A stretch of 64,000 bases of DNA, taken from Microvirga ossetica. GTDB taxonomy: Bacteria; Pseudomonadota; Alphaproteobacteria; Rhizobiales; Beijerinckiaceae. The DNA lies in contig NZ_CP016616.1 in the NCBI RefSeq assembly GCF_002741015.1, forward strand, positions 4,125,501-4,189,500. Direction: 5' to 3'. Each line of letters opens with the position of its first letter. Positions within the stretch are counted from its first letter, which is position 1. The position numbers and the translations under genes are program-made. This document shows positions 1 to 64,000 of this stretch, one piece after another. Under the pieces are notes generated by a model. The model had not been told where the DNA came from. It saw nothing but the letters and a program-made list of their open reading frames with translations, and ran no database searches.

Positions 1-211
1 CCCTGTACTGGGCCAGCCAGCGGTGCACGCTGGAGCGGTTGACGCGGCAGCGGCGGGCCGCCTCCGCCATAGAATGCCCCTCGGCCACCAGCAGCAGCGC
101 TTCGAGGCGGCGATACACACGGGCCTCACGGGCGCCAGCAAGCGCGGCGGCCAGCCGCTTGCGATCCGCCTCGTCGAGCCACGTCTCGGGAGAGTGATCA
201 TGTCGTTGCAT
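1..211 (-). CDS. Transposase N-terminal fragment (helix-turn-helix, IS630-like), cut by window edge
   Basis: Reading leftward from an ATG at 211, about 70 codons run off the window edge without a stop. The translation carries a helix-turn-helix with the pattern AEGHSMAEAARRCRVNRSSVHRWLAQY, split here as AEGHSMAEAARRC then RVNRSSVHRWLAQY, which is typical of the DNA-binding head of IS630-family and related transposases. Only the N-terminal domain is visible, so the DDE catalytic part and the family assignment cannot be confirmed. It lies about 180 bp from an intact IS4-type element, so this edge is a mobile-DNA zone. The stretch 212-393 between them holds no convincing gene. Confidence 0.5.
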   Translation of the reverse strand, partial: MQRHDHSPETWLDEADRKRLAAALAGAREARVYRRLEALLLVAEGHSMAEAARRCRVNRSSVHRWLAQYR

Positions 212-393
212 GCTCCCCAGAAAACACCCGCAGCTCTCGCGTTGCAAGACTTATGGCGGCCTACTTAACCCTAGCGCAGCTTTCGCCGCACCAATTTCGC
301 TGTACGTTGTAAGGTCGAACCTGCAAGCGATGCCCAAGAGCACTCATGACGAGCCGCCGGAGCATTGCCTCAAAAACGATTGTGTATGTAGGG

Positions 394-418
394 GCTCATG
401 ATGACTTTCAATTACCCA
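394..418. repeat. Left terminal inverted repeat of the IS4-type element
   Basis: The core ATGACTTTCAATTACCCA at 401-418 recurs inverted at 2062-2079. Including the outer GCTCAT the match is 24/25, with the single difference at 400. It contains the last codons and the TGA stop of the transposase. Confidence 0.8.
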
Positions 419-1865
419 TAGATTTGCGCCCAATCCTAGCGCCGAGTTCGATATCCATCAGGCGGGATAGTCCTCTCCACATGACGGTGTTTCCTGGCGG
501 AGGATCATGGCCACGGGCAAGGTAGCCGCCCATGCGGGCGATCTTAGTTAAATAGTAGGCGAGCGTCTTGCTCCGCAGCAGCACCTGGCCCTTGTCTCGC
601 ACCAGCTCGTCGAGCAGGTCCATTTCCAAGTCCGTCAAGGCCAGCCGCGGCGGCACGTCCGGAACAACACGATTGAGCATCGTCATCCAGAAGATCCGCC
701 AGCTCAGGATGCAGTAGATGCTGAGCAGGTTCACCAGGCGCTCGGCCGTTCTCAGCTTGGTCTCCTCCGCTCGGCACCCGGACTTGAGGATCTTGTGGAA
801 CAGCTCGACCTTCCAGCGCATGGCGTACCAGTCGAGCATCTGGATCGCGTCCGCGCGGGATCGTACCGGCAGATCCGTGATCAGCTTCCAGTCGATCCGC
901 GCCCGGTCTTTGGGTGGATGACGCTCCTGTGCGTGGATCACCGTCAGGCTCAGGGCTGGATAGCGCTTCTGCTTGCCGATCGGAGGCAGGATGTGGATCC
1001 GGCGGTATTTGAGCTCTACGGTGGCAAGGCTCACATCGCCTTTCGGGCTGCGAACTTCGACCTGATGCCGTCCTTTGACCTTCACCTCTGCCATCTCGTC
1101 CGCGATGGTGTGCTGGCCATCGCCCGCCAACCGATCCACGCAGGTTCGGACCAGGAAGTGCGTGCTCAGAGCCTGAGCCGTGCAGAAGAACTCGTCGATG
1201 TCGTTCTCCCGGTCGCCGATATGGATGCAGCGCTCAGGAGCACCGAACAGCGCCACGGACTGCCTCATGCACTCCAGCCAGCGGATACTCTCCTTCTGAT
1301 CGATGGGCACCCGGGTCGGGTTGATCTTGCGTTTGAGCGTCCGGGCGCCCTTGAACTGAGGCCTCGTCCAAAACTTGATCGCCGAAAGCCCCAGCGGCAG
1401 CCCATCCGCGGTCACAGCCAGGCAAGAGTGCATGAGCAGCCCGCAGACCGTGTGCATCCTGGAGCGACCTTCCTTGTCCCGGCCGCTGTTGACCCGGCGG
1501 GTCGCACCAATCCGTTCAGGCTGTGCTCTTTCGTAGGACAGTTCGGTTGTGTCCTGAATGACCAAGATAGGGCCACCGAAGGCGGCAAAGCGGGTTCGGG
1601 TGGCTTGGAAATGGCCCTGAAGGATCTCATGGTCGGAAACTTTGGGATTGGACAGGAAGCGGTAGGCCGCTTTGGTGTTAGCCCAATCCTGGCAGGCCAG
1701 CGGAAGGCTGCCGCCAATGGCACCGGCCATGTGGGTCAGGAGCTTGCGCAGGCGCTGGCCGAGACGATTGTCCCGAAAGCGGCACCCAGCGAGTTCCTGA
1801 TCGACCCAGGAAATAACATTGGCTGCCTCTCCCAGAGGATGCGTCGGAAGAGACGTCTTTGTCAT
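408..1865 (-). CDS. IS4-family transposase (Tn5-like DDE)
   Basis: This 485-residue protein catalyses cut-and-paste transposition of the element. Its length is close to that of Tn5 transposase (476). The N-terminus (about 10-75) matches the Tn5-type transposase DNA-binding domain (WVDQELAGCRFRDNRLGQR). The DDE core shows D in VIQDTTELSY, D in HIGDRENDIDEFF, and the glutamate region VELFHKILKSGCRAEE carrying the Y-(2)-R-(3)-E-(6)-K type signature of IS4 elements. The C-terminus resembles the Tn5 dimerisation domain (IARMGGYLARGHDPPPG). The ATG at 1865 follows a GGGAG-type ribosome site. There is no frameshift or internal stop, so it may be active. Confidence 0.92.
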   Translation of the reverse strand: MTKTSLPTHPLGEAANVISWVDQELAGCRFRDNRLGQRLRKLLTHMAGAIGGSLPLACQDWANTKAAYRFLSNPKVSDHEILQGHFQATRTRFAAFGGPILVIQDTTELSYERAQPERIGATRRVNSGRDKEGRSRMHTVCGLLMHSCLAVTADGLPLGLSAIKFWTRPQFKGARTLKRKINPTRVPIDQKESIRWLECMRQSVALFGAPERCIHIGDRENDIDEFFCTAQALSTHFLVRTCVDRLAGDGQHTIADEMAEVKVKGRHQVEVRSPKGDVSLATVELKYRRIHILPPIGKQKRYPALSLTVIHAQERHPPKDRARIDWKLITDLPVRSRADAIQMLDWYAMRWKVELFHKILKSGCRAEETKLRTAERLVNLLSIYCILSWRIFWMTMLNRVVPDVPPRLALTDLEMDLLDELVRDKGQVLLRSKTLAYYLTKIARMGGYLARGHDPPPGNTVMWRGLSRLMDIELGARIGRKSMGN

Positions 1866-2061
1866 GGCCCAGCTCCCGCGCCGCCTCGTGGGAGCGAATA
1901 GGAGGCCGTCCGGCGTATGCCCGGCGCGCAGAGATCAGCGAGATCACGGGAAAGCCGAGACAGAGCCCTGTCCATGGGACACCTCTCACAGATGAGGAGA
2001 TGCTCACCAAGGAATCACGCTTGGTGCTGGTCAGGCAAGCACTGCTGCTAAGTCAGAAATG

Positions 2062-2086
2062 TGGGTAATTGAAAGTCATGATGAGC
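2062..2086. repeat. Right terminal inverted repeat of the IS4-type element
   Basis: The inverted copy of the left end has core TGGGTAATTGAAAGTCAT at 2062-2079, followed by GATGAGC. It lies about 200 bp upstream of the transposase start. The space between holds the transposase promoter region and no other gene. Confidence 0.8.
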
Positions 2087-2191
2087 GATTACAGCGGACA
2101 TGACCGGCCGTTTCCGGCCTGGTTTCCTTATGCCGTCAGCGGCGCGATCCTGACAACGACAATCATCTTCACGTTCAAGGTCATTCTCTGA
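2078..2191 (+). CDS. Short ORF starting inside the IS end; possible truncated membrane protein remnant
   Basis: A 37-codon frame starts at ATGATG within the right IS repeat and ends at 2189-2191. The second half is hydrophobic (PYAVSGAILTTTIIFTF), as in a single membrane segment. I do not recognise a family. Because its start codons belong to the IS, it may be the 3' remnant of a gene broken by the insertion rather than a real short gene. No clear ribosome site precedes it. Confidence 0.25.
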   Translation: MMSDYSGHDRPFPAWFPYAVSGAILTTTIIFTFKVIL

Positions 2192-2220
2192 GCGAAGCCG
2201 TATGGTGAGCGTGGCCAGTG

Positions 2221-2619
2221 TCAATCGGCTTGGCTCTCGACGAGGAGAAGCAGGTTGCCGCATCCATCCTCGAACAGGGCCATCGACGGCATTCCGGCCG
2301 ACGGCGTGCTCGGCTCGGAGCGGAAGGCGACTCCACGCGCCTTCAGACGCTCGTACTCGGCGCGGATGTCGTCGCATCCCAGGGATGTGATGGGGATACC
2401 CTTGTCGAACAGGGCTTTCTGATAAGTCTTCGCGAAGTCGTATCTCATCGGCTCCAGCAGAAGTTCGACCCCTGAGCCATCCGCATTGGCAACGGTCAGC
2501 CAGCGTGCGCCGCCGGCCGGAACATCGTGCTTTTTGACGAAACCGAGGACATCGACGTAGAACGCCTCCGCCTTGGCCTGATCGTCGACGAGGACGCTCG
2601 CGATGTTGATCTTGATCAT
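2221..2619 (-). CDS. VOC-family protein (glyoxalase/bleomycin-resistance fold)
   Basis: A 132-residue vicinal-oxygen-chelate-fold protein starting MIKINIASVLVDD. It has the usual paired beta-alpha-beta-beta-beta pattern: an N-terminal module with AEAFYVDVLGF and a C-terminal module ending GCGNLLLLVES, where the last glutamate is a common metal-ligand position. Such proteins include lyases, dioxygenases and drug-binding proteins, and the substrate cannot be read from sequence. The ATG at 2619 was chosen because the upstream in-frame extension has no homologous look and runs into the neighbouring gene. It is last in an ArsR-SRPBCC-VOC operon (19 bp after the preceding stop), a common cassette of unclear function. 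Confidence 0.85.
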   Translation of the reverse strand: MIKINIASVLVDDQAKAEAFYVDVLGFVKKHDVPAGGARWLTVANADGSGVELLLEPMRYDFAKTYQKALFDKGIPITSLGCDDIRAEYERLKARGVAFRSEPSTPSAGMPSMALFEDGCGNLLLLVESQAD

Positions 2620-2638
2620 CGTGCGATCTTTCTTTTCA

Positions 2639-3094
2639 TCAGGCGCGTTTCTCATCGCCGAGAAGGGCGGCAAGGCCATCGAGCAGCATCGTCCAGCCGC
2701 TGCGAGTCCGCTCGCCCCATTCCCGATAGATCTCGGGCGACATCTCGTCCGTGAGCGTCAATTCGCATCCCTTGTCGAGCCGGCGGATCTCGACCGTTAC
2801 CCTGTCGTATTCAGTGCTGTATTTCGGCACCCCGAAGGTGAAGACGAGGCGGGAAGGGCGGTCGACGACGAGATATTCGCCGACATGCTCGACATCCTCG
2901 CCGTCGCGCCGCTCGGTAAAGGTGAAGCGGCCGCCGACCCGTGCATCGGTTTCCGCGCGCACCATCTCGCCATCCGGCGTCGAGAACAGCCAATGCCGCG
3001 CGATCTGCGGGTCGAGCCATGCATCGAAGACACGCTCGGGCGAGGCATCGAAACGGCGGACGACGACAATCGCCGGCTTTGCATCGGCATTCAT
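2639..3094 (-). CDS. SRPBCC/AHSA1-domain protein
   Basis: A 151-residue START-like (AHSA1) hydrophobic-ligand-binding fold. Diagnostic stretches are FDASPERVFDAWLDPQIARHW near the N-terminus, the GGRFTFTERRDGEDVEHVGEY strand region (split as GGRFTFTERR then DGEDVEHVGEY), and a C-terminal helix ERTRSGWTMLLDGLAALL. These domains are often encoded right after an ArsR regulator. The ATG overlaps the regulator's stop by four bases (ATGA), so the two are translationally coupled. The ligand is unknown. No frameshift or missing segment is seen. Confidence 0.88.
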   Translation of the reverse strand: MNADAKPAIVVVRRFDASPERVFDAWLDPQIARHWLFSTPDGEMVRAETDARVGGRFTFTERRDGEDVEHVGEYLVVDRPSRLVFTFGVPKYSTEYDRVTVEIRRLDKGCELTLTDEMSPEIYREWGERTRSGWTMLLDGLAALLGDEKRA

Positions 3095-3453
3095 TGGGCG
3101 GAACCTTTCCCGGATTTCTGCCGGTCGGCATCTGCGATCAGCAGCTCTTCCAGCCTGTCGAGCTTCGTCGTCCAGAAACGCTCGTAGTGGCGAAGCCATG
3201 CATCCGCCTCGGACAGCCGGGCTGCGTCGAGCCGGCAGACATGTGTCCGACCCTGCACCTCGCGGCGGACGAGGCCGGCGGATTCGAGAACCTTCACGTG
3301 CTTCGACGCGCCTGCAAACGTCATGGAGAACGGCGCCGCAAGTTCGCCGACGCTGCGGGGGCCCGAAGAGAGCTGGCTCAGCATCGCCCGGCGGGTCGCG
3401 TCCGAAAGGGCATGGAACACGGCGTCGAGATGAGCAGAAGTTCGTTCAACCAT
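3091..3453 (-). CDS. ArsR-family winged-helix transcriptional regulator
   Basis: A 120-residue regulator with a winged HTH at about 15-80. The N-terminal FHALSDATRRAMLSQLSSG and the recognition-helix region FAGASKHVKVLESAGLV are characteristic of the ArsR subgroup that precedes AHSA1-domain genes. The classical metal-site CVC motif of ArsR/SmtB sensors is absent, so metal sensing is not supported. It heads the three-gene operon and probably represses it. A perfect 12-bp palindrome lies 34 bp upstream of its ATG, a plausible operator. Confidence 0.88.
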   Translation of the reverse strand: MVERTSAHLDAVFHALSDATRRAMLSQLSSGPRSVGELAAPFSMTFAGASKHVKVLESAGLVRREVQGRTHVCRLDAARLSEADAWLRHYERFWTTKLDRLEELLIADADRQKSGKGSAQ

Positions 3454-3486
3454 ATGGTTTAAATAATCGCTGTGGACAAAATAGTC

Positions 3487-3498
3487 AACTGATCAGTT
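3487..3498. promoter_or_regulatory. 12-bp palindrome upstream of the ArsR-type gene, candidate operator
   Basis: AACTGATCAGTT is a perfect palindrome in the AT-rich gap between the ArsR-type gene (leftward from 3453) and the ABC operon (rightward from 3659). Its position fits an autorepression site. This is inference from location and symmetry only. Confidence 0.4.
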
Positions 3499-3658
3499 TA
3501 ATTTCCGCGGCGCCGGATCAGAGCCTGATGAATCGCCGGGCCGAGGTCGTCCGAAAGACCCCATTCGATGCCCGTAGGGCAGACTTCCCATCGACATCCG
3601 ATTGTGATCTTCTCGCGCAACAACAGACGCGTAAAGCGCATCAGGGAGGATATCGGGC

Positions 3659-4750
3659 GTGGACGATTCTGTCTTGGCCGCGATCGACATTGATCATCTT
3701 CAGGTCAGCTATGGCAGCCAGCAAGTGCTGCACGGTATAAGTCTTTCGGTTGCATCCGGTGAGTTTATTGCAATCCTAGGTTCTTCGGGCTGCGGAAAAA
3801 CCACGCTATTGCGGACGATCGCCGGATTTCAGAAGGCCTCCGGCGGAGCGATCCGGCTCTATGGGCAGGATGTGGTGAACATGCCGCCCGAGAAGCGCGG
3901 CATGGCCATGATGTTCCAGTCCTACGCGCTCTGGCCGCATATGACCGTGCTCGGCAATGTCGGCTACGGCCTGCGTCTGCGCGGCGTTCCGAAGGACGAG
4001 GTTCGCAGCCGCGTCGCTGCCGTTCTCAAGATGCTGAACCTGTCCGGGCTCGAGGAGCGGAAGGTGACGAACCTCTCCGGCGGTCAGCGCCAGCGCGTCG
4101 CGCTCGGTCGTGCTCTCGCCATCGAGCCGAAGATCCTGCTGCTCGACGAACCCTTGTCCAATCTCGACGCCAAGGTGCGTATCCAGCTTCGGTCCGAGAT
4201 AAAGACCCTGCAGAGCCGCCTCGGATTCACGGCGATCCATGTCACGCACGACCGCGAGGAGGCCATGACCATGGCCGACAGGATCGTGGTGATGGATGGC
4301 GGGCGCATCGCGCAGGTCGGCGCGCCGAAGGACGTCTACGACCGTCCCAATTCTCCCTTCGTTGCGAGCTTCATGGGAGCCGACAACACGATCGGTCTCG
4401 ATGTCAGGCCCTCCGGCAGAGGTGTGGAGGTCAGCACCGACAACGGCAGCACGGCCTTTTATGGCGGCGATGTGCCGGTCGGATCCCTGACGGCCTATTT
4501 TCGCGACGATGTCGCATCGCTCGACGATCCGAATGCCCGGATCGACGGGTCCATCATTCTCCCGGGAAAGATCACGCAGAGAACGTATCCGGGAGGACAT
4601 TACAGGTACGTTGTCGCGATCGGCGACCGTCATTTTACCGTGACGGACGATCGCTACCACGACGTCGATCGCCCGGTGGGCATGCGCCTGCCGCTGGCAT
4701 CGTTGCACCTGTTCCCTCAAGCCCAAATAACGGGAGGAAACCATGCGTAA
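3659..4750 (+). CDS. ABC transporter ATP-binding protein (PotA/FbpC-type, with TOBE region)
   Basis: A 363-residue cytoplasmic ATPase of a binding-protein-dependent importer. It has Walker A GSSGCGKTT (about 41-49), Q-loop MMFQSYALWPHMTV (about 84-97), signature LSGGQRQRVALGRAL (139-153), Walker B ILLLDEPLSNLD (159-170) and H-loop VTHDREEA. The C-terminal 120 residues look like the TOBE extension of polyamine, iron and related importers. The start is GTG at 3659, eight bases after AGGGAGGA at 3643-3650. It overlaps the downstream solute-binding gene by eight bases. The ATPase does not reveal the substrate. Confidence 0.95.
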   Translation: MDDSVLAAIDIDHLQVSYGSQQVLHGISLSVASGEFIAILGSSGCGKTTLLRTIAGFQKASGGAIRLYGQDVVNMPPEKRGMAMMFQSYALWPHMTVLGNVGYGLRLRGVPKDEVRSRVAAVLKMLNLSGLEERKVTNLSGGQRQRVALGRALAIEPKILLLDEPLSNLDAKVRIQLRSEIKTLQSRLGFTAIHVTHDREEAMTMADRIVVMDGGRIAQVGAPKDVYDRPNSPFVASFMGADNTIGLDVRPSGRGVEVSTDNGSTAFYGGDVPVGSLTAYFRDDVASLDDPNARIDGSIILPGKITQRTYPGGHYRYVVAIGDRHFTVTDDRYHDVDRPVGMRLPLASLHLFPQAQITGGNHA

Positions 4751-5876
4751 CTGCTTGATGACTGCGGGCCTCGCGGCCTTTCTGATGACCAACGCGGCGA
4801 GCGCTCAGACGCTCAACGTCGCGACCGCCGGCGACCAGAACATGGTCGACTACGTCAAGGATTATCTCGGGCCCATGTTCGAGAAAAGCCATCCGGGCGT
4901 GAAGGTGGTGGCCGTCGGCACCGGGCCTGGCGACGGCGGGTCGCAGAAGATCTTCGAGAAGCTCGATGCGCAGAAGAAGGCGGGCGTCAATTCCGATTTC
5001 GACGTGGTGGTCATTCACCAGAAGGCCGCCGGCACCATGGCGCAGGACGGGCTGATCCAGAAGTACCGCGATGCTCTTCCAACCGGCTCCTTGGTGACGC
5101 GCGACACCGCGACAAACGCCCTCGGCACGGATGTGACCGGCTATGTCATGCCGATGTTCCACTCGCAGACGGCGATCGCCTACAACCCGGATCTCGTCAA
5201 GAACCCGCCCAGCACCTACGCCGAATTGAGGGATTGGGCCAAGCAGAACCCGAAGCAGTTCGGCTATAACGGCATCAAGGGCGGCATGTCTGGCGTAGCC
5301 TTCGTGACGGGCTGGGTATCCGCCTTCGGCGGCGATGCCGCAAAGCTCGAGAAGGGTCCCTACGACGCTGCGACCAAGGCCACCTGGGACAAGGCCATGG
5401 CCGACCTGAAGGCGTTCAACCAGAGCGTCGTCATTACGCCCGGCAATGCCGGCACCCTCGACATGCTCAACCGCGGCGAGATCGCCATGGGTCCGGTCTG
5501 GGTCGACATGTTCTACACTTGGAAGGCCGACGGCAAGCTTCCGCCGAACATGCGGCTGAAGCTCGTCTCGCCCGGCATGCCCGGCCAGCCGATGTACTAC
5601 GCCATTCCCGCCAAGACGGCGCAGAACAAGCTGGCCGCCGAGTTCGTCGCGCTTGCGACGAGCCCTGACGTTCAGGCCGAAGGCATCGTGAAACGCTTCA
5701 ACTGGTATCCGGGCATCGATGCCAAGAACCTCGAGGGCAAGCTCGATCAGGCCGCCTGGAACCAGCTCTTCGCGGATATTCCGCCGGACGCGCTCGCCGC
5801 CAACGGCAAGCCGTTCCCGATCGGGCCGTACTTCAACGATATCCTCGAGACCTACGAGAAGAAGGTCGCGAATTAA
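4743..5876 (+). CDS. ABC transporter periplasmic solute-binding protein
   Basis: A 377-residue exported binding protein with a signal peptide and a likely cut after NAASA (about residue 20). The mature part follows the family-1/8 extracellular solute-binding pattern (SQTAIAYNPDLVKNPPSTYAEL, then a C-terminal AAEFVALATSPDVQ). It is grouped with PotD/FbpA-like proteins, but the ligand is not identifiable. The start overlaps the ATPase gene; GGGAGG at 4731-4736 is a good ribosome site. A strong hairpin follows the stop codon, as after two other binding-protein genes in this window, which probably raises its message level relative to the permeases. Confidence 0.93.
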   Translation: MRNCLMTAGLAAFLMTNAASAQTLNVATAGDQNMVDYVKDYLGPMFEKSHPGVKVVAVGTGPGDGGSQKIFEKLDAQKKAGVNSDFDVVVIHQKAAGTMAQDGLIQKYRDALPTGSLVTRDTATNALGTDVTGYVMPMFHSQTAIAYNPDLVKNPPSTYAELRDWAKQNPKQFGYNGIKGGMSGVAFVTGWVSAFGGDAAKLEKGPYDAATKATWDKAMADLKAFNQSVVITPGNAGTLDMLNRGEIAMGPVWVDMFYTWKADGKLPPNMRLKLVSPGMPGQPMYYAIPAKTAQNKLAAEFVALATSPDVQAEGIVKRFNWYPGIDAKNLEGKLDQAAWNQLFADIPPDALAANGKPFPIGPYFNDILETYEKKVAN

Positions 5877-5884
5877 TTCTCCTC

Positions 5885-5918
5885 AGGCGGGCGGCCTGGA
5901 TGTCCAGGCCGCCCGCCT
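5885..5918 (+). promoter_or_regulatory. 15-bp perfect intercistronic hairpin after the binding-protein gene
   Basis: AGGCGGGCGGCCTGG at 5885-5899 and its exact complement at 5904-5918 enclose a 4-base loop, nine bases after the stop. No T-run follows, so it is better explained as a partial terminator or 3'-end mRNA stabiliser than a full stop. It also argues against a permease start at 5900, which lies in the loop. Confidence 0.75.
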
Positions 5919-5953
5919 TCTCGTATCTCACGTCTCGGGGACGCCCTCAGACC

Positions 5954-6787
5954 ATGGCAAGACCCTCGTTCCTCGGCCTTCTGCTGATCACGCCGGCGCT
6001 CATCATGATAGGCGCTCTATTTCTTTATCCGCTCGGGTTCTCCCTGGCCGCGGCCTTCACCGAACCGGGCGGCGGTCTTTCACTCATGCATTTCCAAAAG
6101 GCGTACGAGCTCTATTCCACGGATATTCTCTTCACGCTCTTCATCGTCGTCGTTTCGACGCTCCTGACTGGCCTGTTCTCGATTATCATTGCCGGCATTC
6201 TGACGCTCAGCGAAACGCCATGGCTGATCGTTGCCCTGCGCAATCTCTACCGCTGGCCGCTCTTCATCCCTTTCATCGTCGCGGCCCAATGCATGCGGAC
6301 TTTTCTCGCCAAGAACGGTCTCATGAACAATTCCTTCGTGGCGCTCGGCCTGATGGAACCGATCCAGACCACGAGCTTCCTCGACTGGCGCGGCATCATC
6401 ATTACCTTCGTCTGGAAGCAGGTGCCTTTCGTGACGCTGATGCTGGCCGGTGCGATGGCCTCCATCGACCGCGCCACGATCGAAGCCGGGCGCAATCTCG
6501 GCGCTTCACGTGTGCGGGTGTTGATCGAGCTCGTCCTGCCTCAGGTGGCGCAGACGCTCCTCGTCGGCCTTGTCCTATCCTTCGTCACGATGCTGTCGGT
6601 CCTGTCCGTTCCGATGATGGTCGCCGGCTCGCAGCCCACCATGCTGACCGTCGACATGGCCTTCCGCATCAACTCCTACGGCGACTACGCTACGGCCAAT
6701 GCCCTCGGCGTCATTTCCTACTTCATGGCCGGAACGGTGGCCTGGATCTATCTCCGCCACAACGTCAAGCGTGAGGTGCAGGCATGA
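5954..6787 (+). CDS. ABC transporter permease 1
   Basis: A 277-residue inner-membrane permease with about six hydrophobic helices, beginning MARPSFLGLLLITPALIMIGALF when read from the ATG at 5954 (first helix LGLLLITPALIMIGALF). The cytoplasmic EAA loop, which docks on the ATPase, is seen in EAGRNLGASRVRVLIELVLP. An upstream in-frame ATG at 5900 lies in the loop of the 5885-5918 hairpin and was rejected. The gene overlaps the second permease by ATGA at 6784-6787. Confidence 0.92.
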   Translation: MARPSFLGLLLITPALIMIGALFLYPLGFSLAAAFTEPGGGLSLMHFQKAYELYSTDILFTLFIVVVSTLLTGLFSIIIAGILTLSETPWLIVALRNLYRWPLFIPFIVAAQCMRTFLAKNGLMNNSFVALGLMEPIQTTSFLDWRGIIITFVWKQVPFVTLMLAGAMASIDRATIEAGRNLGASRVRVLIELVLPQVAQTLLVGLVLSFVTMLSVLSVPMMVAGSQPTMLTVDMAFRINSYGDYATANALGVISYFMAGTVAWIYLRHNVKREVQA

Positions 6788-7686
6788 GCGGAAAGTCTCC
6801 CTCATCCCCCATGAGTGCAACGCTGGACCTCTCAGGTGGGCCGCCAAGCGTTCCACATGTTTCGATGAGGAGCGGCAGGGTCTGGACCTTCGGCTCCACG
6901 GCGCTCAAGATCGCAGGCCTTGCGGTCTTCGCGTTTCTGCTTTTCGGCCCCTTGGCGAATCTCGTTCTGTGGTCTTTTGCCGAGCGCTGGTATACGCCGT
7001 TCAAGCTGCCGGTATCCTATGGCCTGCGTTACTGGGAAGTTGTCTTCCGCCCGACCGGGGACGCCATGTCATCGCTTGCGACGAGCGTCACCATCGCCTG
7101 CCTGACGGTTCTGGTCGCGCTCGCCGTTTCGATCCCGTCCGGCTATGCCCTGGCCCGCCTCAGGCTGCCGTGGCGAACGGCGCTGATGATCCTGTTCCTG
7201 CTGCCGCAGGCGTTTCCTTCGGTTGCGATCTACATCAATGTCGCCAGGGTGTTCTACAGCATTGGCCTGACCGGGACGATCACCGGCGTCGTCCTGGTCC
7301 ATGCCGCTCACGGCCTCGTCTACTCGGTCTGGATCGCCGCTGCCGCGTTCGCGGCCGTCGACCGCGATCTCGAGCTCGCCGCGCGCAATATCGGCGCGTC
7401 GCCGCTGCGGACGTTCTTCACCGTCACCCTGCCGCTTGCCGCGCCCGGCATCATGGCGAGCGCGATCTTCGTCTTCCTGGAATCCCTGGACGAGTTCACC
7501 GGAACGTTCTTCGTCGGCGTGCCTCAGGTGACGACCCTGCCGCTCCTGCTCTACAACGCCAGCATGGGCGGCAATTATCAGATCGCCTCGATCACGGCAC
7601 TCATCCTACTCGTGCCTTCCGTCGTGTTCATGATCGTCATCGAGCGATTTCTGAAAGCCGATGTCCTGAGCAAGGTGGGCCAGTAG
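6784..7686 (+). CDS. ABC transporter permease 2
   Basis: A 300-residue partner permease. An unusual 35-residue polar N-terminal tail (MSGKSPSSPMSATLDL...) precedes the first membrane helix (LKIAGLAVFAFLLFGPLANLV). The EAA-type loop is LELAARNIGASPLRTFFTV. It is translationally coupled to permease 1 through ATGA. A shorter start at M27 (VSMRSG) is possible but has no better ribosome site. Together with the ATPase and binding protein it completes an ABC importer. Confidence 0.92.
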   Translation: MSGKSPSSPMSATLDLSGGPPSVPHVSMRSGRVWTFGSTALKIAGLAVFAFLLFGPLANLVLWSFAERWYTPFKLPVSYGLRYWEVVFRPTGDAMSSLATSVTIACLTVLVALAVSIPSGYALARLRLPWRTALMILFLLPQAFPSVAIYINVARVFYSIGLTGTITGVVLVHAAHGLVYSVWIAAAAFAAVDRDLELAARNIGASPLRTFFTVTLPLAAPGIMASAIFVFLESLDEFTGTFFVGVPQVTTLPLLLYNASMGGNYQIASITALILLVPSVVFMIVIERFLKADVLSKVGQ

Positions 7687-7700
7687 AATGGTGACGGCAC

Positions 7701-8543
7701 ATGCTTAGGATCGTCACCTGGAATATCCAATGGGGCTTAGGGATCGACGAGACCCAGAATCTCAGCCGCCTGATCGGAGACGCGCGTGCCATTGCGGATT
7801 TCGATGTGCTCTGCCTTCAGGAGGTCTCGGACAATTTCGCCAACCTGAAGGGCAATGACGGCAGCGATCAGTTCGCGGAGCTGGGACATCTCCTGCCGGG
7901 CTATACGGCGATCGCGGGAGTGGGCCTGGATATTCCCGACGGAGCAGGGGGGCGTCGCCGCTTCGGCAACACGATCCTCTCGCGCCTTCCGGTGCTGCAG
8001 GTCCTGCGATACACCTTGCCCTGGGAAGCGGCGGCCACGCGGAACATGCCGCGCCTGCTGCTCGAAGCGGTGGTCGAGGCACCCTCGGGCCCGCTGCGCA
8101 TCATGACAACGCACCTTGAATATTCATCCAGCGAATTGCGCCGCGCCCAGGTTGAGGGCATCCGCGAGGCGCATCGTACAGCCCACGAACGTCATCTGAC
8201 GCCGCGCGAGAATGGGCCCGGGACCTATGTGCGCTTTCCCACAACGTCTTCGGCGGTGCTGACGGGTGACTTCAACATGCGGCCGGAGGATCCGGTCAAA
8301 CGCCGGATATCGGATCCGTTCGGGAACGGGACACCCAGGCTCCTCGATGCTTGGGAGGCTGCCCGAGGATCGACCCCCCATCCGCCGTCATTCTGCCTTT
8401 TCGAACAGTCGAACGGTCCGCCGCATTGCTGTGACTTCATGTTCGTGACAGAGGATATTGCATCCAGGGTGAGCAGGGTCGCGTACGACCAGAACACCCA
8501 GGCGTCCGATCATCAGCCCGTACTGCTCGAACTCGACATGTGA
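7701..8543 (+). CDS. Endonuclease/exonuclease/phosphatase-fold hydrolase in an ABC operon
   Basis: A 280-residue metal-dependent hydrolase of the EEP superfamily. All core motifs are visible: WNIQWG (N-terminal Asn), LQEVSD (metal-binding Glu), a histidine in TTHLEY, GDFNMRPED (Asp/Asn pair) and C-terminal SDHQPVLLEL (Asp-His). No signal peptide is seen, so it is probably cytoplasmic. It starts 14 bp after the permease stop and clearly belongs to the operon. EEP enzymes cleave phosphodiesters or phosphomonoesters, so a phosphate-containing imported compound is a reasonable guess, unproven. Its stop faces the MarC-type gene only 7 bp away. Confidence 0.88.
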   Translation: MLRIVTWNIQWGLGIDETQNLSRLIGDARAIADFDVLCLQEVSDNFANLKGNDGSDQFAELGHLLPGYTAIAGVGLDIPDGAGGRRRFGNTILSRLPVLQVLRYTLPWEAAATRNMPRLLLEAVVEAPSGPLRIMTTHLEYSSSELRRAQVEGIREAHRTAHERHLTPRENGPGTYVRFPTTSSAVLTGDFNMRPEDPVKRRISDPFGNGTPRLLDAWEAARGSTPHPPSFCLFEQSNGPPHCCDFMFVTEDIASRVSRVAYDQNTQASDHQPVLLELDM

Positions 8544-8550
8544 TCGGCAT

Positions 8551-9171
8551 TCACTGTGCCAGGTTGAACGCCTGCTTGATGCCGAGAACGATGCCGTTCA
8601 CGGCGACGCTGGCGAGAATGAGCCCCATGACCCGGCTGATGACGCTGGCGCCGGCATCCCCGATGATCTTGATGATCCGGGAGGCGAGCAGCATCAGGAC
8701 GAGCGTCACGGCAAGAATGAGGGTCATCTGAGCGACCGTCTCGGCCTGCTCGGCAAGGTTGAACTTGCTGTTGTCCGTGAGCGAGACGACGGCCAGCATC
8801 GCTCCGGGGCTGGCGATGGACGGGATCGCCAGCGGATAGATCGACCGATCGACGTCGGAGGTTGCGAGATCCCTCTCCTCGGCCGCTGCCTTCGGCTCTC
8901 CGAAGATCATCGTCAGCGCGAACAAGAAAAGCACGACGCTTCCGGCGATCTGGAAAGCGGCGAGATCGATCTCCATGGCCTGAAGCAGCGCCTGGCCGGC
9001 CACGACGAAGAACAGCAGAACAACGAACGCAGCGATTGTCGCTCTCAGGGCGGTTCGGCGTGCCGCCGCGGCGTTCATGCCGGCCGTGATGGCCAGGAAT
9101 ACGGGAAGCGTTCCGATCGGGTCGATCACAACCCATAAGGTGATCAGATCGGTGATGTCTTGCTGGCTCAT
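8551..9171 (-). CDS. MarC-family integral membrane protein
   Basis: A 206-residue protein with six hydrophobic segments. The first, TLWVVIDPIGTLPVFLAITAG, bears the DPIGTLPVF motif of the MarC/NAAT family, and the AIPSIASPGAMLAVVSLTDN region (IPSIASPGAM) is the second conserved block. The family is named from E. coli MarC but has no settled transport function. A 35-residue polar loop separates helices 3 and 4. It is convergent with the EEP gene and has no operon partner downstream. Confidence 0.88.
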   Translation of the reverse strand: MSQQDITDLITLWVVIDPIGTLPVFLAITAGMNAAAARRTALRATIAAFVVLLFFVVAGQALLQAMEIDLAAFQIAGSVVLFLFALTMIFGEPKAAAEERDLATSDVDRSIYPLAIPSIASPGAMLAVVSLTDNSKFNLAEQAETVAQMTLILAVTLVLMLLASRIIKIIGDAGASVISRVMGLILASVAVNGIVLGIKQAFNLAQ

Positions 9172-9247
9172 TGCAGCCGTCCTTAGCCGTGAACCAGATT
9201 AAGGGCTTACCGGGAGCCAAGCCAAGCCGCGTTGGACGAATTTCTTC

Positions 9248-9453
9248 TCAGCCGCGGCTCGCAATCACGGCGGCGGAGCCTGCCATCAATGCCAGAAGGC
9301 ATTTCCCGCCACCATCCCGATCAGGAAGGGTATGCTTGCAGCGTCGCCCCGCGCGAGTACCTGCGCGACCAGCGCTCCCTGAGCCGGGCCGGGGAGGGCG
9401 GCAGCGAGCGCGAAGGGGATGATGAAGAACCAGATAGTTCCGAGATCCATCAT
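9248..9453 (-). pseudogene. LysE-family exporter remnant (frameshifted, truncated)
   Basis: From ATGATG at 9448-9453 a 55-codon frame reads MDLGTIWFFIIPFALAAALP then GPAQGALVAQVLARGDAAS, the N-terminus of LysE/RhtB exporters with the hallmark PGP after the first helix. It stops at 9286-9288 just after GMVAGNAFWH. The next frame continues with an exporter-like hydrophobic stretch (ALMAGSAAVIASRG) to a stop at 9248. Real family members are about 200 residues, so most of the gene is gone and the rest is frameshifted. The remnant lies directly downstream of the rhamnose isomerase gene. Confidence 0.6.
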
Positions 9454-9485
9454 CCCGTTCTCTCCGACGTGTGGTCGCTCCTATG

Positions 9486-10781
9486 TTAGACGATACCGCC
9501 GCTGCCGCCAGTCACTGCGGGACGCTCTTTCGCAACGGCTGCGCGGTAGCCGCTTGCCCGATACGCCGCGATCGGATCAATGGCGCCGCCGGCTTTGAGG
9601 CGGGCCTGAGCCAGAATCGGTTCGACATCGGTCCGGTAGGCGACCTTCAGGGTTTCCGAGGCCATCATCGCGTCGTTGTCGTCCTGATAGCCTTCGAGAG
9701 CCTTGCGATCCACGAGAAGAGCCTGGGCGTAGGCGCGTCGGATCTCGTTGGCGCTGCGGATCAGGCTCTCGATGGGATCGGTCACATTGTGCGACTGGTC
9801 GATCATGTGCGCCGGGTGAAAGTTCTCGGCGCCGCGGTGCTCGGCATCCACCAGTTCGTTGAAGACCAGGAACAGGCGATGGGGGTCGATGGATCCCGTA
9901 TCGAGATCGTCGTCGCCGTATTTCGAATCGTTGAAGTGGAAGCCGCCGAGCTTCCTGAACTGGATCAGGCGGGCGACGATCATCTCGATGTTCACGTTCG
10001 GCGCATGGTGGCCGAGATCGACGAGGCAATAGGCCTTCTCGCCGAGCTCCGTCGCGATCATGTAGTTGGTGCCCCAATCCTGCACGACGGTGGAGTAGAA
10101 GGCCGGCTCGTACATCTTATGCTCGGAGAAGATTCGCCAATCCTCCGGCAGCCGCTTGTAGATCGTCTTCATGGCGTCGAGATAGCGCTCGAAGCTCTTC
10201 GTGAAGTTCGACTGTCCCGGAAAGTTCGAGCCGTCGCCGATCCAGACGGTGAGAGCCTTCGAGCCGATCGCCTGGCCGATCTCGATGCATTCGATGTTAT
10301 GCTCGATGGCCTGCCGGCGCGTTGCTGCGTCTGCATGGCTCAAGGAACCGTATTTGTAGCTCTTCTCTTGCCCGGGAGCGTCGGAGAAGGTGTTGGAGTT
10401 CATGGCATCGAAGCCGAGGCCCAGCGCATCGCCATAAGCCTTGAGTCGCCGCGGATCGTCGACCTTGTCCCACGGGATATGCAGCGACACGTTCGGCGTC
10501 GTGCGGGTGAGCTGGTGGATCACCGCGCAGTCATCGAGCTTGTCGAAGATGTTGCGCGGCTCGCCTGCGCCGGGGAAACGCGCGAAGCGAGTACCGCCCG
10601 TGCCGACGCCCCAGGAGGGGACGGCGACGGCGAACTGCGCTACCTTCTCAGTGACGGCATCGATGCTGACGCCGCTGCGGGCGAGCCTGACGCCGAGGGA
10701 TTCGTAATCCTCCCTCAGAGCCTTTGCGCGCTTCTCGTTATCGGCGGCGACGGCAGCTGCCGAGATCCTCTGTTCGCTCAT
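9486..10781 (-). CDS. rhaI: L-rhamnose isomerase (Pseudomonas/rhizobial RhaI type)
   Basis: A 431-residue cytosolic enzyme converting L-rhamnose to L-rhamnulose. The sequence fits the RhaI (L-rhamnose catabolism isomerase) branch rather than E. coli RhaA. It has a TIM-barrel with metal-ligand stretches EHKMYEPAFYST, DLGHHAPNVNIEM and FHFNDSKYGDDDLDTGSIDP (FHFNDSKYGDDD, then LDTGSIDP), where Glu, Asp, His and Asp residues hold two divalent metals. It is the second gene of a leftward rhaD-rhaI operon (21 bp after rhaD), divergent from rhaR. This order is known from Rhizobium leguminosarum. Confidence 0.95.
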   Translation of the reverse strand: MSEQRISAAAVAADNEKRAKALREDYESLGVRLARSGVSIDAVTEKVAQFAVAVPSWGVGTGGTRFARFPGAGEPRNIFDKLDDCAVIHQLTRTTPNVSLHIPWDKVDDPRRLKAYGDALGLGFDAMNSNTFSDAPGQEKSYKYGSLSHADAATRRQAIEHNIECIEIGQAIGSKALTVWIGDGSNFPGQSNFTKSFERYLDAMKTIYKRLPEDWRIFSEHKMYEPAFYSTVVQDWGTNYMIATELGEKAYCLVDLGHHAPNVNIEMIVARLIQFRKLGGFHFNDSKYGDDDLDTGSIDPHRLFLVFNELVDAEHRGAENFHPAHMIDQSHNVTDPIESLIRSANEIRRAYAQALLVDRKALEGYQDDNDAMMASETLKVAYRTDVEPILAQARLKAGGAIDPIAAYRASGYRAAVAKERPAVTGGSGGIV

Positions 10782-10802
10782 GGCGTCCTCCCTGGGCAGA
10801 AC

Positions 10803-12908
10803 TTACCGCGTAAAAGATGTCGCGTTGCCTGCATCCACATTGATGATGTTGCCGGTCGACTTGGCCGAGAGGTCGGACGCAAGGAAATAGATCGCCTCCG
10901 CGATGTCTTCCGGAAAGACATTCAGCTTCAGCAGGGAGCGCTTGCGGTAATGCTCCTCCAGCTCGTCGACGGCCAGGTTCGATGACGCCGCGCGCTGCTC
11001 GCGCCACTCGCCGGTCCAGATCTTGGAGCCGCGCAGCACCGCATCGGGATTGACCGTGTTCACGCGGATGCCGGCTTCCGCGCCTTCGAGCGCCAGGCAG
11101 CGGGCGAGGTGGATCTCGGCAGCCTTGGCGGTGCAATAGGCGGAGGCGTTGGGGGAGGAGGCGAGCCCGTTTTTCGACGACACGAAGACCACGTTGCCGC
11201 CGAGCTTCTGGCGCCGGAACAACCGAAATGCCTCCCGCGAGACGAGGAAATAGCCCGTCGCGAGGATCTCGATGTTGCGGTTCCACATCGCCAGATCGGT
11301 ATCCTCGACCGGAGCCGACGAGGCGATGCCCGCATTGGAGACCAGAATGTCGATGCCGCCGAACTCGACGCTGGCCTCGATGAAGGACGACAGAACCTCC
11401 GGTTCGCTCGTGACGTTGAGCTTCACGCCGCGCACCGCATCTTGGCCGAAAAGCTTGGTGAAATCTTTCACCGTTCTATCCAGGGATTCCTGATCGATAT
11501 CGGCCAGCACGACGCAGGCGCCTTCGCCAACGAGGCGTTCGGCCGTCGCGCGGCCAATGCCGCCGGCGCCGCCGGTGATGAAGGCGATGCGTCCAGCAAG
11601 GCTCTTCGGCTTCGGCATGCGCTGGAGCTTGGCTTCCTCGAGCAGCCAGTACTCGATGTCGAAGGCCTCCTGCTCCGGAAGGCCCTGGTACTCGGACACG
11701 GACGAGGCGCCACGCATCACGTTGATGGCGTTGACGTAGAACTCGCTGGCGATGCGCGCCGTCGCCTTGTCGCGGGCGAAGGAGAGCAGGCCGACACCGG
11801 GGATCAGGAAGATCACCGGGTTGGGATCGCGCATCTTCGGGCTGTTCGGATGCTTCGACTGCTCGTAGTAGCGCGCGTAATCGGCGCGGTAGGCTTCTAG
11901 TGCAGCATCGAGGCCGGCGAGCACCGCATCGACGTCAGGCGCCTTCGGGTCGAAGTCGAGGACGAGCGGTCGGATCTTCGTGCGCAGGAAGTGGTCAGGG
12001 CAGCTGGTGCCGAGCTGGGCGAGGGGCTTCAGGTTGGCGGAATTGACGAATTCCAGCACCGCATCCTGATCGTCGAAGTGACCGAGCTTGCGCTCCGCCT
12101 GTCCGATCTTGCCGCGGATCTCCGGCATGAGACGCGCCGCGATCCTGCGGCGCTCTTCGCGCGAGAGACTGGAGGTCACCGCGCCACCGAAGGCCGACTT
12201 GCCGGCCGTCTTTTCGGCGAACCATTGGATGGCCTGATTGATGATGCGAAGCGTCAGCTCGTAGCATTCCTTGGCATTATCCGCCCAGGTGAACAGGCCG
12301 TGGCTTTCGAGCACGACGCCCTTGGCATCGGGATTGGCCCTCGCGAAGGCCTCGAGGTCGAGACCGAGCTGGAATCCCGGGCGGCGCCACGGCAGCCAGC
12401 CGATCTCGTCGCCGAAGATCTCCTTCGTGAGCTCGCGCGAGTTTTTCGATGCTGCGATCGCGATGATCGCGTCGGGATGCATGTGGTCCACATGCTTGTA
12501 GGGAAGAAAGCCGTGAAGAGGCGTGTCGATGGAGGCGGCGCGGGAATTGAGGTTGAAGGTGGCGTGGGGCAGGAAGCCCACCATGCGGTCCTCATCCTCG
12601 ACACCCTTGTAGAGCGTCTTCAGCGAACGGAGCTTGTCCATATAAAGCGTGGCGAACCCGTCGAGCTTGATCGTGCCGACATCGCCGCCCGACCCCTTGA
12701 CCCAGAGCACCTCTGCCGTTTCGCCCGTAAGGGGATCGGTCTCCATCACCTTGGCCGAGGTGTTTCCGCCGCCGTAATTGGTGATGCGCTTGTCGGCGCC
12801 GAGGAGGTTGGAGCGGTAGAGCAGCAGGCCGGGCTCGTCGAGCGTGGCCGCCTTGGCGTCGTCCCAATGATTGTCCAGCAATGTGACGGTCGGGGTCGCT
12901 GTGTCCAC
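10803..12908 (-). CDS. rhaD: Bifunctional rhamnulose-1-phosphate aldolase / short-chain dehydrogenase
   Basis: A 701-residue fusion. Residues about 1-410 are a class II aldolase domain (TNYGGGNTSAKV phosphate site; zinc His pair in HVDHMHPDA and later ESHGLFTW), splitting rhamnulose-1-phosphate into DHAP and L-lactaldehyde. Residues about 430-701 are an SDR domain (FITGGAGGIGRATAE nucleotide site, SNAG, catalytic YCTAK), likely oxidising or reducing lactaldehyde. Start: GTG at 12908, five bases after a perfect AGGAGG; a longer in-frame start at 13013 reaches into the operator repeats and was rejected. The fusion is standard in rhizobia. Confidence 0.95.
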   Translation of the reverse strand: MDTATPTVTLLDNHWDDAKAATLDEPGLLLYRSNLLGADKRITNYGGGNTSAKVMETDPLTGETAEVLWVKGSGGDVGTIKLDGFATLYMDKLRSLKTLYKGVEDEDRMVGFLPHATFNLNSRAASIDTPLHGFLPYKHVDHMHPDAIIAIAASKNSRELTKEIFGDEIGWLPWRRPGFQLGLDLEAFARANPDAKGVVLESHGLFTWADNAKECYELTLRIINQAIQWFAEKTAGKSAFGGAVTSSLSREERRRIAARLMPEIRGKIGQAERKLGHFDDQDAVLEFVNSANLKPLAQLGTSCPDHFLRTKIRPLVLDFDPKAPDVDAVLAGLDAALEAYRADYARYYEQSKHPNSPKMRDPNPVIFLIPGVGLLSFARDKATARIASEFYVNAINVMRGASSVSEYQGLPEQEAFDIEYWLLEEAKLQRMPKPKSLAGRIAFITGGAGGIGRATAERLVGEGACVVLADIDQESLDRTVKDFTKLFGQDAVRGVKLNVTSEPEVLSSFIEASVEFGGIDILVSNAGIASSAPVEDTDLAMWNRNIEILATGYFLVSREAFRLFRRQKLGGNVVFVSSKNGLASSPNASAYCTAKAAEIHLARCLALEGAEAGIRVNTVNPDAVLRGSKIWTGEWREQRAASSNLAVDELEEHYRKRSLLKLNVFPEDIAEAIYFLASDLSAKSTGNIINVDAGNATSFTR

Positions 12909-12991
12909 GGTTTCCTCCTGTCCGCGCATGGGGCAGCCTGTGCCCATATTGGGCCGCAAGGTGGCGCTGGGCCTCGGTCTTGTCAACCAAA

Positions 12992-13019
12992 AACGATCAC
13001 AAACGATCAACAACGATCA
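12992..13019. promoter_or_regulatory. Three 10-bp-phased direct repeats AACGATCA, candidate RhaR operator
   Basis: AACGATCA occurs at 12992-12999, 13002-13009 and 13012-13019, one per helical turn, in the gap between divergent rhaD and rhaR. A DeoR-type regulator is encoded alongside. The phasing suggests cooperative binding on one DNA face that could control both promoters. The assignment is inference. Confidence 0.6.
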
Positions 13020-13146
13020 TGATACGAAGGTTGTAGGCTTTTATTGATTGACTGTGCTCGTTATCGCGCCCAGTCTGAGCAGGATCGTGATCGATGCTGA
13101 ATGCCGTCGGTCCAGCCGTCGCTCTTATGTCATTGGCCGAGGATGC

Positions 13147-13959
13147 ATGCACGAACGTGAGAGGCACCGGATCATTCTGAGCGCCGTGCAGGAGAAGCCT
13201 GTCGCGACGGTTCAGGATCTTGTCGAGCTGACCTCGGCCTCCGAGGCCACGATCCGTCGCGACATCGCCGCGCTTCACGTCCAGGGTCGCCTGCGCCGCG
13301 TGCGCGGCGGGGCGGAGGCGCTCCATCCGGCGCAGATCGGAAGCCTCGCCGCCAAGCCGTTTCGCGTGTCCGAGAGTGAGAACGTCGCCAAGAAACGCGC
13401 CATCGCCCGGGAGGCCGTCGCCTTGTGCACCGAGGGCGATGCGATCATCATCAACGGCGGCACAACCACATTCCAGATGGTGCATTACCTGACGACCCGC
13501 CGGCTGCAGGTGTTCACGAATTCCTTCGCGATCGCCGAGCATCTCGTGAAGCATTCGAAGAATCAGGTAATGCTGCCGGGCGGCTCGATCTACCGCGATC
13601 AGAGCATCATTCTCTCGCCGTTCGAGAACGACGTGACGCGCAACTTCTATGCCCGCCGCATGTTCATGGGCGCGCAAGGTGTCGGCGCGCTCGGCGTCAT
13701 GGAGCAGGATGCCCTGATCATCCAGGCCGAGCAGAAGCTGATCAATCAGGCTGACGAGCTGGTGCTGATGGTCGATTCCAGCAAGTTCCAGCGCCGCTCG
13801 AGCCTCATCCTTTGCCCGCTGGACCGGGTCTGTACGCTGATTACCGACGATGCCATCCCGGATTCGGCCCGAACCATGATCGAGAATGCGGGAATCAAAC
13901 TGATCATCGCCGGCGCAACGGCTGCGGATCAGGCAACGGAATCCTCCTCGGCGGCCTGA
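13147..13959 (+). CDS. rhaR: DeoR-family transcriptional regulator of rhamnose genes
   Basis: A 270-residue repressor/activator. The N-terminal HTH (about 1-58) has the DeoR pattern: QDLVELTSASEATIRRDIAAL then GRLRRVRGGAEAL. The C-terminal sensor domain (about 75-255) shows the DeoRC phosphosugar fold with NGGTTTFQMVHYL and QADELVLMVDSSKF. The effector is probably a phosphorylated or free rhamnose intermediate. The ATG at 13147 (after GAGG) was preferred to an in-frame start at 13048, since the homologous part begins MHERERHRII. It heads rhaRSTPQUK and faces the three-fold repeat upstream. Confidence 0.93.
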   Translation: MHERERHRIILSAVQEKPVATVQDLVELTSASEATIRRDIAALHVQGRLRRVRGGAEALHPAQIGSLAAKPFRVSESENVAKKRAIAREAVALCTEGDAIIINGGTTTFQMVHYLTTRRLQVFTNSFAIAEHLVKHSKNQVMLPGGSIYRDQSIILSPFENDVTRNFYARRMFMGAQGVGALGVMEQDALIIQAEQKLINQADELVLMVDSSKFQRRSSLILCPLDRVCTLITDDAIPDSARTMIENAGIKLIIAGATAADQATESSSAA

Positions 13960-13995
13960 GAGCCGGCAGGAGGTGCTTTGAAAGGGAGGAAGAAC

Positions 13996-14991
13996 ATGAA
14001 GGCATTTGCAAAGCTTGCCATCGGCACCGCATTGGGACTGGCCCTGTTCGCCGGATCGGCGAGCGCGCAGAACGTGAAGATCGGCCTCTTGGTGAAGTCC
14101 CTCGGCAACGGCTTCTTCGAGGCCGCCAACAAGGGCGCGCAGGAAGCTGCGAAGGAACTCGGCGGCGTCGAGGTGATCTACACCGGCCCGACCACCACGA
14201 CCGCCGAAGGGCAGATCGAGGTGATCAACGCGCTCATCGCCCAGCGCGTCGATGCCATCGCGATCTCCGCGAACGATCCGGACGCGGTCGTCCCGGCGCT
14301 GAAGCGGGCGGCACAGCGCGGGATCAAGGTCATCTCCTGGGATTCCGCCGTGGGCAAGGACGGACGCATCGTCCACCTCAATCCGTCGTCCAACGAGCTG
14401 ATCGGCAATATGTGCCTGAAGCTTGCAGCCTCTCATCTGCCGGACGGCAAGGGCGATTTCGCCATTCTGTCCGCGACCTCCACCTCGACGAACCAGAACA
14501 CCTGGATCGCCGAGATGAAGAAGCAGCTCCCGAAATATCCGGGCCTGAACCTCGTCACGACCGTTTATGGCGACGACCTTGCCGACAAGAGCTATCGTGA
14601 GGCTCAGGGTCTGCTCAAGTCCTATCCGAATGTGAAGGTGATCGTCGCTCCGACCACCGTCGGCGTGCTCGCCGCCTCGCAGGCGGTGAAGGATGCGGGC
14701 AAGATCGGCCAGGTTTATGTGACCGGCCTCGGTCTTCCATCCGAGATGGCCGGCGCGGTTCATTCCGGCGCGACGAAGGAATTCGCGATCTGGAATCCGA
14801 TCGATCTCGGCTATTCGGCGACGCAGATCGCTTATCGCCTGATCAAGAACGAGACCGACGGCAAGCCCGGCTCCGAGATCAATGCCGGCCGGATGGGCAA
14901 GATCAAGATCGGCGATAACGGCGAGGCTGCGATGGCCGATCCGTTCGTCTACGACAAGAAGAACGTCGACGAGTTCGCCAAGATCTTCTGA
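13996..14991 (+). CDS. rhaS: Rhamnose ABC transporter periplasmic binding protein
   Basis: A 331-residue exported protein with signal peptide MKAFAKLAIGTALGLALFAG and cleavage near SASA-Q. The mature part is a type I periplasmic binding fold (KIGLLVKSLGNGFFEAANKG; VDAIAISANDPDAVVPALKRA) as in ribose/rhamnose binding proteins. The ATG at 13996 sits six bases after GGGAGGA. It follows rhaR by 36 bp, and a GC hairpin at 15015-15032 follows it. Substrate assignment rests on synteny with the characterised rhizobial rha locus. Confidence 0.95.
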   Translation: MKAFAKLAIGTALGLALFAGSASAQNVKIGLLVKSLGNGFFEAANKGAQEAAKELGGVEVIYTGPTTTTAEGQIEVINALIAQRVDAIAISANDPDAVVPALKRAAQRGIKVISWDSAVGKDGRIVHLNPSSNELIGNMCLKLAASHLPDGKGDFAILSATSTSTNQNTWIAEMKKQLPKYPGLNLVTTVYGDDLADKSYREAQGLLKSYPNVKVIVAPTTVGVLAASQAVKDAGKIGQVYVTGLGLPSEMAGAVHSGATKEFAIWNPIDLGYSATQIAYRLIKNETDGKPGSEINAGRMGKIKIGDNGEAAMADPFVYDKKNVDEFAKIF

Positions 14992-15014
14992 GATCCGGTT
15001 ATCCCGAGAGTGGT

Positions 15015-15032
15015 GGCGCGGGCAGCCGCGCC
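15015..15032 (+). promoter_or_regulatory. Intercistronic hairpin between rhaS and rhaT
   Basis: GGCGCGG (15015-15021), loop GCAG and CCGCGCC (15026-15032) form a perfect 7-bp stem followed by CCCTTGCTTT. It lies about 24 bp after the binding-protein stop and resembles the elements after the binding-protein genes at 5885 and 48548. It likely favours high RhaS over membrane components. Confidence 0.6.
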
Positions 15033-15065
15033 CCCTTGCTTTCCCTGGCTATCGGCGGGTTTCCA

Positions 15066-16583
15066 ATGTCCGTGCTGCAAGCGGCGCATCATATCCCGAC
15101 ACCGCTTCTGGAGATGCGGGGCATCTCCAAGTCGTTTCCCGGTGTCAAGGCGCTCGATCAGGTCGACGTGACGCTCTATCCCGGCACCGTGACCGCCCTG
15201 ATCGGGGAGAACGGGGCGGGGAAGTCGACGCTCGTCAAGATTCTCACCGGCATCTACCACCCGGACGCCGGCGAGATCGTGGTCGATGGGTTGCCTGTCC
15301 GGTTTGAGAGCGCCGAGGCGGCGATCCGAAATGGGATCACCGCGATCCATCAGGAAACCGTTCTCTTCGACGAGTTGTCGGTGGCCGAAAACATCTTTCT
15401 CGGCCACGCGCCGAGAAACCGGCTGGGCCTCGTCAATTGGGCGGCGATGAATGCGCGTGCAGCAGCACTTCTGACCTCCATCGACGCGCCGATCAGCCCC
15501 TACACCCGGCTGAAGGATCTTTCGATTGCGCATCGGCATCTGGTCGCCATTGCCCGCGCCTTGTCCGTCGAGGCTCGCGTGGTCATCATGGACGAGCCCA
15601 CAGCCGCGCTCTCCTACAAGGAGGTGGAAGACCTCTTCCGCATCATCGAGCGGCTGAAGAACCAGGGCAAGGCGATCCTGTTCATCAGCCACAAGTTCGA
15701 AGAGGTCTACGAGATCGCGGAGCGGTTCGTGGTATTTCGCGACGGGCGCTCCATCGGCTCTGGGCTGCTGGCCGAGACCGGCCAGGATGAGATCGTGCGC
15801 ATGATGGTCGGGCGCTCCGTCGAGCATGTCTTTCCCAAAGTCGATGTGGCCATCGGCAGCACGGTCTTGAAAGTGTCCGGATACTCGCATCCGACGGAGT
15901 TCGACAACATTTCCTTCGAGCTGCGCCGCGGCGAGATCCTGGGCCTCTACGGGCTCGTCGGAGCCGGGCGCTCCGAGCTGTGCCAGGCGCTTTTCGGGAT
16001 CACGCATGCCAGCGCGGGCACCGTCGCGCTCGAAGGCCGTCCGATCGTCATCCGCTCGCCGGTCGATGCCATCTCTGCCGGCATCGTCTACGTGCCCGAG
16101 GAACGTGGACGGCATGGCATCGTGCTGCAGATGCCGATTTTCCAGAACATCTCCATGGCGACCCTCGGCAAGACGACGCGTGCCGGCTTTCTGCGCCAGG
16201 GGGAGGAATTCGCGCTCGCCCGGCGCTATGCCGAGAGGCTCGACCTTCGCGCCGCGGCGCTCTCAGTCCCCGTCGGCACGTTGTCGGGCGGAAACCAGCA
16301 GAAGGTGGTGATCGGCAAATGGCTCGCCACGAGGCCGAAGGTCATCATTCTAGACGAGCCCACGAAGGGCATCGACATCGGCTCGAAGGCGGCGGTGCAC
16401 GCCTTCATGAGCGAACTTGCGGGCGAGGGATTGAGCGTCATTATGGTCTCGTCGGAGCTGCCGGAGATCCTCGGAATGTCCGACCGGGTGCTGGTGATGC
16501 GCGAGGGCCGCATGGTGGGAGCCTGGGAGCGCGAGGAACTCGATGCGGAAACGCTCGTGCGGGCGGCCACAGGCAACATGTGA
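15066..16583 (+). CDS. rhaT: Rhamnose ABC transporter ATPase (two fused nucleotide-binding domains)
   Basis: A 505-residue RbsA/MglA-type ATPase. Domain 1 (about 13-245) has Walker A GENGAGKST and Walker B VVIMDEPTAAL. Its signature reads LSIAHRHLVAIARAL, lacking the usual second Gly/Gln pattern. Domain 2 (about 260-500) has the degenerate Walker A GLVGAGRSE typical of this family, with intact signature LSGGNQQKVVIGK and Walker B VIILDEPTKGID. So each domain has one weakened element, as is common in sugar importers. The start at 15066 (MSVLQAAHH) has only a weak ribosome site; a longer start at 15036 remains possible. Confidence 0.93.
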   Translation: MSVLQAAHHIPTPLLEMRGISKSFPGVKALDQVDVTLYPGTVTALIGENGAGKSTLVKILTGIYHPDAGEIVVDGLPVRFESAEAAIRNGITAIHQETVLFDELSVAENIFLGHAPRNRLGLVNWAAMNARAAALLTSIDAPISPYTRLKDLSIAHRHLVAIARALSVEARVVIMDEPTAALSYKEVEDLFRIIERLKNQGKAILFISHKFEEVYEIAERFVVFRDGRSIGSGLLAETGQDEIVRMMVGRSVEHVFPKVDVAIGSTVLKVSGYSHPTEFDNISFELRRGEILGLYGLVGAGRSELCQALFGITHASAGTVALEGRPIVIRSPVDAISAGIVYVPEERGRHGIVLQMPIFQNISMATLGKTTRAGFLRQGEEFALARRYAERLDLRAAALSVPVGTLSGGNQQKVVIGKWLATRPKVIILDEPTKGIDIGSKAAVHAFMSELAGEGLSVIMVSSELPEILGMSDRVLVMREGRMVGAWEREELDAETLVRAATGNM

Positions 16584-16613
16584 TCGCGCGGGACATCGAA
16601 CTGGAAGGCCATG

Positions 16614-17633
16614 ATGAGCCGTATCCTCAAATATCGTGAACTCCTGCTGGTGGCGATCATCGTCGTCCTGATTGCGATCGTCGCCTATCGTGCGCCCGGC
16701 TTCGCCTCCCCGGAGAGCCTGGCGAACATTTTCAACGATACGTCCATTCTGATCATCCTTGCGCTTGGCCAGACGGCGGTCATCCTGACCAAGTCCATCG
16801 ACCTGTCGGTCGCAGCCAATCTCTCCTTCACCGGCATGGCCGTGGCGATGATGAACGCGGCCTATCCGGGAATTCCGCTGCCTGTCCTGATCGTTTGCGC
16901 CTTGGCCATCGGAGCGGCGCTCGGCGCCATCAACGGCTTCATGGTGTGGAAGATCGGCATCCCCGCCATCGTGGCGACGCTGGGCACGCTCACGATCTAT
17001 CGCGGCATGGCTTTCGTGCTCTCGGGCGGAGCCTGGGTCAATCAGACCCAGATGACGCCGGCCTTCCTCAACGCACCACGCCTCTCGGTGCTCGGCCTTC
17101 CTCTGCTCGGCTGGGCGGCGATTCTCGTGATCGCCATCGTCACGGTCGTGTTCACGCGCACGGTCTTCGGCCGTTCCCTCTACGCGGCCGGTGGCAACCC
17201 GACGGCCGCGCTCTATGCCGGCATCGACGTCGGCCGCACGCGCTTCTTCGCCTTCATCCTGTCCGGCGCCCTCGCGGGCCTCTGCGGCTATCTTTGGGTC
17301 TCCCGCTACGCCGTCGCCTATGTGGACATCGCGGCAGGTTTCGAGCTCGATACGGTCGCGGCCTGCGTGATCGGCGGGATCTCGACGCTCGGCGGCATCG
17401 GTTCCGTCGGCGGCGCAGTGCTCGGAGCCTTGTTCCTCGGTGTGATCAAGAATGCGCTGCCGGTCATCAACGTCTCTCCCTTCTGGCAGATGGCGATCTC
17501 GGGCCTCGTGATCATCATCGCCGTGCTCTTCAACGCGCGGCAGGAGCGGCGCAAGGGCCGTCTCATCCTCCGCGACGCCGCCAAACGCCGGCCTGCTTTG
17601 ACAGAGGCACAGGCCGAAGGAGCCGTTGCATGA
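16614..17633 (+). CDS. rhaP: Rhamnose ABC transporter permease P
   Basis: A 339-residue permease of the RbsC/branched-chain type with roughly nine to ten membrane helices. Landmarks are QTAVILTKSIDLSVAANLSF, GAINGFMVWKIGIPAIVATLGT and the ATP-ase-docking loop region AAGGNPTAALYAGIDVGRTR. The C-terminus is cytoplasmic and basic (ARQERRKGRL). Two tandem ATGs occur at 16611 and 16614; the second has better spacing to GGAAGG. The stop overlaps the start of rhaQ (ATGA at 17630-17633). Confidence 0.93.
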   Translation: MSRILKYRELLLVAIIVVLIAIVAYRAPGFASPESLANIFNDTSILIILALGQTAVILTKSIDLSVAANLSFTGMAVAMMNAAYPGIPLPVLIVCALAIGAALGAINGFMVWKIGIPAIVATLGTLTIYRGMAFVLSGGAWVNQTQMTPAFLNAPRLSVLGLPLLGWAAILVIAIVTVVFTRTVFGRSLYAAGGNPTAALYAGIDVGRTRFFAFILSGALAGLCGYLWVSRYAVAYVDIAAGFELDTVAACVIGGISTLGGIGSVGGAVLGALFLGVIKNALPVINVSPFWQMAISGLVIIIAVLFNARQERRKGRLILRDAAKRRPALTEAQAEGAVA

Positions 17634-18676
17634 GCACGCTCACGATCGAGAAGCAGCCTGCGAGGCATATTCCGGATAAGCTCTCGACGCCGGCGGGGCG
17701 CATCCTGGGCAGCTGGGAAGCCTTGCTGGCCGCAGTTGCGATTGCGATCTTCATCGCGAATTCGTTCGCATCGCCGCACTTCCTCGATCCCTGGAACTTG
17801 TCGGATGCGACCTACAATTTCACCGAAAAGGCGATGATCGCGTTTGCGATGACGCTCCTGATCATCTCAGGAGAGATCGACCTCTCGGTCGCTGCCATCA
17901 TCGCCCTGGCCTCGACCGCCATGGGCGCTGCTGCACAGGCCGGCTTCCAGACGCCCGCACTCGTCGGAGTAGGGCTCTGCGTCGGGCTGCTGTGCGGCGC
18001 TTTCAACGGGTTTCTCGTGGCCCGCATCGGCCTTCCCTCCATCGTGGTGACCATCGGCACCATGAGCCTGTTTCGCGGGATCGCACAGATCGTCCTCGGC
18101 GATCGGGCCTATGGCGGCTATCCGGCGAGCTTTGCCTGGTTCGGGCAGGGCTACATGTCGGATTTCTCATGGTGGCCGACGATTCCCGGCTTCGAGGTCG
18201 TCACCTTCGAGATGGTGGCCTTCGTGATCTTCGCCCTGGCCTTCGGCATCCTGCTGCATTGGACCGCGTTCGGAAGGCGCATCTACGCGATCGGCAACAA
18301 TGCCTTCGCCGCGCAGTTCTCCGGTATCCCGGTTCAGCGCACCAAGTTCGCCCTCTTCCTGCTGACCGGCGTGATGAGCGGCTTTGCGGCGATCTGCCTG
18401 ACCTCGCGTTTGGGTTCGACCCGTCACACCATCGCGGCGGGGTGGGAGTTGGAGGTGGTGACCATGGCGGTGCTCGGCGGCGTGAGCATCCTGGGCGGCT
18501 CGGGCACGATCCCCGGCGTCGTGCTTGCTGCCATCGTCATGGGGCTCGTCACCTTCGGCTTGGGGCTTCTCAATGTCCCCGGCATCGTCATGTCGATCTT
18601 CATCGGCCTGCTGCTGATCCTGGTCATCGCGCTGCCTATCGTCATTCGCCGCATCCGTTCAAAGGCCGCAGCATGA
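17630..18676 (+). CDS. rhaQ: Rhamnose ABC transporter permease Q
   Basis: A 348-residue permease homologous to RhaP. Shared landmarks include [40 protein letters not shown] and [19 protein letters not shown]. It differs in a longer N-terminal cytoplasmic tail of about 30 residues before the first helix and an extra periplasmic segment rich in aromatic residues ([20 protein letters not shown]). The start is set by the ATGA overlap with rhaP, and its own TGA overlaps the rhaU start. The two different permeases presumably form a heterodimer. Confidence 0.93.
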
Positions 18677-18996
18677 GCGCAAAAGAAAAGTATGCTTTCA
18701 CGATGAAGCTCAACCCAGGCATGGAGGACGAGTATCGGCGTCGGCACGACGAGATCTGGCCGGAGCTGGCGGAACTCCTGAAGGACGCGGGAGTCGAGGA
18801 TTATTCGATCCATCTCGACCCGGAATCCGGCACGCTCTTTGGCGTTCTATGGCGGCCGGCCGATCATCGCATGGCGGATCTGCCCGGCCATCCGGTGATG
18901 AAGCGCTGGTGGGCCTACATGGCCGACATCATGGCTACGAATCCCGACAACTCACCGGTCGAAAAGCCGCTGGCGACCGTCTTCCATATGGCCTGA
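18673..18996 (+). CDS. rhaU: L-rhamnose mutarotase
   Basis: A 107-residue enzyme interconverting alpha and beta L-rhamnose so that imported sugar suits the isomerase. The sequence covers the full family length with [21 protein letters not shown] at the N-terminus, the dimeric alpha-beta barrel core [16 protein letters not shown], and [14 protein letters not shown] with catalytic-region Trp/His residues. The ATG overlaps the rhaQ stop by four bases. The rhaK start lies only 4 bp after its stop. Confidence 0.95.
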
Positions 18997-19000
18997 TCCC

Positions 19001-20368
19001 ATGAATGTCGCGGTACTCGATGTCGGCAAGACCAACGTGAAGGCTGTCGTCGTCGATGGCGAACAGAGGCGCGAAATCGCAGCCCGGACAAGGCCCAACC
19101 GGGTCCTGACCGACGGGCCTTATCCGCATTTCGATGTCGACGGCGTCTTCGCGTTCTTTCTTTCCGCATTGAAGGAGCTTTATGCGAAATTCGGCTTCGA
19201 CGCCATTTCGATCACGGCCCACGGCGCAAGCGGAGCGCTTCTGCGCGAGGATGGACTGGCGCTGCCCGTTCTGGATTACGAGTTTCGCTATCCCGCTGAG
19301 ATCGAAGCCGCGTACGACAGGATCAGGCCACCTTTCTCGGACACATTCTCCCCGCGTCTGCCGGGAGGCCTCAATCTCGGAGCGCAGTTGCACTATCAGA
19401 AGACCGCTTTTCCTGAAGCCTTTGCGGAGGTGCGGACCATCGTCACCTATCCGCAATACTGGGCCTGGAGGCTGACCGGAGCCGCGGCGACCGAGGTGAC
19501 GTCGCTTGGATGTCATACGGATCTCTGGCGCCCTCGGGAGAAGAGGTTCTCCGGTCTGGTCGAGTCACTGGGAATCGGCGGCAAACTGGCACCGGTGAGA
19601 AATCCATCCGACGTGCTCGGTAATGTGACCGATGAAATTGCCGCGGCGATCGGCCTTGCGCATCCGGTGCCCGTTTATTGCGGCATCCACGATTCCAATG
19701 CTTCCCTCTTGTCGCATCTCGGTCAGCACGATGCGCCTTTTGCCGTCGTGTCGACGGGCACCTGGGTCGTGCTCTTCGCCGTGGGCGGCGACCTGGACCA
19801 TCTCGATCCGCAGCGCGACACCCTTGCCAACGTGGATGCGTTCGGCCGCGCCGTGCCGTCGGCACGCTTCATGGGCGGGCGCGAGTTCGAGCTTCTGACA
19901 AAAGGGCAGGGCGCGGCGATGCCCGCGGCGATCGAGCGTGTCGTGGAGGAGGGCATTCTTTTCACGCCGAGTGTCGTGCCTGGGTGTGGGCCGTTTCCGG
20001 ATGCCGAGCATCGTGTCGTGAATGCCCCGTCGGGGCTCAATCCGGACGAGACTTATGTCGCTGCTTCCCTCTACGCGGCCTTGATGACGAAGGCCTGTCT
20101 GGATCTGACGCGGGCAGCGGGCCCGATCGTCGTGGAAGGGCCTTTCGCGCGAAACGCTCTCTATGTGGAGGCTTTATCGAAGGCGGCGGCGCGATCCGTC
20201 ATGCCTGTCGCGAGCTCCACCGGAACGAGCGTCGGCGCGGCCCTTCTCGCTCTCGGCCCATCGGAGCGTAGCATATTCCAGGCGGGTCCCGTCGTGGGCC
20301 CCGACCGACTTCCGAAAGCGTTTCGCGAATACGTCGAGCTATGGAACCGGCTGGCGCAGGCAGGTTAG
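19001..20368 (+). CDS. rhaK: L-rhamnulose kinase (FGGY family)
   Basis: A 455-residue FGGY carbohydrate kinase. The N-terminal phosphate-binding loop is VLDVGKTNVKAVVVD. The second half holds VVSTGTWVVLFAVGG and the adenosine-site region SSTGTSVGAALLALG. It phosphorylates L-rhamnulose (or, in R. leguminosarum, supports both transport and kinase function, as reported for RhaK). It is closest in layout to the rhizobial RhaK branch. It ends the rha operon; no classical terminator was seen in the 170 bp downstream. Confidence 0.93.
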   Translation: MNVAVLDVGKTNVKAVVVDGEQRREIAARTRPNRVLTDGPYPHFDVDGVFAFFLSALKELYAKFGFDAISITAHGASGALLREDGLALPVLDYEFRYPAEIEAAYDRIRPPFSDTFSPRLPGGLNLGAQLHYQKTAFPEAFAEVRTIVTYPQYWAWRLTGAAATEVTSLGCHTDLWRPREKRFSGLVESLGIGGKLAPVRNPSDVLGNVTDEIAAAIGLAHPVPVYCGIHDSNASLLSHLGQHDAPFAVVSTGTWVVLFAVGGDLDHLDPQRDTLANVDAFGRAVPSARFMGGREFELLTKGQGAAMPAAIERVVEEGILFTPSVVPGCGPFPDAEHRVVNAPSGLNPDETYVAASLYAALMTKACLDLTRAAGPIVVEGPFARNALYVEALSKAAARSVMPVASSTGTSVGAALLALGPSERSIFQAGPVVGPDRLPKAFREYVELWNRLAQAG

Positions 20369-20540
20369 CCGGCACCTTATCTCTCGAGGCGGTTTACCGT
20401 AATGCGACGTGTTCGGTTACAACGATGCGAAATTGGGCCTCGAAAAGATTGCCACATTGCAGCCGCACTGCGACGCTTAGCTGGCATATAGGTGCCGCTG
20501 GCTCCTATCAGTGCGACAGCAATAGTGGAATGAGTTGCCG

Positions 20541-20711
20541 ATGAAGTTGGAACGAAAGAACCTAACACTTGCACCTGACACGAGTGCCGTCCTGTCCGAA
20601 CTCGAACGGACCATGGTCGCATCGATCGCCTTGATGAAGCGCCTCAGGCGCGAAAAGAGGCGCTCCACCCGCGGCAACAGCCCGGTCGAGTATCAGGAAG
20701 CAGCGCAGTAG
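20541..20711 (+). CDS. Short hypothetical protein, 56 residues
   Basis: A small basic frame starting MKLERKNLTLAPDTSAVLSE with an amphipathic, charged C-terminal half (MKRLRREKRRSTRG). There is no membrane segment and I recognise no family. A weak purine-rich stretch precedes the ATG. The TAG stop falls inside the first three bases of the dispersed 109-bp repeat, so the reading frame may end at whatever the repeat supplied. The 170 bp before it (20369-20540) show no other gene. Confidence 0.35.
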   Translation: MKLERKNLTLAPDTSAVLSELERTMVASIALMKRLRREKRRSTRGNSPVEYQEAAQ

Positions 20712-20817
20712 AGCATCGGACCCAAAAGTGGACACCACTTTTGGGATCCATTCGATGCTCCTTCTCTTGGCTGGCGCATCGTTCGGCGCGGCCCTCTGGG
20801 TCCGCGCGATGCGCTAG
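20709..20817. repeat. 109-bp dispersed two-hairpin repeat, copy 1
   Basis: Flanked by TAG/CTAG-like ends. Hairpin 1 has nested stems: AGCATCG...CGATGCT enclosing ACCCAAAAGTGG and its near complement. Hairpin 2 is GCGCATCG...CGATGCGC with GCGCGG/CCGCGC inside. A second copy of equal length lies at 61245-61353, about 86% identical by hand alignment. It sits 2 bp from the 3' end of the GlxA-type gene and overlaps the stop of the short ORF. Confidence 0.85.
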
Positions 20818-20819
20818 TC

Positions 20820-21893
20820 TCAGACGCGAGGTCCGCTCACGAGCTTGAGGCTTCGGCCGTCCAACCGGCCTCCGGGCTGGACCATCGACGGCGTGCCGAA
20901 GCGGCTTCGATATTCGGTAGGGCAGATGCCCGTGTGGCGCTTGAACAGGTCCCGAAAGAAGATCACGTCCTCGTAGCCGACGGCTTGGCTGACCTGCTGG
21001 ATACTCTCTTGCCCATCCTCCAAAAGCCTCTTCGCCATCGTGACGCGGATGGTGTGGATGTAGCTCAACGGCGTATGTCCGGTGGCGTCCTTGAATCGAC
21101 GAACAAAGTTTCTTGGGCTCATGCCGACTCTTGCTGCAATGGCGTCCACTCCGATGGCATGCCGGTAGTGTCTGTGGACCCAATCCTGCGCGCGCCGGAT
21201 GCTTTCATCATGATGCGCCTTGCGCATTGTGACATCGGCGAAGGCAACCTGCCATGTGCGCGGCATTTCTATCAGCAATGCCTTGGCGCATTCCAATGCC
21301 AGATCGCGGCCCGCGAAGCGCTCGACCAGGTAAAGGCTTAGATCTGCCGCCGAATTGACGCCGCCGCTGCAGACCACATTCCCAGCATCAGTGATGAGAT
21401 AGTCCGGCTGCCAATCCACATCGGGAAAACGCCTGCGATAGACCTCCGTCAATCCCCAATGGGTGGTTGCGCGCTTGCCGTCGAGCAGGCCGGCTTCCGC
21501 AAGCAGCGCGACGCCGGAGCAGACTCCCGCGATCTTCGCTCCGACTTCCGCCCATGTCCGGAGCCAGGGAACGATCGCTCCATTGCGTGCAATGACGGCA
21601 TCGATCTCATAGCCGCTCTGCATCATTGTTTCGAGAGGCAGCCCACCTGCAGGAACGAACACGATATCCGGGCGATCGACATCCTCGACGGCGCAGGACG
21701 GGATGAGCGAAACCAACTGATCGGTCACGGCAGGGCCGCCGTCGAGAGATGCCGTCGTCACACGAAACCGAGGTTTCGGCACCGCGCCGGTGAGCAGATT
21801 CCAGAGCACGCCGGTGTTGCGGAAGATCTCCATCGGGAGAAGAGCGGTCGAGGAGCATCCGCCATTCAGGAACAGAACGACCACGTGGAGCAT
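20820..21893 (-). CDS. GlxA-family transcriptional regulator (DJ-1/PfpI + AraC HTH)
   Basis: A 357-residue regulator. Residues about 1-175 form a DJ-1/PfpI-like (glutamine-amidotransferase-like) sensor with the nucleophile-elbow stretch IAGVCSGVALLAEAGLLDG, and a second Cys in NVVCSGGVNSAADL. Residues about 225-330 are a tandem AraC HTH (VDAIAARVGMSPRNFVRRF; IQQVSQAVGYEDVIFFRDLF). Relatives control choline/glycine-betaine, arginine or carnitine genes, but the effector here is unknown. Start: ATG at 21893 after AAGGAGA; longer in-frame starts lack a ribosome site. It is divergent from the TPR gene. Confidence 0.9.
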   Translation of the reverse strand: MLHVVVLFLNGGCSSTALLPMEIFRNTGVLWNLLTGAVPKPRFRVTTASLDGGPAVTDQLVSLIPSCAVEDVDRPDIVFVPAGGLPLETMMQSGYEIDAVIARNGAIVPWLRTWAEVGAKIAGVCSGVALLAEAGLLDGKRATTHWGLTEVYRRRFPDVDWQPDYLITDAGNVVCSGGVNSAADLSLYLVERFAGRDLALECAKALLIEMPRTWQVAFADVTMRKAHHDESIRRAQDWVHRHYRHAIGVDAIAARVGMSPRNFVRRFKDATGHTPLSYIHTIRVTMAKRLLEDGQESIQQVSQAVGYEDVIFFRDLFKRHTGICPTEYRSRFGTPSMVQPGGRLDGRSLKLVSGPRV

Positions 21894-22046
21894 CGCTATG
21901 TCTCCTTGGCAGTTTTGCCCCTTTACGTTGTCATGATCGCCTATTCCGAGCAAGCGAAGTTGCAGGCACAATCGCGAGGGGTGTGCGGTCTGGCACCGCA
22001 AAGACATGCGCACCTTGTCATTCCATTAACATGGGAATCCGTGCTC

Positions 22047-23930
22047 ATGAGGATCCTCCTTGCCCGGCACAACCTTTTCTCGCTGAGATCAGTATTGCTC
22101 TCGGCCAGCGCCGTCCTTGCGCTTCTCGCAGCCGGCTCATCGGCCGATGCTTGCCCGCTCGGCAGCCATGACAGCCCACGCGTCAAGATGCTTCATGCTC
22201 TGCAAAATCCCGGACTGCACGGCTCGGGGCACCACACGAGTGTGGCGCAGCTGCAGTCGCAGCCGCAGGCAGCACAGCCCAAGCGCACGGAGCTCGGTGC
22301 CTATGGGCGCGATCTGCCCAAAGGGGCTGCAGCACCCAGTGCCGATGCAAAGCCTCCGATTCATCCCAATATGGGCAAGCTGTCCTGGATCGTGACCAAC
22401 GATCCGGCAGGCTATGCTCAAGCCTATTTCGACCAGGGCTACAGGCTGGGATGGGGGTTCAACCATGCCGAGGCCGCGCGCTCCTTCCGGGCGGCGCAGG
22501 ACCTCGACCCCAATTGCGCCATGTGCCTGTGGGCCGAAGCCTGGGTGCTCGGTCCGCACATCAACTATCCGATGGATGCGGACGCGAACGCCCGTGCCTT
22601 GTTCGTGCTCGAGAAAGCCAAAGATCTCGCGCCCAAGGCAGGCGACATGCAGGCCGCCCTTGTCGAGGCTCTCTCGAAGCGGCATTCGCCTGATCCCAAT
22701 GCCGATCGCAAGGCTTTGGATCAAGCCTATGCCGATGCCATGGAAGCCGTGCAGGCCCTCTTCCCGCAGGATGCCAATGTCGCTCTCCTCACCGCCGATG
22801 CACTCATGAATCTCACCCCCTGGGATTATTGGGCCGATGGCGGAAAGACACCGAAAGGAAAGACGGCGAAGATCGTTGCATTGCTCGAAGGTGTGCTTGG
22901 GACGAGCCAGTTCGGTCCGTTGCAGCCCAGTCCCGATCACCCCGGTGCGATCCACCTTTACATCCATGCCGTGGAAGCATCGGATCATCCCGAGATTGCA
23001 GCACCTCATGCGGCGCGTCTCGAAGGTCTCATCCCGGGGGCAGGGCACCTCGTGCACATGCCGAGCCACATCTGGTACCGGCTGGGCCGGTGGCGTGAGA
23101 GCCTCGATGCGAATGTGCGCGCTGCGGCCGCCGACGAAGCTATCTTGGGCAAAGGAGGAGCAAGCGTTCTCTACTCGGAGGCCTATTACGCCCACAACGT
23201 TCACTTCGTCATGGTATCCGCTCTGACGGGAGGGGATGGGCAGACCGCCATCGCGGCCGCGCAAAAGCTGTCCGGAATTGTCTCGGACCGTGCCAAGCGC
23301 GAGGTGCCGTGGACGCAGCCGATCGCGGCTGCGCCCTACAACGCCCATGCCTTGTTCTCGAAGCCGGAGGAGGTGCTGGCTCTCCCCGAGCCTGAGGGCG
23401 ACTTCCCTCTTGTCGAGGCATCGTGGCATTATGCGCGCGGCATTGCTCTTGCCCGCCTGGGCCGCGCGGACGAAGCCCGCGCCGAAGCAGCAGCCATAGA
23501 CGCTCTCGCCAAGAGACCTGAAGTCACGGCTCTCCCCGATGCCGGCGTTCCCGGACCCGATGTGCTCGCCATCGCTTCGCACGAGATCGCGGCGCGCATC
23601 GCGCAGGCATCGGGAGACCAGGCAAAGGCAGCCTCGCTGTTCGCGGAAGCTGCCGTCATACAGGATCGGCTTCCTTACATGGAGCCTCCCTACTGGTACT
23701 ATCCGGTGCATCAATCCCTCGGAGCCGCCTTGATGGCCCAGGGAAAGCCGATGGAAGCGACAGCAGCGTTCCGGGAGGCGCTGCAGCGCTCGCCGAATAA
23801 CGGTTGGGCCGCTGCGGGATTGCTTCGCGCCGCGCAGGCGCAGGGCGATCAGAAGGTGGTCGAGGAAGCTCAGGCCCTGTTGCAGAAAAACTGGTTCGGC
23901 ACCCAGATGCCGACACCCGATCAGCTCTGA
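22047..23930 (+). CDS. Exported tetratricopeptide-repeat protein
   Basis: A 627-residue protein with a signal peptide (hydrophobic SVLLSASAVLALLAAG, cut near SSADA). It has helical TPR-like repeats: AYFDQGYRLGWGFNHAEAARSF at about 120, and a C-terminal repeat GAALMAQGKPMEATAAFREAL. Between them lies a conserved block HLYIHAVEASDHPEIA...HLVHMPSHIWYRLGRW seen in a group of periplasmic TPR proteins of unknown role; the several His/Cys residues (AMCLWAEAW, HMPSH) could bind metal, but this is speculative. It is monocistronic, ending at a strong terminator. An upstream extension to 21459 overlaps the divergent regulator and was rejected. Confidence 0.85.
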   Translation: MRILLARHNLFSLRSVLLSASAVLALLAAGSSADACPLGSHDSPRVKMLHALQNPGLHGSGHHTSVAQLQSQPQAAQPKRTELGAYGRDLPKGAAAPSADAKPPIHPNMGKLSWIVTNDPAGYAQAYFDQGYRLGWGFNHAEAARSFRAAQDLDPNCAMCLWAEAWVLGPHINYPMDADANARALFVLEKAKDLAPKAGDMQAALVEALSKRHSPDPNADRKALDQAYADAMEAVQALFPQDANVALLTADALMNLTPWDYWADGGKTPKGKTAKIVALLEGVLGTSQFGPLQPSPDHPGAIHLYIHAVEASDHPEIAAPHAARLEGLIPGAGHLVHMPSHIWYRLGRWRESLDANVRAAAADEAILGKGGASVLYSEAYYAHNVHFVMVSALTGGDGQTAIAAAQKLSGIVSDRAKREVPWTQPIAAAPYNAHALFSKPEEVLALPEPEGDFPLVEASWHYARGIALARLGRADEARAEAAAIDALAKRPEVTALPDAGVPGPDVLAIASHEIAARIAQASGDQAKAASLFAEAAVIQDRLPYMEPPYWYYPVHQSLGAALMAQGKPMEATAAFREALQRSPNNGWAAAGLLRAAQAQGDQKVVEEAQALLQKNWFGTQMPTPDQL

Positions 23931-23955
23931 TCGTTCGGTCCAATCCGAAAAATGC

Positions 23956-23988
23956 GAAAGGCTCCGATGCTCGTCATCGGAGCCTTTC
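23956..23988. terminator. Bidirectional terminator overlapping the cyclase 3' end
   Basis: GAAAGGCTCCGATG (23956-23969), loop CTCGT, and exact complement CATCGGAGCCTTTC (23975-23988) form a 14-bp perfect stem with A/T-containing flanks. It lies between the convergent TPR and cyclase genes. The right arm encodes the cyclase's final residues (ERLR) and stop. Confidence 0.85.
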
Positions 23989-25860
23989 AGCAACCGCGTT
24001 GGATTGTGCCGTTCGCCGCCAGAGCCAGACAGGAATCGAACCGGATCGACCGCGGATAGAGGCGGGCAACGTCTCTTCAAGCACACCGAGTTCCATGACG
24101 GAACGGACGTTGCCGGCGGCCCTGTAGAGATCGTCGCTCAAGGCAACGTCCGCATGGTGGGACGCGGCCACTTCCATCAACCGGCTTGCCACATTCACCG
24201 TATCTCCAATGGCAGCGATGTGCTGATGGCTGTCGCCTCCGAGACGCGACGCAATGACCATGCCGCAATGGGCACCGATCTTGAAGCCGATGCGTGATGC
24301 GATGGCTTCCGGCAATTCTGCGATCCAGCTTTCCATATGCGAGCTCAGGGCAATGCAGGCCTCCACTGCATGGCAGGCATCGTCCGGGGAGGGATCGGGA
24401 AGGCCGAACAGGATCATTGCGCCATCCCCCATGAAGCTGGCGACGAAGCCCTGATGGCTGATGACCTCCTGATCGACGAGCCTGTGAAAGGCCCGAAGCA
24501 GCTCACGCGTTTCATCGAGGGGCAGAACCTCACTGACACCCGTGAAGCCCGACAGGTCGATGAAGACCACGGCTGCCTTCTGGCGCACCGGCATCGCAAG
24601 AAATCCGGGGTCCTTCACCAGTCTTTCGGTGAGGCTTGGCGGTTGAAAGCTACGCAGGGTTTTGCTCTGGATGGTGAGGCTATCCGCGCGGCTGCGATCG
24701 AGCCAAAGCCGTGCTGCACCGAAGAGGATCGCCGGCGGCACCGCCGCCAGAAGTGGCAAGGTTGCACTGAGCCAGATGCCATGCGCAAAAGCCACCACCG
24801 TCAATCCGATCCAGAGGGCCGACACGAGCGCAATGAGGGCAAATCCCAGCACGCTGCGATGCCAGGAGAGGAGCAGGATGAAAAGGATGGGCAGGGTGAA
24901 GGCCATGGCCGCATCGACGAAGCGGACACGGTTGTCACGCACCAGGGCGTCGCCGTCCACAAGATGGGCGATCGCCGTTGCCAGCACCTCGACGCCCGGC
25001 AGAACCGGATCGAAGGGGGTGGGAAAGGTATCTCCGCCCCCTGTCACCGTAGCGCCGATGACGACGATCTTATCCCGCATCGTCTCTTCTGCGATCCTGC
25101 CGCTCAGGACATGGTTGGCGCCGATGGTGCGAACGGTGCCGCCCGGACCGTAAAAGCGAAGCGGCAGGGCGTATCCGTCGCCCGTGCTCGATGGCATGCC
25201 TCCGAGCTCGATTCCGTTCGGTTGAAGAACGGGGTCGCTCTTCAGGGCAATAGAGGCTGCCCGCAGTGGAAACGACGGCCAAATCCGGTCTCCTGAGCGC
25301 AGCAGAAGAGGGATATGGCGCGGCACACCGGATGCATCGGTTGCAATATTGACGACGCCGAGAGCGGCAGCCTCCGAAAACGTCGCGCGCGGCAACAGCA
25401 GGTCCTGTGCCTCAGGAAGGGTTAAGATGTTCCCGTTTTGTGAGCTCGTTGCCGGCGGGCCGCGACCGAACAAACCTGCCGCGGCAAGAACGCTTGGAGT
25501 CTCGCGCAAGGCCGAAGCAAGGGCGAGATCGCCCTCTGTCGAGCCTGCTTCGATGAAGAGGACATCGAGCGCGACGACCTTCGGCTTCATGCGGCCGATT
25601 GCGGAAACCAAGGTCGCCATCGTCGCTCTCGGGAGCGGATATGAACCAACCTCCCGCACCGTCTGATCGTCGATCGCAACAATCACGACGTCATCGGGAG
25701 CGGGGCGTGGTCCTTGAATGACAAACCGCAGGTCAGCAAGCGGCGCTTCAAGGCGGTCGAGCGCTGCGATGCCGCCGCGCAAATGCAGGAACGCCAGTCC
25801 GAGGCCCCATAGACAGGTCAGGACCAAAGCAGCGAGCGTGATCGCATGGCGATTGCCCAT
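23974..25860 (-). CDS. CHASE2-domain adenylate/guanylate cyclase (class III)
   Basis: A 628-residue membrane receptor cyclase. An N-terminal helix (7-27) leads to a large periplasmic CHASE2 sensor (about 35-305; DDVVIVAIDDQTVREVGSYPLPR is diagnostic, in parts DDVVIVAIDDQT and LPR). Three membrane helices follow (about 317-390). The cytosolic catalytic domain (about 425-600) retains both metal aspartates: D435 in FIDLSGF and D479 in FMGDGAM. IGDTVNVASRLMEVA is the conserved region with transition-state Asn/Arg. It should make cAMP (or cGMP) in response to a periplasmic cue. A FecR-like gene lies 7 bp upstream, in the same operon. Confidence 0.93.
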   Translation of the reverse strand: MGNRHAITLAALVLTCLWGLGLAFLHLRGGIAALDRLEAPLADLRFVIQGPRPAPDDVVIVAIDDQTVREVGSYPLPRATMATLVSAIGRMKPKVVALDVLFIEAGSTEGDLALASALRETPSVLAAAGLFGRGPPATSSQNGNILTLPEAQDLLLPRATFSEAAALGVVNIATDASGVPRHIPLLLRSGDRIWPSFPLRAASIALKSDPVLQPNGIELGGMPSSTGDGYALPLRFYGPGGTVRTIGANHVLSGRIAEETMRDKIVVIGATVTGGGDTFPTPFDPVLPGVEVLATAIAHLVDGDALVRDNRVRFVDAAMAFTLPILFILLLSWHRSVLGFALIALVSALWIGLTVVAFAHGIWLSATLPLLAAVPPAILFGAARLWLDRSRADSLTIQSKTLRSFQPPSLTERLVKDPGFLAMPVRQKAAVVFIDLSGFTGVSEVLPLDETRELLRAFHRLVDQEVISHQGFVASFMGDGAMILFGLPDPSPDDACHAVEACIALSSHMESWIAELPEAIASRIGFKIGAHCGMVIASRLGGDSHQHIAAIGDTVNVASRLMEVAASHHADVALSDDLYRAAGNVRSVMELGVLEETLPASIRGRSGSIPVWLWRRTAQSNAVAERLR

Positions 25861-25867
25861 GAGGGGC

Positions 25868-26419
25868 CTACCGCCCGAAGCGTGCCAGGAGAGCAGTTCT
25901 CCGCGCTGCGGGCCACTGTCTCACGACGAGAGGCGCCGTGCCTTGCTCGACATCGACACCTTCTCCTGAACCGAGGTTGACTCCGCGGGCATTGGTCGCC
26001 CGCCGCACCGAGACGCGGCCCGTCACCACGAAGACCGCGGTCTTGCCGGTACTGACATCGACGACCCATTGGGTGCCGCGCACTGCGGCAATCGCCTGCG
26101 GGGTCTGCACCTGAAAGCCCTGCCGGAGTGCTCCCGTTGGAGCGTCGATGAGAACGGCACGGTTCTGCAGATTGACGGCATCGGGAACGGCGTCCCGGTT
26201 CCGGTCCACGAGATTGAACGCAGCCCCTGCTTCGGCTTCGATGGTGAGACCGTCGCGACAGCGCAGAATCTGCCTTTGCGGAGATCCCACGGCCTGCAGC
26301 ACGCATCCGCTTCCCTGCGCGAAAGCTTCGTCGGCCAGAGCGCAGGCGAAGACCATGGCGAGAAAAGAGCGGGTTGCAGCGGGAAAAACTGCTCGTCGGC
26401 CTGTTTGGTGCGAGACCAT
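25868..26419 (-). CDS. Exported FecR-domain protein
   Basis: A 183-residue exported protein. The signal region has hydrophobic FLAMVFACALADEAFA and a likely cut at AFA-Q. The FecR-like beta domain includes FQVQTPQAIAAVRGTQWVVD and TAVFVVTGRVSVRR, typical of periplasmic FecR modules without a membrane anchor. Two cysteines (GCVLQ, LRCRDG) may form a disulfide. Start: ATG at 26419 after GGAGAG, preferred over 26479. FecR-like proteins encoded just before CHASE2 cyclases are a recurrent pairing, so it may present the signal to the sensor. No sigma/TonB partner is nearby. Confidence 0.87.
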   Translation of the reverse strand: MVSHQTGRRAVFPAATRSFLAMVFACALADEAFAQGSGCVLQAVGSPQRQILRCRDGLTIEAEAGAAFNLVDRNRDAVPDAVNLQNRAVLIDAPTGALRQGFQVQTPQAIAAVRGTQWVVDVSTGKTAVFVVTGRVSVRRATNARGVNLGSGEGVDVEQGTAPLVVRQWPAARRTALLARFGR

Positions 26420-26566
26420 GATCACTCTCCAGGGCCGAAAGAACGTAACATCATCCAAGAATGAAACGATGGACGGCATTTTATACTATGCGGAACGACG
26501 GAGGACTAGCGATGTGCCGGATATCACTTTCCGATGCACCGCCTCGATGCGCCGGCGACTGGCCCG

Positions 26567-27340
26567 TCAGCGCCGCTGGGCGATGAAAAACAGACGGGGA
26601 AAGCGCAGGAGAACCTTGCCGTCGCTTTGAGCGGGATAGGCTTTTGCGACCTCGGCGCGATAGCGGCGCAGATATTCCTCCTGCTGCTCATCCGTCAGCG
26701 GATCGAGATAAGGCTTCAGGCCCGTGCTCTTGAACCATTCGGCGATGGCGGCAGCATTCTCAAGAGGGTGAACATAGGTCGTCTGCCAGATATCGACCGA
26801 ACAACCTGCTCGCGTCAGCCAAGCATAATAATCGACGAACGAGCCGATCTCCTCTCTTGCCTTGGCGGCGGAGGCGAGCTTGTCCGCCCATGGTCCCTCC
26901 TGCGCAACCTGCCGCATGAGACGATGGGATGGCTCAGTGAGGTTGTTCGGCATTTGGACGGCAAGGCATCCGCCGTCGGTCAGGAGGGAGACGAGGCGTT
27001 CGAGGAGCGGGGAGTGGTTGGGGAGCCATTGCAGCATCGCGTTGGCAAAGATCAGGTCGAAGCGCTCGTTCGGCTGCCACGTCGCGACATCGGCTTCTTC
27101 GAACGTCAAGTCGGGAAGACGTCCGCGTGCCTTGGACAACATGTCGGGAGAATTGTCGAGGCCGAGAACCCGTGCGGAGGGAAACCGCCTGACGATCAAT
27201 TCCGTGCTGTTGCCAGGCCCGCATCCGAGATCGACGCAGTTCCGGGGCTCTTTCAAAGGCACTCGGTTCAGCAGATCGATGGATGGCCGGGTGCGTTCGT
27301 CCTCGAACTTCAGATATTGGCCTGCGTCCCAATCCTTCAC
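26567..27340 (-). CDS. tam: Trans-aconitate 2-methyltransferase
   Basis: A 257-residue SAM-dependent methyltransferase that detoxifies trans-aconitate, an inhibitor of aconitase. E. coli Tam is 252 residues and begins with the same pattern as here ([20 protein letters not shown]). The SAM site is [12 protein letters not shown]; further motifs are [11 protein letters not shown] and [16 protein letters not shown], then [12 protein letters not shown]. Start: GTG at 27340, since AAGGGGAA precedes it at good distance and the residues before it are not conserved in the family. It is divergent from the M20 peptidase gene. Confidence 0.93.
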
Positions 27341-27574
27341 CGGAATTCCCCTTCGTGGCTGCAGGGCTTGAAATACGATTTTAGGCGAGTGGTGTGAAGA
27401 CCTGCGCGATTCCGTCGGCATGATCGATTTGGCAGACTGGCTCGGCGGACGAAGCCTCTCGAAAGGCGCGCGATTCGGGCTTTTGCGCCCGGCATTGAGG
27501 CGCTACAACACCAGCCCCATCCCTGAGAAACTCTTTCGGCGCCGATCTTTCGGGGCGAGCAACGAGGAAATTCC

Positions 27575-28963
27575 GTGACCGATCATCTCCCTGCCGTACT
27601 CGACCGCATCGATGCCGATCTCGAGAAGAGCCTCGAGCGGCTCTTCGAATTCATCCGGATTCCAAGCATCTCGACCGATCCCACCTATAAGGAAGAGTGC
27701 CGCCGGGCGGCGGAATGGCTTGCGGCTGAGCTGCGCGATCTCGGCTTCGATGCGTCTGCGCGGATTACGGGCGGCCACCCGATGGTTGTCGGCCATCATG
27801 TGCACGGCGCGGAAGGGCCGCATGCGCTGTTCTACGGGCACTACGATGTGCAGCCGGTCGATCCCATCGAGCTGTGGGACACGCCGCCCTTCGAGCCGAC
27901 GCTGGTGGCCGCTCCCAATGGCGACACCTGGATCGTCGCACGGGGCGCGTCCGACGACAAAGGTGCCCTGATGACCTTCATCGAGGCCTGCCGGGCCTGG
28001 AAGGCCGTGTCAGGCGACCTTCCCATCCGCGTCTCGATCCTGCTCGAAGGCGAGGAGGAATCCGGCAGTCCCAGCCTCAAGCCGTTCCTGGAGGCGAACC
28101 ACAAGGAACTGTCGGCGGATGTGGCGCTCGTTTGCGACACGGATATGTGGGACAACGACACCCCGGCCGTGACGACGATGCTGCGCGGACTGGTAGGCGA
28201 GGAGGTGGAGATCACCTGCGCCGACAGGGACCTCCATTCCGGCATGTTCGGCTCTGCCGCTCGCAATCCGATTCACCTGCTCACCGAAATCCTCGCCTCG
28301 CTGCGCAATGCGGACGGACATATCGCTCTGCCCGGCTTCTACGACGGCGTGCAGGAGCTGCCGGCTGAGGTGAAAGATCAGTGGAACCGCTTGCCATTCG
28401 ATGAGGCAGGCTTCCTCGGTGAGGTGGGCTTGAGCATTCCGGCTGGTGAGAAAGGGCGCAGCGTGCTGGAGCAGGTCTGGGCGCGCCCGACCTGCGAGGT
28501 CAACGGGATCGTCGGCGGCTATACCGGCGAAGGCTTCAAGACGGTCATTCCGTCGAAAGCCTCCGCCAAGGTGTCGTTCCGTCTCGTGACCGGGCAGGAT
28601 CCGGCGAAGGTCCGGGAAGCTTTCCGCACCCATGTGCAAGCGCGGATACCAGCCGATTGCACCGTGACCTTCAAGGAGCATGGCGGGAGCCCGGCGCTCA
28701 GCCTGCCGCTTGAAGGACCATGGCTCAAGCCGACCTTGAAGGCGCTGACCGATGAATGGGGCAGGGAGGCAGCGCTCGCCGGAACCGGCGGCTCCATTCC
28801 CATCGTCGGCGACTTCAAGCGCCTGCTCAACATGGACGCGTTGATGGTGGGCTTCGCCCGCTTCGACAACCGGGTGCATTCACCGAACGAGAAATACGAT
28901 CTATCGAGCTTCCATCACGGCATCCGGTCGTGGGCTCGGATCCTGGCGGCGTTCGCCCGTTAG
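27575..28963 (+). CDS. M20-family metallopeptidase (dipeptidase type)
   Basis: A 462-residue cytosolic di-zinc peptidase of the M20/CNDP-like branch. Metal and catalytic residues are present: H89 and D91 in YGHYDVQPVD, the Asp in GASDDKG (127-128), the Glu pair in EGEEESGS (about 160-162), and CDTDMWDN. The lid/dimerisation domain covers about 200-350. The C-terminal His is in NRVHSPNEKYDL. The GTG start at 27575 follows GAGGAAA. Members cleave dipeptides or N-acyl amino acids; specificity is not resolved. The 230 bp before it are a divergent promoter region shared with tam. Confidence 0.92.
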   Translation: MTDHLPAVLDRIDADLEKSLERLFEFIRIPSISTDPTYKEECRRAAEWLAAELRDLGFDASARITGGHPMVVGHHVHGAEGPHALFYGHYDVQPVDPIELWDTPPFEPTLVAAPNGDTWIVARGASDDKGALMTFIEACRAWKAVSGDLPIRVSILLEGEEESGSPSLKPFLEANHKELSADVALVCDTDMWDNDTPAVTTMLRGLVGEEVEITCADRDLHSGMFGSAARNPIHLLTEILASLRNADGHIALPGFYDGVQELPAEVKDQWNRLPFDEAGFLGEVGLSIPAGEKGRSVLEQVWARPTCEVNGIVGGYTGEGFKTVIPSKASAKVSFRLVTGQDPAKVREAFRTHVQARIPADCTVTFKEHGGSPALSLPLEGPWLKPTLKALTDEWGREAALAGTGGSIPIVGDFKRLLNMDALMVGFARFDNRVHSPNEKYDLSSFHHGIRSWARILAAFAR

Positions 28964-29003
28964 GAAAGCCTTCCGGCAGCTTTCACAGATTCTGTCCTCA
29001 AAC

Positions 29004-29040
29004 GTCGCCATGGATTCAACTGACGTGGATCCATGGCGAC
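29004..29040. promoter_or_regulatory. 12-bp inverted repeat between the M20 and DUF2189 genes
   Basis: GTCGCCATGGAT (29004-29015) and ATCCATGGCGAC (29029-29040) are exact complements 13 bases apart. No T-run follows, so it may be an operator or a weak terminator for the peptidase gene 40 bp upstream. Nothing else recognisable lies in 28964-29154. Confidence 0.55.
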
Positions 29041-29154
29041 ATCCAAATCGTTCCGCCCTATATTGACGGTATCGGTTACGGTTACGCGTGACCTCGCACG
29101 ATGCACGCACGGCCGTGATCTCAACTGCCAAGGTTCAGCCCTGGAGGAGCGAGT

Positions 29155-29979
29155 ATGGCCAATTTTCATATTGTCGCCGGCGCTAGCGAGGTTCCGGCCC
29201 ATCCCGTTGTCAGAAAGATCACGACCGCCGATCTGAAGGAAGCTTTGACGAAAGGGTTCGACGATTTCTGGGCCATGCCCTCCCATCTCGTCTTCCTCGG
29301 GCTGATCTATCCCATCCTCGGCGCGTGTCTCGCAGCGCTGACCTTCACCAACAACGCTCTTCCGCTCCTCTTTCCGTTGGCTTCAGGCTTCGCGCTGGTC
29401 GGACCCTTTGCCGGCATCGGCCTCTATGAGATCAGCCGTCGGCGGGAACTCGGTCTTCCCGTGTCCTGGCAGGACGCGTTCGACGTCCTGAAGTCGCCTT
29501 CGATCCCGTCGATCATCGGGCTGGGCGTCCTGCTGCTCGCGATCTTTCTGATCTGGCTGACGACGGCGCGCCTGCTCTACCAATCGCTCTTCGGCTATGC
29601 AGCGCCTACCTCCTATCCGGAGTTCATTCAGCAGGTTCTCACCACCTCCGAAGGCATGAAGCTGATCGTTCTCGGCAACGCCCTCGGCTTCGTCTTCGCC
29701 GTGGCGGTCTTAAGCATCAGCGTGATCTCTTTCCCGCTTCTGCTCGACCGCGATGTCGGAGTGGCAGTGGCCGTCTATACCTCGATCAAGGCCGTCGCGA
29801 TGAACCCGGTCACCATGGCGATCTGGGGATTGATCGTGGCAGCTGCTCTCCTCATCGGCTCCATCCCGCTCTTCGTCGGGCTCGCGATCGTGATGCCTGT
29901 GCTGGGTCATGCGACATGGCACCTGTATCGCCGGGTCGTCGAGCCGCCGCATCCGGACGACGCTCATCCCGCGGTGTGA
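29155..29979 (+). CDS. DUF2189 integral membrane protein
   Basis: A 274-residue inner-membrane protein with about six to seven hydrophobic helices. It opens with a cytosolic stretch carrying VRKITTADLKEALTKGFDDF, the DUF2189 hallmark, then HLVFLGLIYPILGACL. A conserved loop, GIGLYEISRRRELGLPVSW, follows helix 2-3. Function is unknown. Proteins of this family are often encoded beside cytochrome oxidase genes, and here it is convergent with a cox operon. The ATG at 29155 follows GGAGG. A strong terminator ends the gene. Confidence 0.88.
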   Translation: MANFHIVAGASEVPAHPVVRKITTADLKEALTKGFDDFWAMPSHLVFLGLIYPILGACLAALTFTNNALPLLFPLASGFALVGPFAGIGLYEISRRRELGLPVSWQDAFDVLKSPSIPSIIGLGVLLLAIFLIWLTTARLLYQSLFGYAAPTSYPEFIQQVLTTSEGMKLIVLGNALGFVFAVAVLSISVISFPLLLDRDVGVAVAVYTSIKAVAMNPVTMAIWGLIVAAALLIGSIPLFVGLAIVMPVLGHATWHLYRRVVEPPHPDDAHPAV

Positions 29980-30002
29980 TGTGCGGCTCAGTTCGTGGAG
30001 CA

Positions 30003-30031
30003 GGCGGTCCGGGAAACCGGGCCGCCTTTTT
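30003..30031. terminator. Rho-independent terminator between DUF2189 and the cox operon
   Basis: GGCGGTCCGG (30003-30012), tetraloop GAAA and CCGGGCCGCC (30017-30026), with one T/G wobble pair, followed by TTTTT (30027-30031). It ends the rightward DUF2189 transcript; only four bases separate it from the convergent oxidase gene. Confidence 0.85.
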
Positions 30032-30034
30032 CGA

Positions 30035-30370
30035 TCATGAGCCGGATCCGAAGAAGTGTATTCTGGAGAGAAGCGTGTAATCCGCCTCGAGCACCATGAT
30101 CGCCACGAAGACCAGGACGGCGCTGATCGGGACTAGGATGGCATAGACCAGCGACAGCCGTTCCCAGGCCATGTGCATGAACACGGAGACGATGAGGCCC
30201 GCTTTCAGCATCATGAACAGGAGGATGAGGGAATACCGGAGAAGCCCCTGGACCTGGAAATAATCGACGAAATACGAGCAGGCGCTCAGGATGAACAGCC
30301 AGGCCCAGACCACCAGATAGAGCTTGATGGGATGCTGCTGTCCCTGAGCATGAGCGGATGCCTGTGCCAT
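30035..30370 (-). CDS. Cytochrome c oxidase subunit IV (bacterial CyoD/CoxQ-like)
   Basis: A 111-residue small oxidase subunit with three hydrophobic helices: LYLVVWAWLFILSACSYFVDY, LLRYSLILLFMMLKAGLIVSVF (as LLRYSLILLF then MMLKAGLIVSVF) and LVYAILVPISAVLVFVAIMV. The family stabilises the Cu-B site and assembly rather than carrying cofactors. Start: the ATG at 30370 has GGTGAG seven bases upstream, while an ATG at 30376 would be too close. It is last in the five-gene oxidase operon; GGTGAG overlaps the subunit III stop. Confidence 0.85.
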   Translation of the reverse strand: MAQASAHAQGQQHPIKLYLVVWAWLFILSACSYFVDYFQVQGLLRYSLILLFMMLKAGLIVSVFMHMAWERLSLVYAILVPISAVLVFVAIMVLEADYTLLSRIHFFGSGS

Positions 30371-30378
30371 GGCCATTC

Positions 30379-31101
30379 TCACCAAAGATAGAAGAACGCG
30401 AAGATGAAGACCCAGACGAGATCGACGAAGTGCCAGTAGAGGCCCATGATCTCGACCGATTCATAATTGCCCTTCCGGCTCGTGAAGAAGCCCCGGCTTT
30501 CCTGATCGTAATCGCCACGCCAGACCTTGCGCGCAATGATGAGAAGGAAGATGACGCCGATGCTCACATGGGTGCCGTGAAAGCCCGTGATCATGAAGAA
30601 CGACGAGCCGAACTGCGCCGCGCCAAAGGGATTGGCCCAGGGCCGGACGCCTTCGTGGATCAGCTTCGTCCATTCGAAAGCCTGCATGCCGACGAAGGTG
30701 GCGCCGAGCAGCGCCGTCACCAGCATCAGGATCGCCGTTTTCCTGCGGTCGCGGCGATAGCCGAAATTCACCGCCATCGCCATCGTCCCGCTGCTGCTGA
30801 TCAGCACGAAGGTCATGATCGCGATCAGGATAAGGGGAAGAGTCACGCCGCCGATGGTCAGAGCGAAGACTTCGCTGGGATTGGGCCACGGCACGGTCGT
30901 GGACATGCGCGCGGTCATGTAGGAGATCAGGAAACAGCTGAAGACGAAGGTGTCGCTGAGGAGAAAGATCCACATCATGGCCTTTCCCCAGGACACATTC
31001 CTGAACGCCTTCCTGTCCGACGAGAAATCGGCCGCGATGCTTTTCAGCCCCGAGGTTTCCGTCGGAGTTGCCAAATCACGTGTCAGAGTCTGATCCGCCA
31101 T
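30379..31101 (-). CDS. coxP: Cytochrome c oxidase subunit III, second paralogue (CoxP-like)
   Basis: A 240-residue haem-copper oxidase subunit III. A 40-residue cytosolic N-terminus precedes helix 1 (AMMWIFLLSDTFVFSCFLISY), whose W-FL-SDTF pattern is typical. The conserved GFHGTHVSIGVIFLL and GLYWHFVDLVWVFIFAFFYLW blocks are intact, including the WHFVD motif near the C-terminus. It has seven helices as in full-length subunit III. The ATG at 31101 begins MADQTLTRD. It follows another subunit III gene by 14 bp, an order known from rhizobial coxMNOP. Confidence 0.9.
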   Translation of the reverse strand: MADQTLTRDLATPTETSGLKSIAADFSSDRKAFRNVSWGKAMMWIFLLSDTFVFSCFLISYMTARMSTTVPWPNPSEVFALTIGGVTLPLILIAIMTFVLISSSGTMAMAVNFGYRRDRRKTAILMLVTALLGATFVGMQAFEWTKLIHEGVRPWANPFGAAQFGSSFFMITGFHGTHVSIGVIFLLIIARKVWRGDYDQESRGFFTSRKGNYESVEIMGLYWHFVDLVWVFIFAFFYLW

Positions 31102-31115
31102 ATACAGAGCCTCTC

Positions 31116-31820
31116 TCACGTCAATATTTGCCGGCAGATGTCGACGAACTCGCCGGCCCAGCCCGTCAGGATGCTGAGAAAGACGAGCCAGACGAGCAGC
31201 AGAAAGTGCCAATAGGTCGCGCAGAGGTCGACCGGGAGGCGCAGCCGCGCGGTGTCGGCCGTACGCCACGCCTTCTCGGTGGTTCTGCCGAGGGCCACGA
31301 GCCCGCCCAGGAGATGAAGGCCGTGCAAGCCGGTCAGGACATAGAAGAACGCATTCGCCGGATTGGCTGCCAGCCGGTATCCTTCGCCCGTCAGCTGCTG
31401 CCAGGCAACCAATTGGCCTGACAGAAAGGCCAAAGCGGCAACCCCCGCTGCGACGAGGCCCCATCTCAGGTCCTTCACTTCGCCGCGGCGAGCCGCATTC
31501 CTCGCGCCGTGGAGCGCAATGCTGCTCAAGGCCAGCATCCCCGTGTTCAGCCACAGGATGGTCGGCACCGGCACCGCGCGCCAGTCGGGCAACTGCATGC
31601 GCATCGAATAAGCGCTGATGAAGAGCGCGAAGAAGGAGCCGATGACGGCGAGGAAGATCCACAGGGCGACCTTCGAGGCCGGTATCGGCGCGTCATCTGC
31701 GGCGGGAAGGGCCGCGGTCGCGCCCTGCTCCAGCCAGGGCTTGGAGGCGAGGCCCTGTCTCGAGAGCCACCAGGCTCCGATGCAGGCCAGCACGCTCAGA
31801 AACAGCAGGATGCTAGCCAT
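31116..31820 (-). CDS. coxO: Cytochrome c oxidase subunit III paralogue (CoxO-like)
   Basis: A 234-residue second subunit III-family protein. It begins with a hydrophobic helix (ILLFLSVLACIGAWWL), then a 30-residue loop, then the COX3 core: LWIFLAVIGSFFALFISAYSM, VLTGLHGLHLLGGLVALG and CATYWHFLLLVWLVFL. It is divergent from the downstream paralogue but retains HGLH and WHF. The ATG overlaps the subunit I stop by eight bases, so it is translationally coupled. The symbol rests on gene order and remains tentative. Confidence 0.85.
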   Translation of the reverse strand: MASILLFLSVLACIGAWWLSRQGLASKPWLEQGATAALPAADDAPIPASKVALWIFLAVIGSFFALFISAYSMRMQLPDWRAVPVPTILWLNTGMLALSSIALHGARNAARRGEVKDLRWGLVAAGVAALAFLSGQLVAWQQLTGEGYRLAANPANAFFYVLTGLHGLHLLGGLVALGRTTEKAWRTADTARLRLPVDLCATYWHFLLLVWLVFLSILTGWAGEFVDICRQILT

Positions 31821-33594
31821 GCGCCGGCCCCATTGCGGACCTTGCGGTGCCGGGCTGGTTCTGCGGCAGGAAGTCCTGGTCCGCTCCCGGAACGCTGTAG
31901 TCGTAGGCCCAGCGGTAGACGACCGGCACGTCCTTGCCCCAATTGCCGTGCGGCGGCGGCGTCTCGGGCGTCTGCCATTCGAGCGTCGTTGCGCGCCAGG
32001 GATTGCCGCCGGAGGGTCGGCCGTGGCGCAGGCTCCAGAACAGGTTGAAGACGAAGATCAACTGGATCGCGCCGACGAACAGAGCCACGATCGTGATGAA
32101 CGCATTGAGCGTGTGGGCCGAGGGGGGAACGAAGGACATGTCCGCGATGTCGTGATAGCGGCGCGGGATCCCCATCAGGCCGAGATAGTGCATCGGAAAG
32201 AAGATCGCATAGGCGCCGAGGAAAGTGACCCAGAAATGGATCTTGCCGAGCGTGTCGTTCAGCATGCGCCCGGTCACCTTCGGGTACCAATGATAGATCG
32301 CCCCGAAGATTACGAGGATCGGAGCGACGCCCATCACCATATGGAAATGGGCGACCACGAACATCGTATCCGAGAGTGGAACGTCGACGACCACGTTGCC
32401 GAGAAACAGGCCCGTCAGGCCCCCGTTCACGAAGGTGACGATGAAGGCGAGGGCAAACAGCATCGGAACGTTGAGATGGATGTTCCCGCGCCAGAGGGTC
32501 AGAATCCAGTTATAGACCTTGATCGCGGTCGGGATGGCGATGATCAGCGTGGTGGTGGCGAAGAAGAACCCAAAATAGGGGTTCATGCCGCTGACATACA
32601 TGTGATGCGCCCAGACCACGAAGCTCAGGGCGCCGATGGCAAGCAGGGCCCAGACCATCATGCGGTAGCCGAAGATGTTGCGCCGCGCATTGGTGCTGAT
32701 CAGATCCGAGACGATTCCGAAGGCGGGCAGGGCGACGATGTAGACTTCCGGATGGCCGAAGAACCAGAAGAGATGCTGGAAAAGAAGAGGACTGCCGCCG
32801 CTGCGCTCAAGAGGCTGGCCCATCTCGACGATGGCCGGCATGAAGAAGCTGGTTCCAAAAATCCTGTCGAAGAGCATCATGACGGCACCGACGAACAGGG
32901 CCGGAAAGGCGAGAAGCGCCATGAAGCTTGCCGTGAAGATGCCCCACACGGTGAGAGGCATGCGCATCAGGGTCATGCCGCGCGCGCGCGCCTGAAGCAC
33001 GGTGACCACGTAGTTCAGGCCGCCCATCGTAAAGCCGATGATGAAGATCATCAGGGAGACGAGCATCAGGATGATGCCCCATTCCTGACCTCCGGGCGTG
33101 CCCGAAAGGATGGCCTGCGGCGGATACAGCGTCCAGCCGGCGCCGGTCGGGCCGCCCGGCGCGAAGAAGCTCGCCACGAGCACCAGCACGGCGAGCAGGT
33201 AGACCCAGAAGCTCAGCATGTTGACATAGGGAAACACCATGTCGCGGGCGCCGATCATCAGGGGGATGAGATAGTTGCCGAATCCGCCGAGGAAGAGGGC
33301 GGTCAGCACATAGACCACCATCATCATGCCGTGCATGGTGATGAACTGGTAATAGGCATTGGCATCGATGAAGGCGAAGGCGCCGGGAAATCCGAGCTGC
33401 AGGCGCATCAGCCATGACAGGACGAGGGCGAGCAGCCCGACGGAGAGGGCGACCAGGGAATACTGGATCGCAATGACCTTCGCATCCTGAGCGAAGACGT
33501 ACTTCGTCACCCAGCTATGAGGATGGTAGAGCTCGACATCGTCGATATCGCCCGGTGCAACGACGCCGCCCGGACCAAGTGGCACATCAACCAT
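31813..33594 (-). CDS. coxN: Cytochrome c oxidase subunit I (CoxN-like)
   Basis: A 593-residue catalytic subunit with 12 membrane helices, reducing O2 to water while pumping protons. Ligands are present: low-spin haem His in FITMHGMMM and the partner in VVAHFHMVMG; Cu-B His with the Tyr cross-link and pump Glu in GHPEVY; Cu-B His pair in VWAHHMYVSG. The K-channel lysine appears in TAIKVYNW. The Glu in HPEVY places it in the A1 class. The C-terminal extension of about 60 residues is rich in Pro/Gly. It follows the subunit II gene by 54 bp. Confidence 0.95.
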   Translation of the reverse strand: MVDVPLGPGGVVAPGDIDDVELYHPHSWVTKYVFAQDAKVIAIQYSLVALSVGLLALVLSWLMRLQLGFPGAFAFIDANAYYQFITMHGMMMVVYVLTALFLGGFGNYLIPLMIGARDMVFPYVNMLSFWVYLLAVLVLVASFFAPGGPTGAGWTLYPPQAILSGTPGGQEWGIILMLVSLMIFIIGFTMGGLNYVVTVLQARARGMTLMRMPLTVWGIFTASFMALLAFPALFVGAVMMLFDRIFGTSFFMPAIVEMGQPLERSGGSPLLFQHLFWFFGHPEVYIVALPAFGIVSDLISTNARRNIFGYRMMVWALLAIGALSFVVWAHHMYVSGMNPYFGFFFATTTLIIAIPTAIKVYNWILTLWRGNIHLNVPMLFALAFIVTFVNGGLTGLFLGNVVVDVPLSDTMFVVAHFHMVMGVAPILVIFGAIYHWYPKVTGRMLNDTLGKIHFWVTFLGAYAIFFPMHYLGLMGIPRRYHDIADMSFVPPSAHTLNAFITIVALFVGAIQLIFVFNLFWSLRHGRPSGGNPWRATTLEWQTPETPPPHGNWGKDVPVVYRWAYDYSVPGADQDFLPQNQPGTARSAMGPAHG

Positions 33595-33648
33595 CAGGAT
33601 GCTCTCCTCGGTTGTTTCCGTTTCGTCTCCAGTCGATCAGGCGCGGAT

Positions 33649-34458
33649 CTACTCCACCGGCGACGGCGCGAGGCGAGCGAAGCTCCGCGACGCCTGCTCC
33701 TGCAGCCATGCCTGATAATCCTTCAGTTCCTGAACCACGAGCTTTCCGCGCATCTGCGGGTGGCCGACGCCGCAGAGTTCGGCGCAGAGGACATCGAACG
33801 TTCCCGTCCGCGTCGGCGTGAACCAGATGTAGGAAACCTGGCCCGGCACCATATCCATCTTGGCGCGCAATTCCGGCACATAGAAATTGTGAAGGACGTC
33901 GGCGGAGCGCAGCAGCGCCTTGACCGGCTTGCCGATCGGCAGGTGCAGCTCGCCGCCTTCGATCACCACATCGTCCTGCGATTTCGGATCGTCCTTGTTG
34001 ATGCCGAGCGGGTTATCGGGGCTGATGAGGTGCGCGCCCGAGGTGGCGAGTTGGCCGTCCGCGCCGGGCAGGCGGAAACTCCATTGCCATTGCTGCCCGA
34101 AAATCTCGATGTCGGTGGCGTCCTCCGGAACGGTGATGAACTCCCGCCACACGAAGAGGCCCGGCGTCAGCATGGCCGCGACACCGACGCCCGTGACGAT
34201 CGTCAGCCACCATTCGAGCCTCTTGTTCTCTGGCTCGTAATGCGCCTGCTGCCCCTCCTGATGACGGAATCGGTAGACGCAATATGCCATGAAGAGAACG
34301 ACAGCGACGAAGACCGCGCCGGTGATCCAGAACGTGATGATGATCGTGTTGTCGATATATTGCCAGTTCGACGCGATCGGGGTCCACCACCACGGGCTGA
34401 CGAGGTGGAAAATGACCGAGCCGAGAGCAACCAAAACCAATATCAGCGCTACAGCCAT
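33649..34458 (-). CDS. coxM: Cytochrome c oxidase subunit II (CoxM-like)
   Basis: A 269-residue subunit II. Two membrane helices (about 5-25 and 43-62) precede a periplasmic cupredoxin domain with a complete CuA centre: His in SADVLHNFYVP and the CAELCGVGHPQM block giving two Cys, Glu, His and Met. The electron-entry Trp is in FGQQWQWSFRLP. No CXXCH is present, so no fused cytochrome c. No lipobox is seen. It heads the leftward oxidase operon coxM-N-O-P-subunit IV. Haem O/A synthase and CtaG genes are not in the window. Confidence 0.94.
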   Translation of the reverse strand: MAVALILVLVALGSVIFHLVSPWWWTPIASNWQYIDNTIIITFWITGAVFVAVVLFMAYCVYRFRHQEGQQAHYEPENKRLEWWLTIVTGVGVAAMLTPGLFVWREFITVPEDATDIEIFGQQWQWSFRLPGADGQLATSGAHLISPDNPLGINKDDPKSQDDVVIEGGELHLPIGKPVKALLRSADVLHNFYVPELRAKMDMVPGQVSYIWFTPTRTGTFDVLCAELCGVGHPQMRGKLVVQELKDYQAWLQEQASRSFARLAPSPVE

Positions 34459-35007
34459 TTCTTAGCCATCCTTGCCGTGTCGGGGCCTCGGATATGCAGA
34501 AGGCGATAACTTTATTTCACGCCATTACCTGTTTTGATTGGGAAACTCTAAGACCGGCTTCGATCAAAACAAACGTCTAGGCGATATTTTCTCGCGACTG
34601 GCCGTCTTATACATGCAGGCAACTTCGGTTAAGCCAGTGGCCACATGTGAAATTACACCCGGCCAGACGCCCGGTCAATGAGCCTTGGCCATCCGCCTGA
34701 GCGGCGGAAAGCTTGTCCTCAACCTCCCGAGTGCGAGGCGCGAATGATGCCAGAATGTCACAAATTGTGGATTCCGAAAATGTCGGGTCGCGAGAACATT
34801 GTCTGAGATACGGAACCTATTCCGTTCCAGCTCGGCCGGGTTCGGGACCGCTCTTCGGCGCTGAGCTTATTTTCCTCTCCACTCGACATTTCCGTTCATC
34901 AAATCGAGCAAAAATCGGGAAGCTAGGGTTTTTCCGCAGCGGAAACTATGGTTAGGTACGCCGCCCAATAACACCGGACTGTCCTGGTCATCGCTTGCGG
35001 ATGCTGC
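34459..35007. other. 549-bp divergent intergenic region between coxM and tamA
   Basis: No coding frame with a family look is present. It holds the promoters of the leftward cox operon and the rightward tamA-tamB pair. An 8-bp inverted repeat (GTTTTGAT at 34531-34538, ATCAAAAC at 34563-34570) lies about 75 bp upstream of coxM. GGAAC-N7-GTTCC occurs at 34812-34828. Neither matches a site I can name with confidence. The region is more AT-rich than its neighbours. Confidence 0.5.
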
Positions 35008-37038
35008 GTGCCAGGATTTCGAGACCATGTTCCATCGGTCCGCTTCTACAGGGAGATCGTGCCTCAATTGTCGTGGCTGAGCACCAACCGACGGATCTTG
35101 TGTCTCTTTTGCGTGGGCGTTCTGTTCAGTGGGCTGCCGCTCGCGCCTGCCTTCGCGTTCGACCTCTTCGGCTGGTTCCGCGGCAGCAGTGACGCGCCGC
35201 CCGCTCCCAGCGCGGATGCCCTGCCGTACTCCCTCGATATCGTCATCGGCGGCGAAAACGACGATCTGGAGCAGACCATCAAGGATGCGTCGACCCTTCA
35301 GAGCCTGCAATCTGATCCTCCCCCCGATTCCGCGGCCCTCATCAGCCGCGCCCAAGCCGATCTGCCGCGCCTGATCGATGCGCTTTGGGGCGCGGGGTTC
35401 TACAATGCCCGCGTGACGATCAACGTGGCGGGCGTGCCGATGGTCCTGCAGGCGCCGCGCACGGGGGCGGCGATCCGGGCCGCGGCCGGCTACCGGTCGC
35501 GGGCTCTCGTGCCCATCCAGATCGTCGCGGATCCGGGGCCGCAATTCGCCCTCAGGGATGTGAACGTCTTCGATGCGCGGACACGCCTGGCCTATGCGCC
35601 GAGCGAGCTTCCGCCGCGGGTGGTGCAGATCAAGCCGGGAGACCCGGCCCGCTCCGCCGACATCCTCGCCGCCGAGGCGCGCATCGTCGATTATTTCCGC
35701 GCCCAGTCGCGCCCCTTCGCCAAGATTCAGCGGCAGGACCCGGTCGTCTACCACCAGGCTCAGGTGATGGATGTGGGGCTGGGCGTCGATCCGGGGCCGA
35801 AGGCTGGCATCGGGGCGATCACGATCCAGGGGGCCGAAGGCGTCGACCCGGCCGTGGTGCGCTCCTTCATCTACACCGAACCAGGCGATCCTTATTCCCC
35901 CGCGACACTTGCCTCCATGCGCAAGTCGATCTCCCAGATCGAGGCGCTGGGCTCGGTGCGCATCCGCGAGGCCGAAGTCCTGGACGCCTACGGCAATCTC
36001 CCGCTTTTCGTGGAACTCACCGAGCGGCCGCTGCGGGTCATCGGGGCGTCGGCCCAGTATTCCACGACGGACGGGCCGGCGCTGCGGGCCTATTGGGCGC
36101 ACCGGAACCTGTTCGGCGGCGCCGAGAGGCTGCGTCTCGAGGGCAGCGTCTTCTATCTCACCGAGGACGGCGGGCAGCCGGATCGGGACGAGGGCTGGAA
36201 CTGGGATAATCTCGGCGGAAGGTTCCGCGCGAGCTTCCTGAAGCCGGCTCTCTGGGGAACCCGGAACGATCTTTTGGTCGACGGGCTCGCCGAGCGCGAT
36301 CGGACGGTAGGCTATACCAGCCGGTTCGTGAACGTGTCCGCCGGCATCCGTCACCGATTCAGCCAAACCTTCTCGATTCAAGGCGGCATCGAATACGAAC
36401 GCGGGCAGTCCACGGACATCCTGGGTCAGATCGACTATACGCTGGTCGGCCTGCCGGTGTCCCTGAACTACGATTCCACCGACGACCTCCTCAACCCCAC
36501 GAAGGGGTTCCGGGTTCTTGCGTCGGTGGCGCCATATCCGGAGATCCTCGGCTCCTCGGTCCCGATCACGATCGCCAAGGGCACGGCCTCGACCTATTTC
36601 TCCCTCGACGAGGACGCGCGCTACGTGCTCGCCGGCCGCATCGGTCTGGGTTCCATCGTCGGCGCGGACCTTGACGAGATTCCGGCCAATCGGCGTTTCT
36701 ACGCCGGCGGCGGCGGCTCGGTGCGCGGCTATCGCTACCAGAGTCTCAGCCCGACCTTCCTCGGGCAGCCGATCGGCGGCCGGAGCCTGCTGGAAGCCTC
36801 CATCGAGGCACGCATCAAGATCACCAACACCATCGGCATCGTGCCCTTCGTCGATGCCGGCACGGCCTTCGAGTCGAGCTTTCCGGACTTCGACGACAGC
36901 GTCCGCTTCTCCGCGGGTCTCGGCCTGCGCTATTATACGGCCATTGGCCCCATTCGCCTGGATGTCGCTGCTCCCCTCAATCCGGGACCCGGCGACCCCT
37001 CCTACGCCATTTACGTCGGAATCGGGCAGGCCTTCTGA
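35008..37038 (+). CDS. tamA: Outer-membrane translocation/assembly protein TamA
   Basis: A 676-residue Omp85-family protein. A signal-type helix (LCLFCVGVLFSGLPLAPAFA) is followed by about three POTRA domains (about 75-320) and a 16-strand beta-barrel (about 330-676) ending in a C-terminal aromatic (QAF). The substrate-loop VRGY motif is at 572-575. With TamB it inserts certain outer-membrane proteins and spans the envelope. The GTG at 35008 gives a long N-region before the signal helix; a GTG at 35059 after GGGAG is an alternative start. The stop overlaps the tamB start by one base (TGATG). Confidence 0.92.
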   Translation: MPGFRDHVPSVRFYREIVPQLSWLSTNRRILCLFCVGVLFSGLPLAPAFAFDLFGWFRGSSDAPPAPSADALPYSLDIVIGGENDDLEQTIKDASTLQSLQSDPPPDSAALISRAQADLPRLIDALWGAGFYNARVTINVAGVPMVLQAPRTGAAIRAAAGYRSRALVPIQIVADPGPQFALRDVNVFDARTRLAYAPSELPPRVVQIKPGDPARSADILAAEARIVDYFRAQSRPFAKIQRQDPVVYHQAQVMDVGLGVDPGPKAGIGAITIQGAEGVDPAVVRSFIYTEPGDPYSPATLASMRKSISQIEALGSVRIREAEVLDAYGNLPLFVELTERPLRVIGASAQYSTTDGPALRAYWAHRNLFGGAERLRLEGSVFYLTEDGGQPDRDEGWNWDNLGGRFRASFLKPALWGTRNDLLVDGLAERDRTVGYTSRFVNVSAGIRHRFSQTFSIQGGIEYERGQSTDILGQIDYTLVGLPVSLNYDSTDDLLNPTKGFRVLASVAPYPEILGSSVPITIAKGTASTYFSLDEDARYVLAGRIGLGSIVGADLDEIPANRRFYAGGGGSVRGYRYQSLSPTFLGQPIGGRSLLEASIEARIKITNTIGIVPFVDAGTAFESSFPDFDDSVRFSAGLGLRYYTAIGPIRLDVAAPLNPGPGDPSYAIYVGIGQAF

Positions 37039-40000
37039 TGATCAAGACAATTCGCTCCCTCGCCCTCCTGTCCCTGATCGCCGCGGCCGCGCTCGTCGCC
37101 GTCTCGCTGATGGCCGGCCGCCCGAGCCAGGCGCAGAGCGACCAGGGCATCCTGGCAAGCCTGATCTCGCGTCTTCTCTCGACGCCGACCACGCAGGTCA
37201 CCATCGGCAGCATCGAGGGAGCCTTGTCCTCGAACGCCGTCATCCGCGATATCCGCATCGCGGACAAGGACGGCGTCTGGCTCAATCTCGACCGCGCCCG
37301 CCTGGTCTGGAGCCGCACGGCGCTGCTGCGCGGCCGCCTCCAGGTGGACGAGCTCACCGTCGACCGGCTTCAGATCCTGCGCCGCCCGCTGCCGGCCGAC
37401 GAGGCGGCACCTGTCTCCGACGAACCGATCCTGCCCGAACTGCCGGTCCGGGTGATCGTCGACCGCTTTACACTGCAGGAACTGGCCCTCGGCGAGCCGA
37501 TCCTCGGCACCGCAGCCCGGCTGTCGGCGCAAGGCTCCGCCCAGCTCGGCAACCCGTCCGAGGGGCTCGATCTCACCTTCGCGGCCCAGCGCCTCGACGC
37601 TCCGGGGCGGCTTTCCATCAATCTCGACTACGTGCCCCAGACGAACCGGCTGTCCCTGGAGCTGACGCATCAGGAACCCGCCGGCGGCATTGCAGCCCGG
37701 CTGATGGATCTGCCCGGGCTGCCGCCGGTCGATCTCAAGCTGTCCGGCCAGGGCCCGATGAGCAATTTCGCCGCACGGCTCGATTTCTCGGCCGGGCCGA
37801 CCATCGGCGCCGCAGGCACCGCCACCGTCAGGCGGGCGACCTCCGCCTACGACGTGAACGTGGATCTCGCCTCCCGCATCGAAGGGCTGCTGCCGGCTCC
37901 AGCTGCGCCGATCTTCAGCGGCACCACCCAGCTCGTCGGCAACGTGACCGTCGGCGACGACAGCAGCCTGCGCTTCCAGCCGGTCCGCATCACGTCGAAT
38001 GTCGCAAGCTTCGACATGACGGGAACCGTCAGCTCCGGCCAGGTTCTCGACCTGAAGCTCAATGCCCGGGCGCTGCCTACCGACGGGACGAAGACACGGG
38101 CAGGGGAGGCGGAGATCGCCCGGCTCAACTTCGACGGCACGGTTCAGGGACCGCTGACCGCGCCGCGCGTCAACGGAACGCTCGACGCCGCGGAGGTCAG
38201 GCTGCCCCAGGGCTCGCTCGATGCCCTGAGGGCTCGCGTGGCCATGAACCCGGTGGCAGGCGTCACGCCGCCCGACCGCTTCTCCTTCGAGATCGACGCC
38301 AATGCCAACGGGATCAGGCCCGCCGATCCGGCTCTCGCCCGGGCGCTCGGCACGACGCTGTCCGTCACATCCCGCGGCTCCTTCGATCTCGAGGGCATCG
38401 CCAGCGTCGAGACGGCGCGCATCGAGACCTCCACCGCGCAGGCGGGTTTCACGGGAAGGGTCGGCAGCACCGTTCTCGACGGGACGCTTGAGGCGAGCAT
38501 TCCTTCGCTCTCATCGTTTTCCGGACTTGCCGGCCGTGCGTTGCGAGGGTCGGCCAACGTCTCGGCGCGGCTGTCGGGCAACCCGCGGCGCTACGACATG
38601 GCGGCCGTCATCGATGCCAGCCTGCGGGATCTGTCGACCGGAACGCCGGCCGTCGATGGCCTTCTAGGCCGCACTGTCACGGCCGCAGGCACGCTGCGTC
38701 GCATTCCCAATGGCTTCGCGTTCGAGAACATGCGTGTCGACGGCGCTCATCTCGATACCCGCATCGACGGCCGCGCCACGCAATCGGCCGCGGATCTCGG
38801 CCTCGACGTCACCATCGACGAGCTGAGGCAGGTCGATCCGCGCATCACCGCCGGCCGGGCCGGCATCGCCGCCCGTCTGTCGGGCTCTCTCGAACGGCCG
38901 AATGTGACCGGTGCCGCGACCCTGACCGACATGCGGGCCCTTGGCCGGTTCATCCCACGCCTCGTGGTCAATCTCGACGCCAAGGATGTGACGGGCGCGC
39001 TCGATGCGACGCTCACCCTCGATGGTCAGGTCGACGGCAAGCCCGCAACGGGCTCGCTTCATCTGGCAAGGCCGGCCGATGGAGGCTGGCTCCTCGACCG
39101 GCTCGATGTGGATGTCGGTTCGGTGGCGCTCAACGGCAATCTCCAGCTGGGCGCGGACCAGCTGGCGCAGGGCGAAATCTCGCTGTCCGGCAGCAACTTC
39201 GACGATCTGAGCCCCCTCGTGCTGATGAAGCTCGAGGGAGCGCTCGATGCGAAGGTCTCTCTCAGCGCGTCGAACGGTGGCCAGGATGCGCTGGTCACCG
39301 CGCGCGGAGCCCGCTTCGGGGCTTCCGATATCGCCGTCCGAAACTTCGAGACGAGGTTGACGCTTCAGGACTTGTATCGCCGCCCGATGATCGATGGCCT
39401 CGTCTCCGCCGAAGCCCTGACGGCTGCCGGCCAGACCTATCGCAACATCCGCTTCGTTGCCCAGGGCACGCCCGAAGCATCACGCTTCACCGCGTCGGCC
39501 GTTGGCCAGGGCTTCGATCTCGATGCGCAAGGCCGCCTCGTTCCCGGCGATGCGACGCGGATCGAGTTGGCGAGCTTCACGGCGCGTCGCGGCGGCCGGC
39601 GCCTGTCGCTGGCCCAGCCAGCATCCATCGCCTTGCAGAGCGGCACCGTCACCCTGTCCAATGTGGTGATCGCGGCGGATCAGGGCCGGGTGGCCGTATC
39701 GGGCACCATCGGTGACAGGCTCGACCTCTCCGTCGACATCCGCAGCCTGCCGCTTCAGATCGCGGAGATCGTGGTTCCCAATCTCGGCTTGGCCGGCACG
39801 GTCAACGGCAATGCGTCGGTGGGAGGAACCACGGCGAATCCGACCGGAACCTACCGCCTTAACGTCACGGGCCTCGCCACCGCGCAGACGCGGCAATCGG
39901 GCCTGCCGCCGCTGAACATCGATGCACAGGGACGGCTGGCCGATCGCCGTGCGAGCATCGATGCGCGCGTGGCTCTCGGGAGAGCCGGCACGCTTCAGAT

Positions 40001-41339
40001 CTCCGGCAGCGTTCCGATCGATCCGACCGATGAGATGGCGCTCAGGATTTCGGGACGAACCGACCTTGCCATCGCCAACACCATGCTCTCGTTGTCCGGG
40101 CAGCGCGTGACAGGAGCCGCCAATCTCGATCTGTCGGTTGCGGGCACCTTCTCGAGCCCCCGTGTCCAGGGCACGGTGACGATTGCCAATGGCAGCTTCG
40201 TCGACTCGCTGCAGGGCGTCCAGCTGAACGGCATCGCGGCCCGGCTTTCAGCACGCGGGCAGGTGCTCGCCATCGAGAGCCTGACGGCGCAGACGCCGAA
40301 CGGCGGGTCGCTTTCGGCGCGAGGGCAGGTCACGCTCGATCCTGCCGCCGGTCTGCCGGGCGACATCCGCATCACGGGAAGCCGCGCGCAGCTCGTTTCC
40401 AACGAGACGGTCGAGGCGAGCGCGGATTTGAACCTCGCCATTTCCGGCCCGCTTCTGACGCGGCCGCGGGCCTCGGGCAACATCAACATCATCACGATGA
40501 GCGTTTCAGTTCCCGACCGTCTGCCGACGACCTTAAGGCCGCTGCCAGGAACCAGGCATGTCCGCCCGACGCCGACAGCCGCCGCGCGGCTGGCGCTCGC
40601 GCGGCGCCAGCAATCGGCCGCGACCCAGGGCAGGCCTTTCCGTGCCGATCTCGATCTGACGGTGACCGCGCAGAACCGCATCTTCGTGCGCGGACGTGGC
40701 ATCAATGCGGAACTCGGCGGCGATCTGCGTCTCCAGGGTACGACGCAGGATCCGATTGCCATCGGCGCCTTCGAATTGCGGCGCGGTCGCTTCGACATCC
40801 TCGGCAAGCGTCTCGATTTTGTCCGCGGTCGGCTGGATTTCACGGGCGATCTCACGCCGTCGCTCGACTTCCTGGCCGAGACCCAGGCTGGCGACGTTAC
40901 TGCGCGGATCGGGGTGACGGGCCCGGCCTCACGGCCGGAATTCACCTTCAGCTCCGAGCCCTATCTGCCTCAGGACGAGGTCCTCTCGCGCATCCTGTTC
41001 CAGCGGCCGTCCGGCGGGCTGTCCGCCGGGCAGGCCCTGCAGCTCGCTCAAGCCGTCGCGCAGCTCTCCGGCGGATCGGGGAACGACGCCTTCGAGCGCC
41101 TGCGCCGCTCTCTCGGCGTCGACAGCCTCGACATCACGGTCGGTGCCGGCGGCGGGCCGGAGGTCGGTGTCTCGCGCTATATCAGCGACAACGTCCGCGT
41201 GGGCGTGCGAGCCGGTGCCCTGCCCGAGGACAGCGGCGTGACCGTTGACGTCGACCTGACCCGTCGCCTGAAGGCGCAGGGCGAGGTGAATGCGGAGGGC
41301 GGCACCTCCATCGGGCTGGGCTTCGAGCTGGAATACTAA
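37038..41339 (+). CDS. tamB: Translocation/assembly module protein TamB
   Basis: A 1433-residue envelope-spanning protein. The N-terminal helix (about 7-27, SLALLSLIAAAALVAVSLMA) anchors it in the inner membrane. A very long beta-rich periplasmic region of repeated amphipathic strands follows, like AsmA/VPS13-type lipid-transfer grooves. The C-terminal DUF490/TamB domain (about 1090-1433) includes the family block FELRRGRFDILGKRLDFVRG and DLTPSLDFLAET, and it ends in a YDS-like aromatic (FELEY). It is translationally coupled to tamA. It may also move phospholipids to the outer membrane, as proposed for TamB-class proteins. Confidence 0.93.
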   Translation: MIKTIRSLALLSLIAAAALVAVSLMAGRPSQAQSDQGILASLISRLLSTPTTQVTIGSIEGALSSNAVIRDIRIADKDGVWLNLDRARLVWSRTALLRGRLQVDELTVDRLQILRRPLPADEAAPVSDEPILPELPVRVIVDRFTLQELALGEPILGTAARLSAQGSAQLGNPSEGLDLTFAAQRLDAPGRLSINLDYVPQTNRLSLELTHQEPAGGIAARLMDLPGLPPVDLKLSGQGPMSNFAARLDFSAGPTIGAAGTATVRRATSAYDVNVDLASRIEGLLPAPAAPIFSGTTQLVGNVTVGDDSSLRFQPVRITSNVASFDMTGTVSSGQVLDLKLNARALPTDGTKTRAGEAEIARLNFDGTVQGPLTAPRVNGTLDAAEVRLPQGSLDALRARVAMNPVAGVTPPDRFSFEIDANANGIRPADPALARALGTTLSVTSRGSFDLEGIASVETARIETSTAQAGFTGRVGSTVLDGTLEASIPSLSSFSGLAGRALRGSANVSARLSGNPRRYDMAAVIDASLRDLSTGTPAVDGLLGRTVTAAGTLRRIPNGFAFENMRVDGAHLDTRIDGRATQSAADLGLDVTIDELRQVDPRITAGRAGIAARLSGSLERPNVTGAATLTDMRALGRFIPRLVVNLDAKDVTGALDATLTLDGQVDGKPATGSLHLARPADGGWLLDRLDVDVGSVALNGNLQLGADQLAQGEISLSGSNFDDLSPLVLMKLEGALDAKVSLSASNGGQDALVTARGARFGASDIAVRNFETRLTLQDLYRRPMIDGLVSAEALTAAGQTYRNIRFVAQGTPEASRFTASAVGQGFDLDAQGRLVPGDATRIELASFTARRGGRRLSLAQPASIALQSGTVTLSNVVIAADQGRVAVSGTIGDRLDLSVDIRSLPLQIAEIVVPNLGLAGTVNGNASVGGTTANPTGTYRLNVTGLATAQTRQSGLPPLNIDAQGRLADRRASIDARVALGRAGTLQISGSVPIDPTDEMALRISGRTDLAIANTMLSLSGQRVTGAANLDLSVAGTFSSPRVQGTVTIANGSFVDSLQGVQLNGIAARLSARGQVLAIESLTAQTPNGGSLSARGQVTLDPAAGLPGDIRITGSRAQLVSNETVEASADLNLAISGPLLTRPRASGNINIITMSVSVPDRLPTTLRPLPGTRHVRPTPTAAARLALARRQQSAATQGRPFRADLDLTVTAQNRIFVRGRGINAELGGDLRLQGTTQDPIAIGAFELRRGRFDILGKRLDFVRGRLDFTGDLTPSLDFLAETQAGDVTARIGVTGPASRPEFTFSSEPYLPQDEVLSRILFQRPSGGLSAGQALQLAQAVAQLSGGSGNDAFERLRRSLGVDSLDITVGAGGGPEVGVSRYISDNVRVGVRAGALPEDSGVTVDVDLTRRLKAQGEVNAEGGTSIGLGFELEY

Positions 41340-41348
41340 ACCATGAAA

Positions 41349-41373
41349 GAGGGGCGGCTCTCGGGCGCCCCTC
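41349..41373. terminator. Terminator-like hairpin between convergent tamB and the MetI-type permease gene
   Basis: GAGGGGCG (41349-41356) and CGCCCCTC (41366-41373) pair around a 9-base loop, with an AAAGA run on the left and ACTCCTT on the right. Its place between two convergent 3' ends supports a bidirectional role. Confidence 0.65.
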
Positions 41374-41421
41374 ACTCCTTGCAGCCCTCATGCAGGCTGC
41401 GGTTCGGCTCATGTTCGCAGG

Positions 41422-42075
41422 TCAGCGCCGGTCGAAGCGGCTGGCGATGAGATCGCCGGTCGATTGAACGACCGTGACGATGACGATCAGGACGGCGATC
41501 ACGCTGACCATGACGGTCGTGTCGAAGCGCTGATAGCCGTAGCGCATGGCGAGATCGCCCAGCCCACCCGCGCCCACGGCACCGGCCATGGCCGAGGAGC
41601 CGATCATCGACACCACGGTGATGGTGAAGCCGCGAATGATGCCCGGCAGGGCTTCGGGCAGAAGCACATGCACGATGATCTGCCAGCGGCTCGCGCCCAT
41701 GGCCTGTGCCGCCTCGATCAGGCCATGATCGACCTCGCGCAGGCTGACTTCGGCGATGCGGGCGAAGAAGGGCGTTGCCGCAATGCTCAACGGCACCACG
41801 GCGGCCCAGATCCCGATGGACGTGCCGACGATCAGGCGCGTGAACGGAATGAGCGCGACGAGGAGAATGATGAACGGCGTCGAGCGGAAGCCGTTGATGA
41901 TGCTGCCCAGCACCCGATTGAGGCGCGGCATCTCGTAAATGCCGCCGACGCTGGTGATGACGAGAACGACGGCGAGAGGAATGCCGGCGATGAAGGCGAA
42001 GAACCCGGAGGTTCCGACCATGATCAGGCTTTCGAAGAATGCATCCCTGAACATGCTGAGGAAATATGTGGGCAT
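41422..42075 (-). CDS. MetI-type ABC transporter permease
   Basis: A 217-residue permease of the D-methionine uptake (MetI) family with five helices. The coupling loop is GLIEAAQAMGASRWQIIVHVLLPEALP (GLIEAAQAMGASRW, then QIIVHVLLPEALP), and GSSAMAGAVGAGGLGDLAMRYGY is the conserved MetI block. It is last in a leftward operon with a MetQ-like binding protein, but no MetN ATPase is encoded in the window. Given two organosulfur-type flavoenzymes between them, the substrate may be a sulfur compound rather than methionine. The start at 42075 lies 30 bp after the preceding stop. Confidence 0.92.
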   Translation of the reverse strand: MPTYFLSMFRDAFFESLIMVGTSGFFAFIAGIPLAVVLVITSVGGIYEMPRLNRVLGSIINGFRSTPFIILLVALIPFTRLIVGTSIGIWAAVVPLSIAATPFFARIAEVSLREVDHGLIEAAQAMGASRWQIIVHVLLPEALPGIIRGFTITVVSMIGSSAMAGAVGAGGLGDLAMRYGYQRFDTTVMVSVIAVLIVIVTVVQSTGDLIASRFDRR

Positions 42076-42105
42076 GGCCGATGATCCCGCTTTGTCGATG
42101 ATGCG

Positions 42106-43419
42106 TTATGGCGTCGGCGACGAAGCGTCAGCCGCGTTCTTCGCCTGTGTCTCGCTCTGGATCACGGCCTGCAGGACGCCGACCGGCGGCGTGCCGTTCA
42201 GCCAGTAATCGCCGATGGCGCGCTCCCGGTGAATGAGCGGATTGTGGGAGGCGAGCGTTCGGGCGTTGCGCCAGTAGCGATCGAACCGGCGCGACTCGCT
42301 CGTGGCGGATGCACCGCCGATTTCGAAGAGCAACGTGGTCGCTTCGAGCACCTGCTCGATGACGATCTGCTGCGCCTGATAAGCCTTGATGTTGGCAACG
42401 GTGTAGAGCTCCGTCGCATCGTCGCCTTTAGTGGCGGCCCGGTAAGCCTCGTCGATGGCATCGGCGACCCCGTCGACCAGGGTGTCTGCCGTGAACGAGA
42501 GACTTGCGAGCCGTCCGATCACGCTCTGAACGAGAGGATCATGGCGCGGACTGGACTTGCCTGGAACCGCGAATGTGCGGGTCTTGGCCTGCGTGAATGC
42601 GAGGGCGTCCTTCAGGACGGCTCGCGCGATGCCGGCAAGCGCGGCGAGATGGAACAGCTGGTAATACGCGATGATGTACGATGCCTTGGGCGGCTGCTCG
42701 ACGGAAACGCGGCGCAGGATCTGATCCTCGCCAATCGCGACCTGATGGAAGCGCGTCGTGCCGCTGCCGGTGAGGCGCTGGCCGAACCCGTCCCAATCGT
42801 CCTCAATCGTGACGCCCTTGGCCGTCGCGGGAACGGCAAGAGACACATATTCCGTGCCTTCCAGAGCGACAGCCACGATCCAGCTCGAATAGATCGTGCC
42901 GGTGCTGTAATACTTATAGCCGTCGAGGATCCAGCGCGCGCCATCCTTCGTGAGCGTGACGGTGGTTTCCGTTCCTTCCGTCTTCTCGGCCATGGCGGCG
43001 CCGAAGAGGGCGCCCTCCACGATGAGGGAGAACCACCGCTGGCGGTCGGATTCGTCCTTGCTGTTGAGGCGCTCCTCGACGAAGGCGAAATGGGCGCGGA
43101 AGATCTGCGGCAGGTTCGAGTCCGCCTCGCCCAGCTCGATGAGAAGGCGGAATGTCTGCGGCAGCGTGGCGCCGAGACCGCCATGAGCCTGCGGAACCCG
43201 CAAAGCGCCGAACCCGGCCTCGCGCAGCCAGGTCACGGCCTCGAAGGCAAGCGTCCGCGACTGCTCGCGGGCGACCGCTCCTTCCGCAATCTTCCTGAAG
43301 ATCGGCCGGAAGCGCTCTGCGAGATCCTCATAGGAGGCCGGTTCGGATCCGAACCCGTGCAGAGCGTTGCCGGTGTCGACATGGAGATCCGAGGCGAAGA
43401 GACGTGTGGCTGCGGACAT
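42106..43419 (-). CDS. Acyl-CoA-dehydrogenase-fold flavin monooxygenase (SfnB/DszC-like)
   Basis: A 437-residue protein with the acyl-CoA dehydrogenase three-domain fold: N-terminal helices (about 25-130), middle beta domain (SLIVEGALFGAAMAEKTEG...WILDGYKYYSTGTIYSSWIV) and C-terminal helical bundle (about 235-400). The catalytic Glu of true acyl-CoA dehydrogenases is not evident at its usual place. The overall look is that of the SfnB/DszC group, which use reduced FMN to oxidise sulfones, sulfides or similar. Its place between a MetQ-like and a MetI-like gene supports sulfur scavenging. A flavin reductase partner is not seen nearby. Confidence 0.85.
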   Translation of the reverse strand: MSAATRLFASDLHVDTGNALHGFGSEPASYEDLAERFRPIFRKIAEGAVAREQSRTLAFEAVTWLREAGFGALRVPQAHGGLGATLPQTFRLLIELGEADSNLPQIFRAHFAFVEERLNSKDESDRQRWFSLIVEGALFGAAMAEKTEGTETTVTLTKDGARWILDGYKYYSTGTIYSSWIVAVALEGTEYVSLAVPATAKGVTIEDDWDGFGQRLTGSGTTRFHQVAIGEDQILRRVSVEQPPKASYIIAYYQLFHLAALAGIARAVLKDALAFTQAKTRTFAVPGKSSPRHDPLVQSVIGRLASLSFTADTLVDGVADAIDEAYRAATKGDDATELYTVANIKAYQAQQIVIEQVLEATTLLFEIGGASATSESRRFDRYWRNARTLASHNPLIHRERAIGDYWLNGTPPVGVLQAVIQSETQAKNAADASSPTP

Positions 43420-43443
43420 TGTTGTTTCCGTTCGAATAAGCGT

Positions 43444-44844
43444 TCAGGCGAGTTCTTTGGCAGGGACGCTCTGTGTCGCGCCCGACCTGAAACGGGCGCC
43501 CCAATGCTCGGCCGGAAGATGGTTGCGGCCCTCGCCGAACAGCTTTTCACGCAAGGTGCCATCGGCGTAATCGGCCTTGAACAGGCCGCGCTCCTGCAGC
43601 ACGGGAACCACCAGATCGACGAAGTCCGCGAGGCTTTCCGGCGCGACCGTGCGAGGAAGATTGATGCCGTCGATGTCGGCATCCTCGACCCATGAGGCGA
43701 TATGGTCTGCGATCTGCTCCGGCGTGCCTACGAATGGCTTCTGGCGGCTGCCGAGGATCATCTGGTCGATCAGCTTGCGCACCGTCCAGACCGTGCCGGC
43801 GCTGCGCTTGGTGATCGCTTCCAGGGTGGAATTGTTGGCGTTGTTCTTCTCGTACTGGATCGGCTCGTCGAGATCGTATTTCGAGAAATCGACGCCGGAG
43901 GAACTCGAAAAATGCGCCAATGCTCCCTCGACGCTGGCATGGCGGCGATAATCCTCGAGCTTGTCGTTCGCTTCCCTCTCCGTGCGGCCGACGACGAGGC
44001 TCATGCCAACGAAGACCTTCACATCCTGCGGATTGCGGCCTTGGCTCGCTGCTCCTGCGCGGATGTCGGCGATGATGTCACGGGCCACGATCGGGTTCGG
44101 TCCGCCGGTGAACACGCATTCGGCATGTTTTGACGCAAATTCCCGTCCGCGCGTCGACGACCCTGCCTGATAGAGTACCGGCGTGCGCTGCGGCGAAGGC
44201 TCGCTCAGGTGAATGGCGTCGATCTGATAATACGGGCCGTCGTGCTTGATCGCCCGCACCTTGTCCGGTCGCGCGTAGATTCCCTTTGCGCCGTCCGCGA
44301 TGACGGCATCGTCATCCCAGCTTCCCTCCCAGAGCTTGTAGAGCACGTCGAGATAATCGTCCGCGATGTCGTAGCGGTGATCGTGGTCGAGCTGCTCCTG
44401 CAACCCCATGCCGCGGGCTGCGCTGTCGAGATAGCCGGTCACGATGTTCCAGCCGATGCGGCCATTGGTCAGGTGGTCGAGCGTCGACATGCGGCGCGCG
44501 TGAAGATAGGGCTGCTCATAGGTCGTGTTCACGGTCACGCCGAAGCCGAGATGCTTCGTGGCGTAAGCCATGGCCGGCACCAGCAGCATCGGGTCGTTCA
44601 CCGGAACTTGCGCGCCGGCTGCAATCGCCGTCTCCGGACCTCCCTTGTAGACATCGTAGACGCCCACGATGTCGGCGAGGAAGATGCCGTCGAGCTTTCC
44701 TCGTTCGGCGATCTTGGCGAGGTTCACCCAGTAGTCGAGGCTCGTATAGGACGAGGAGAGATCGCGCGGGTGAGTCCATAGGCCATGGTTGATGTGGCCC
44801 ACGCAGTTCATGTCGAAGGCGTAGATGTTGATCTTCTTGGTCAT
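43444..44844 (-). CDS. NtaA/DmoA-type FMN-dependent monooxygenase (luciferase-like)
   Basis: A 466-residue luciferase-like monooxygenase. The NtaA/SnaA/DmoA subgroup is shown by the opening KKINIYAFDMNCVGHINHGLW, the flavin-region NGRIGWNIVTGYLDSAARGMG and PVLYQAGSSTRGREFASKHAE. Members oxidise nitrilotriacetate, dimethylsulfide, dibenzothiophene sulfone and others with FMNH2. The ATG at 44844 was preferred because the conserved N-terminus starts there; a long upstream extension is not homologous. It lies 24 bp before the SfnB-like gene and 77 bp after the binding-protein gene, with no reductase in the operon. Confidence 0.92.
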   Translation of the reverse strand: MTKKINIYAFDMNCVGHINHGLWTHPRDLSSSYTSLDYWVNLAKIAERGKLDGIFLADIVGVYDVYKGGPETAIAAGAQVPVNDPMLLVPAMAYATKHLGFGVTVNTTYEQPYLHARRMSTLDHLTNGRIGWNIVTGYLDSAARGMGLQEQLDHDHRYDIADDYLDVLYKLWEGSWDDDAVIADGAKGIYARPDKVRAIKHDGPYYQIDAIHLSEPSPQRTPVLYQAGSSTRGREFASKHAECVFTGGPNPIVARDIIADIRAGAASQGRNPQDVKVFVGMSLVVGRTEREANDKLEDYRRHASVEGALAHFSSSSGVDFSKYDLDEPIQYEKNNANNSTLEAITKRSAGTVWTVRKLIDQMILGSRQKPFVGTPEQIADHIASWVEDADIDGINLPRTVAPESLADFVDLVVPVLQERGLFKADYADGTLREKLFGEGRNHLPAEHWGARFRSGATQSVPAKELA

Positions 44845-44921
44845 GTTCCACCCGGATTGAATGTCTGGTGGCCCGCGGATCGGTCGTTTCCGTCCGCAGG
44901 CTCGGGGCGTTCTGGCTGCCG

Positions 44922-45758
44922 CTACCAGGCGGGCACGGTCATCTCGCCGAAATGCTTCTTGAGGATGGCTTTGACCTCGGGCGAGTTCTGGTAGATGGAG
45001 ACGAACTTGTTGATCCGCGGCTCCTTCGCGTCCTCGGCGCGGACGACCCATTGAATGGCGAAGCGCTTCTGGACGTCATCGAAGATCAGCGCAGAGTTTG
45101 GATCGATATCGAATTGCTTGAGGGTCGCAGGATAGCCCTGTCCGAGGTCCACATCGTCGAGAGCGGTCGGCAATTGCTGGGCGATCAGCTCGGTGATTTT
45201 GATGTTCTTGGGATTGGACACGATATCGGCGACGGTGGCCCTGAAGTCCAAGCCTTCCTTGAGCTTGATCAGGCCGATGCGATCGAGAAGCACGAGGCCG
45301 CGGCCGCCATTCACCGGATCGTTGGCGATGGCGACCTTCGCGCCGTTCGGCAGGTCCGAGACGTTCTTGTACCTCTTCGAATAGAGGCCGACCTTCGACA
45401 TGGTGCCGACGCCGATCGACACGAAATCATAGCCTCGCGCCTTCTTGGCGTCCTCCAGGAACGGGATGTGCTGGAAGTAGTTGGCGTCGATATCCTTGTT
45501 GGCGAGGGCGGCGTTGGGCGTGATCCAGTCGGTGAACTCGATCACCTTCACGTCAAGGCCCTGCTCCTTGGCCTCTTTCGCCGCCTGATGAACGGCATCG
45601 GCCGACAACCCGGAATTGATACCGACCCGCAGCGGACCCGCCGCCTGAGCCGTGCCCGACGCCATTGCCCAGGTGGATGCGGCAAGAACGGCGAGTATCG
45701 GCAGGGCCTTGGATCGTGTCAGGCGGCGGTGCCAGACGGCCAGCGACTTCCTCAGCAT
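44922..45758 (-). CDS. MetQ/NlpA-family ABC substrate-binding protein
   Basis: A 278-residue exported binding protein. An unusually long basic N-region (MLRKSLAVWHRRLTRSKA) precedes the hydrophobic ILAVLAASTWAMASG and a cut at AQA-A. No lipobox Cys is present, unlike many MetQ lipoproteins. The mature part fits NlpA: VIEFTDWITPNAALANKDIDANYFQH, in parts FTDWITPNAALANKDID and ANYFQH, then KVAIANDPVNGGRGLVLLDRIGLIKL with NDPVN. It heads the operon of monooxygenases and MetI-type permease. The ligand is uncertain. Confidence 0.9.
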   Translation of the reverse strand: MLRKSLAVWHRRLTRSKALPILAVLAASTWAMASGTAQAAGPLRVGINSGLSADAVHQAAKEAKEQGLDVKVIEFTDWITPNAALANKDIDANYFQHIPFLEDAKKARGYDFVSIGVGTMSKVGLYSKRYKNVSDLPNGAKVAIANDPVNGGRGLVLLDRIGLIKLKEGLDFRATVADIVSNPKNIKITELIAQQLPTALDDVDLGQGYPATLKQFDIDPNSALIFDDVQKRFAIQWVVRAEDAKEPRINKFVSIYQNSPEVKAILKKHFGEMTVPAW

Positions 45759-45981
45759 AGTAAAACCTCGCGTTTTAAAAGGTTGAATGACGAGTGATCG
45801 TCACATTTCGGAGCGACGCGCACGAAAATGGTATCGTCTTTCGAGTATTTTGCGAGGAGGACTCCTGATCGTGGCCCATCTATTCACGATGAATAGTCCA
45901 CCTCGGGCAAAGCGACGTCTCAAGGTGCGCTTGGAGACTTGCAGGATCGTGCCTCGATTGGCGGGATGGGTCAATTAGAAT

Positions 45982-45997
45982 GTTCTTTTTTTAGAAC
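45982..45997. promoter_or_regulatory. GTTCT-N6-AGAAC inverted repeat, candidate Lrp-type operator
   Basis: GTTCT (45982-45986), a T-run spacer and AGAAC (45993-45997). An AT-rich, partly symmetric 15-16-bp site like this is what Lrp/AsnC proteins usually bind. It is 205 bp upstream of the regulator start and on the side of the sulfur operon. Confidence 0.4.
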
Positions 45998-46149
45998 GAT
46001 CGCGGGAAGAAAAAACTTCTCCGTCCCTCTCGCTGCGCTGGGGTGCGCAAGCGCGTTATTTTATGATCCGGAGATGGTAGGACTGCCACGGTTCATGCGA
46101 CCCTTGGAGGGTCCTCGCTTACAGGGTTCCCCCTCCGCACTTGACCTCG

Positions 46150-46163
46150 TTCTTTATAAAGAA
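46150..46163. promoter_or_regulatory. 14-bp perfect palindrome upstream of the Lrp-type gene
   Basis: TTCTTTATAAAGAA is fully symmetric and lies 37 bp before the regulator's ATG, where it would overlap or follow its promoter. Autoregulation is typical of Lrp/AsnC proteins. It shares the TTCT/AGAA arms with the site at 45982. Confidence 0.5.
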
Positions 46164-46199
46164 CATAAAGCAATCTGGCGAACAGATGCGGGTCGAGAG

Positions 46200-46655
46200 A
46201 TGGATGCAATCGACACCAAGATCCTCAGGTTCCTCCAGGAGGACGCGAGCATCTCCATTGCGGAGCTGGCGCAAAGGGTGAACCTGTCCCAGACCCCTTG
46301 CTGGAAGCGGATCCAGCGCCTGGAGGCCTCGGGGGTCATCAAGGGACGGGTCGCGCTCGTCGACCCGGAGAAGATCGGGCTCAGCCTGACCGCCTTCGTC
46401 TCGGTCGAGGCCTACGACCATACGGAGGCGTGGACGCAGCGGTTCGCGGAATTCGTCTCGACGCTGCCCGAGGTGATGGAATTCTATCGCATGGCCGGCG
46501 ACGTGGACTACATCCTGCGCGTGGTCGTCCCCGACATGGCTGCCTATGATGGGTTCTACAAAAAGCTCATCAATGCCGTGCCGCTCAAGAACGTCACGTC
46601 GCGCTTCGCCATGGAGCGCATCAAGTCCACGACCGCCTTCGCGCTGACCGCATAA
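46200..46655 (+). CDS. Lrp/AsnC-family transcriptional regulator
   Basis: A 151-residue regulator. The N-terminal HTH (about 5-60) is SISIAELAQRVNLSQTPCW then KRIQRLEASGVIKG. The C-terminal RAM ligand-binding domain (about 70-145) contains PEVMEFYRMAGDVDYILRVVV. Family members sense amino acids. Being divergent from an operon with a methionine-type transporter and sulfur monooxygenases suggests control of that operon by a sulfur amino acid. Start: ATG at 46200; an upstream in-frame start at 45939 spans the palindromes and is not conserved. It is convergent with a GntR gene, 12 bp apart. Confidence 0.92.
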   Translation: MDAIDTKILRFLQEDASISIAELAQRVNLSQTPCWKRIQRLEASGVIKGRVALVDPEKIGLSLTAFVSVEAYDHTEAWTQRFAEFVSTLPEVMEFYRMAGDVDYILRVVVPDMAAYDGFYKKLINAVPLKNVTSRFAMERIKSTTAFALTA

Positions 46656-46667
46656 GTCCGCAGTCGT

Positions 46668-47348
46668 TTACGCGCTGAAGAGTTCGGGATGCTCCGCCTC
46701 GACCCGGGGCAGGGCGCGTAGGATTTCCGTAAGATGCCGGCGCATGGCCTCCGCAGCGGCCTCCTCGTCACGGCTGTCGATGGCGGCGACGATGGCGCGA
46801 TGCTGATCGATCAAGGGCAGCATCGCTTCGGGGCCGGGGAGGGTGAGCTGGCACACCCGGTCCATATGGGCCTTGATGTCCTGCACCGCCTCCCACGCCA
46901 GGGGGCAGCCCGCGCCCTCGGCCAGAGCGATGTGGAAGAGCTCGTCGTAGCGCTGGAAGGCCGCATGGTCGTCCCGCCTCGCAGCGTTGTCCTGCATCTC
47001 CAGGAGATCGTCGATCCGCTCCCGGCTCTGCTGGTCGAATGACAAGCAGGCGCGGCGCACGACCGCCGTCTCGATCGCCTCGCGGACGAACCGGGCCTCC
47101 ATCATCTTGCGCACCGAAATCTTGACCACCGTCGTGCCGCGCTGGGGCTGAATTTCCACGAGACGCGTCCGGGCGAGCCCGATCAGCGCCTCGCGGACAG
47201 GCTGGCGGGAAACCCCATGGCGCTCGGCGATGTCCTGCTCAGACAGCCGGCTTCCGGGCGGAAGCTCCAGCGCGATGATCAGGCGGCGCAGCTCGGTTTC
47301 GATGCGCTGGGCTGCGGAGCCTTGGACGACGGGGAAGGGCGTGTTCAC
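46668..47348 (-). CDS. GntR-family regulator (FadR/FCD type), likely uronate-responsive
   Basis: A 226-residue repressor. The winged HTH (about 12-75) has LSEQDIAERHGVSRQPVREALIGL. The FCD ligand domain (about 85-215) has metal-site Asp/His residues: D and H in YDELFHIALAEGAG, H in LIDQHRAIVAAID and H in RRHLTEI. Such regulators often sense sugar acids. It is divergent from the TRAP/kdu operon, so it probably controls uptake and breakdown of unsaturated uronates. A TGTAT-N6-ATACA element lies 42 bp upstream. Confidence 0.92.
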   Translation of the reverse strand: MNTPFPVVQGSAAQRIETELRRLIIALELPPGSRLSEQDIAERHGVSRQPVREALIGLARTRLVEIQPQRGTTVVKISVRKMMEARFVREAIETAVVRRACLSFDQQSRERIDDLLEMQDNAARRDDHAAFQRYDELFHIALAEGAGCPLAWEAVQDIKAHMDRVCQLTLPGPEAMLPLIDQHRAIVAAIDSRDEEAAAEAMRRHLTEILRALPRVEAEHPELFSA

Positions 47349-47389
47349 GGGCGGATCTCATTCTTTAGACGGGTTGCATCATATATAAG

Positions 47390-47405
47390 TGTATACTACC
47401 ATACA
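47390..47405. promoter_or_regulatory. TGTAT-N6-ATACA, candidate GntR operator in the gntR/TRAP gap
   Basis: TGTAT (47390-47394) and ATACA (47401-47405) flank ACTACC, embedded in an AT-rich stretch (ATATATAAG) unlike the surrounding sequence. FCD-type GntR proteins bind short symmetric sites with T/G-A/C arms. It lies between the divergent regulator and transporter genes and could control both. Confidence 0.5.
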
Positions 47406-47543
47406 AGGGTCGACCAGTTAAGCCGCAGCAAGCGGCACCTGGTCCCGCTCCAAGGGCCGGCAAGGTTCTCAGAGCGCAGGACAGACCGGCAAAGACCGGG
47501 CCTGAAACAACAAAGCAACAGAGGAAAGCTTAAGGAGGATATG

Positions 47544-48524
47544 ATGGTAACCAAAAGAACCCTCGCCGCTGCCGCCCTTGGACTATGGACGGCCCTTATA
47601 AGTGGCACAGCCGGGGCCCAGACGACACTGCGCTCCGCCGATATTCACCCGGATGGGTATCCGACTGTCGAGGCGGTAAAATATTTCGGCTCGCTCCTCG
47701 AGAAGAAGACCAACGGCCGATACAAGATCCAGGTGTTCCATTCCGCGCAGCTCGGCCAGGAGAAGGACACGATCGAGCAGACCCGCTTCGGCGTCATCGA
47801 TCTGAACCGGATCAATATGGGCCCGTTCAACAACCTGATTCCTGAGACCCTGGTGCCCTCGCTGCCGTTCATCTTCCGGTCGGTCGACCACATGCGCAAG
47901 ACCGTGGACGGCCCGATCGGCGATCAGATCCTGAAGGCCTTCGAGCCGCACGGGCTCGTCGCGTTGGCCTTCTACGATTCGGGTGCACGCTCGTTCTACA
48001 ACTCCAAGCGCACCATCAACACGCCGGCTGACCTCAAGGGCATGAAGGTCCGCGTGATCCAGTCGGATCTCTTCCTCGACATGGTGAACGCGCTCGGCGC
48101 CAATGCGACGCCGATGCCTCCGGGTGAGGTCTATTCCGCGCTGCAGACCGGCGTGGTCGACGGTGCCGAGAACAACTGGCCGAGCTACGATTCCTTCCGC
48201 CATTTCGAGGTGGCGAAATTCTACTCGCTGACCGAGCATTCCATGTCTCCGGAAGTGCTCGTCATGTCGAAGAAGAGCTTCGACAAGATGTCCCCCGAGG
48301 ACCAGAAGGCAGTGCGCGAGACGGCAAAGGAATCCGTCGCGAAGATGCGCGAGCTCTGGGAGGCGCGCGAGAAGGAAGCCGAAAAGAAGATCCGGGCGAG
48401 CGGCAGCCAGATCAACAATGTCGACAAGCAGCCCTTCATCGACGCCATGAAGCCGGTCTACGAGAAGTATGCCAAGGACGCGAAGGTGAAGGAGCTCGTC
48501 TCCCGCATCCAGGCGATGAACTGA
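47544..48524 (+). CDS. TRAP transporter periplasmic binding protein (DctP family)
   Basis: A 326-residue exported protein with signal peptide MVTKRTLAAAALGLWTALIS and a cut at AGA-Q. The DctP fold is clear: QLGQEKDTIEQTRFGVIDL, then LKGMKVRVIQSDLFLDM, whose Arg in KVRV usually clamps the ligand carboxylate, and the GVVDGAENNWPSY block. With dctQM and kdu genes downstream, the ligand is probably an unsaturated uronate or oligomer. Tandem ATGs occur at 47541 and 47544; the second is better spaced after AAGGAGG. A 9-bp hairpin follows the gene. Confidence 0.94.
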   Translation: MVTKRTLAAAALGLWTALISGTAGAQTTLRSADIHPDGYPTVEAVKYFGSLLEKKTNGRYKIQVFHSAQLGQEKDTIEQTRFGVIDLNRINMGPFNNLIPETLVPSLPFIFRSVDHMRKTVDGPIGDQILKAFEPHGLVALAFYDSGARSFYNSKRTINTPADLKGMKVRVIQSDLFLDMVNALGANATPMPPGEVYSALQTGVVDGAENNWPSYDSFRHFEVAKFYSLTEHSMSPEVLVMSKKSFDKMSPEDQKAVRETAKESVAKMRELWEAREKEAEKKIRASGSQINNVDKQPFIDAMKPVYEKYAKDAKVKELVSRIQAMN

Positions 48525-48547
48525 GCCGAATAAGGCACATGCTGTAA

Positions 48548-48569
48548 CGGACCGGCTGAGGCCGGTCCG
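48548..48569 (+). promoter_or_regulatory. Intercistronic hairpin after the TRAP binding-protein gene
   Basis: CGGACCGGC (48548-48556), loop TGAG, and GCCGGTCCG (48561-48569) form a perfect 9-bp stem 23 bp after the stop. No poly-T tract follows (CCTCTTGT). Likely a 3' mRNA-stabilising or partially terminating element setting binding protein above permease levels. Confidence 0.7.
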
Positions 48570-48597
48570 CCTCTTGTCCCACTGGAGACTGCTTTCG

Positions 48598-49137
48598 ATG
48601 CGCGCCGAACTTGCCGCGCTGTCCCGGATTCTGGCCGTCGTGAACAGAGCGGCCCTGTGGATCGCCGGGATCGGCCTCGTTCTCATGACCGTCTTCGTTG
48701 CCTGGCAGGTGTTCGGGCGCTACGTGCTGAACCAGTCGCCGAGCTGGACCGAGCCGGCCTCCCTGCTGCTCATGAGCTGGTTCATCCTGCTCGGCTCCGC
48801 CGTCGGCGTGCGCGACGGCAATCATCTCGGCTTCGAGATCGCTCTCCATTATGCGCCGCACGGCCTGCGCCAGATCATGCTCGGTGTGACCGAGATACTG
48901 GTGATGATCTTTGGCGGGGCCATGTCATGGTACGGCACGTTGCTGGCCGTCGAGACCTGGTCGGCGCTGATGCCGGGTCTGCCGATCCCGCAAGGGTTCG
49001 ATTATGTCCCTCTCGCCGTGGGCGGTCTTCTGATCGCGCTTTTCTCTCTCGAGAAATTCATTCGTCTGCTGCTCGTCGGCGAAGATGTCCCGATGGTGCG
49101 CGTGGATGAGCCCCATCTCGTTGCCGTGAAGGATTGA
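48598..49137 (+). CDS. TRAP transporter small permease (DctQ family)
   Basis: A 179-residue four-helix membrane subunit. The first helix is IAGIGLVLMTVFVAWQVFGRYVL, followed by the DctQ hallmark NQSPSWTEPASLLLMSWFILLG and GVRDGNHLGFEIAL. It bridges the binding protein and the large channel. The ATG at 48598 follows GGAGA at suitable distance; an upstream in-frame start at 48574 lies too near the hairpin. The large permease gene starts 4 bp after its stop. Confidence 0.92.
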   Translation: MRAELAALSRILAVVNRAALWIAGIGLVLMTVFVAWQVFGRYVLNQSPSWTEPASLLLMSWFILLGSAVGVRDGNHLGFEIALHYAPHGLRQIMLGVTEILVMIFGGAMSWYGTLLAVETWSALMPGLPIPQGFDYVPLAVGGLLIALFSLEKFIRLLLVGEDVPMVRVDEPHLVAVKD

Positions 49138-49141
49138 TGTC

Positions 49142-50422
49142 ATGGAGATTTGGGTTCTCTTCGGCGTCTTCACGCTCCTGCTCATTATCGGAACGCCGGT
49201 CGCGTTCTGCCTCGGCATCGCGTCTCTGGCGACGATTCTCTATATGCAGCTGCCGCCGATCGTTGTGTTCCAGCAGCTCAATTCCGGCATGAACGCCTTT
49301 GCCATGATGGCGATCCCGTTCTTCATCTATGCCGGCGATCTGATGATGCGCGGTGGCATCGCCGACCGCCTGATCCGCCTCGCCGCCGGCCTGGTGGGCC
49401 ACCTTCGCGGCGGCTTGGGGCAGGTGAACGTCGTCGCTTCGACGCTGTTCGGTGGCATCTCCGGCTCCGCGATCGCGGATGCCTCCGCCATCGGCGGCAT
49501 CATGATCCCGCAGATGGAAAAGCGGGGCTATGCCAAGGACTACAGCGTCAACGTCACGGTGAATGCGGCCATCATCGCGCTGCTCATCCCGCCGTCCCAC
49601 AACATGATCATCTATTCGATCGCGGCAGGCGGCACGATTTCGGTCGCGGACCTGTTCACGGCCGGCATCGTCCCCGGCTTTCTGCTGGCGGCGGCCCTCA
49701 TGATCACAGCCTACGTGGTCGCCGTGCGCCGCGGCTACCCGGCCGATCCGTTCCCCGGCTTCCGGATGCTCGGCTACTTCCTGGTCTCGGCCGTGCCGGG
49801 CATCCTGCTCATTTTCATCATTTTCGGCGGGGTTCGCTCCGGCGTCTTTACGGCAACCGAGAGCTCCTGCATCGCTGTCGTCTACGCCCTGCTCGTCACG
49901 CTCTTCGTCTATCGCGAGATGAACTGGGAGAGCTTCGTCGAGGCGACCCTTGGTGCCGTGCGCACCACCGCCATGGTTCTCCTGGTCATCGGCACCGCCA
50001 GCGCGTTCGGGTGGCTCATGGCCTTCCTGCAGGTGCCGCAGGCAACCATCGCTCTCATGAAGACGCTGTCGGACAACCCGATCGTCGTCCTCCTGCTCAT
50101 CAACGTCATCCTGTTGGTCCTCGGCACCTTCATGGACATGGCGCCGATGATCATCATCTGCACGCCGATCTTCCTGCCCGTGATCAAGGCGTTCGGCATC
50201 GACCCGGTGCATTTCGGGGTGATCCTGATCCTCAATGCCGGCATCGGCCTCAACACCCCGCCGGTGGGCTCGGTGCTCTTCGTCGGCTGCGCGGTCGGCA
50301 AGATCACCATCGGTGAAGCCATGAAGACGATCTGGCCGTTTTTGGGAGCCAGCGTCCTGGTGCTGCTTCTCGTCACCTACATCCCTGGCCTGTCGCTCTG
50401 GCTCCCCGCCCTTTTCCGCTGA
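49142..50422 (+). CDS. TRAP transporter large permease (DctM family)
   Basis: A 426-residue Na+-coupled permease with about 12 helices. Conserved blocks include AMMAIPFFIYAGDLMMRGGIADRL, GQVNVVASTLFGGISGSAIADASAIGG (GGISGSAIADASAIG), IPPSHNMIIYS, and the C-terminal counterpart LNAGIGLNTPPVGSVLFVG. The paired GGISGS/NTPPVG re-entrant loops form the transport site. It is the third gene of the operon; kduI begins 23 bp further. No frameshift is seen. Confidence 0.94.
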   Translation: MEIWVLFGVFTLLLIIGTPVAFCLGIASLATILYMQLPPIVVFQQLNSGMNAFAMMAIPFFIYAGDLMMRGGIADRLIRLAAGLVGHLRGGLGQVNVVASTLFGGISGSAIADASAIGGIMIPQMEKRGYAKDYSVNVTVNAAIIALLIPPSHNMIIYSIAAGGTISVADLFTAGIVPGFLLAAALMITAYVVAVRRGYPADPFPGFRMLGYFLVSAVPGILLIFIIFGGVRSGVFTATESSCIAVVYALLVTLFVYREMNWESFVEATLGAVRTTAMVLLVIGTASAFGWLMAFLQVPQATIALMKTLSDNPIVVLLLINVILLVLGTFMDMAPMIIICTPIFLPVIKAFGIDPVHFGVILILNAGIGLNTPPVGSVLFVGCAVGKITIGEAMKTIWPFLGASVLVLLLVTYIPGLSLWLPALFR

Positions 50423-50445
50423 TCTTCGTCATTCAAGAGGCTCTC

Positions 50446-51282
50446 ATGACCATCGACATCCGGCAGGTATGCCACCCTGAGGCCGTCCGCCATTTCAGCA
50501 CGGCGGACCTGCGCCGCCACTTCCTGATCGAGCAGCTGTTCGTTCCCGGAGAGATCAAGCTGACCTACAGCCATATCGACCGGCTGGTGGTGGGCGGCGC
50601 AACGCCGCTTGCGGGGGCCATCAAGCTCGACTCGCACAAGCAGATCGGCTCGCCGAATTTCCTGGATCGGCGCGAGATCGGCATCGTCAATCTGGGCGGC
50701 GCCGGGCGCGTCCATACGGATGGCGAGATCCACAATCTCGGGCCTCGCGATGCCCTTTACGTCGCCATGGGCACGAAGGATGTGCGGTTCGAGAGCCTTG
50801 ATGCGGCAACGCCGGCGAAATTCTATCTCGTCAGCACGCCGGCTCATGCCCGCTTCGAGACGGTGAAGATCGGCCTCGATCGCGCCCGCCGCGTCGACCT
50901 GGGCGATGCGGCGAACGGCAATGTCCGCACCATCTTCCAGATGATCCATCCGGAGGTTTGCCGCTCGGCCCAGCTCGTCCTCGGCATGACGCAGCTCAAG
51001 CCGGGCAGCATGTGGAATACCATGCCAGCACATCTGCACGACCGCCGCTCCGAAGTTTACGTCTATTTCGACATGCAGCCCGACACGCGTGTGTTCCATC
51101 TCATGGGCGAGCCGAACGAGACGAAGCATCTCGTTGTCGCCAACGAGCAGGCGATCCTCTCGCCCGGCTGGTCGATCCATTCCGGTGTCGGCACGAGCAA
51201 TTATGCCTTCGTCTGGGCCATGGGCGGCGACAACCAGGATTTTACCGATATGGATATGGTACCCATGGATGCCCTGCGTTGA
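50446..51282 (+). CDS. kduI: 5-dehydro-4-deoxy-D-glucuronate isomerase
   Basis: A 278-residue cupin enzyme converting 5-keto-4-deoxyuronate (DKI) to 2,5-diketo-3-deoxygluconate (DKII), a step in pectin and alginate catabolism. The zinc ligands fall exactly where E. coli KduI has them: H196 and H198 in HLHDRRSEVY, E203 in the same motif, and H245 in WSIHSGVG. The length also matches the family (278). It follows the TRAP permease and precedes kduD by ten bases. Confidence 0.96.
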   Translation: MTIDIRQVCHPEAVRHFSTADLRRHFLIEQLFVPGEIKLTYSHIDRLVVGGATPLAGAIKLDSHKQIGSPNFLDRREIGIVNLGGAGRVHTDGEIHNLGPRDALYVAMGTKDVRFESLDAATPAKFYLVSTPAHARFETVKIGLDRARRVDLGDAANGNVRTIFQMIHPEVCRSAQLVLGMTQLKPGSMWNTMPAHLHDRRSEVYVYFDMQPDTRVFHLMGEPNETKHLVVANEQAILSPGWSIHSGVGTSNYAFVWAMGGDNQDFTDMDMVPMDALR

Positions 51283-51292
51283 GAGGTTCGCA

Positions 51293-52051
51293 ATGACGCT
51301 CTCCTTCGATCTGACCGGCAAGACAGCCGTCGTGACTGGGGCCAATACCGGGCTCGGCCAGGCGATCGCAGTGGCCTTGGCGCAGGCCGGAGCATCCATC
51401 GTGGGGGTTGGCCGCTCGGCCATGGATGAGACCGAGCGGCTGTGCCGCGAGGCCGGTGCCCGCTTTCATGCCGTCCAGGCCGATCTGTCGACCCTCGAAC
51501 CGGTCGACCGCATCGTCACAGAGGCTATGTCGGCCGGCAGCCGGATCGACATCCTGGTCAACAATGCCGGCATCATCCGCCGCGCCGATGCCATCGAGTT
51601 CACGGAGAAGGATTGGGACGACGTGATGAACGTCAATCTCAAGTCGACGTTCTTCCTGTCCCAGGCGGCGGCGCGGACCATGCTGGCCGACGAGGGCGGG
51701 GGCAAGATCATCAACATCGCCTCGCTCCTCTCGTTTCAGGGCGGGATCCGGATTCCCTCCTATACGGCGAGCAAAAGCGGGCTGGCCGGTCTGACGCGGC
51801 TGCTCGCTTGCGAATGGGCGGCCAAGGGCATCAATGTGAATGCGATCGCGCCGGGATATTTCGTGACCAACAACACCGAGGCGCTCCGCGGCGATCCGAA
51901 GCGGAGCGGCGACATTCTCGCACGCATTCCTGCCGCCCGCTGGGGCGATCCGTCAGATCTCGGCGGGGCGGCCGTATTCCTGGCATCATCTGCGGCGAAT
52001 TACGTCCATGGTGTCGTGCTGCCGGTTGACGGCGGATGGCTGGCCCGCTGA
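51293..52051 (+). CDS. kduD: 2-dehydro-3-deoxy-D-gluconate 5-dehydrogenase
   Basis: A 252-residue short-chain dehydrogenase reducing DKII to 2-keto-3-deoxygluconate. It has the nucleotide site VVTGANTGLGQAIAVAL, NNAG (ILVNNAGIIRR), catalytic Ser in NIASLLSFQGG and YTASKSG with Tyr and Lys. The C-terminal AVFLASSAANYVHG then VVLPVDGGW is typical of SDRs. The ATG at 51293 lies after GAGAGG. KDG kinase and aldolase needed to complete the pathway are not in the window. Confidence 0.95.
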   Translation: MTLSFDLTGKTAVVTGANTGLGQAIAVALAQAGASIVGVGRSAMDETERLCREAGARFHAVQADLSTLEPVDRIVTEAMSAGSRIDILVNNAGIIRRADAIEFTEKDWDDVMNVNLKSTFFLSQAAARTMLADEGGGKIINIASLLSFQGGIRIPSYTASKSGLAGLTRLLACEWAAKGINVNAIAPGYFVTNNTEALRGDPKRSGDILARIPAARWGDPSDLGGAAVFLASSAANYVHGVVLPVDGGWLAR

Positions 52052-52068
52052 AACATTTTGGAGGAATC

Positions 52069-52419
52069 ATGAACCGCATCAACCAACCCTTCGCCTTCGA
52101 CGGCAATCTCGAGTGGGAGCCCGCAGGCGAAGGCATCCGCCGCAAGATCCTCACCTACAATGCGGAGGTGATGATGGTGCGCGTGGCGTTCGAGAAGGGT
52201 GCCGTGGGCGCCGCGCATTCGCACCCCCACATCCAGTGCAGCCTGATCGAGCAGGGCGTCTTCGACATCACCATCGCCGGACGTACGGAACGCCTCAAGC
52301 AGGGCGACAGCTTCCTCGTGCCGCCGAGCGCCATTCACGGGGCAGTAGCCGTGGAGGCCGGCGTGCTTCTCGACGTGTTCACGCCCATGCGCGAGGATTT
52401 CGTCGGCCTCAAGCCTTAG
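52069..52419 (+). CDS. kdgF: Unsaturated-uronate cupin KdgF
   Basis: A 116-residue single-domain cupin that speeds conversion of 4,5-unsaturated uronate monomers to linear DKI. The KdgF pattern is clear: VRVAFEKGAVGAAHSHPHIQC supplies metal His residues (AHSHPHIQC), then LKQGDSFLVPPSAIHGAVAVE with a third His, and the conserved VFTPMREDF end. The ATG at 52069 follows GGAGGA. It ends the TRAP-kdu operon; with kduI and kduD it gives the three cytosolic steps from unsaturated monomer to KDG. Confidence 0.93.
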   Translation: MNRINQPFAFDGNLEWEPAGEGIRRKILTYNAEVMMVRVAFEKGAVGAAHSHPHIQCSLIEQGVFDITIAGRTERLKQGDSFLVPPSAIHGAVAVEAGVLLDVFTPMREDFVGLKP

Positions 52420-52805
52420 CGAAACCCAGTCGCTAACGACGGGTCATATCAACCTGGACCTCCTTCCGATTTCCGTGCCGACCGGTGCCTGGGACATTCG
52501 CTTGCCCGGGTTGTATTCCGCTGCGTAATGTAACCTCGTGATTTGTAAGTCACTCCCTCGAAATTTTCCTGCCCATTGGAGTGTCGGGCGTCACACCAGT
52601 CTGGGCGACACGACGGCTAGAGGATACAAAGTATCACTACTCGCGAGCGCCGCGCAAAAATTTTAACCCTCCGAAACTTTCTGCCCTTGAAATGCGTTAC
52701 ATAGGGTCGAATTCCATCCGAAGACGAACAAAGTACCTTTTGGGACGTCGGCATATGGGGATCCAGGCAGGAGAGTTGGCCTGGAACAGCGTAACGGGGG
52801 GCCTT
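52420..52805. other. 386-bp region upstream of the poly-HAMP kinase
   Basis: No independent gene is seen. It carries the promoter region of the kinase operon and follows kdgF with no clear terminator. The frame of the kinase is open from 52581, but codons before 52806 do not resemble a protein domain (basic, cysteine-free, low-complexity), so they are treated as untranslated. An alternative start ATG lies at 52755. Confidence 0.45.
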
Positions 52806-55800
52806 ATGTCACAAGTCGAAACTGCCGCTTTGCAGCTTAATCCTAAGCTGCTTCTCAAGACATTGCGTGCCTTTCGAAAAGGCGATTTCTCGGCCCGCCT
52901 GCCGTCGGATCTCACCGGCATCGAGGGCGAGATCGCGGAAGCGTTCAACGATATTGCCGATCTGAATCAAGGCCTTGCGCGCGAGCTCGAGCGGGTCGCG
53001 AAGGTCGTCGGCAAAGAGGGACGCATCGAGGAGCGAGGGCGGCTCGCAGCCGCGACCGGATGCTGGAGCGAATGTGTCGACTCCGTCAATGCGATGATCG
53101 GCGACCTCGTTCAGCCGACCACCGAAGTGGCGCGCGTGATCGGTGCCGTGGCGAAGGGCGATCTCAGCCAGACCATCGATCTCGAAACCGACGGACGCCC
53201 CCTGCGCGGCGAGTTCCTGCGCATCGGCAAGGTCGTGAACACCATGGTCGGGCAGCTTGGAAGTTTTGCCTCGGAGGTGACCCGTGTGGCCCGCGAGGTC
53301 GGCTCCGAAGGCAAGCTCGGTGGCCAGGCGAAGGTCAAGGGCGTTGCCGGCACGTGGAAGGACCTGACGGAAAACGTCAACCTCATGGCCGCGAACCTGA
53401 CCGGCCAAGTGCGCAACATCGCCGAGGTCACCACGGCGGTCGCGAATGGCGACCTTTCCAAGAAGATCACCGTCGATGTCAAAGGCGAGATCCTGGAGCT
53501 GAAGGACACCATCAACACCATGGTGGACCAGCTGAACTCCTTCGCCTCCGAAGTGACGCGTGTGGCGAAGGAGGTGGGCACCGAAGGCAAGCTCGGTGGC
53601 CAGGCGCAGGTACGCGGCGTGGCCGGCGTCTGGAAGGATCTCACCGACAACGTGAACATGATGGCGGCCAACCTCACCGGTCAGGTCCGTAACATCGCCG
53701 AGGTCACCACGGCCGTCGCCCGAGGAGATTTGTCCAAGAAGATTACCGTGGATGTGAAGGGCGAGATTCTGGCCCTCAAATCCACGATCAATACGATGGT
53801 GGACCAGCTCAACTCCTTCGCCTCGGAAGTGACACGCGTGGCGAAAGAGGTGGGCTCCGAGGGCAAGCTCGGAGGACAAGCGCAGGTCGAAGGCGTCGGC
53901 GGCACCTGGAAGGATCTGACCGAGAACGTGAACATGATGGCGGCGAACCTGACGGGTCAGGTCCGTAACATCGCCGAGGTCACCACCGCGGTCGCGAACG
54001 GCGACCTTTCCAAGAAGATCACCGTGGAGGTGCGCGGGGAGATCCTGGAGCTGAAGAACACCATCAACACCATGGTGGACCAGCTGAACTCCTTCGCCTC
54101 CGAGGTGACGCGCGTGGCGAAGGAGGTGGGCTCAGAGGGCAAGCTCGGCGGACAGGCCCAGGTGCGCGGCGTCGCGGGAACCTGGAAGGATCTGACCGAC
54201 AACGTGAATCTGATGGCCGCCAACCTAACGGGGCAGGTCCGCAACATCGCAGAGGTCACGACCGCGGTCGCGAATGGAGATTTGTCGAAAAAGATCACCG
54301 TGGAAGTGCGCGGCGAGATCCTTGAGCTGAAATCCACGATCAACACCATGGTGGACCAGCTCAATTCCTTCGCGGGCGAAGTGACGCGCGTCGCGAAGGA
54401 AGTGGGTTCTGAGGGCAAGCTCGGCGGACAGGCTCGGGTGGAGGGTGTTGCCGGCACCTGGAAGGATCTCACCGACAACGTGAACCTGATGGCCGCGAAT
54501 CTGACAGGTCAGGTGCGTAACATCGCCGAGGTGACCACGGCGGTGGCGAACGGCGACCTCTCCAAGAAGATCACCGTCGATGTCCGCGGTGAGATTTTGG
54601 AGCTCAAATCGACCATCAACACCATGGTGGATCAGCTCAACTCCTTCGCAGGCGAGGTGACGCGTGTGGCGCGCGAAGTCGGCACCGAAGGCAAGCTCGG
54701 CGGCCAGGCGCAGGTGCGCGGCGTCGGCGGCGTCTGGAAGGATCTCACCGATAACGTCAATATGATGGCCGCAAATCTGACAGGTCAGGTGCGTAACATT
54801 GCGGAAGTCACTACCGCAGTGGCGAACGGCGACCTCTCTAAGAAAATTACGGTGGCTGTCGAAGGCGAAATTCTGGAGCTGAAATCCACGATCAACACCA
54901 TGGTGGATCAGCTCAACTCCTTCGCAGGCGAGGTGACGCGTGTGGCGCGCGAAGTCGGCACCGAAGGCAAGCTCGGCGGCCAGGCGCAGGTGCGCGGCGT
55001 CGGCGGCGTCTGGAAGGATCTCACCGATAACGTCAATATGATGGCCGCAAATCTGACAGGTCAGGTGCGTAACATCGCCGAGGTGACCACGGCGGTGGCG
55101 AATGGCGACCTCTCCAAGAAGATCGCCGTCGATGTCCGGGGTGAGATTCTCGAGCTGAAATCGACGATCAACACCATGGTGGATCAGCTCAACTCCTTCG
55201 CATCCGAAGTGACGCGCGTGGCGCGCGAAGTCGGCATCGAAGGCAAGCTCGGCGGCCAGGCGCAGGTACGCGGCGTCGGCGGAACGTGGAAGGACCTGAC
55301 CGACAACGTCAACATGATGGCGAACAACCTCACCGGTCAGGTGCGCGGCATCGCCAGCGTCGTGACGGCGGTTGCGGAGGGCGATCTCAAGCGCAAGTTG
55401 ACCGTGGACGCCAAGGGCGAGATCGCGGCACTCGCCGAGACCATCAACGAGATGATCGACACGCTCGCGACCTTCGCCGATCAGGTGACGAACGTGGCCC
55501 GCGAAGTGGGTGTCGAGGGCAAACTCGGTGGACAGGCGAGGGTGCCAGGTGCTGCGGGCTTGTGGCGTGACCTCACCGACAACGTGAACCAGCTCGCCGC
55601 CAACCTGACCACGCAGGTGCGAGCGATCGCCGATGTGGCCACCGCCGTGACCAAGGGCGACTTGACGCGGTCGATTTCGGTCGAGGCTTCGGGCGAGTTG
55701 GCGTCGCTGAAAGACAACGTCAACGAAATGATCCGCAACCTGCGCGATACGACGCTCAAGAACGCTGAACAGGATTGGCTCAAGACCAATCTCGCCAAGT

Positions 55801-58655
55801 TCACGCGGATGCTGCAGGGCGAGCGCGATCTCACCACCGTATCGAACATGATCCTGTCCGAGATCGCTCCGCTGGTGAATGCCCAGCAGGCCGTTTTCTA
55901 CACGGTCGAGGCCGATGGCAGCGGGCCGGTGCTGGAGATGGTGGCATCCTATGCCTTCACGGAGCGGAAGCATCTCAGCAACCGCTTCCGCCTCCGCCAA
56001 GGGCTGGTCGGTCAGGTAGCTTACGAGAAGAAGCGCATTCTCCTTACCAATGTGCCGGGCGATTATATCACCATCGGTTCTGCCCTCGGCGAGGCGCCGC
56101 CGCTCAACATCATCGTGCTGCCGGTGCTGTTCGAGCAGGAGGTGAAAGCGGTGATCGAGCTGGCCTCGTTCAGCCGCTTCTCGGAGGCGCACCAGTCCTT
56201 CCTGGAGCAGCTGACGGAATCGATCGGCATCGTTCTCAATACGATCGCGGCGAACATGCGCACGGAAGGCCTGCTGAAACAGTCTCAGCTTCTGACCACG
56301 GAACTCCAGAGCCAGCAGGAAGAGTTGAGGAACACCAACGACCGGCTGGAACAGCAGGCGGCGACGCTTCGCCAATCGGAAGAGCTCCTGCGCCAGCAGC
56401 AGGAGGCGCTCCAGAAGACCAACGAAGAGCTCGAGGACAAGGCGCGCCTGCTCGAGCTTCAGAAGCGGGAAGTGGAGACGAAGAACCAGGAAGTCTCGGT
56501 CGCAAAGACAGCTCTGGAGGAGAAGGCGGAGCAGCTCTCGCTGACGTCGCGCTACAAGTCGCAGTTCCTGGCCAATATGAGCCACGAATTGAGGACGCCG
56601 CTGAACTCTCTCCTCATTCTCTCAAAGCTTCTGACGGAGAACTCCGACGGTAATCTTACCGATAAGCAGCGGGAATTTGCCAAGACGATACACGCCGCAG
56701 GCTCCGATCTCCTCGCGCTGATCAACGATATCCTGGATCTGTCCAAGATCGAATCCGGCACGGTGAGCCTCGAGGTGTCGAGCGTGGGATTCAGGGATCT
56801 CGTCGACAACATGGACCGCACCTTCCGCCAGATCGCGGAAGAGCGAAAGCTCGAGTTCCATGTCGAGGTCGATCCCAAGCTGCCGCTGGCGATCAGGACG
56901 GATTCGAAGCGGCTGCAGCAGGTGCTGCGCAATCTGTTGTCGAACGCCTTCAAGTTCACGGAACGCGGCGGCGTGACGCTTCAGATCGGATCGGCCGAAG
57001 GATCGCCGCTGCGATCCGGCAGCAAGTGGATTGCCATGTCGGTGACCGACACGGGCATCGGCATCCCGGAGGACAAGCTGCGCATCATCTTCGAAGCATT
57101 CCAGCAGGCCGATGGCACCACGAGCCGGAAATATGGCGGAACCGGCCTCGGATTGTCGATCAGCCGAGAGATCGCCCGTCTTCTCGGCGGCGAGATCGTG
57201 GTGTCGAGCACGCCCGGAAGCGGTTCGACCTTCACGCTGTTCGTGCCCGTGGAACCGCCTGCAAGCCACGGGCTGCCGGGGGGCGGAGCGACCGCGCGGC
57301 CGAACGGCGATGCCGTGGGATACTATGCCGGAACCGAGGACGCGTCGGGATCGATGCTCCGCCAGCCTTCGGCAGCGATGGCGCTTTCCGCATCGCTCGA
57401 CGACCGCCATGCGATCACCAATGGCGACAGGATCGTCCTCATCGTCGAGGACGACGCGATGTTCGCCTCCGTCTTGCTGGAACTCGCGCGCGAGGAGGGG
57501 TTCAAGGGCCTCATCGCCATGGACGGGGCCTCCGCGCTGGCGCTCGCGCACCGCTACAAGCCGCATGCCGTGACCCTCGATATCGGATTGCCCGACATGG
57601 ATGGTTGGGCGCTTCTCGACCTGTTGAAGCACGATCCGCGCACCCGTCATGTGCCGATCCATGTGATCTCGGTGGACGATCAGAAGAAGCGCGGTCTTAA
57701 GGCCGGTGCCTTCGGCTTCCTTGAGAAGCCTGTGGATCGGGAAGCGCTCATGGGCGCTCTCAACCGGACGAAGGAGTTCATCGACCGGCCGGTGAAGAAG
57801 CTGCTCCTCGTAGAGGATGACGACAATCAGCGCATGAGCCTGTCCGAACTCATGAAGGACGAACAGGTCGATGTCACCGCCGTGGGAACGGCCGAGAGTG
57901 CGCTCGAGGTCATTGCCGCACGGCATTTCGATTGCGCCATCGTCGATCTTGGCCTCCCCGACCTTCCGGGAACGGAACTCATCGAGCGCATCCGCACGAC
58001 CAAGGGCGGTGCGGAACTGCCGATCGTGATCTATACGGGGCAGGACCTCACGAAGGCTGAGGAACGCCGGCTGCAGAGTATTGCGGCGACCCTTATCGTC
58101 AAGGGCGAAGGCTCGCCGGAGCAGCTCCTCAACGATACGGCGCTGTTCCTGCACCGCGCGATCAGCGCCATACCCGAGGAAAAGCACATCATTGTGGAGC
58201 GGCGCGCCGACAACTCCCTCGACGGACGCAAGGTTCTGATCATTGACGATGACATGCGCAACATCTTCTCGCTCACGAGCGCGTTGGAGCAGCATGGAAT
58301 ATCGGTCATCTTCGCGGAAAACGGCCTGGAGGGGATCGAAAAGCTGCAGGCCAATCCCGACGTCGACGTGGCTCTGGTTGATATCATGATGCCGGAGATG
58401 GACGGCTATGAGACCATGCAGGCGATCCGCAGGATTCCGCGATACGAAGATATGCCGCTTGTTGCGGTCACAGCGAAGGCTATGAAGGGGGACAGGGAGA
58501 AGTGTATCGAGGCCGGCGCCACGGACTACGTGTCGAAGCCTGTGGATGTCGATCAACTTCTCGCGGTCTTGCGCGTTCAACTGAGCCGGAGCACATATAT
58601 ACCTGATGGAAAGGTTGCTCCCAACGGCGCGGCAGAGACCGGGTTGAACTCATGA
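52806..58655 (+). CDS. Giant poly-HAMP hybrid histidine kinase (HAMP array-GAF-HisKA-HATPase-three receivers)
   Basis: A 1949-residue soluble-looking sensor kinase without evident membrane helices. Residues about 1-990 form a HAMP array: an opening divergent unit, then about ten 92-residue units, each a pair of HAMP-like modules ([34 protein letters not shown]). Next come GAF (about 1008-1150), a long coiled coil rich in Gln/Glu (1153-1245), HisKA with phospho-acceptor H1260 in NMSHELRTP, HATPase (about 1360-1480; [16 protein letters not shown]), and receivers with D1592, D1714 and D1859. The layout recalls fungal group III (Nik1-type) osmosensing kinases. It overlaps the next kinase gene by ATGA. 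Start ATG at 52806 after GGGGGG is likely, not certain. Confidence 0.93.
53394..55325 (+). repeat. Seven tandem 276-bp repeats encoding HAMP pairs
   Basis: In-frame direct repeats start at 53394, 53670, 53946, 54222, 54498, 54774 and 55050, each opening with codons for [17 protein letters not shown]. Divergent units flank them: one of 97 codons at 53103, one at 55326, and a partial one at 55602. The exact 276-bp period is maintained without indels. Units at 54498 and 54774 share 185 identical bases across the junction (54615-54799 and 54891-55075). Confidence 0.95.
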
Positions 58656-60757
58656 CGGACGACGTGAGGCAGGAGGCTTCAAGCGTGAACCCGGACGCGT
58701 TTCGTCTGGTCTCGGCTCGACCTCTCTCCGACCCGATTGCGGCCAAGATCCTTGTGGTCGACGACGATCCCCGGAATCTCATCGCCGTCGAGGAGGTGCT
58801 GCGGTCTCCGGGGGTCGAGATCGTGACGGCGGATTCGGGCGAATCTGCCCTGCGCCATGTTCTCAACCATGACTTCGCCGTCATTCTTCTCGACGTGCAG
58901 ATGCCGCGGCTCGACGGCTATGAGGTCGCCAGCCTGATCAGGAACCGGCCGCGCTCGTCGCGTGTGCCGATCCTTTTCCTGACTGCCTTCAACAAGGACG
59001 ATATGCATGTCTTCAAGGGATACTCGGCCGGTGCGGTCGATTATGTCTTCAAGCCTATCGAGCCTCTGATCCTGAAATCGAAGGTCGATATTTTCGTCGA
59101 TCTCTACCGGAAGACCGAGGAGATCCGGCGGCAGGCTGAGCAGGAGCGCCGTCTGCTGATGGACAACCTGCATGTCCGCAGTGAGAAGCTGAAGGCGGAG
59201 CAAGCTCTGCGCCGTCGCGAGGAGCATCAGTCGATCGTGCTGCAGTCGCTGCCGATCGCTCTCTATACCGCGTCGGTCGGCGACGATCGGAAACTTCATT
59301 TCACCAATGAAAGCGTCGAGCGAATCACCGGGTTCGCACCGGATTCCTTTCTAGAGAGTCCGGATTTCTGGGCGTCCCGGATCAATCCCGAGGACCGCGA
59401 CCGCGTGCTTGCGCAACTCCGGCACCTGGGAGAGGAGGGGGGCGTCAATCTCGAGTATCGCTGGCGCTGCGCCGACGGCGTCGAGCGGCATTTCCTCGAT
59501 CAGATGGTTCTTACGCGTGACGACGATGGCTCGCCCCATGAGTCCTTCGGAATGTGGTTCGATATCACCGAGCGCAAGCAGATGGAGCAGAACCTGCTCC
59601 ATGCCAGCAAGCTGGAAGCCGTCGGCCGTCTGACCGGCGGCATCGCTCACGATTTCAACAATATGCTGAGCGTCGTGATCGGCAATCTCGATCTTCTGAA
59701 GAAATCCATTCAGGGGAACGAGAAGGCCGAGCGGCGCGTGCACATGGCGCTGGAGAGCGCGCAGCATTGCGCCGATCTCACCTATCGACTGCTCACCTTC
59801 TCACGGCGCCAGGCATTGCAGATATCGACTATCGATGTGACCGGCCTGATGCCGAGCCTTCTCGAACTGATGCGTAGGACGCTCGGCGAGAACGTCCGTG
59901 CGAGCTTCCAGGCCGGCGAGAGCGTCTGGCCGATTCAGGTCGATCGCGCTCAGCTCGAGGCCGCTCTTCTGAATCTGGCCGTCAATGCCCGCGACGCGAT
60001 GCCCGATGGCGGCGATCTGATCATCGCCGTCGAGAACCGAGTGATCGAGGATGGACGATCGGCTCCGAGCGGCGAGTTCGTCGTGATATCCGTGAGCGAT
60101 ACCGGAACCGGCATGCCGCCGGAGGTGCTCGAGAAGGTCTTCGAGCCGTTCTTCACCACAAAGGAAAGCGGCAAGGGCACGGGGCTCGGCCTCAGCATGG
60201 TCTATGGTTTCGTTCAGCAATGCCATGGACATGTCGAAGTGGAGAGCGAGCCGAATGCGGGAACGACGATCCGCATCTTTCTGCCGCGGTCGCATGAAGA
60301 GCCGGAGAGTCTGTCGCTTGATCAAGCGGCTGTGGCCCATCCCTTCGGCAACGGGCGCACCGTGCTGGTGGTCGAGGACAATCCCGCCGTGCGGCAGGTT
60401 GCCCGTTCGACTCTCCACTCCCTCGGGTTCAAGGTGCTGGAAGCTGAAAACGGCGATGAAGCGGCAAACTTTCTGAAGTCGGGAAAGGACATAGACCTCG
60501 TCCTTTCCGACGTCCGGATGCCCGGTGAACTCAGCGGCATCGATCTCGCCCGCCTCGTGCATCGTGAAAAGCCGGAGATTCAGGTTCTTCTGACGACGGG
60601 ATACTTCGATAGCGAAGAGAAGCTCGAAGGGCTCAATCTTCTCTACAAGCCTTACCGTGCGAGCGACCTTGCCGAGAAGATCCAGTCATTGATGGAGCAA
60701 AGGCCGAATGTTGAGTTCGAGGATACGTCGTCGCGCCCGAAAGCCGCGGTAGCGTAG
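58652..60757 (+). CDS. Hybrid histidine kinase (receiver-PAS-HisKA-HATPase-receiver)
   Basis: A 701-residue kinase with an N-terminal receiver (about 32-150; D81 in VILLDVQMP), a coiled linker, PAS (about 190-310), HisKA of the NtrB-like type with H333 in [11 protein letters not shown], HATPase ([19 protein letters not shown]) and a C-terminal receiver (about 565-685; D620 in LSDVRMPG). The N-terminal receiver could take phosphate from the giant kinase, making the pair a phosphorelay. It overlaps the giant kinase stop by ATGA, so co-translation is expected. No DNA-binding output protein is encoded next to it. Confidence 0.93.
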
Positions 60758-60786
60758 CCCAGGGGCGGCTCTCGCAGACGACCGGT

Positions 60787-60816
60787 CATCGACGGGATGC
60801 TGAATCCTGGTCGATG
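60787..60816. terminator. Hairpin between the second kinase gene and a convergent small gene
   Basis: CATCGAC...GTCGATG (60787-60793, 60810-60816) with inner GGAT/ATCC form an interrupted 11-bp stem, but no T-run follows. Its place between two convergent 3' ends makes a terminator role plausible. Confidence 0.4.
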
Positions 60817-60847
60817 AATCCCGTTGAGCACATCCCAACTGGAAGGA

Positions 60848-61075
60848 TCAAGCTTCGGCCGTGAGCGTGTCGCGCTCGCCGCACCACGCCGTATAGAAAT
60901 CGCCCGTGCGATCCAGAACGAACACGGTCGGGCTGGACACGGTCGACCAGCAAGCCGATTCAACCGCGAATTTCAAAGCCTTCGCACGAAAATAGAACGA
61001 GCCGAGATCTCGGCCGAATTGAGAAACGGTCCAACGATTATGCTTAAATACGACGCAATACGCTCCGTGGGGCAT
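60848..61075 (-). CDS. Small hypothetical protein, 75 residues
   Basis: A short cytosolic protein starting MPHGAYCVVFKHNRWTVSQF. The pattern of a basic-aromatic strand, then FGRDLGSFYFRAKALKFAVESA, then a hydrophobic strand TVFVLDRTGDF resembles small DUF2188-like domains, but I cannot assign a family with confidence. The ATG at 61075 has GGAAGG 6-8 bases upstream, supporting translation. It is convergent with the kinase operon; 170 bp of non-coding DNA separate its start from the second copy of the dispersed repeat. Confidence 0.55.
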   Translation of the reverse strand: MPHGAYCVVFKHNRWTVSQFGRDLGSFYFRAKALKFAVESACWSTVSSPTVFVLDRTGDFYTAWCGERDTLTAEA

Positions 61076-61244
61076 CAATGCACCTTCCAAGCAGCTTGTC
61101 TGACAGATTGCAGGTGCCGTTGCTAACGATCTTAAGACGCAATGGCAACCACGAATGGCGATTTTTATCGCTAAACCTTAAAGAGGCGTTTCGGCAGCGA
61201 GAACGAGCTTTTCGAAGGAGCGGCAATTGCCGTCGCCAATCTGC

Positions 61245-61353
61245 TAGAGCATCGGACCCAAAAGTGGAATCCACTTTTGGGATCCATCCGATGCTCCGCT
61301 CTTTGAAGAGCGCATCGTTGGACGCGGCCCTCTGGGTCCGCACGATGCGCTAG
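61245..61353. repeat. 109-bp dispersed two-hairpin repeat, copy 2
   Basis: This copy has the same length and orientation as copy 1 at 20709-20817, with about 15 substitutions and no indels by hand alignment. Changes in the linker between hairpins are denser than in the stems. Its terminal CTAG provides the TAG stop codon of the FAD oxidoreductase gene (61350-61352). Hairpin symmetry is retained (ACCCAAAAGTGG against CCACTTTTGGGA). Confidence 0.85.
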
Positions 61354-62726
61354 AGAACTCGCCCGGGATTGAGGATACCCGCCGGGTCTAAGGCCTGCTT
61401 CATCGTCGCCATGAGCGCGAGTTCCGGCTCGGTCCGGCTCATCGAGAGATAGGGGCGCTTGATCCGGCCGATCCCGTGCTCGGCCGAGATGGAGCCGCCC
61501 ATTCCGGATACGAGGCTGTAGACGAGAGACTGGACTCCCTTCTTGATATCGTCGCTCATATCGCGGATCGCGACATTGATATGGATGTTGCTGTCGGCCA
61601 CGTGCCCGAAGACCACGTAAACGGCGTCTGGCCACTGCTTCGGCATTTCCTGGCGCAGATGAGCGACGACTTCCGCCATGCGATTCAGCGGAACGCTGAC
61701 GTCGAAGCGGATTTCCTCCGGCAGGAAGCGACCGTATTCGTAGGGCGTTTCGCGGTAGGCCCAGAACCGGTTCCTGTCGGCGCGCGATTGAGCGATCACG
61801 GCGTCCCTGATCAGGTTCTGCTCATAGAACTCGCTCAGGAGGAGAGAGAAAGCGTCTGTCCCCTCCGGATCCTCGCCCATATCGGCTTCGATCAGGAGCG
61901 TGACGTCGTGCTCGTCCTCGAAGGCTGGCGGAAGGCCGCAGATCTGGGTCGCGACCGTCATGAATTCGCGCCACATCGCCTCGAAGACGAGCAGGCGCCC
62001 TGGATGCTTCTGCTGAAACTGGCGCAGGACGACGAGCGCATCCTCGAAGCTCGCGACGGCGCAAAGGGCTGTCTGAAGACCGAGAGGCTTGGGATGCAGC
62101 CCGATCACCGCCCGCGTGACGACGCCGAGCGTTCCTTCGCTGCCGATGAACAGCTGCGTCCAGTCATAGCCGGCGTTGTTCTTCAGCATCTTGTTGAGCG
62201 AGCGGACCACGGTGCCGTCTGCCAGAACGACTTCGAGGCCGAGGGTGTTGCGACGCGCCATGCCGTAGCGCAACACCTGGTTGCCGCCTGCATTGGTCGC
62301 AATGTTGCCGCCGATCGTGCAGGTTCCCCGAGCGCCGAGATCGATCCCGCACAGAAACCCCGCCTCGTCGGCTGCCTGCTGAATCACTGCGAGCGGCGTT
62401 CCGGCAAGCGTCGTGAGCGTCGCGCTCGCCGGATCGATCTCTTCGATGCCGCTCATGCGTTCGAGGGAGAGCGCGATTTCTCCCGCCTGCGGATGGGCGC
62501 CGCCCGCTAGCCCGGTCAGCCCACCCTGCGTCACGAGACTCTGACGATGGGCATGGCAGATCCTCAAGGCCGTCGAGACATCCTCGGTGGTTTGCGGGAG
62601 AATGAGCGCGCGGGGCGGAGTGGGCGCGAGGCCGCTGGCATCGGCATGGTTGCGCGCCGGAATATCCGGCCCGATCCGCACCTGGGATCCCAGCGCCTTC
62701 ACAAGGGCATCGATCACATCACTCAT
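61350..62726 (-). CDS. GlcD-like FAD-binding oxidoreductase (D-2-hydroxyacid dehydrogenase type)
   Basis: A 458-residue flavoprotein of the VAO/PCMH family. The FAD site spans about 35-215 with QGGLTGLAGGAHPQ, GARGTCTIGGNIATNAGGNQV and FIGSEGTLGVVT. The C-terminal FAD-oxidase domain has GHVADSNIHINVAI with the metal His and the end block EHGIGRIKRPYL, LDPAGILNPGRVL. Relatives oxidise D-lactate, glycolate or D-2-hydroxyglutarate. The stop codon lies in a dispersed repeat. The start is GTG at 62729 or ATG at 62726. It follows the enolase-family gene by 60 bp, so both likely serve hydroxy- or sugar-acid use. Confidence 0.92.
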   Translation of the reverse strand: MSDVIDALVKALGSQVRIGPDIPARNHADASGLAPTPPRALILPQTTEDVSTALRICHAHRQSLVTQGGLTGLAGGAHPQAGEIALSLERMSGIEEIDPASATLTTLAGTPLAVIQQAADEAGFLCGIDLGARGTCTIGGNIATNAGGNQVLRYGMARRNTLGLEVVLADGTVVRSLNKMLKNNAGYDWTQLFIGSEGTLGVVTRAVIGLHPKPLGLQTALCAVASFEDALVVLRQFQQKHPGRLLVFEAMWREFMTVATQICGLPPAFEDEHDVTLLIEADMGEDPEGTDAFSLLLSEFYEQNLIRDAVIAQSRADRNRFWAYRETPYEYGRFLPEEIRFDVSVPLNRMAEVVAHLRQEMPKQWPDAVYVVFGHVADSNIHINVAIRDMSDDIKKGVQSLVYSLVSGMGGSISAEHGIGRIKRPYLSMSRTEPELALMATMKQALDPAGILNPGRVL

Positions 62727-62786
62727 CACGGTCCCGCGTTGAATGGAGGCCAGGCGTCGGCCCGCAAGGCCGACCCGCTTTGCTCT

Positions 62787-63986
62787 CTAGGATGTCTCGG
62801 TAACTCTGACAATTGCGTCGGGCCGCTTCCACAACTCGGGAAGGAGGTCGATCCCGAGGCCTGGCTTCATGTTCACCGTGACCTCGCCTTTCATGACGAC
62901 CGGCAGTTCGGTGACGAGCTCCGTGTACCATCCGGTATAGAAGGCCCGCACGCTTTCCTGGATCAGGGCATTCCGTGCGTGAAGCGAGAAGTGGCACGAT
63001 GCGGCATAGACCACGGGACCTGTGCAGTCATGGGGCGCCACGGGAACATGCCAGGCCTCGGCGAGAGCGGCGATCTTGCGCGCCTCCGTCAGGCCGCCGC
63101 ACCATGACAGATCGAGCATCGCCACGCCGGCGACGCCGGTCTCGAGATACTCTCGAAAGGCGTGGGTATAGGACAGCGTTTCCGATGCGCAGACCCAGGC
63201 CTTCGAATGCTGCGCGTATTCCTTGAGGTCGCCGACATTGTCGAGGCGGAAAGGATCCTCGTGCCAATAGGTGTCGTATTCGGCAAGCGCCGTTGCGAGC
63301 TTCTTGGCCATGGGCAGGCTCCACAGGGAATGGAACTCGACCATGATGTCCATCTTGTCGCCGACCGCCTTGCGAATCTTTGCGAAGGGCTCCAGCGCCG
63401 TCCGGAGCTCGTCCGGCGATATGTCGTATCCCTGGCTGCGCTCCGCGGCGACATCGAAGGGCCAGATCTTCATGCCCGTAATGCCCTGCTCCAGCAGGGA
63501 ATGGGCAAGCTCGTCGGCGCGGTGCAGGAACGCGTCCAGATCTTCGTAGTCTCCTTGCCTATCGCCAATGCCCCAATTGGCGACTTTCTGAGCGCGGCTG
63601 TCGCGAATGTACCTGTAACCGGCGCAGGTGTTGTAAACGCGAATCTTGTCGCGCGACCGGCCGCCCAGCATGTCGCAGACGGGCTTGCCGTGAGCTTTGC
63701 CGAACAGATCCCACAGGGCGATGTCGATGGCGGAATTACCCCGCGTTTCGACGCCGGCCGAACGCCAGCCGAGATAATTCTGGATATCTCTGTTGATGCC
63801 TTCGATCTGAAGCGGGTCGCGACCGATCAGCTTGGCCGCCACGGTCTCATGGATGTAGGCCTCGACCGCAGCTGCGCCCATAAAAGTCTCGCCGAGGCCG
63901 TGGATTCCATCATCCGTGTGCAGGCGGATCCAGATAATGTTCGCGAATTCCTGGAGTCGGATCGTTTCAACAGCCGTGATCTTCAT
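62787..63986 (-). CDS. Enolase-superfamily sugar-acid dehydratase/racemase candidate
   Basis: A 399-residue mandelate-racemase-subgroup protein with N-terminal capping domain (1-125) and TIM-barrel. Metal ligands are E217, E243 (WHEDPF) and E269 (CASETL). H219, two residues after E217 (VEFHSLW), and H319 (VAPHDCTGP) match the acid/base histidines of galactonate-type dehydratases, where the first ligand is usually Asp. K173 (GMKIWPF) lies where KxK-type enzymes have lysine. A dehydratase of a C6 acid sugar is therefore likely; the substrate is unknown. It is complete, starting 14 bp from the window edge, upstream of the FAD oxidoreductase in an operon. Confidence 0.9.
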   Translation of the reverse strand: MKITAVETIRLQEFANIIWIRLHTDDGIHGLGETFMGAAAVEAYIHETVAAKLIGRDPLQIEGINRDIQNYLGWRSAGVETRGNSAIDIALWDLFGKAHGKPVCDMLGGRSRDKIRVYNTCAGYRYIRDSRAQKVANWGIGDRQGDYEDLDAFLHRADELAHSLLEQGITGMKIWPFDVAAERSQGYDISPDELRTALEPFAKIRKAVGDKMDIMVEFHSLWSLPMAKKLATALAEYDTYWHEDPFRLDNVGDLKEYAQHSKAWVCASETLSYTHAFREYLETGVAGVAMLDLSWCGGLTEARKIAALAEAWHVPVAPHDCTGPVVYAASCHFSLHARNALIQESVRAFYTGWYTELVTELPVVMKGEVTVNMKPGLGIDLLPELWKRPDAIVRVTETS

Positions 63987-64000
63987 GGGATCCTCATCGC

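Follow-up and report, generated by a model that had tools for sequence, protein, structure and literature searches.

A poly-HAMP hybrid histidine kinase of Microvirga ossetica and its bacterial relatives

Described poly-HAMP kinases and the Microvirga locus

Poly-HAMP chains are a known sequence cluster (PMC3570549; here and below, citations refer to the part of each paper available to us). Among fungi they are found in the group III (Nik1) histidine kinases, which have been called fungal-specific (PMC11253588): CaNik1 (PMC3848655), Bos1 (PMC3418262) and TcsC (PMC11253588) are cytoplasmic proteins that combine HAMP pairs with HisKA, HATPase and receiver (REC) domains, CaNik1 having four 92-residue pairs plus a single HAMP (PMC3848655). 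Fungal poly-HAMP kinases are needed for the action of fludioxonil-type fungicides, and soluble poly-HAMP sensing thus has practical weight.

Bacterial examples are also in print. AskA and AskB of Myxococcus are group III-like kinases with HAMP arrays longer than that of NIK1, and AskC, encoded directly downstream of askB, binds both (PMC7643160). The tract of MXAN_6735 (AskB in PMC7643160) varies in length between Myxococcus genomes (PMC4603909). Together with Sorangium Amb07, these proteins have a known role in myxobacterial development and the response to ambruticin (PMC7643160).

The locus described here lies in the genome of M. ossetica, within a stretch of 64,000 nucleotides (the window). 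On a second contig of this genome, 3.7 kb (L002) show 98.3% identity to a plasmid from Microvirga sp. VF16. Its central gene encodes a bacterial poly-HAMP (group III-like) hybrid histidine kinase of 1949 residues, which starts with an ATG at 52806 (an alternative GTG at 52581 is possible). Since long-array bacterial kinases have been published (PMC7643160), the gene joins a large, already recognised family. The features of the kinase gene, and the gene that follows it, are:

52806..58655, + strand, poly-HAMP hybrid histidine kinase gene (reading frame, Pfam)
52833..53261, + strand, HAMPs C1, D1 and C2, the N-terminal part of the array, residues 10-152 (own-repeat profiles)
53262..55193, + strand, seven near-identical 92-residue HAMP pairs (D-C), residues 153-796
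55194..55469, + strand, ninth pair, residues 797-888, 74-79% identical to the seven
55470..55745, + strand, last HAMP pair, more diverged, residues 889-980
55821..56237, + strand, GAF domain, residues 1006-1144 (Pfam)
56238..56525, + strand, stretch between GAF and HisKA, residues 1145-1240, presumed helical
56556..56759, + strand, HisKA, residues 1251-1318, with SHELRTP at 1259 (Pfam, motif)
56901..57254, + strand, HATPase_c, residues 1366-1483, N-box and G-box motifs present (Pfam, motifs)
57432..58580, + strand, three receivers, at about residues 1543-1655, 1666-1785 and 1808-1925, aspartate motifs present
58652..60757, + strand, partner protein of 701 aa, REC-PAS-HisKA-HATPase-REC (Pfam)

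The ATG of the partner overlaps the TGA of the kinase (ATGA at 58652), and catalytic motifs are found in the kinase, in its receivers and in the partner. The original prediction had been of about ten HAMP-pair units without a visible membrane helix, in a Nik1-like layout with a GAF domain, the kinase core and then three receivers, and each of these elements is borne out. Pfam recovers the domains; the repeats are HAMP-related, the whole protein scoring 305.5 bits against PF00672 (cut-off 25) and 276.2 bits against PF18947 (cut-off 24.3); and Pfam and the own-repeat profiles together give 21 HAMPs. Hydropathy reveals no stretch in residues 1-1000 hydrophobic enough for a membrane helix, and by this measure no hidden transmembrane or periplasmic sensor appears at the N-terminus, where the first HAMP starts at residue 10. 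A scan for sigma-70 promoters and terminators gave results below the shuffle means in both cases.

The window kinase shares with the fungal group III kinases a construction from HAMP pairs that repeat about every 92 residues. Compared by description, it differs from them in its bacterial host, its 21 HAMPs, its GAF domain and three receivers, its receiver partner encoded by an overlapping gene, and in having almost nothing before the first HAMP. To our knowledge, the Ypd1/Ssk1/HOG pathway is not to be expected in a bacterium. The likeness to the AskB-AskC pair, AskA and Amb07, likewise judged by description, lies in their being soluble hybrid kinases from bacteria, in the extended poly-HAMP region and, for askB, in a further hybrid kinase gene immediately downstream (PMC7643160). 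A receiver partner adjoining the kinase is thus common to the window and to askB-askC, this feature being one inferred in the present analysis rather than part of a published definition. Aer2 of Pseudomonas aeruginosa (3lnr; PMC3570549) resembles the kinase in being a soluble receptor with stacked HAMPs in differing conformers, but has three plus two HAMPs around a haem PAS and a chemoreceptor output (PMC3570549). The closest structures, PDB 9trk and 9trj ('histidine kinase,Gcn4p'), match residues 10-291 (E 1.9e-126) and share the same C1-D1-C2 start, including a loop of ten letters, but contain the first HAMPs only, fused to Gcn4p; a literature search did not find the paper behind 9trk. Searches of openly licensed papers, surveyed by title and abstract start, brought up no mention of a fixed pitch, the insert in C2, a conserved receiver partner or the conservation ranking given below, all of which may nonetheless have been described elsewhere.

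Number, alternation and pitch of the HAMPs

Profiles built from the protein's own repeats place the 21 HAMPs (ten pairs plus one) at residues 10, 56, 102 and 153, and then every 46 residues up to 935. Two types alternate strictly (C-D-C-D...-C), where type C is the KGDL type (Pfam HAMP) and type D the EGKLGG type (HAMP_2); the letters are our own. At the DNA level the array is a 276-bp tandem repeat, and C2 carries an extra connector loop around GRPLRGEF. A predicted model contains a helix of 31-34 residues, half of which corresponds to about 2.5 nm per HAMP, and 21 HAMPs would then form a rod of roughly 50 nm. The array contains no cysteines other than those at residues 86 and 90 (53061-53075), both in the first D HAMP; in fungal Drk1, a HAMP cysteine matters for fludioxonil sensitivity (PMC6433957).

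The organization of the array was compared with that of relatives. Within its own genome the array is the only one of its kind. An array match at 1e-60 is present in 30 of 61 genomes including its own (29 of the 37 from the genus, plus one other), and in 20 of 299 genomes spread over the phylum (again counting its own). A pattern scan of bacterial and archaeal genomes yielded at least 583 relatives among at least 590 stretches, the best 80 of which are the named loci used below. Titles among these best 80 of at least 583 include Methylobacterium, Azospirillum, Sphingomonas, Massilia and Pseudomonas, as well as Nostoc, Streptomyces, Nonomuraea, Flavobacterium and Chitinophaga, plus metagenome bins assigned to Acidobacteria, Verrucomicrobia, Gemmatimonadaceae, Gemmataceae, Fibrobacteres and Riflebacteria.

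Of the 111 array-holding loci scanned, 19 did not enter the parity count because of split frames, N runs or contig ends. Two arrays, from Brevundimonas viscosa (L072) and a genus member (L142), are split over two frames and were left unjoined: these are either frameshifts or assembly errors in near-identical repeats. The complete arrays number 92: besides that of the window there are 23 from further members of the genus, 67 from named genomes and one from a relative in a different family of the order. All 92 contain an odd number of HAMPs, between 15 and 31, in the arrangement C(DC)n. For 88 of them this was obtained automatically; for the remaining four (L095, L064, L106 and L110) it was obtained after more sensitive models, built from the relatives' own first HAMPs, had found weak first repeats (in L095 the C2 model has no match and the C1 model marks the place of C2).

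The pitch is nearly invariant. Setting step 3 aside, the 88 automatically called arrays have 1690 steps, of which 1682 measure exactly 46 residues, four 45 and four 47. Step 3, which leads from the second C to the second D, exceeds this length in 87 of the 88 arrays, by five residues in 65 and by ten in 13, because of the insert in the C2 connector around GRPLxGEF. Types C and D have about 9% of residues in common (a low estimate, from an ungapped overlay starting at the model starts). Being so unlike, they leave recombination between like units to add or remove whole pairs, and the odd parity therefore needs no selection.

Array length, on the other hand, varies. Among the 67 named genomes (from the best 80 of at least 583), arrays contain 15 HAMPs in 20 cases, 17 in 2, 21 in 8, 23 in 18, 25 in 10, 27 in 4, 29 in 3 and 31 in 2. 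The comparison of unit counts across related strains that had been proposed with the original prediction gave 21 HAMPs in 22 of the 24 complete genus arrays and 17 in the other two, one of which (G029) is from a single-contig genome. The supposition that a bacterial array of ten pairs is exceptionally long did not survive: complete arrays of 15-31 HAMPs occur across many bacterial groups, and group III-like examples have been published (PMC7643160). The window gene is in this respect an ordinary family member with an array of ordinary length.

Changes in HAMP number were counted on a tree of the kinase core drawn from 75 of the 92 arrays (10 of the 25 from the window, genus and other-family set, and 65 of the 67 named). 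This quick tree requires at least 21 changes in HAMP number, compared to 40-48 in 50 label shuffles; before the long branch of L069 was dropped to leave 74 rows for the count, 30 of its 72 inner branches had less than 80% support. Array lengths follow lineage, yet change repeatedly, and do so by even numbers of HAMPs.

Conservation of the array and of other regions

One explanation for such an array is that it does not sense anything: sensing would fall to the GAF domain, and the HAMP rod would serve as a scaffold, spacer or dimerisation stem. If so, then the array – being a mere stem – is expected neither to match or exceed the conservation of the catalytic core nor to keep its exact alternation and pitch. 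Median identity to the window across 63 relatives is 82.6% for an interior unit and 80.4% for the last pair, compared to 77.8% for HisKA and 67.8% for HATPase; lower values were obtained for REC3 (62.7%), GAF (53.2%), REC1 (46.9%), the N-cap (45.8%), the GAF-HisKA stretch (43.8%) and REC2 (28.3%). Judged on 74 loci, the interior units have 56 positions out of 92 with at least 90% conservation, and 21 of these are polar or charged. Conservation of the array interior thus appears to equal or exceed that of the kinase, subject to a sampling bias: the loci were partly found through array peptides, so that conservation of the array across phyla is biased upward.

A less exposed check was provided by searching the draw of 299 genomes with the GAF-kinase part only. 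Matches were obtained in 73 genomes, including all 20 with an array. With the window's own genome set aside, the best kinase match has an identity of 62-70% in the 19 array genomes; in 11 of the 19 the alignment is confined to the kinase part, starting at about residue 199 of the query. The array rows of the array genomes in this draw are 61-93% identical, most of them above 80%.

Rates of substitution were estimated in 22 pairwise comparisons between the window and a relative, 21 of these relatives being members of the genus (medians given); the values are rough because dS is near 1. Within the array dN/dS is 0.029 for units 2-8, 0.024 for units 9-10 and 0.053 for the N-cap. Elsewhere it is 0.020 for the GAF-HisKA stretch, 0.049 for the kinase core, and 0.028, 0.071 and 0.042 for REC1, REC2 and REC3, respectively; within the genus set, the GAF-HisKA stretch and REC1 thus match the array in constraint. 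The GAF domain has the highest value of the nine regions (0.081), as might a ligand pocket adapting to differing signals, and GAF-HisKA-HATPase follows the array in 66 of the 67 relatives. Both observations favor the GAF domain as sensor, a reading that we nevertheless consider somewhat unlikely in view of the conservation and regularity of the stack.

The units do not stem from recent duplication, the mean pairwise dS among units 2-9 being about 0.90. Concerted evolution as the sole cause of their sameness was rejected as well. Identity among interior units within a protein exceeds their identity to the units of the window in only 44 of 87 proteins. When units were matched at the DNA level, however, the positional counterpart came out best in only 90 of 176 comparisons, which makes some exchange between units likely.

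Proposed input and outlet of the kinase

Kinases related through the GAF-HisKA-HATPase core fall into two groups, with an array or with TM-like segments. Thirty loci were fetched from about 108 match rows of the GAF-kinase search. Nine, including the window, have an array, and their visible part shows nothing TM-like (in eight of the nine array loci the frame runs to the locus edge and the N-terminus lies outside the view). In the remaining 21 the array is missing, and every one of them has a TM-like segment or several; by these HAMP models four of them have one HAMP and one has two. In these array-less relatives, whose GAF-kinase core is similar, the TM-like segments probably mark a separate membrane input, which again argues against the GAF domain as the common sensor. 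In the proteins with the 92 complete arrays, the region that extends from 40 residues ahead of the array to 40 residues past it is free of TM-like stretches, and in 45 of them (25 of the 67 from named genomes, outside the genus set) fewer than 50 residues of open frame precede the array. The alternation between array and TM-like segments, together with the short frame before the arrays, favors the view that the array takes the place of a membrane sensor.

The explanation that we prefer, and hold to be just on the probable side, is a soluble kinase/phosphatase switch in which the HAMP rod is the regulatory input and the receiver of the partner an outlet. The protein would be a hybrid histidine kinase, probably dimeric, with a rod of 21 stacked HAMPs of two alternating types; a change in the rod would alter the last HAMP, which, through the GAF domain and the helical stretch following it, would set the balance between kinase and phosphatase. 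Phosphate would then pass to the receivers within the kinase and also to the partner (58652-60757), at its first receiver; the partner would carry an output specific to the lineage, here a second PAS kinase. In line with the rod as input, deletion of all HAMPs from CaNik1 activates Hog1 without a stimulus (PMC3848655). Against it stand the GAF domain after nearly every array, which could itself be the sensor, and the poorly conserved N-cap, which is odd for a sensing tip.

The original prediction went further, taking the stack itself to be the input of an osmotic or mechanical relay. The first part is favored by the array-or-membrane pattern, the short frame before the arrays and the fungal deletion work (PMC3848655), but the GAF domain is a competing candidate, and the hyperosmotic response of Aspergillus TcsC needs 209 residues before its HAMPs (PMC11253588), which the window kinase does not have. 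The second part names the signal, and is compatible with the switch that we prefer: as in fungal Nik1, turgor, crowding or solutes would act directly on the HAMP stack. CaNik1 likewise has 92-residue pairs and an odd total, nine (PMC3848655), and a Myxococcus askAB double mutant did not respond to glycerol or ambruticin under growth conditions (PMC7643160). However, alongside the missing pre-HAMP residues, no osmotic-stress gene was recognised among the neighbours scanned or read (ten further window frames were scanned), and we regard an osmosensor as unlikely. A search of openly licensed literature found no paper joining HAMP, Methylobacterium and osmotic.

The receiver of the partner usually accompanies the array. 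A same-strand relative of the partner's first receiver is present in 73 of the 80 named loci (the best 80 of at least 583), 66 within 600 bp downstream, four further downstream (up to 6 kb) and three upstream; in six no such receiver was found, and L065 could not be scored. These receivers score at least 112 bits, compared to at most 84 for other receivers in the same loci and 75 for the next best in the M. ossetica genome. Genus loci with the partner receiver number 28; a single one (L145) does not have it, but this locus stops at the edge of its contig, and another piece from that genome (L148 of G033) has the partner receiver. In Myxococcus, Rec3 of AskA interacts with the receiver of AskC in a two-hybrid test (PMC7643160). 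The Pfam Hpt model has three matches in the genome, all in frames of 685-935 aa, so that no stand-alone Hpt relay was seen. Three loci, from Duganella (L063), Noviherbaspirillum (L046) and Massilia (L116), have the partner receiver upstream of the kinase, that of L063 being fused to GGDEF-EAL.

While the receiver is shared, what is attached to it differs. Ten partners scanned are HisKA, HisKA_3 or HWE kinases, a GGDEF-EAL protein (L063) or a receiver alone (L074 and L097), and PAS is present in only four of them (L047, L050, L051 and L059). This variation bears on the possibility that the partner, through its PAS domain here, senses the signal and that the long kinase integrates it. AskC bound ambruticin whereas purified AskA and AskB did not (PMC7643160), which suggests that a partner may sense, and the conserved neighbourhood would accord with such a role. 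A common sensor, however, should not vary or vanish as the partners do, and the KD of AskC for ambruticin is about 300 uM when 4 nM is effective in vivo (PMC7643160); we therefore find the partner a quite improbable sensor.

An even less probable role, to which we attach very little weight, is binding of the array to DNA, by which the kinase would act at the nucleoid or at promoters. This has been proposed for AskB, which binds the mrpC promoter in vitro, and partial matches to SpoIIID and HTH_6 over the HAMPs are reported for AskA and AskB (PMC7643160) and recur in the window kinase. In the latter, the whole array scores 41 bits for SpoIIID (cut-off 27) and 25 bits for HTH_6 (cut-off 28.3), but neither cut-off is reached by any single stretch, and unrelated helical families add up in the same way (FliE, 26.6 bits with a cut-off of 22.4; GatB_Yqey; DUF948), so that these matches are probably an artefact of the repeats. 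The net charge of residues 10-985 is -14, which also argues against DNA binding.

Returning to the rod as input, a broader form of that idea can be put forward tentatively, as a possibility taken as a whole. The stacked-HAMP rod would itself be the sensory organ and a widespread bacterial input cassette, made up of an N-terminal cap whose second type-C HAMP has the conserved extra loop (around GRPLxGEF), a variable count of almost frozen D-C pairs, and a final pair that would plug into GAF-kinase cores otherwise run by membrane sensors. One dedicated receiver would serve it, with the output swapped by lineage (kinase, HWE kinase, GGDEF-EAL or receiver alone). As pair number follows lineage and changes by whole pairs, it would tune the response rather than create it. 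The fungal Nik1 kinases might then be a eukaryotic branch of the same device. What stands out in the family is a stack that seems conserved at least like the kinase, usually beside the same kind of receiver protein. Its natural length variants (15-31 HAMPs), near-fixed pitch, odd loop and linked receiver, a possible readout, make the idea of the stack as sensor testable in harmless soil bacteria.

Other features of the window were noted in passing. A general-stress promoter pattern has no match near the kinase gene; its single match in the window, at 24068-24094, where 1.5 are expected by chance, falls inside the frame of a protein with CHASE2 and adenylate/guanylate cyclase domains (23974-25860, - strand). 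Just upstream of the kinase, 47217-52051 carries TRAP transporter genes (DctQ, DctM) and KduI, with DctP-like and SDR-like proteins recognised by eye, and looks like an operon for hexuronate uptake and breakdown. At 35008-41339, an Omp85/POTRA protein followed by a TamB protein of 1433 aa forms a TamA-TamB pair, accompanied by a local rise in GC to 67-68%.
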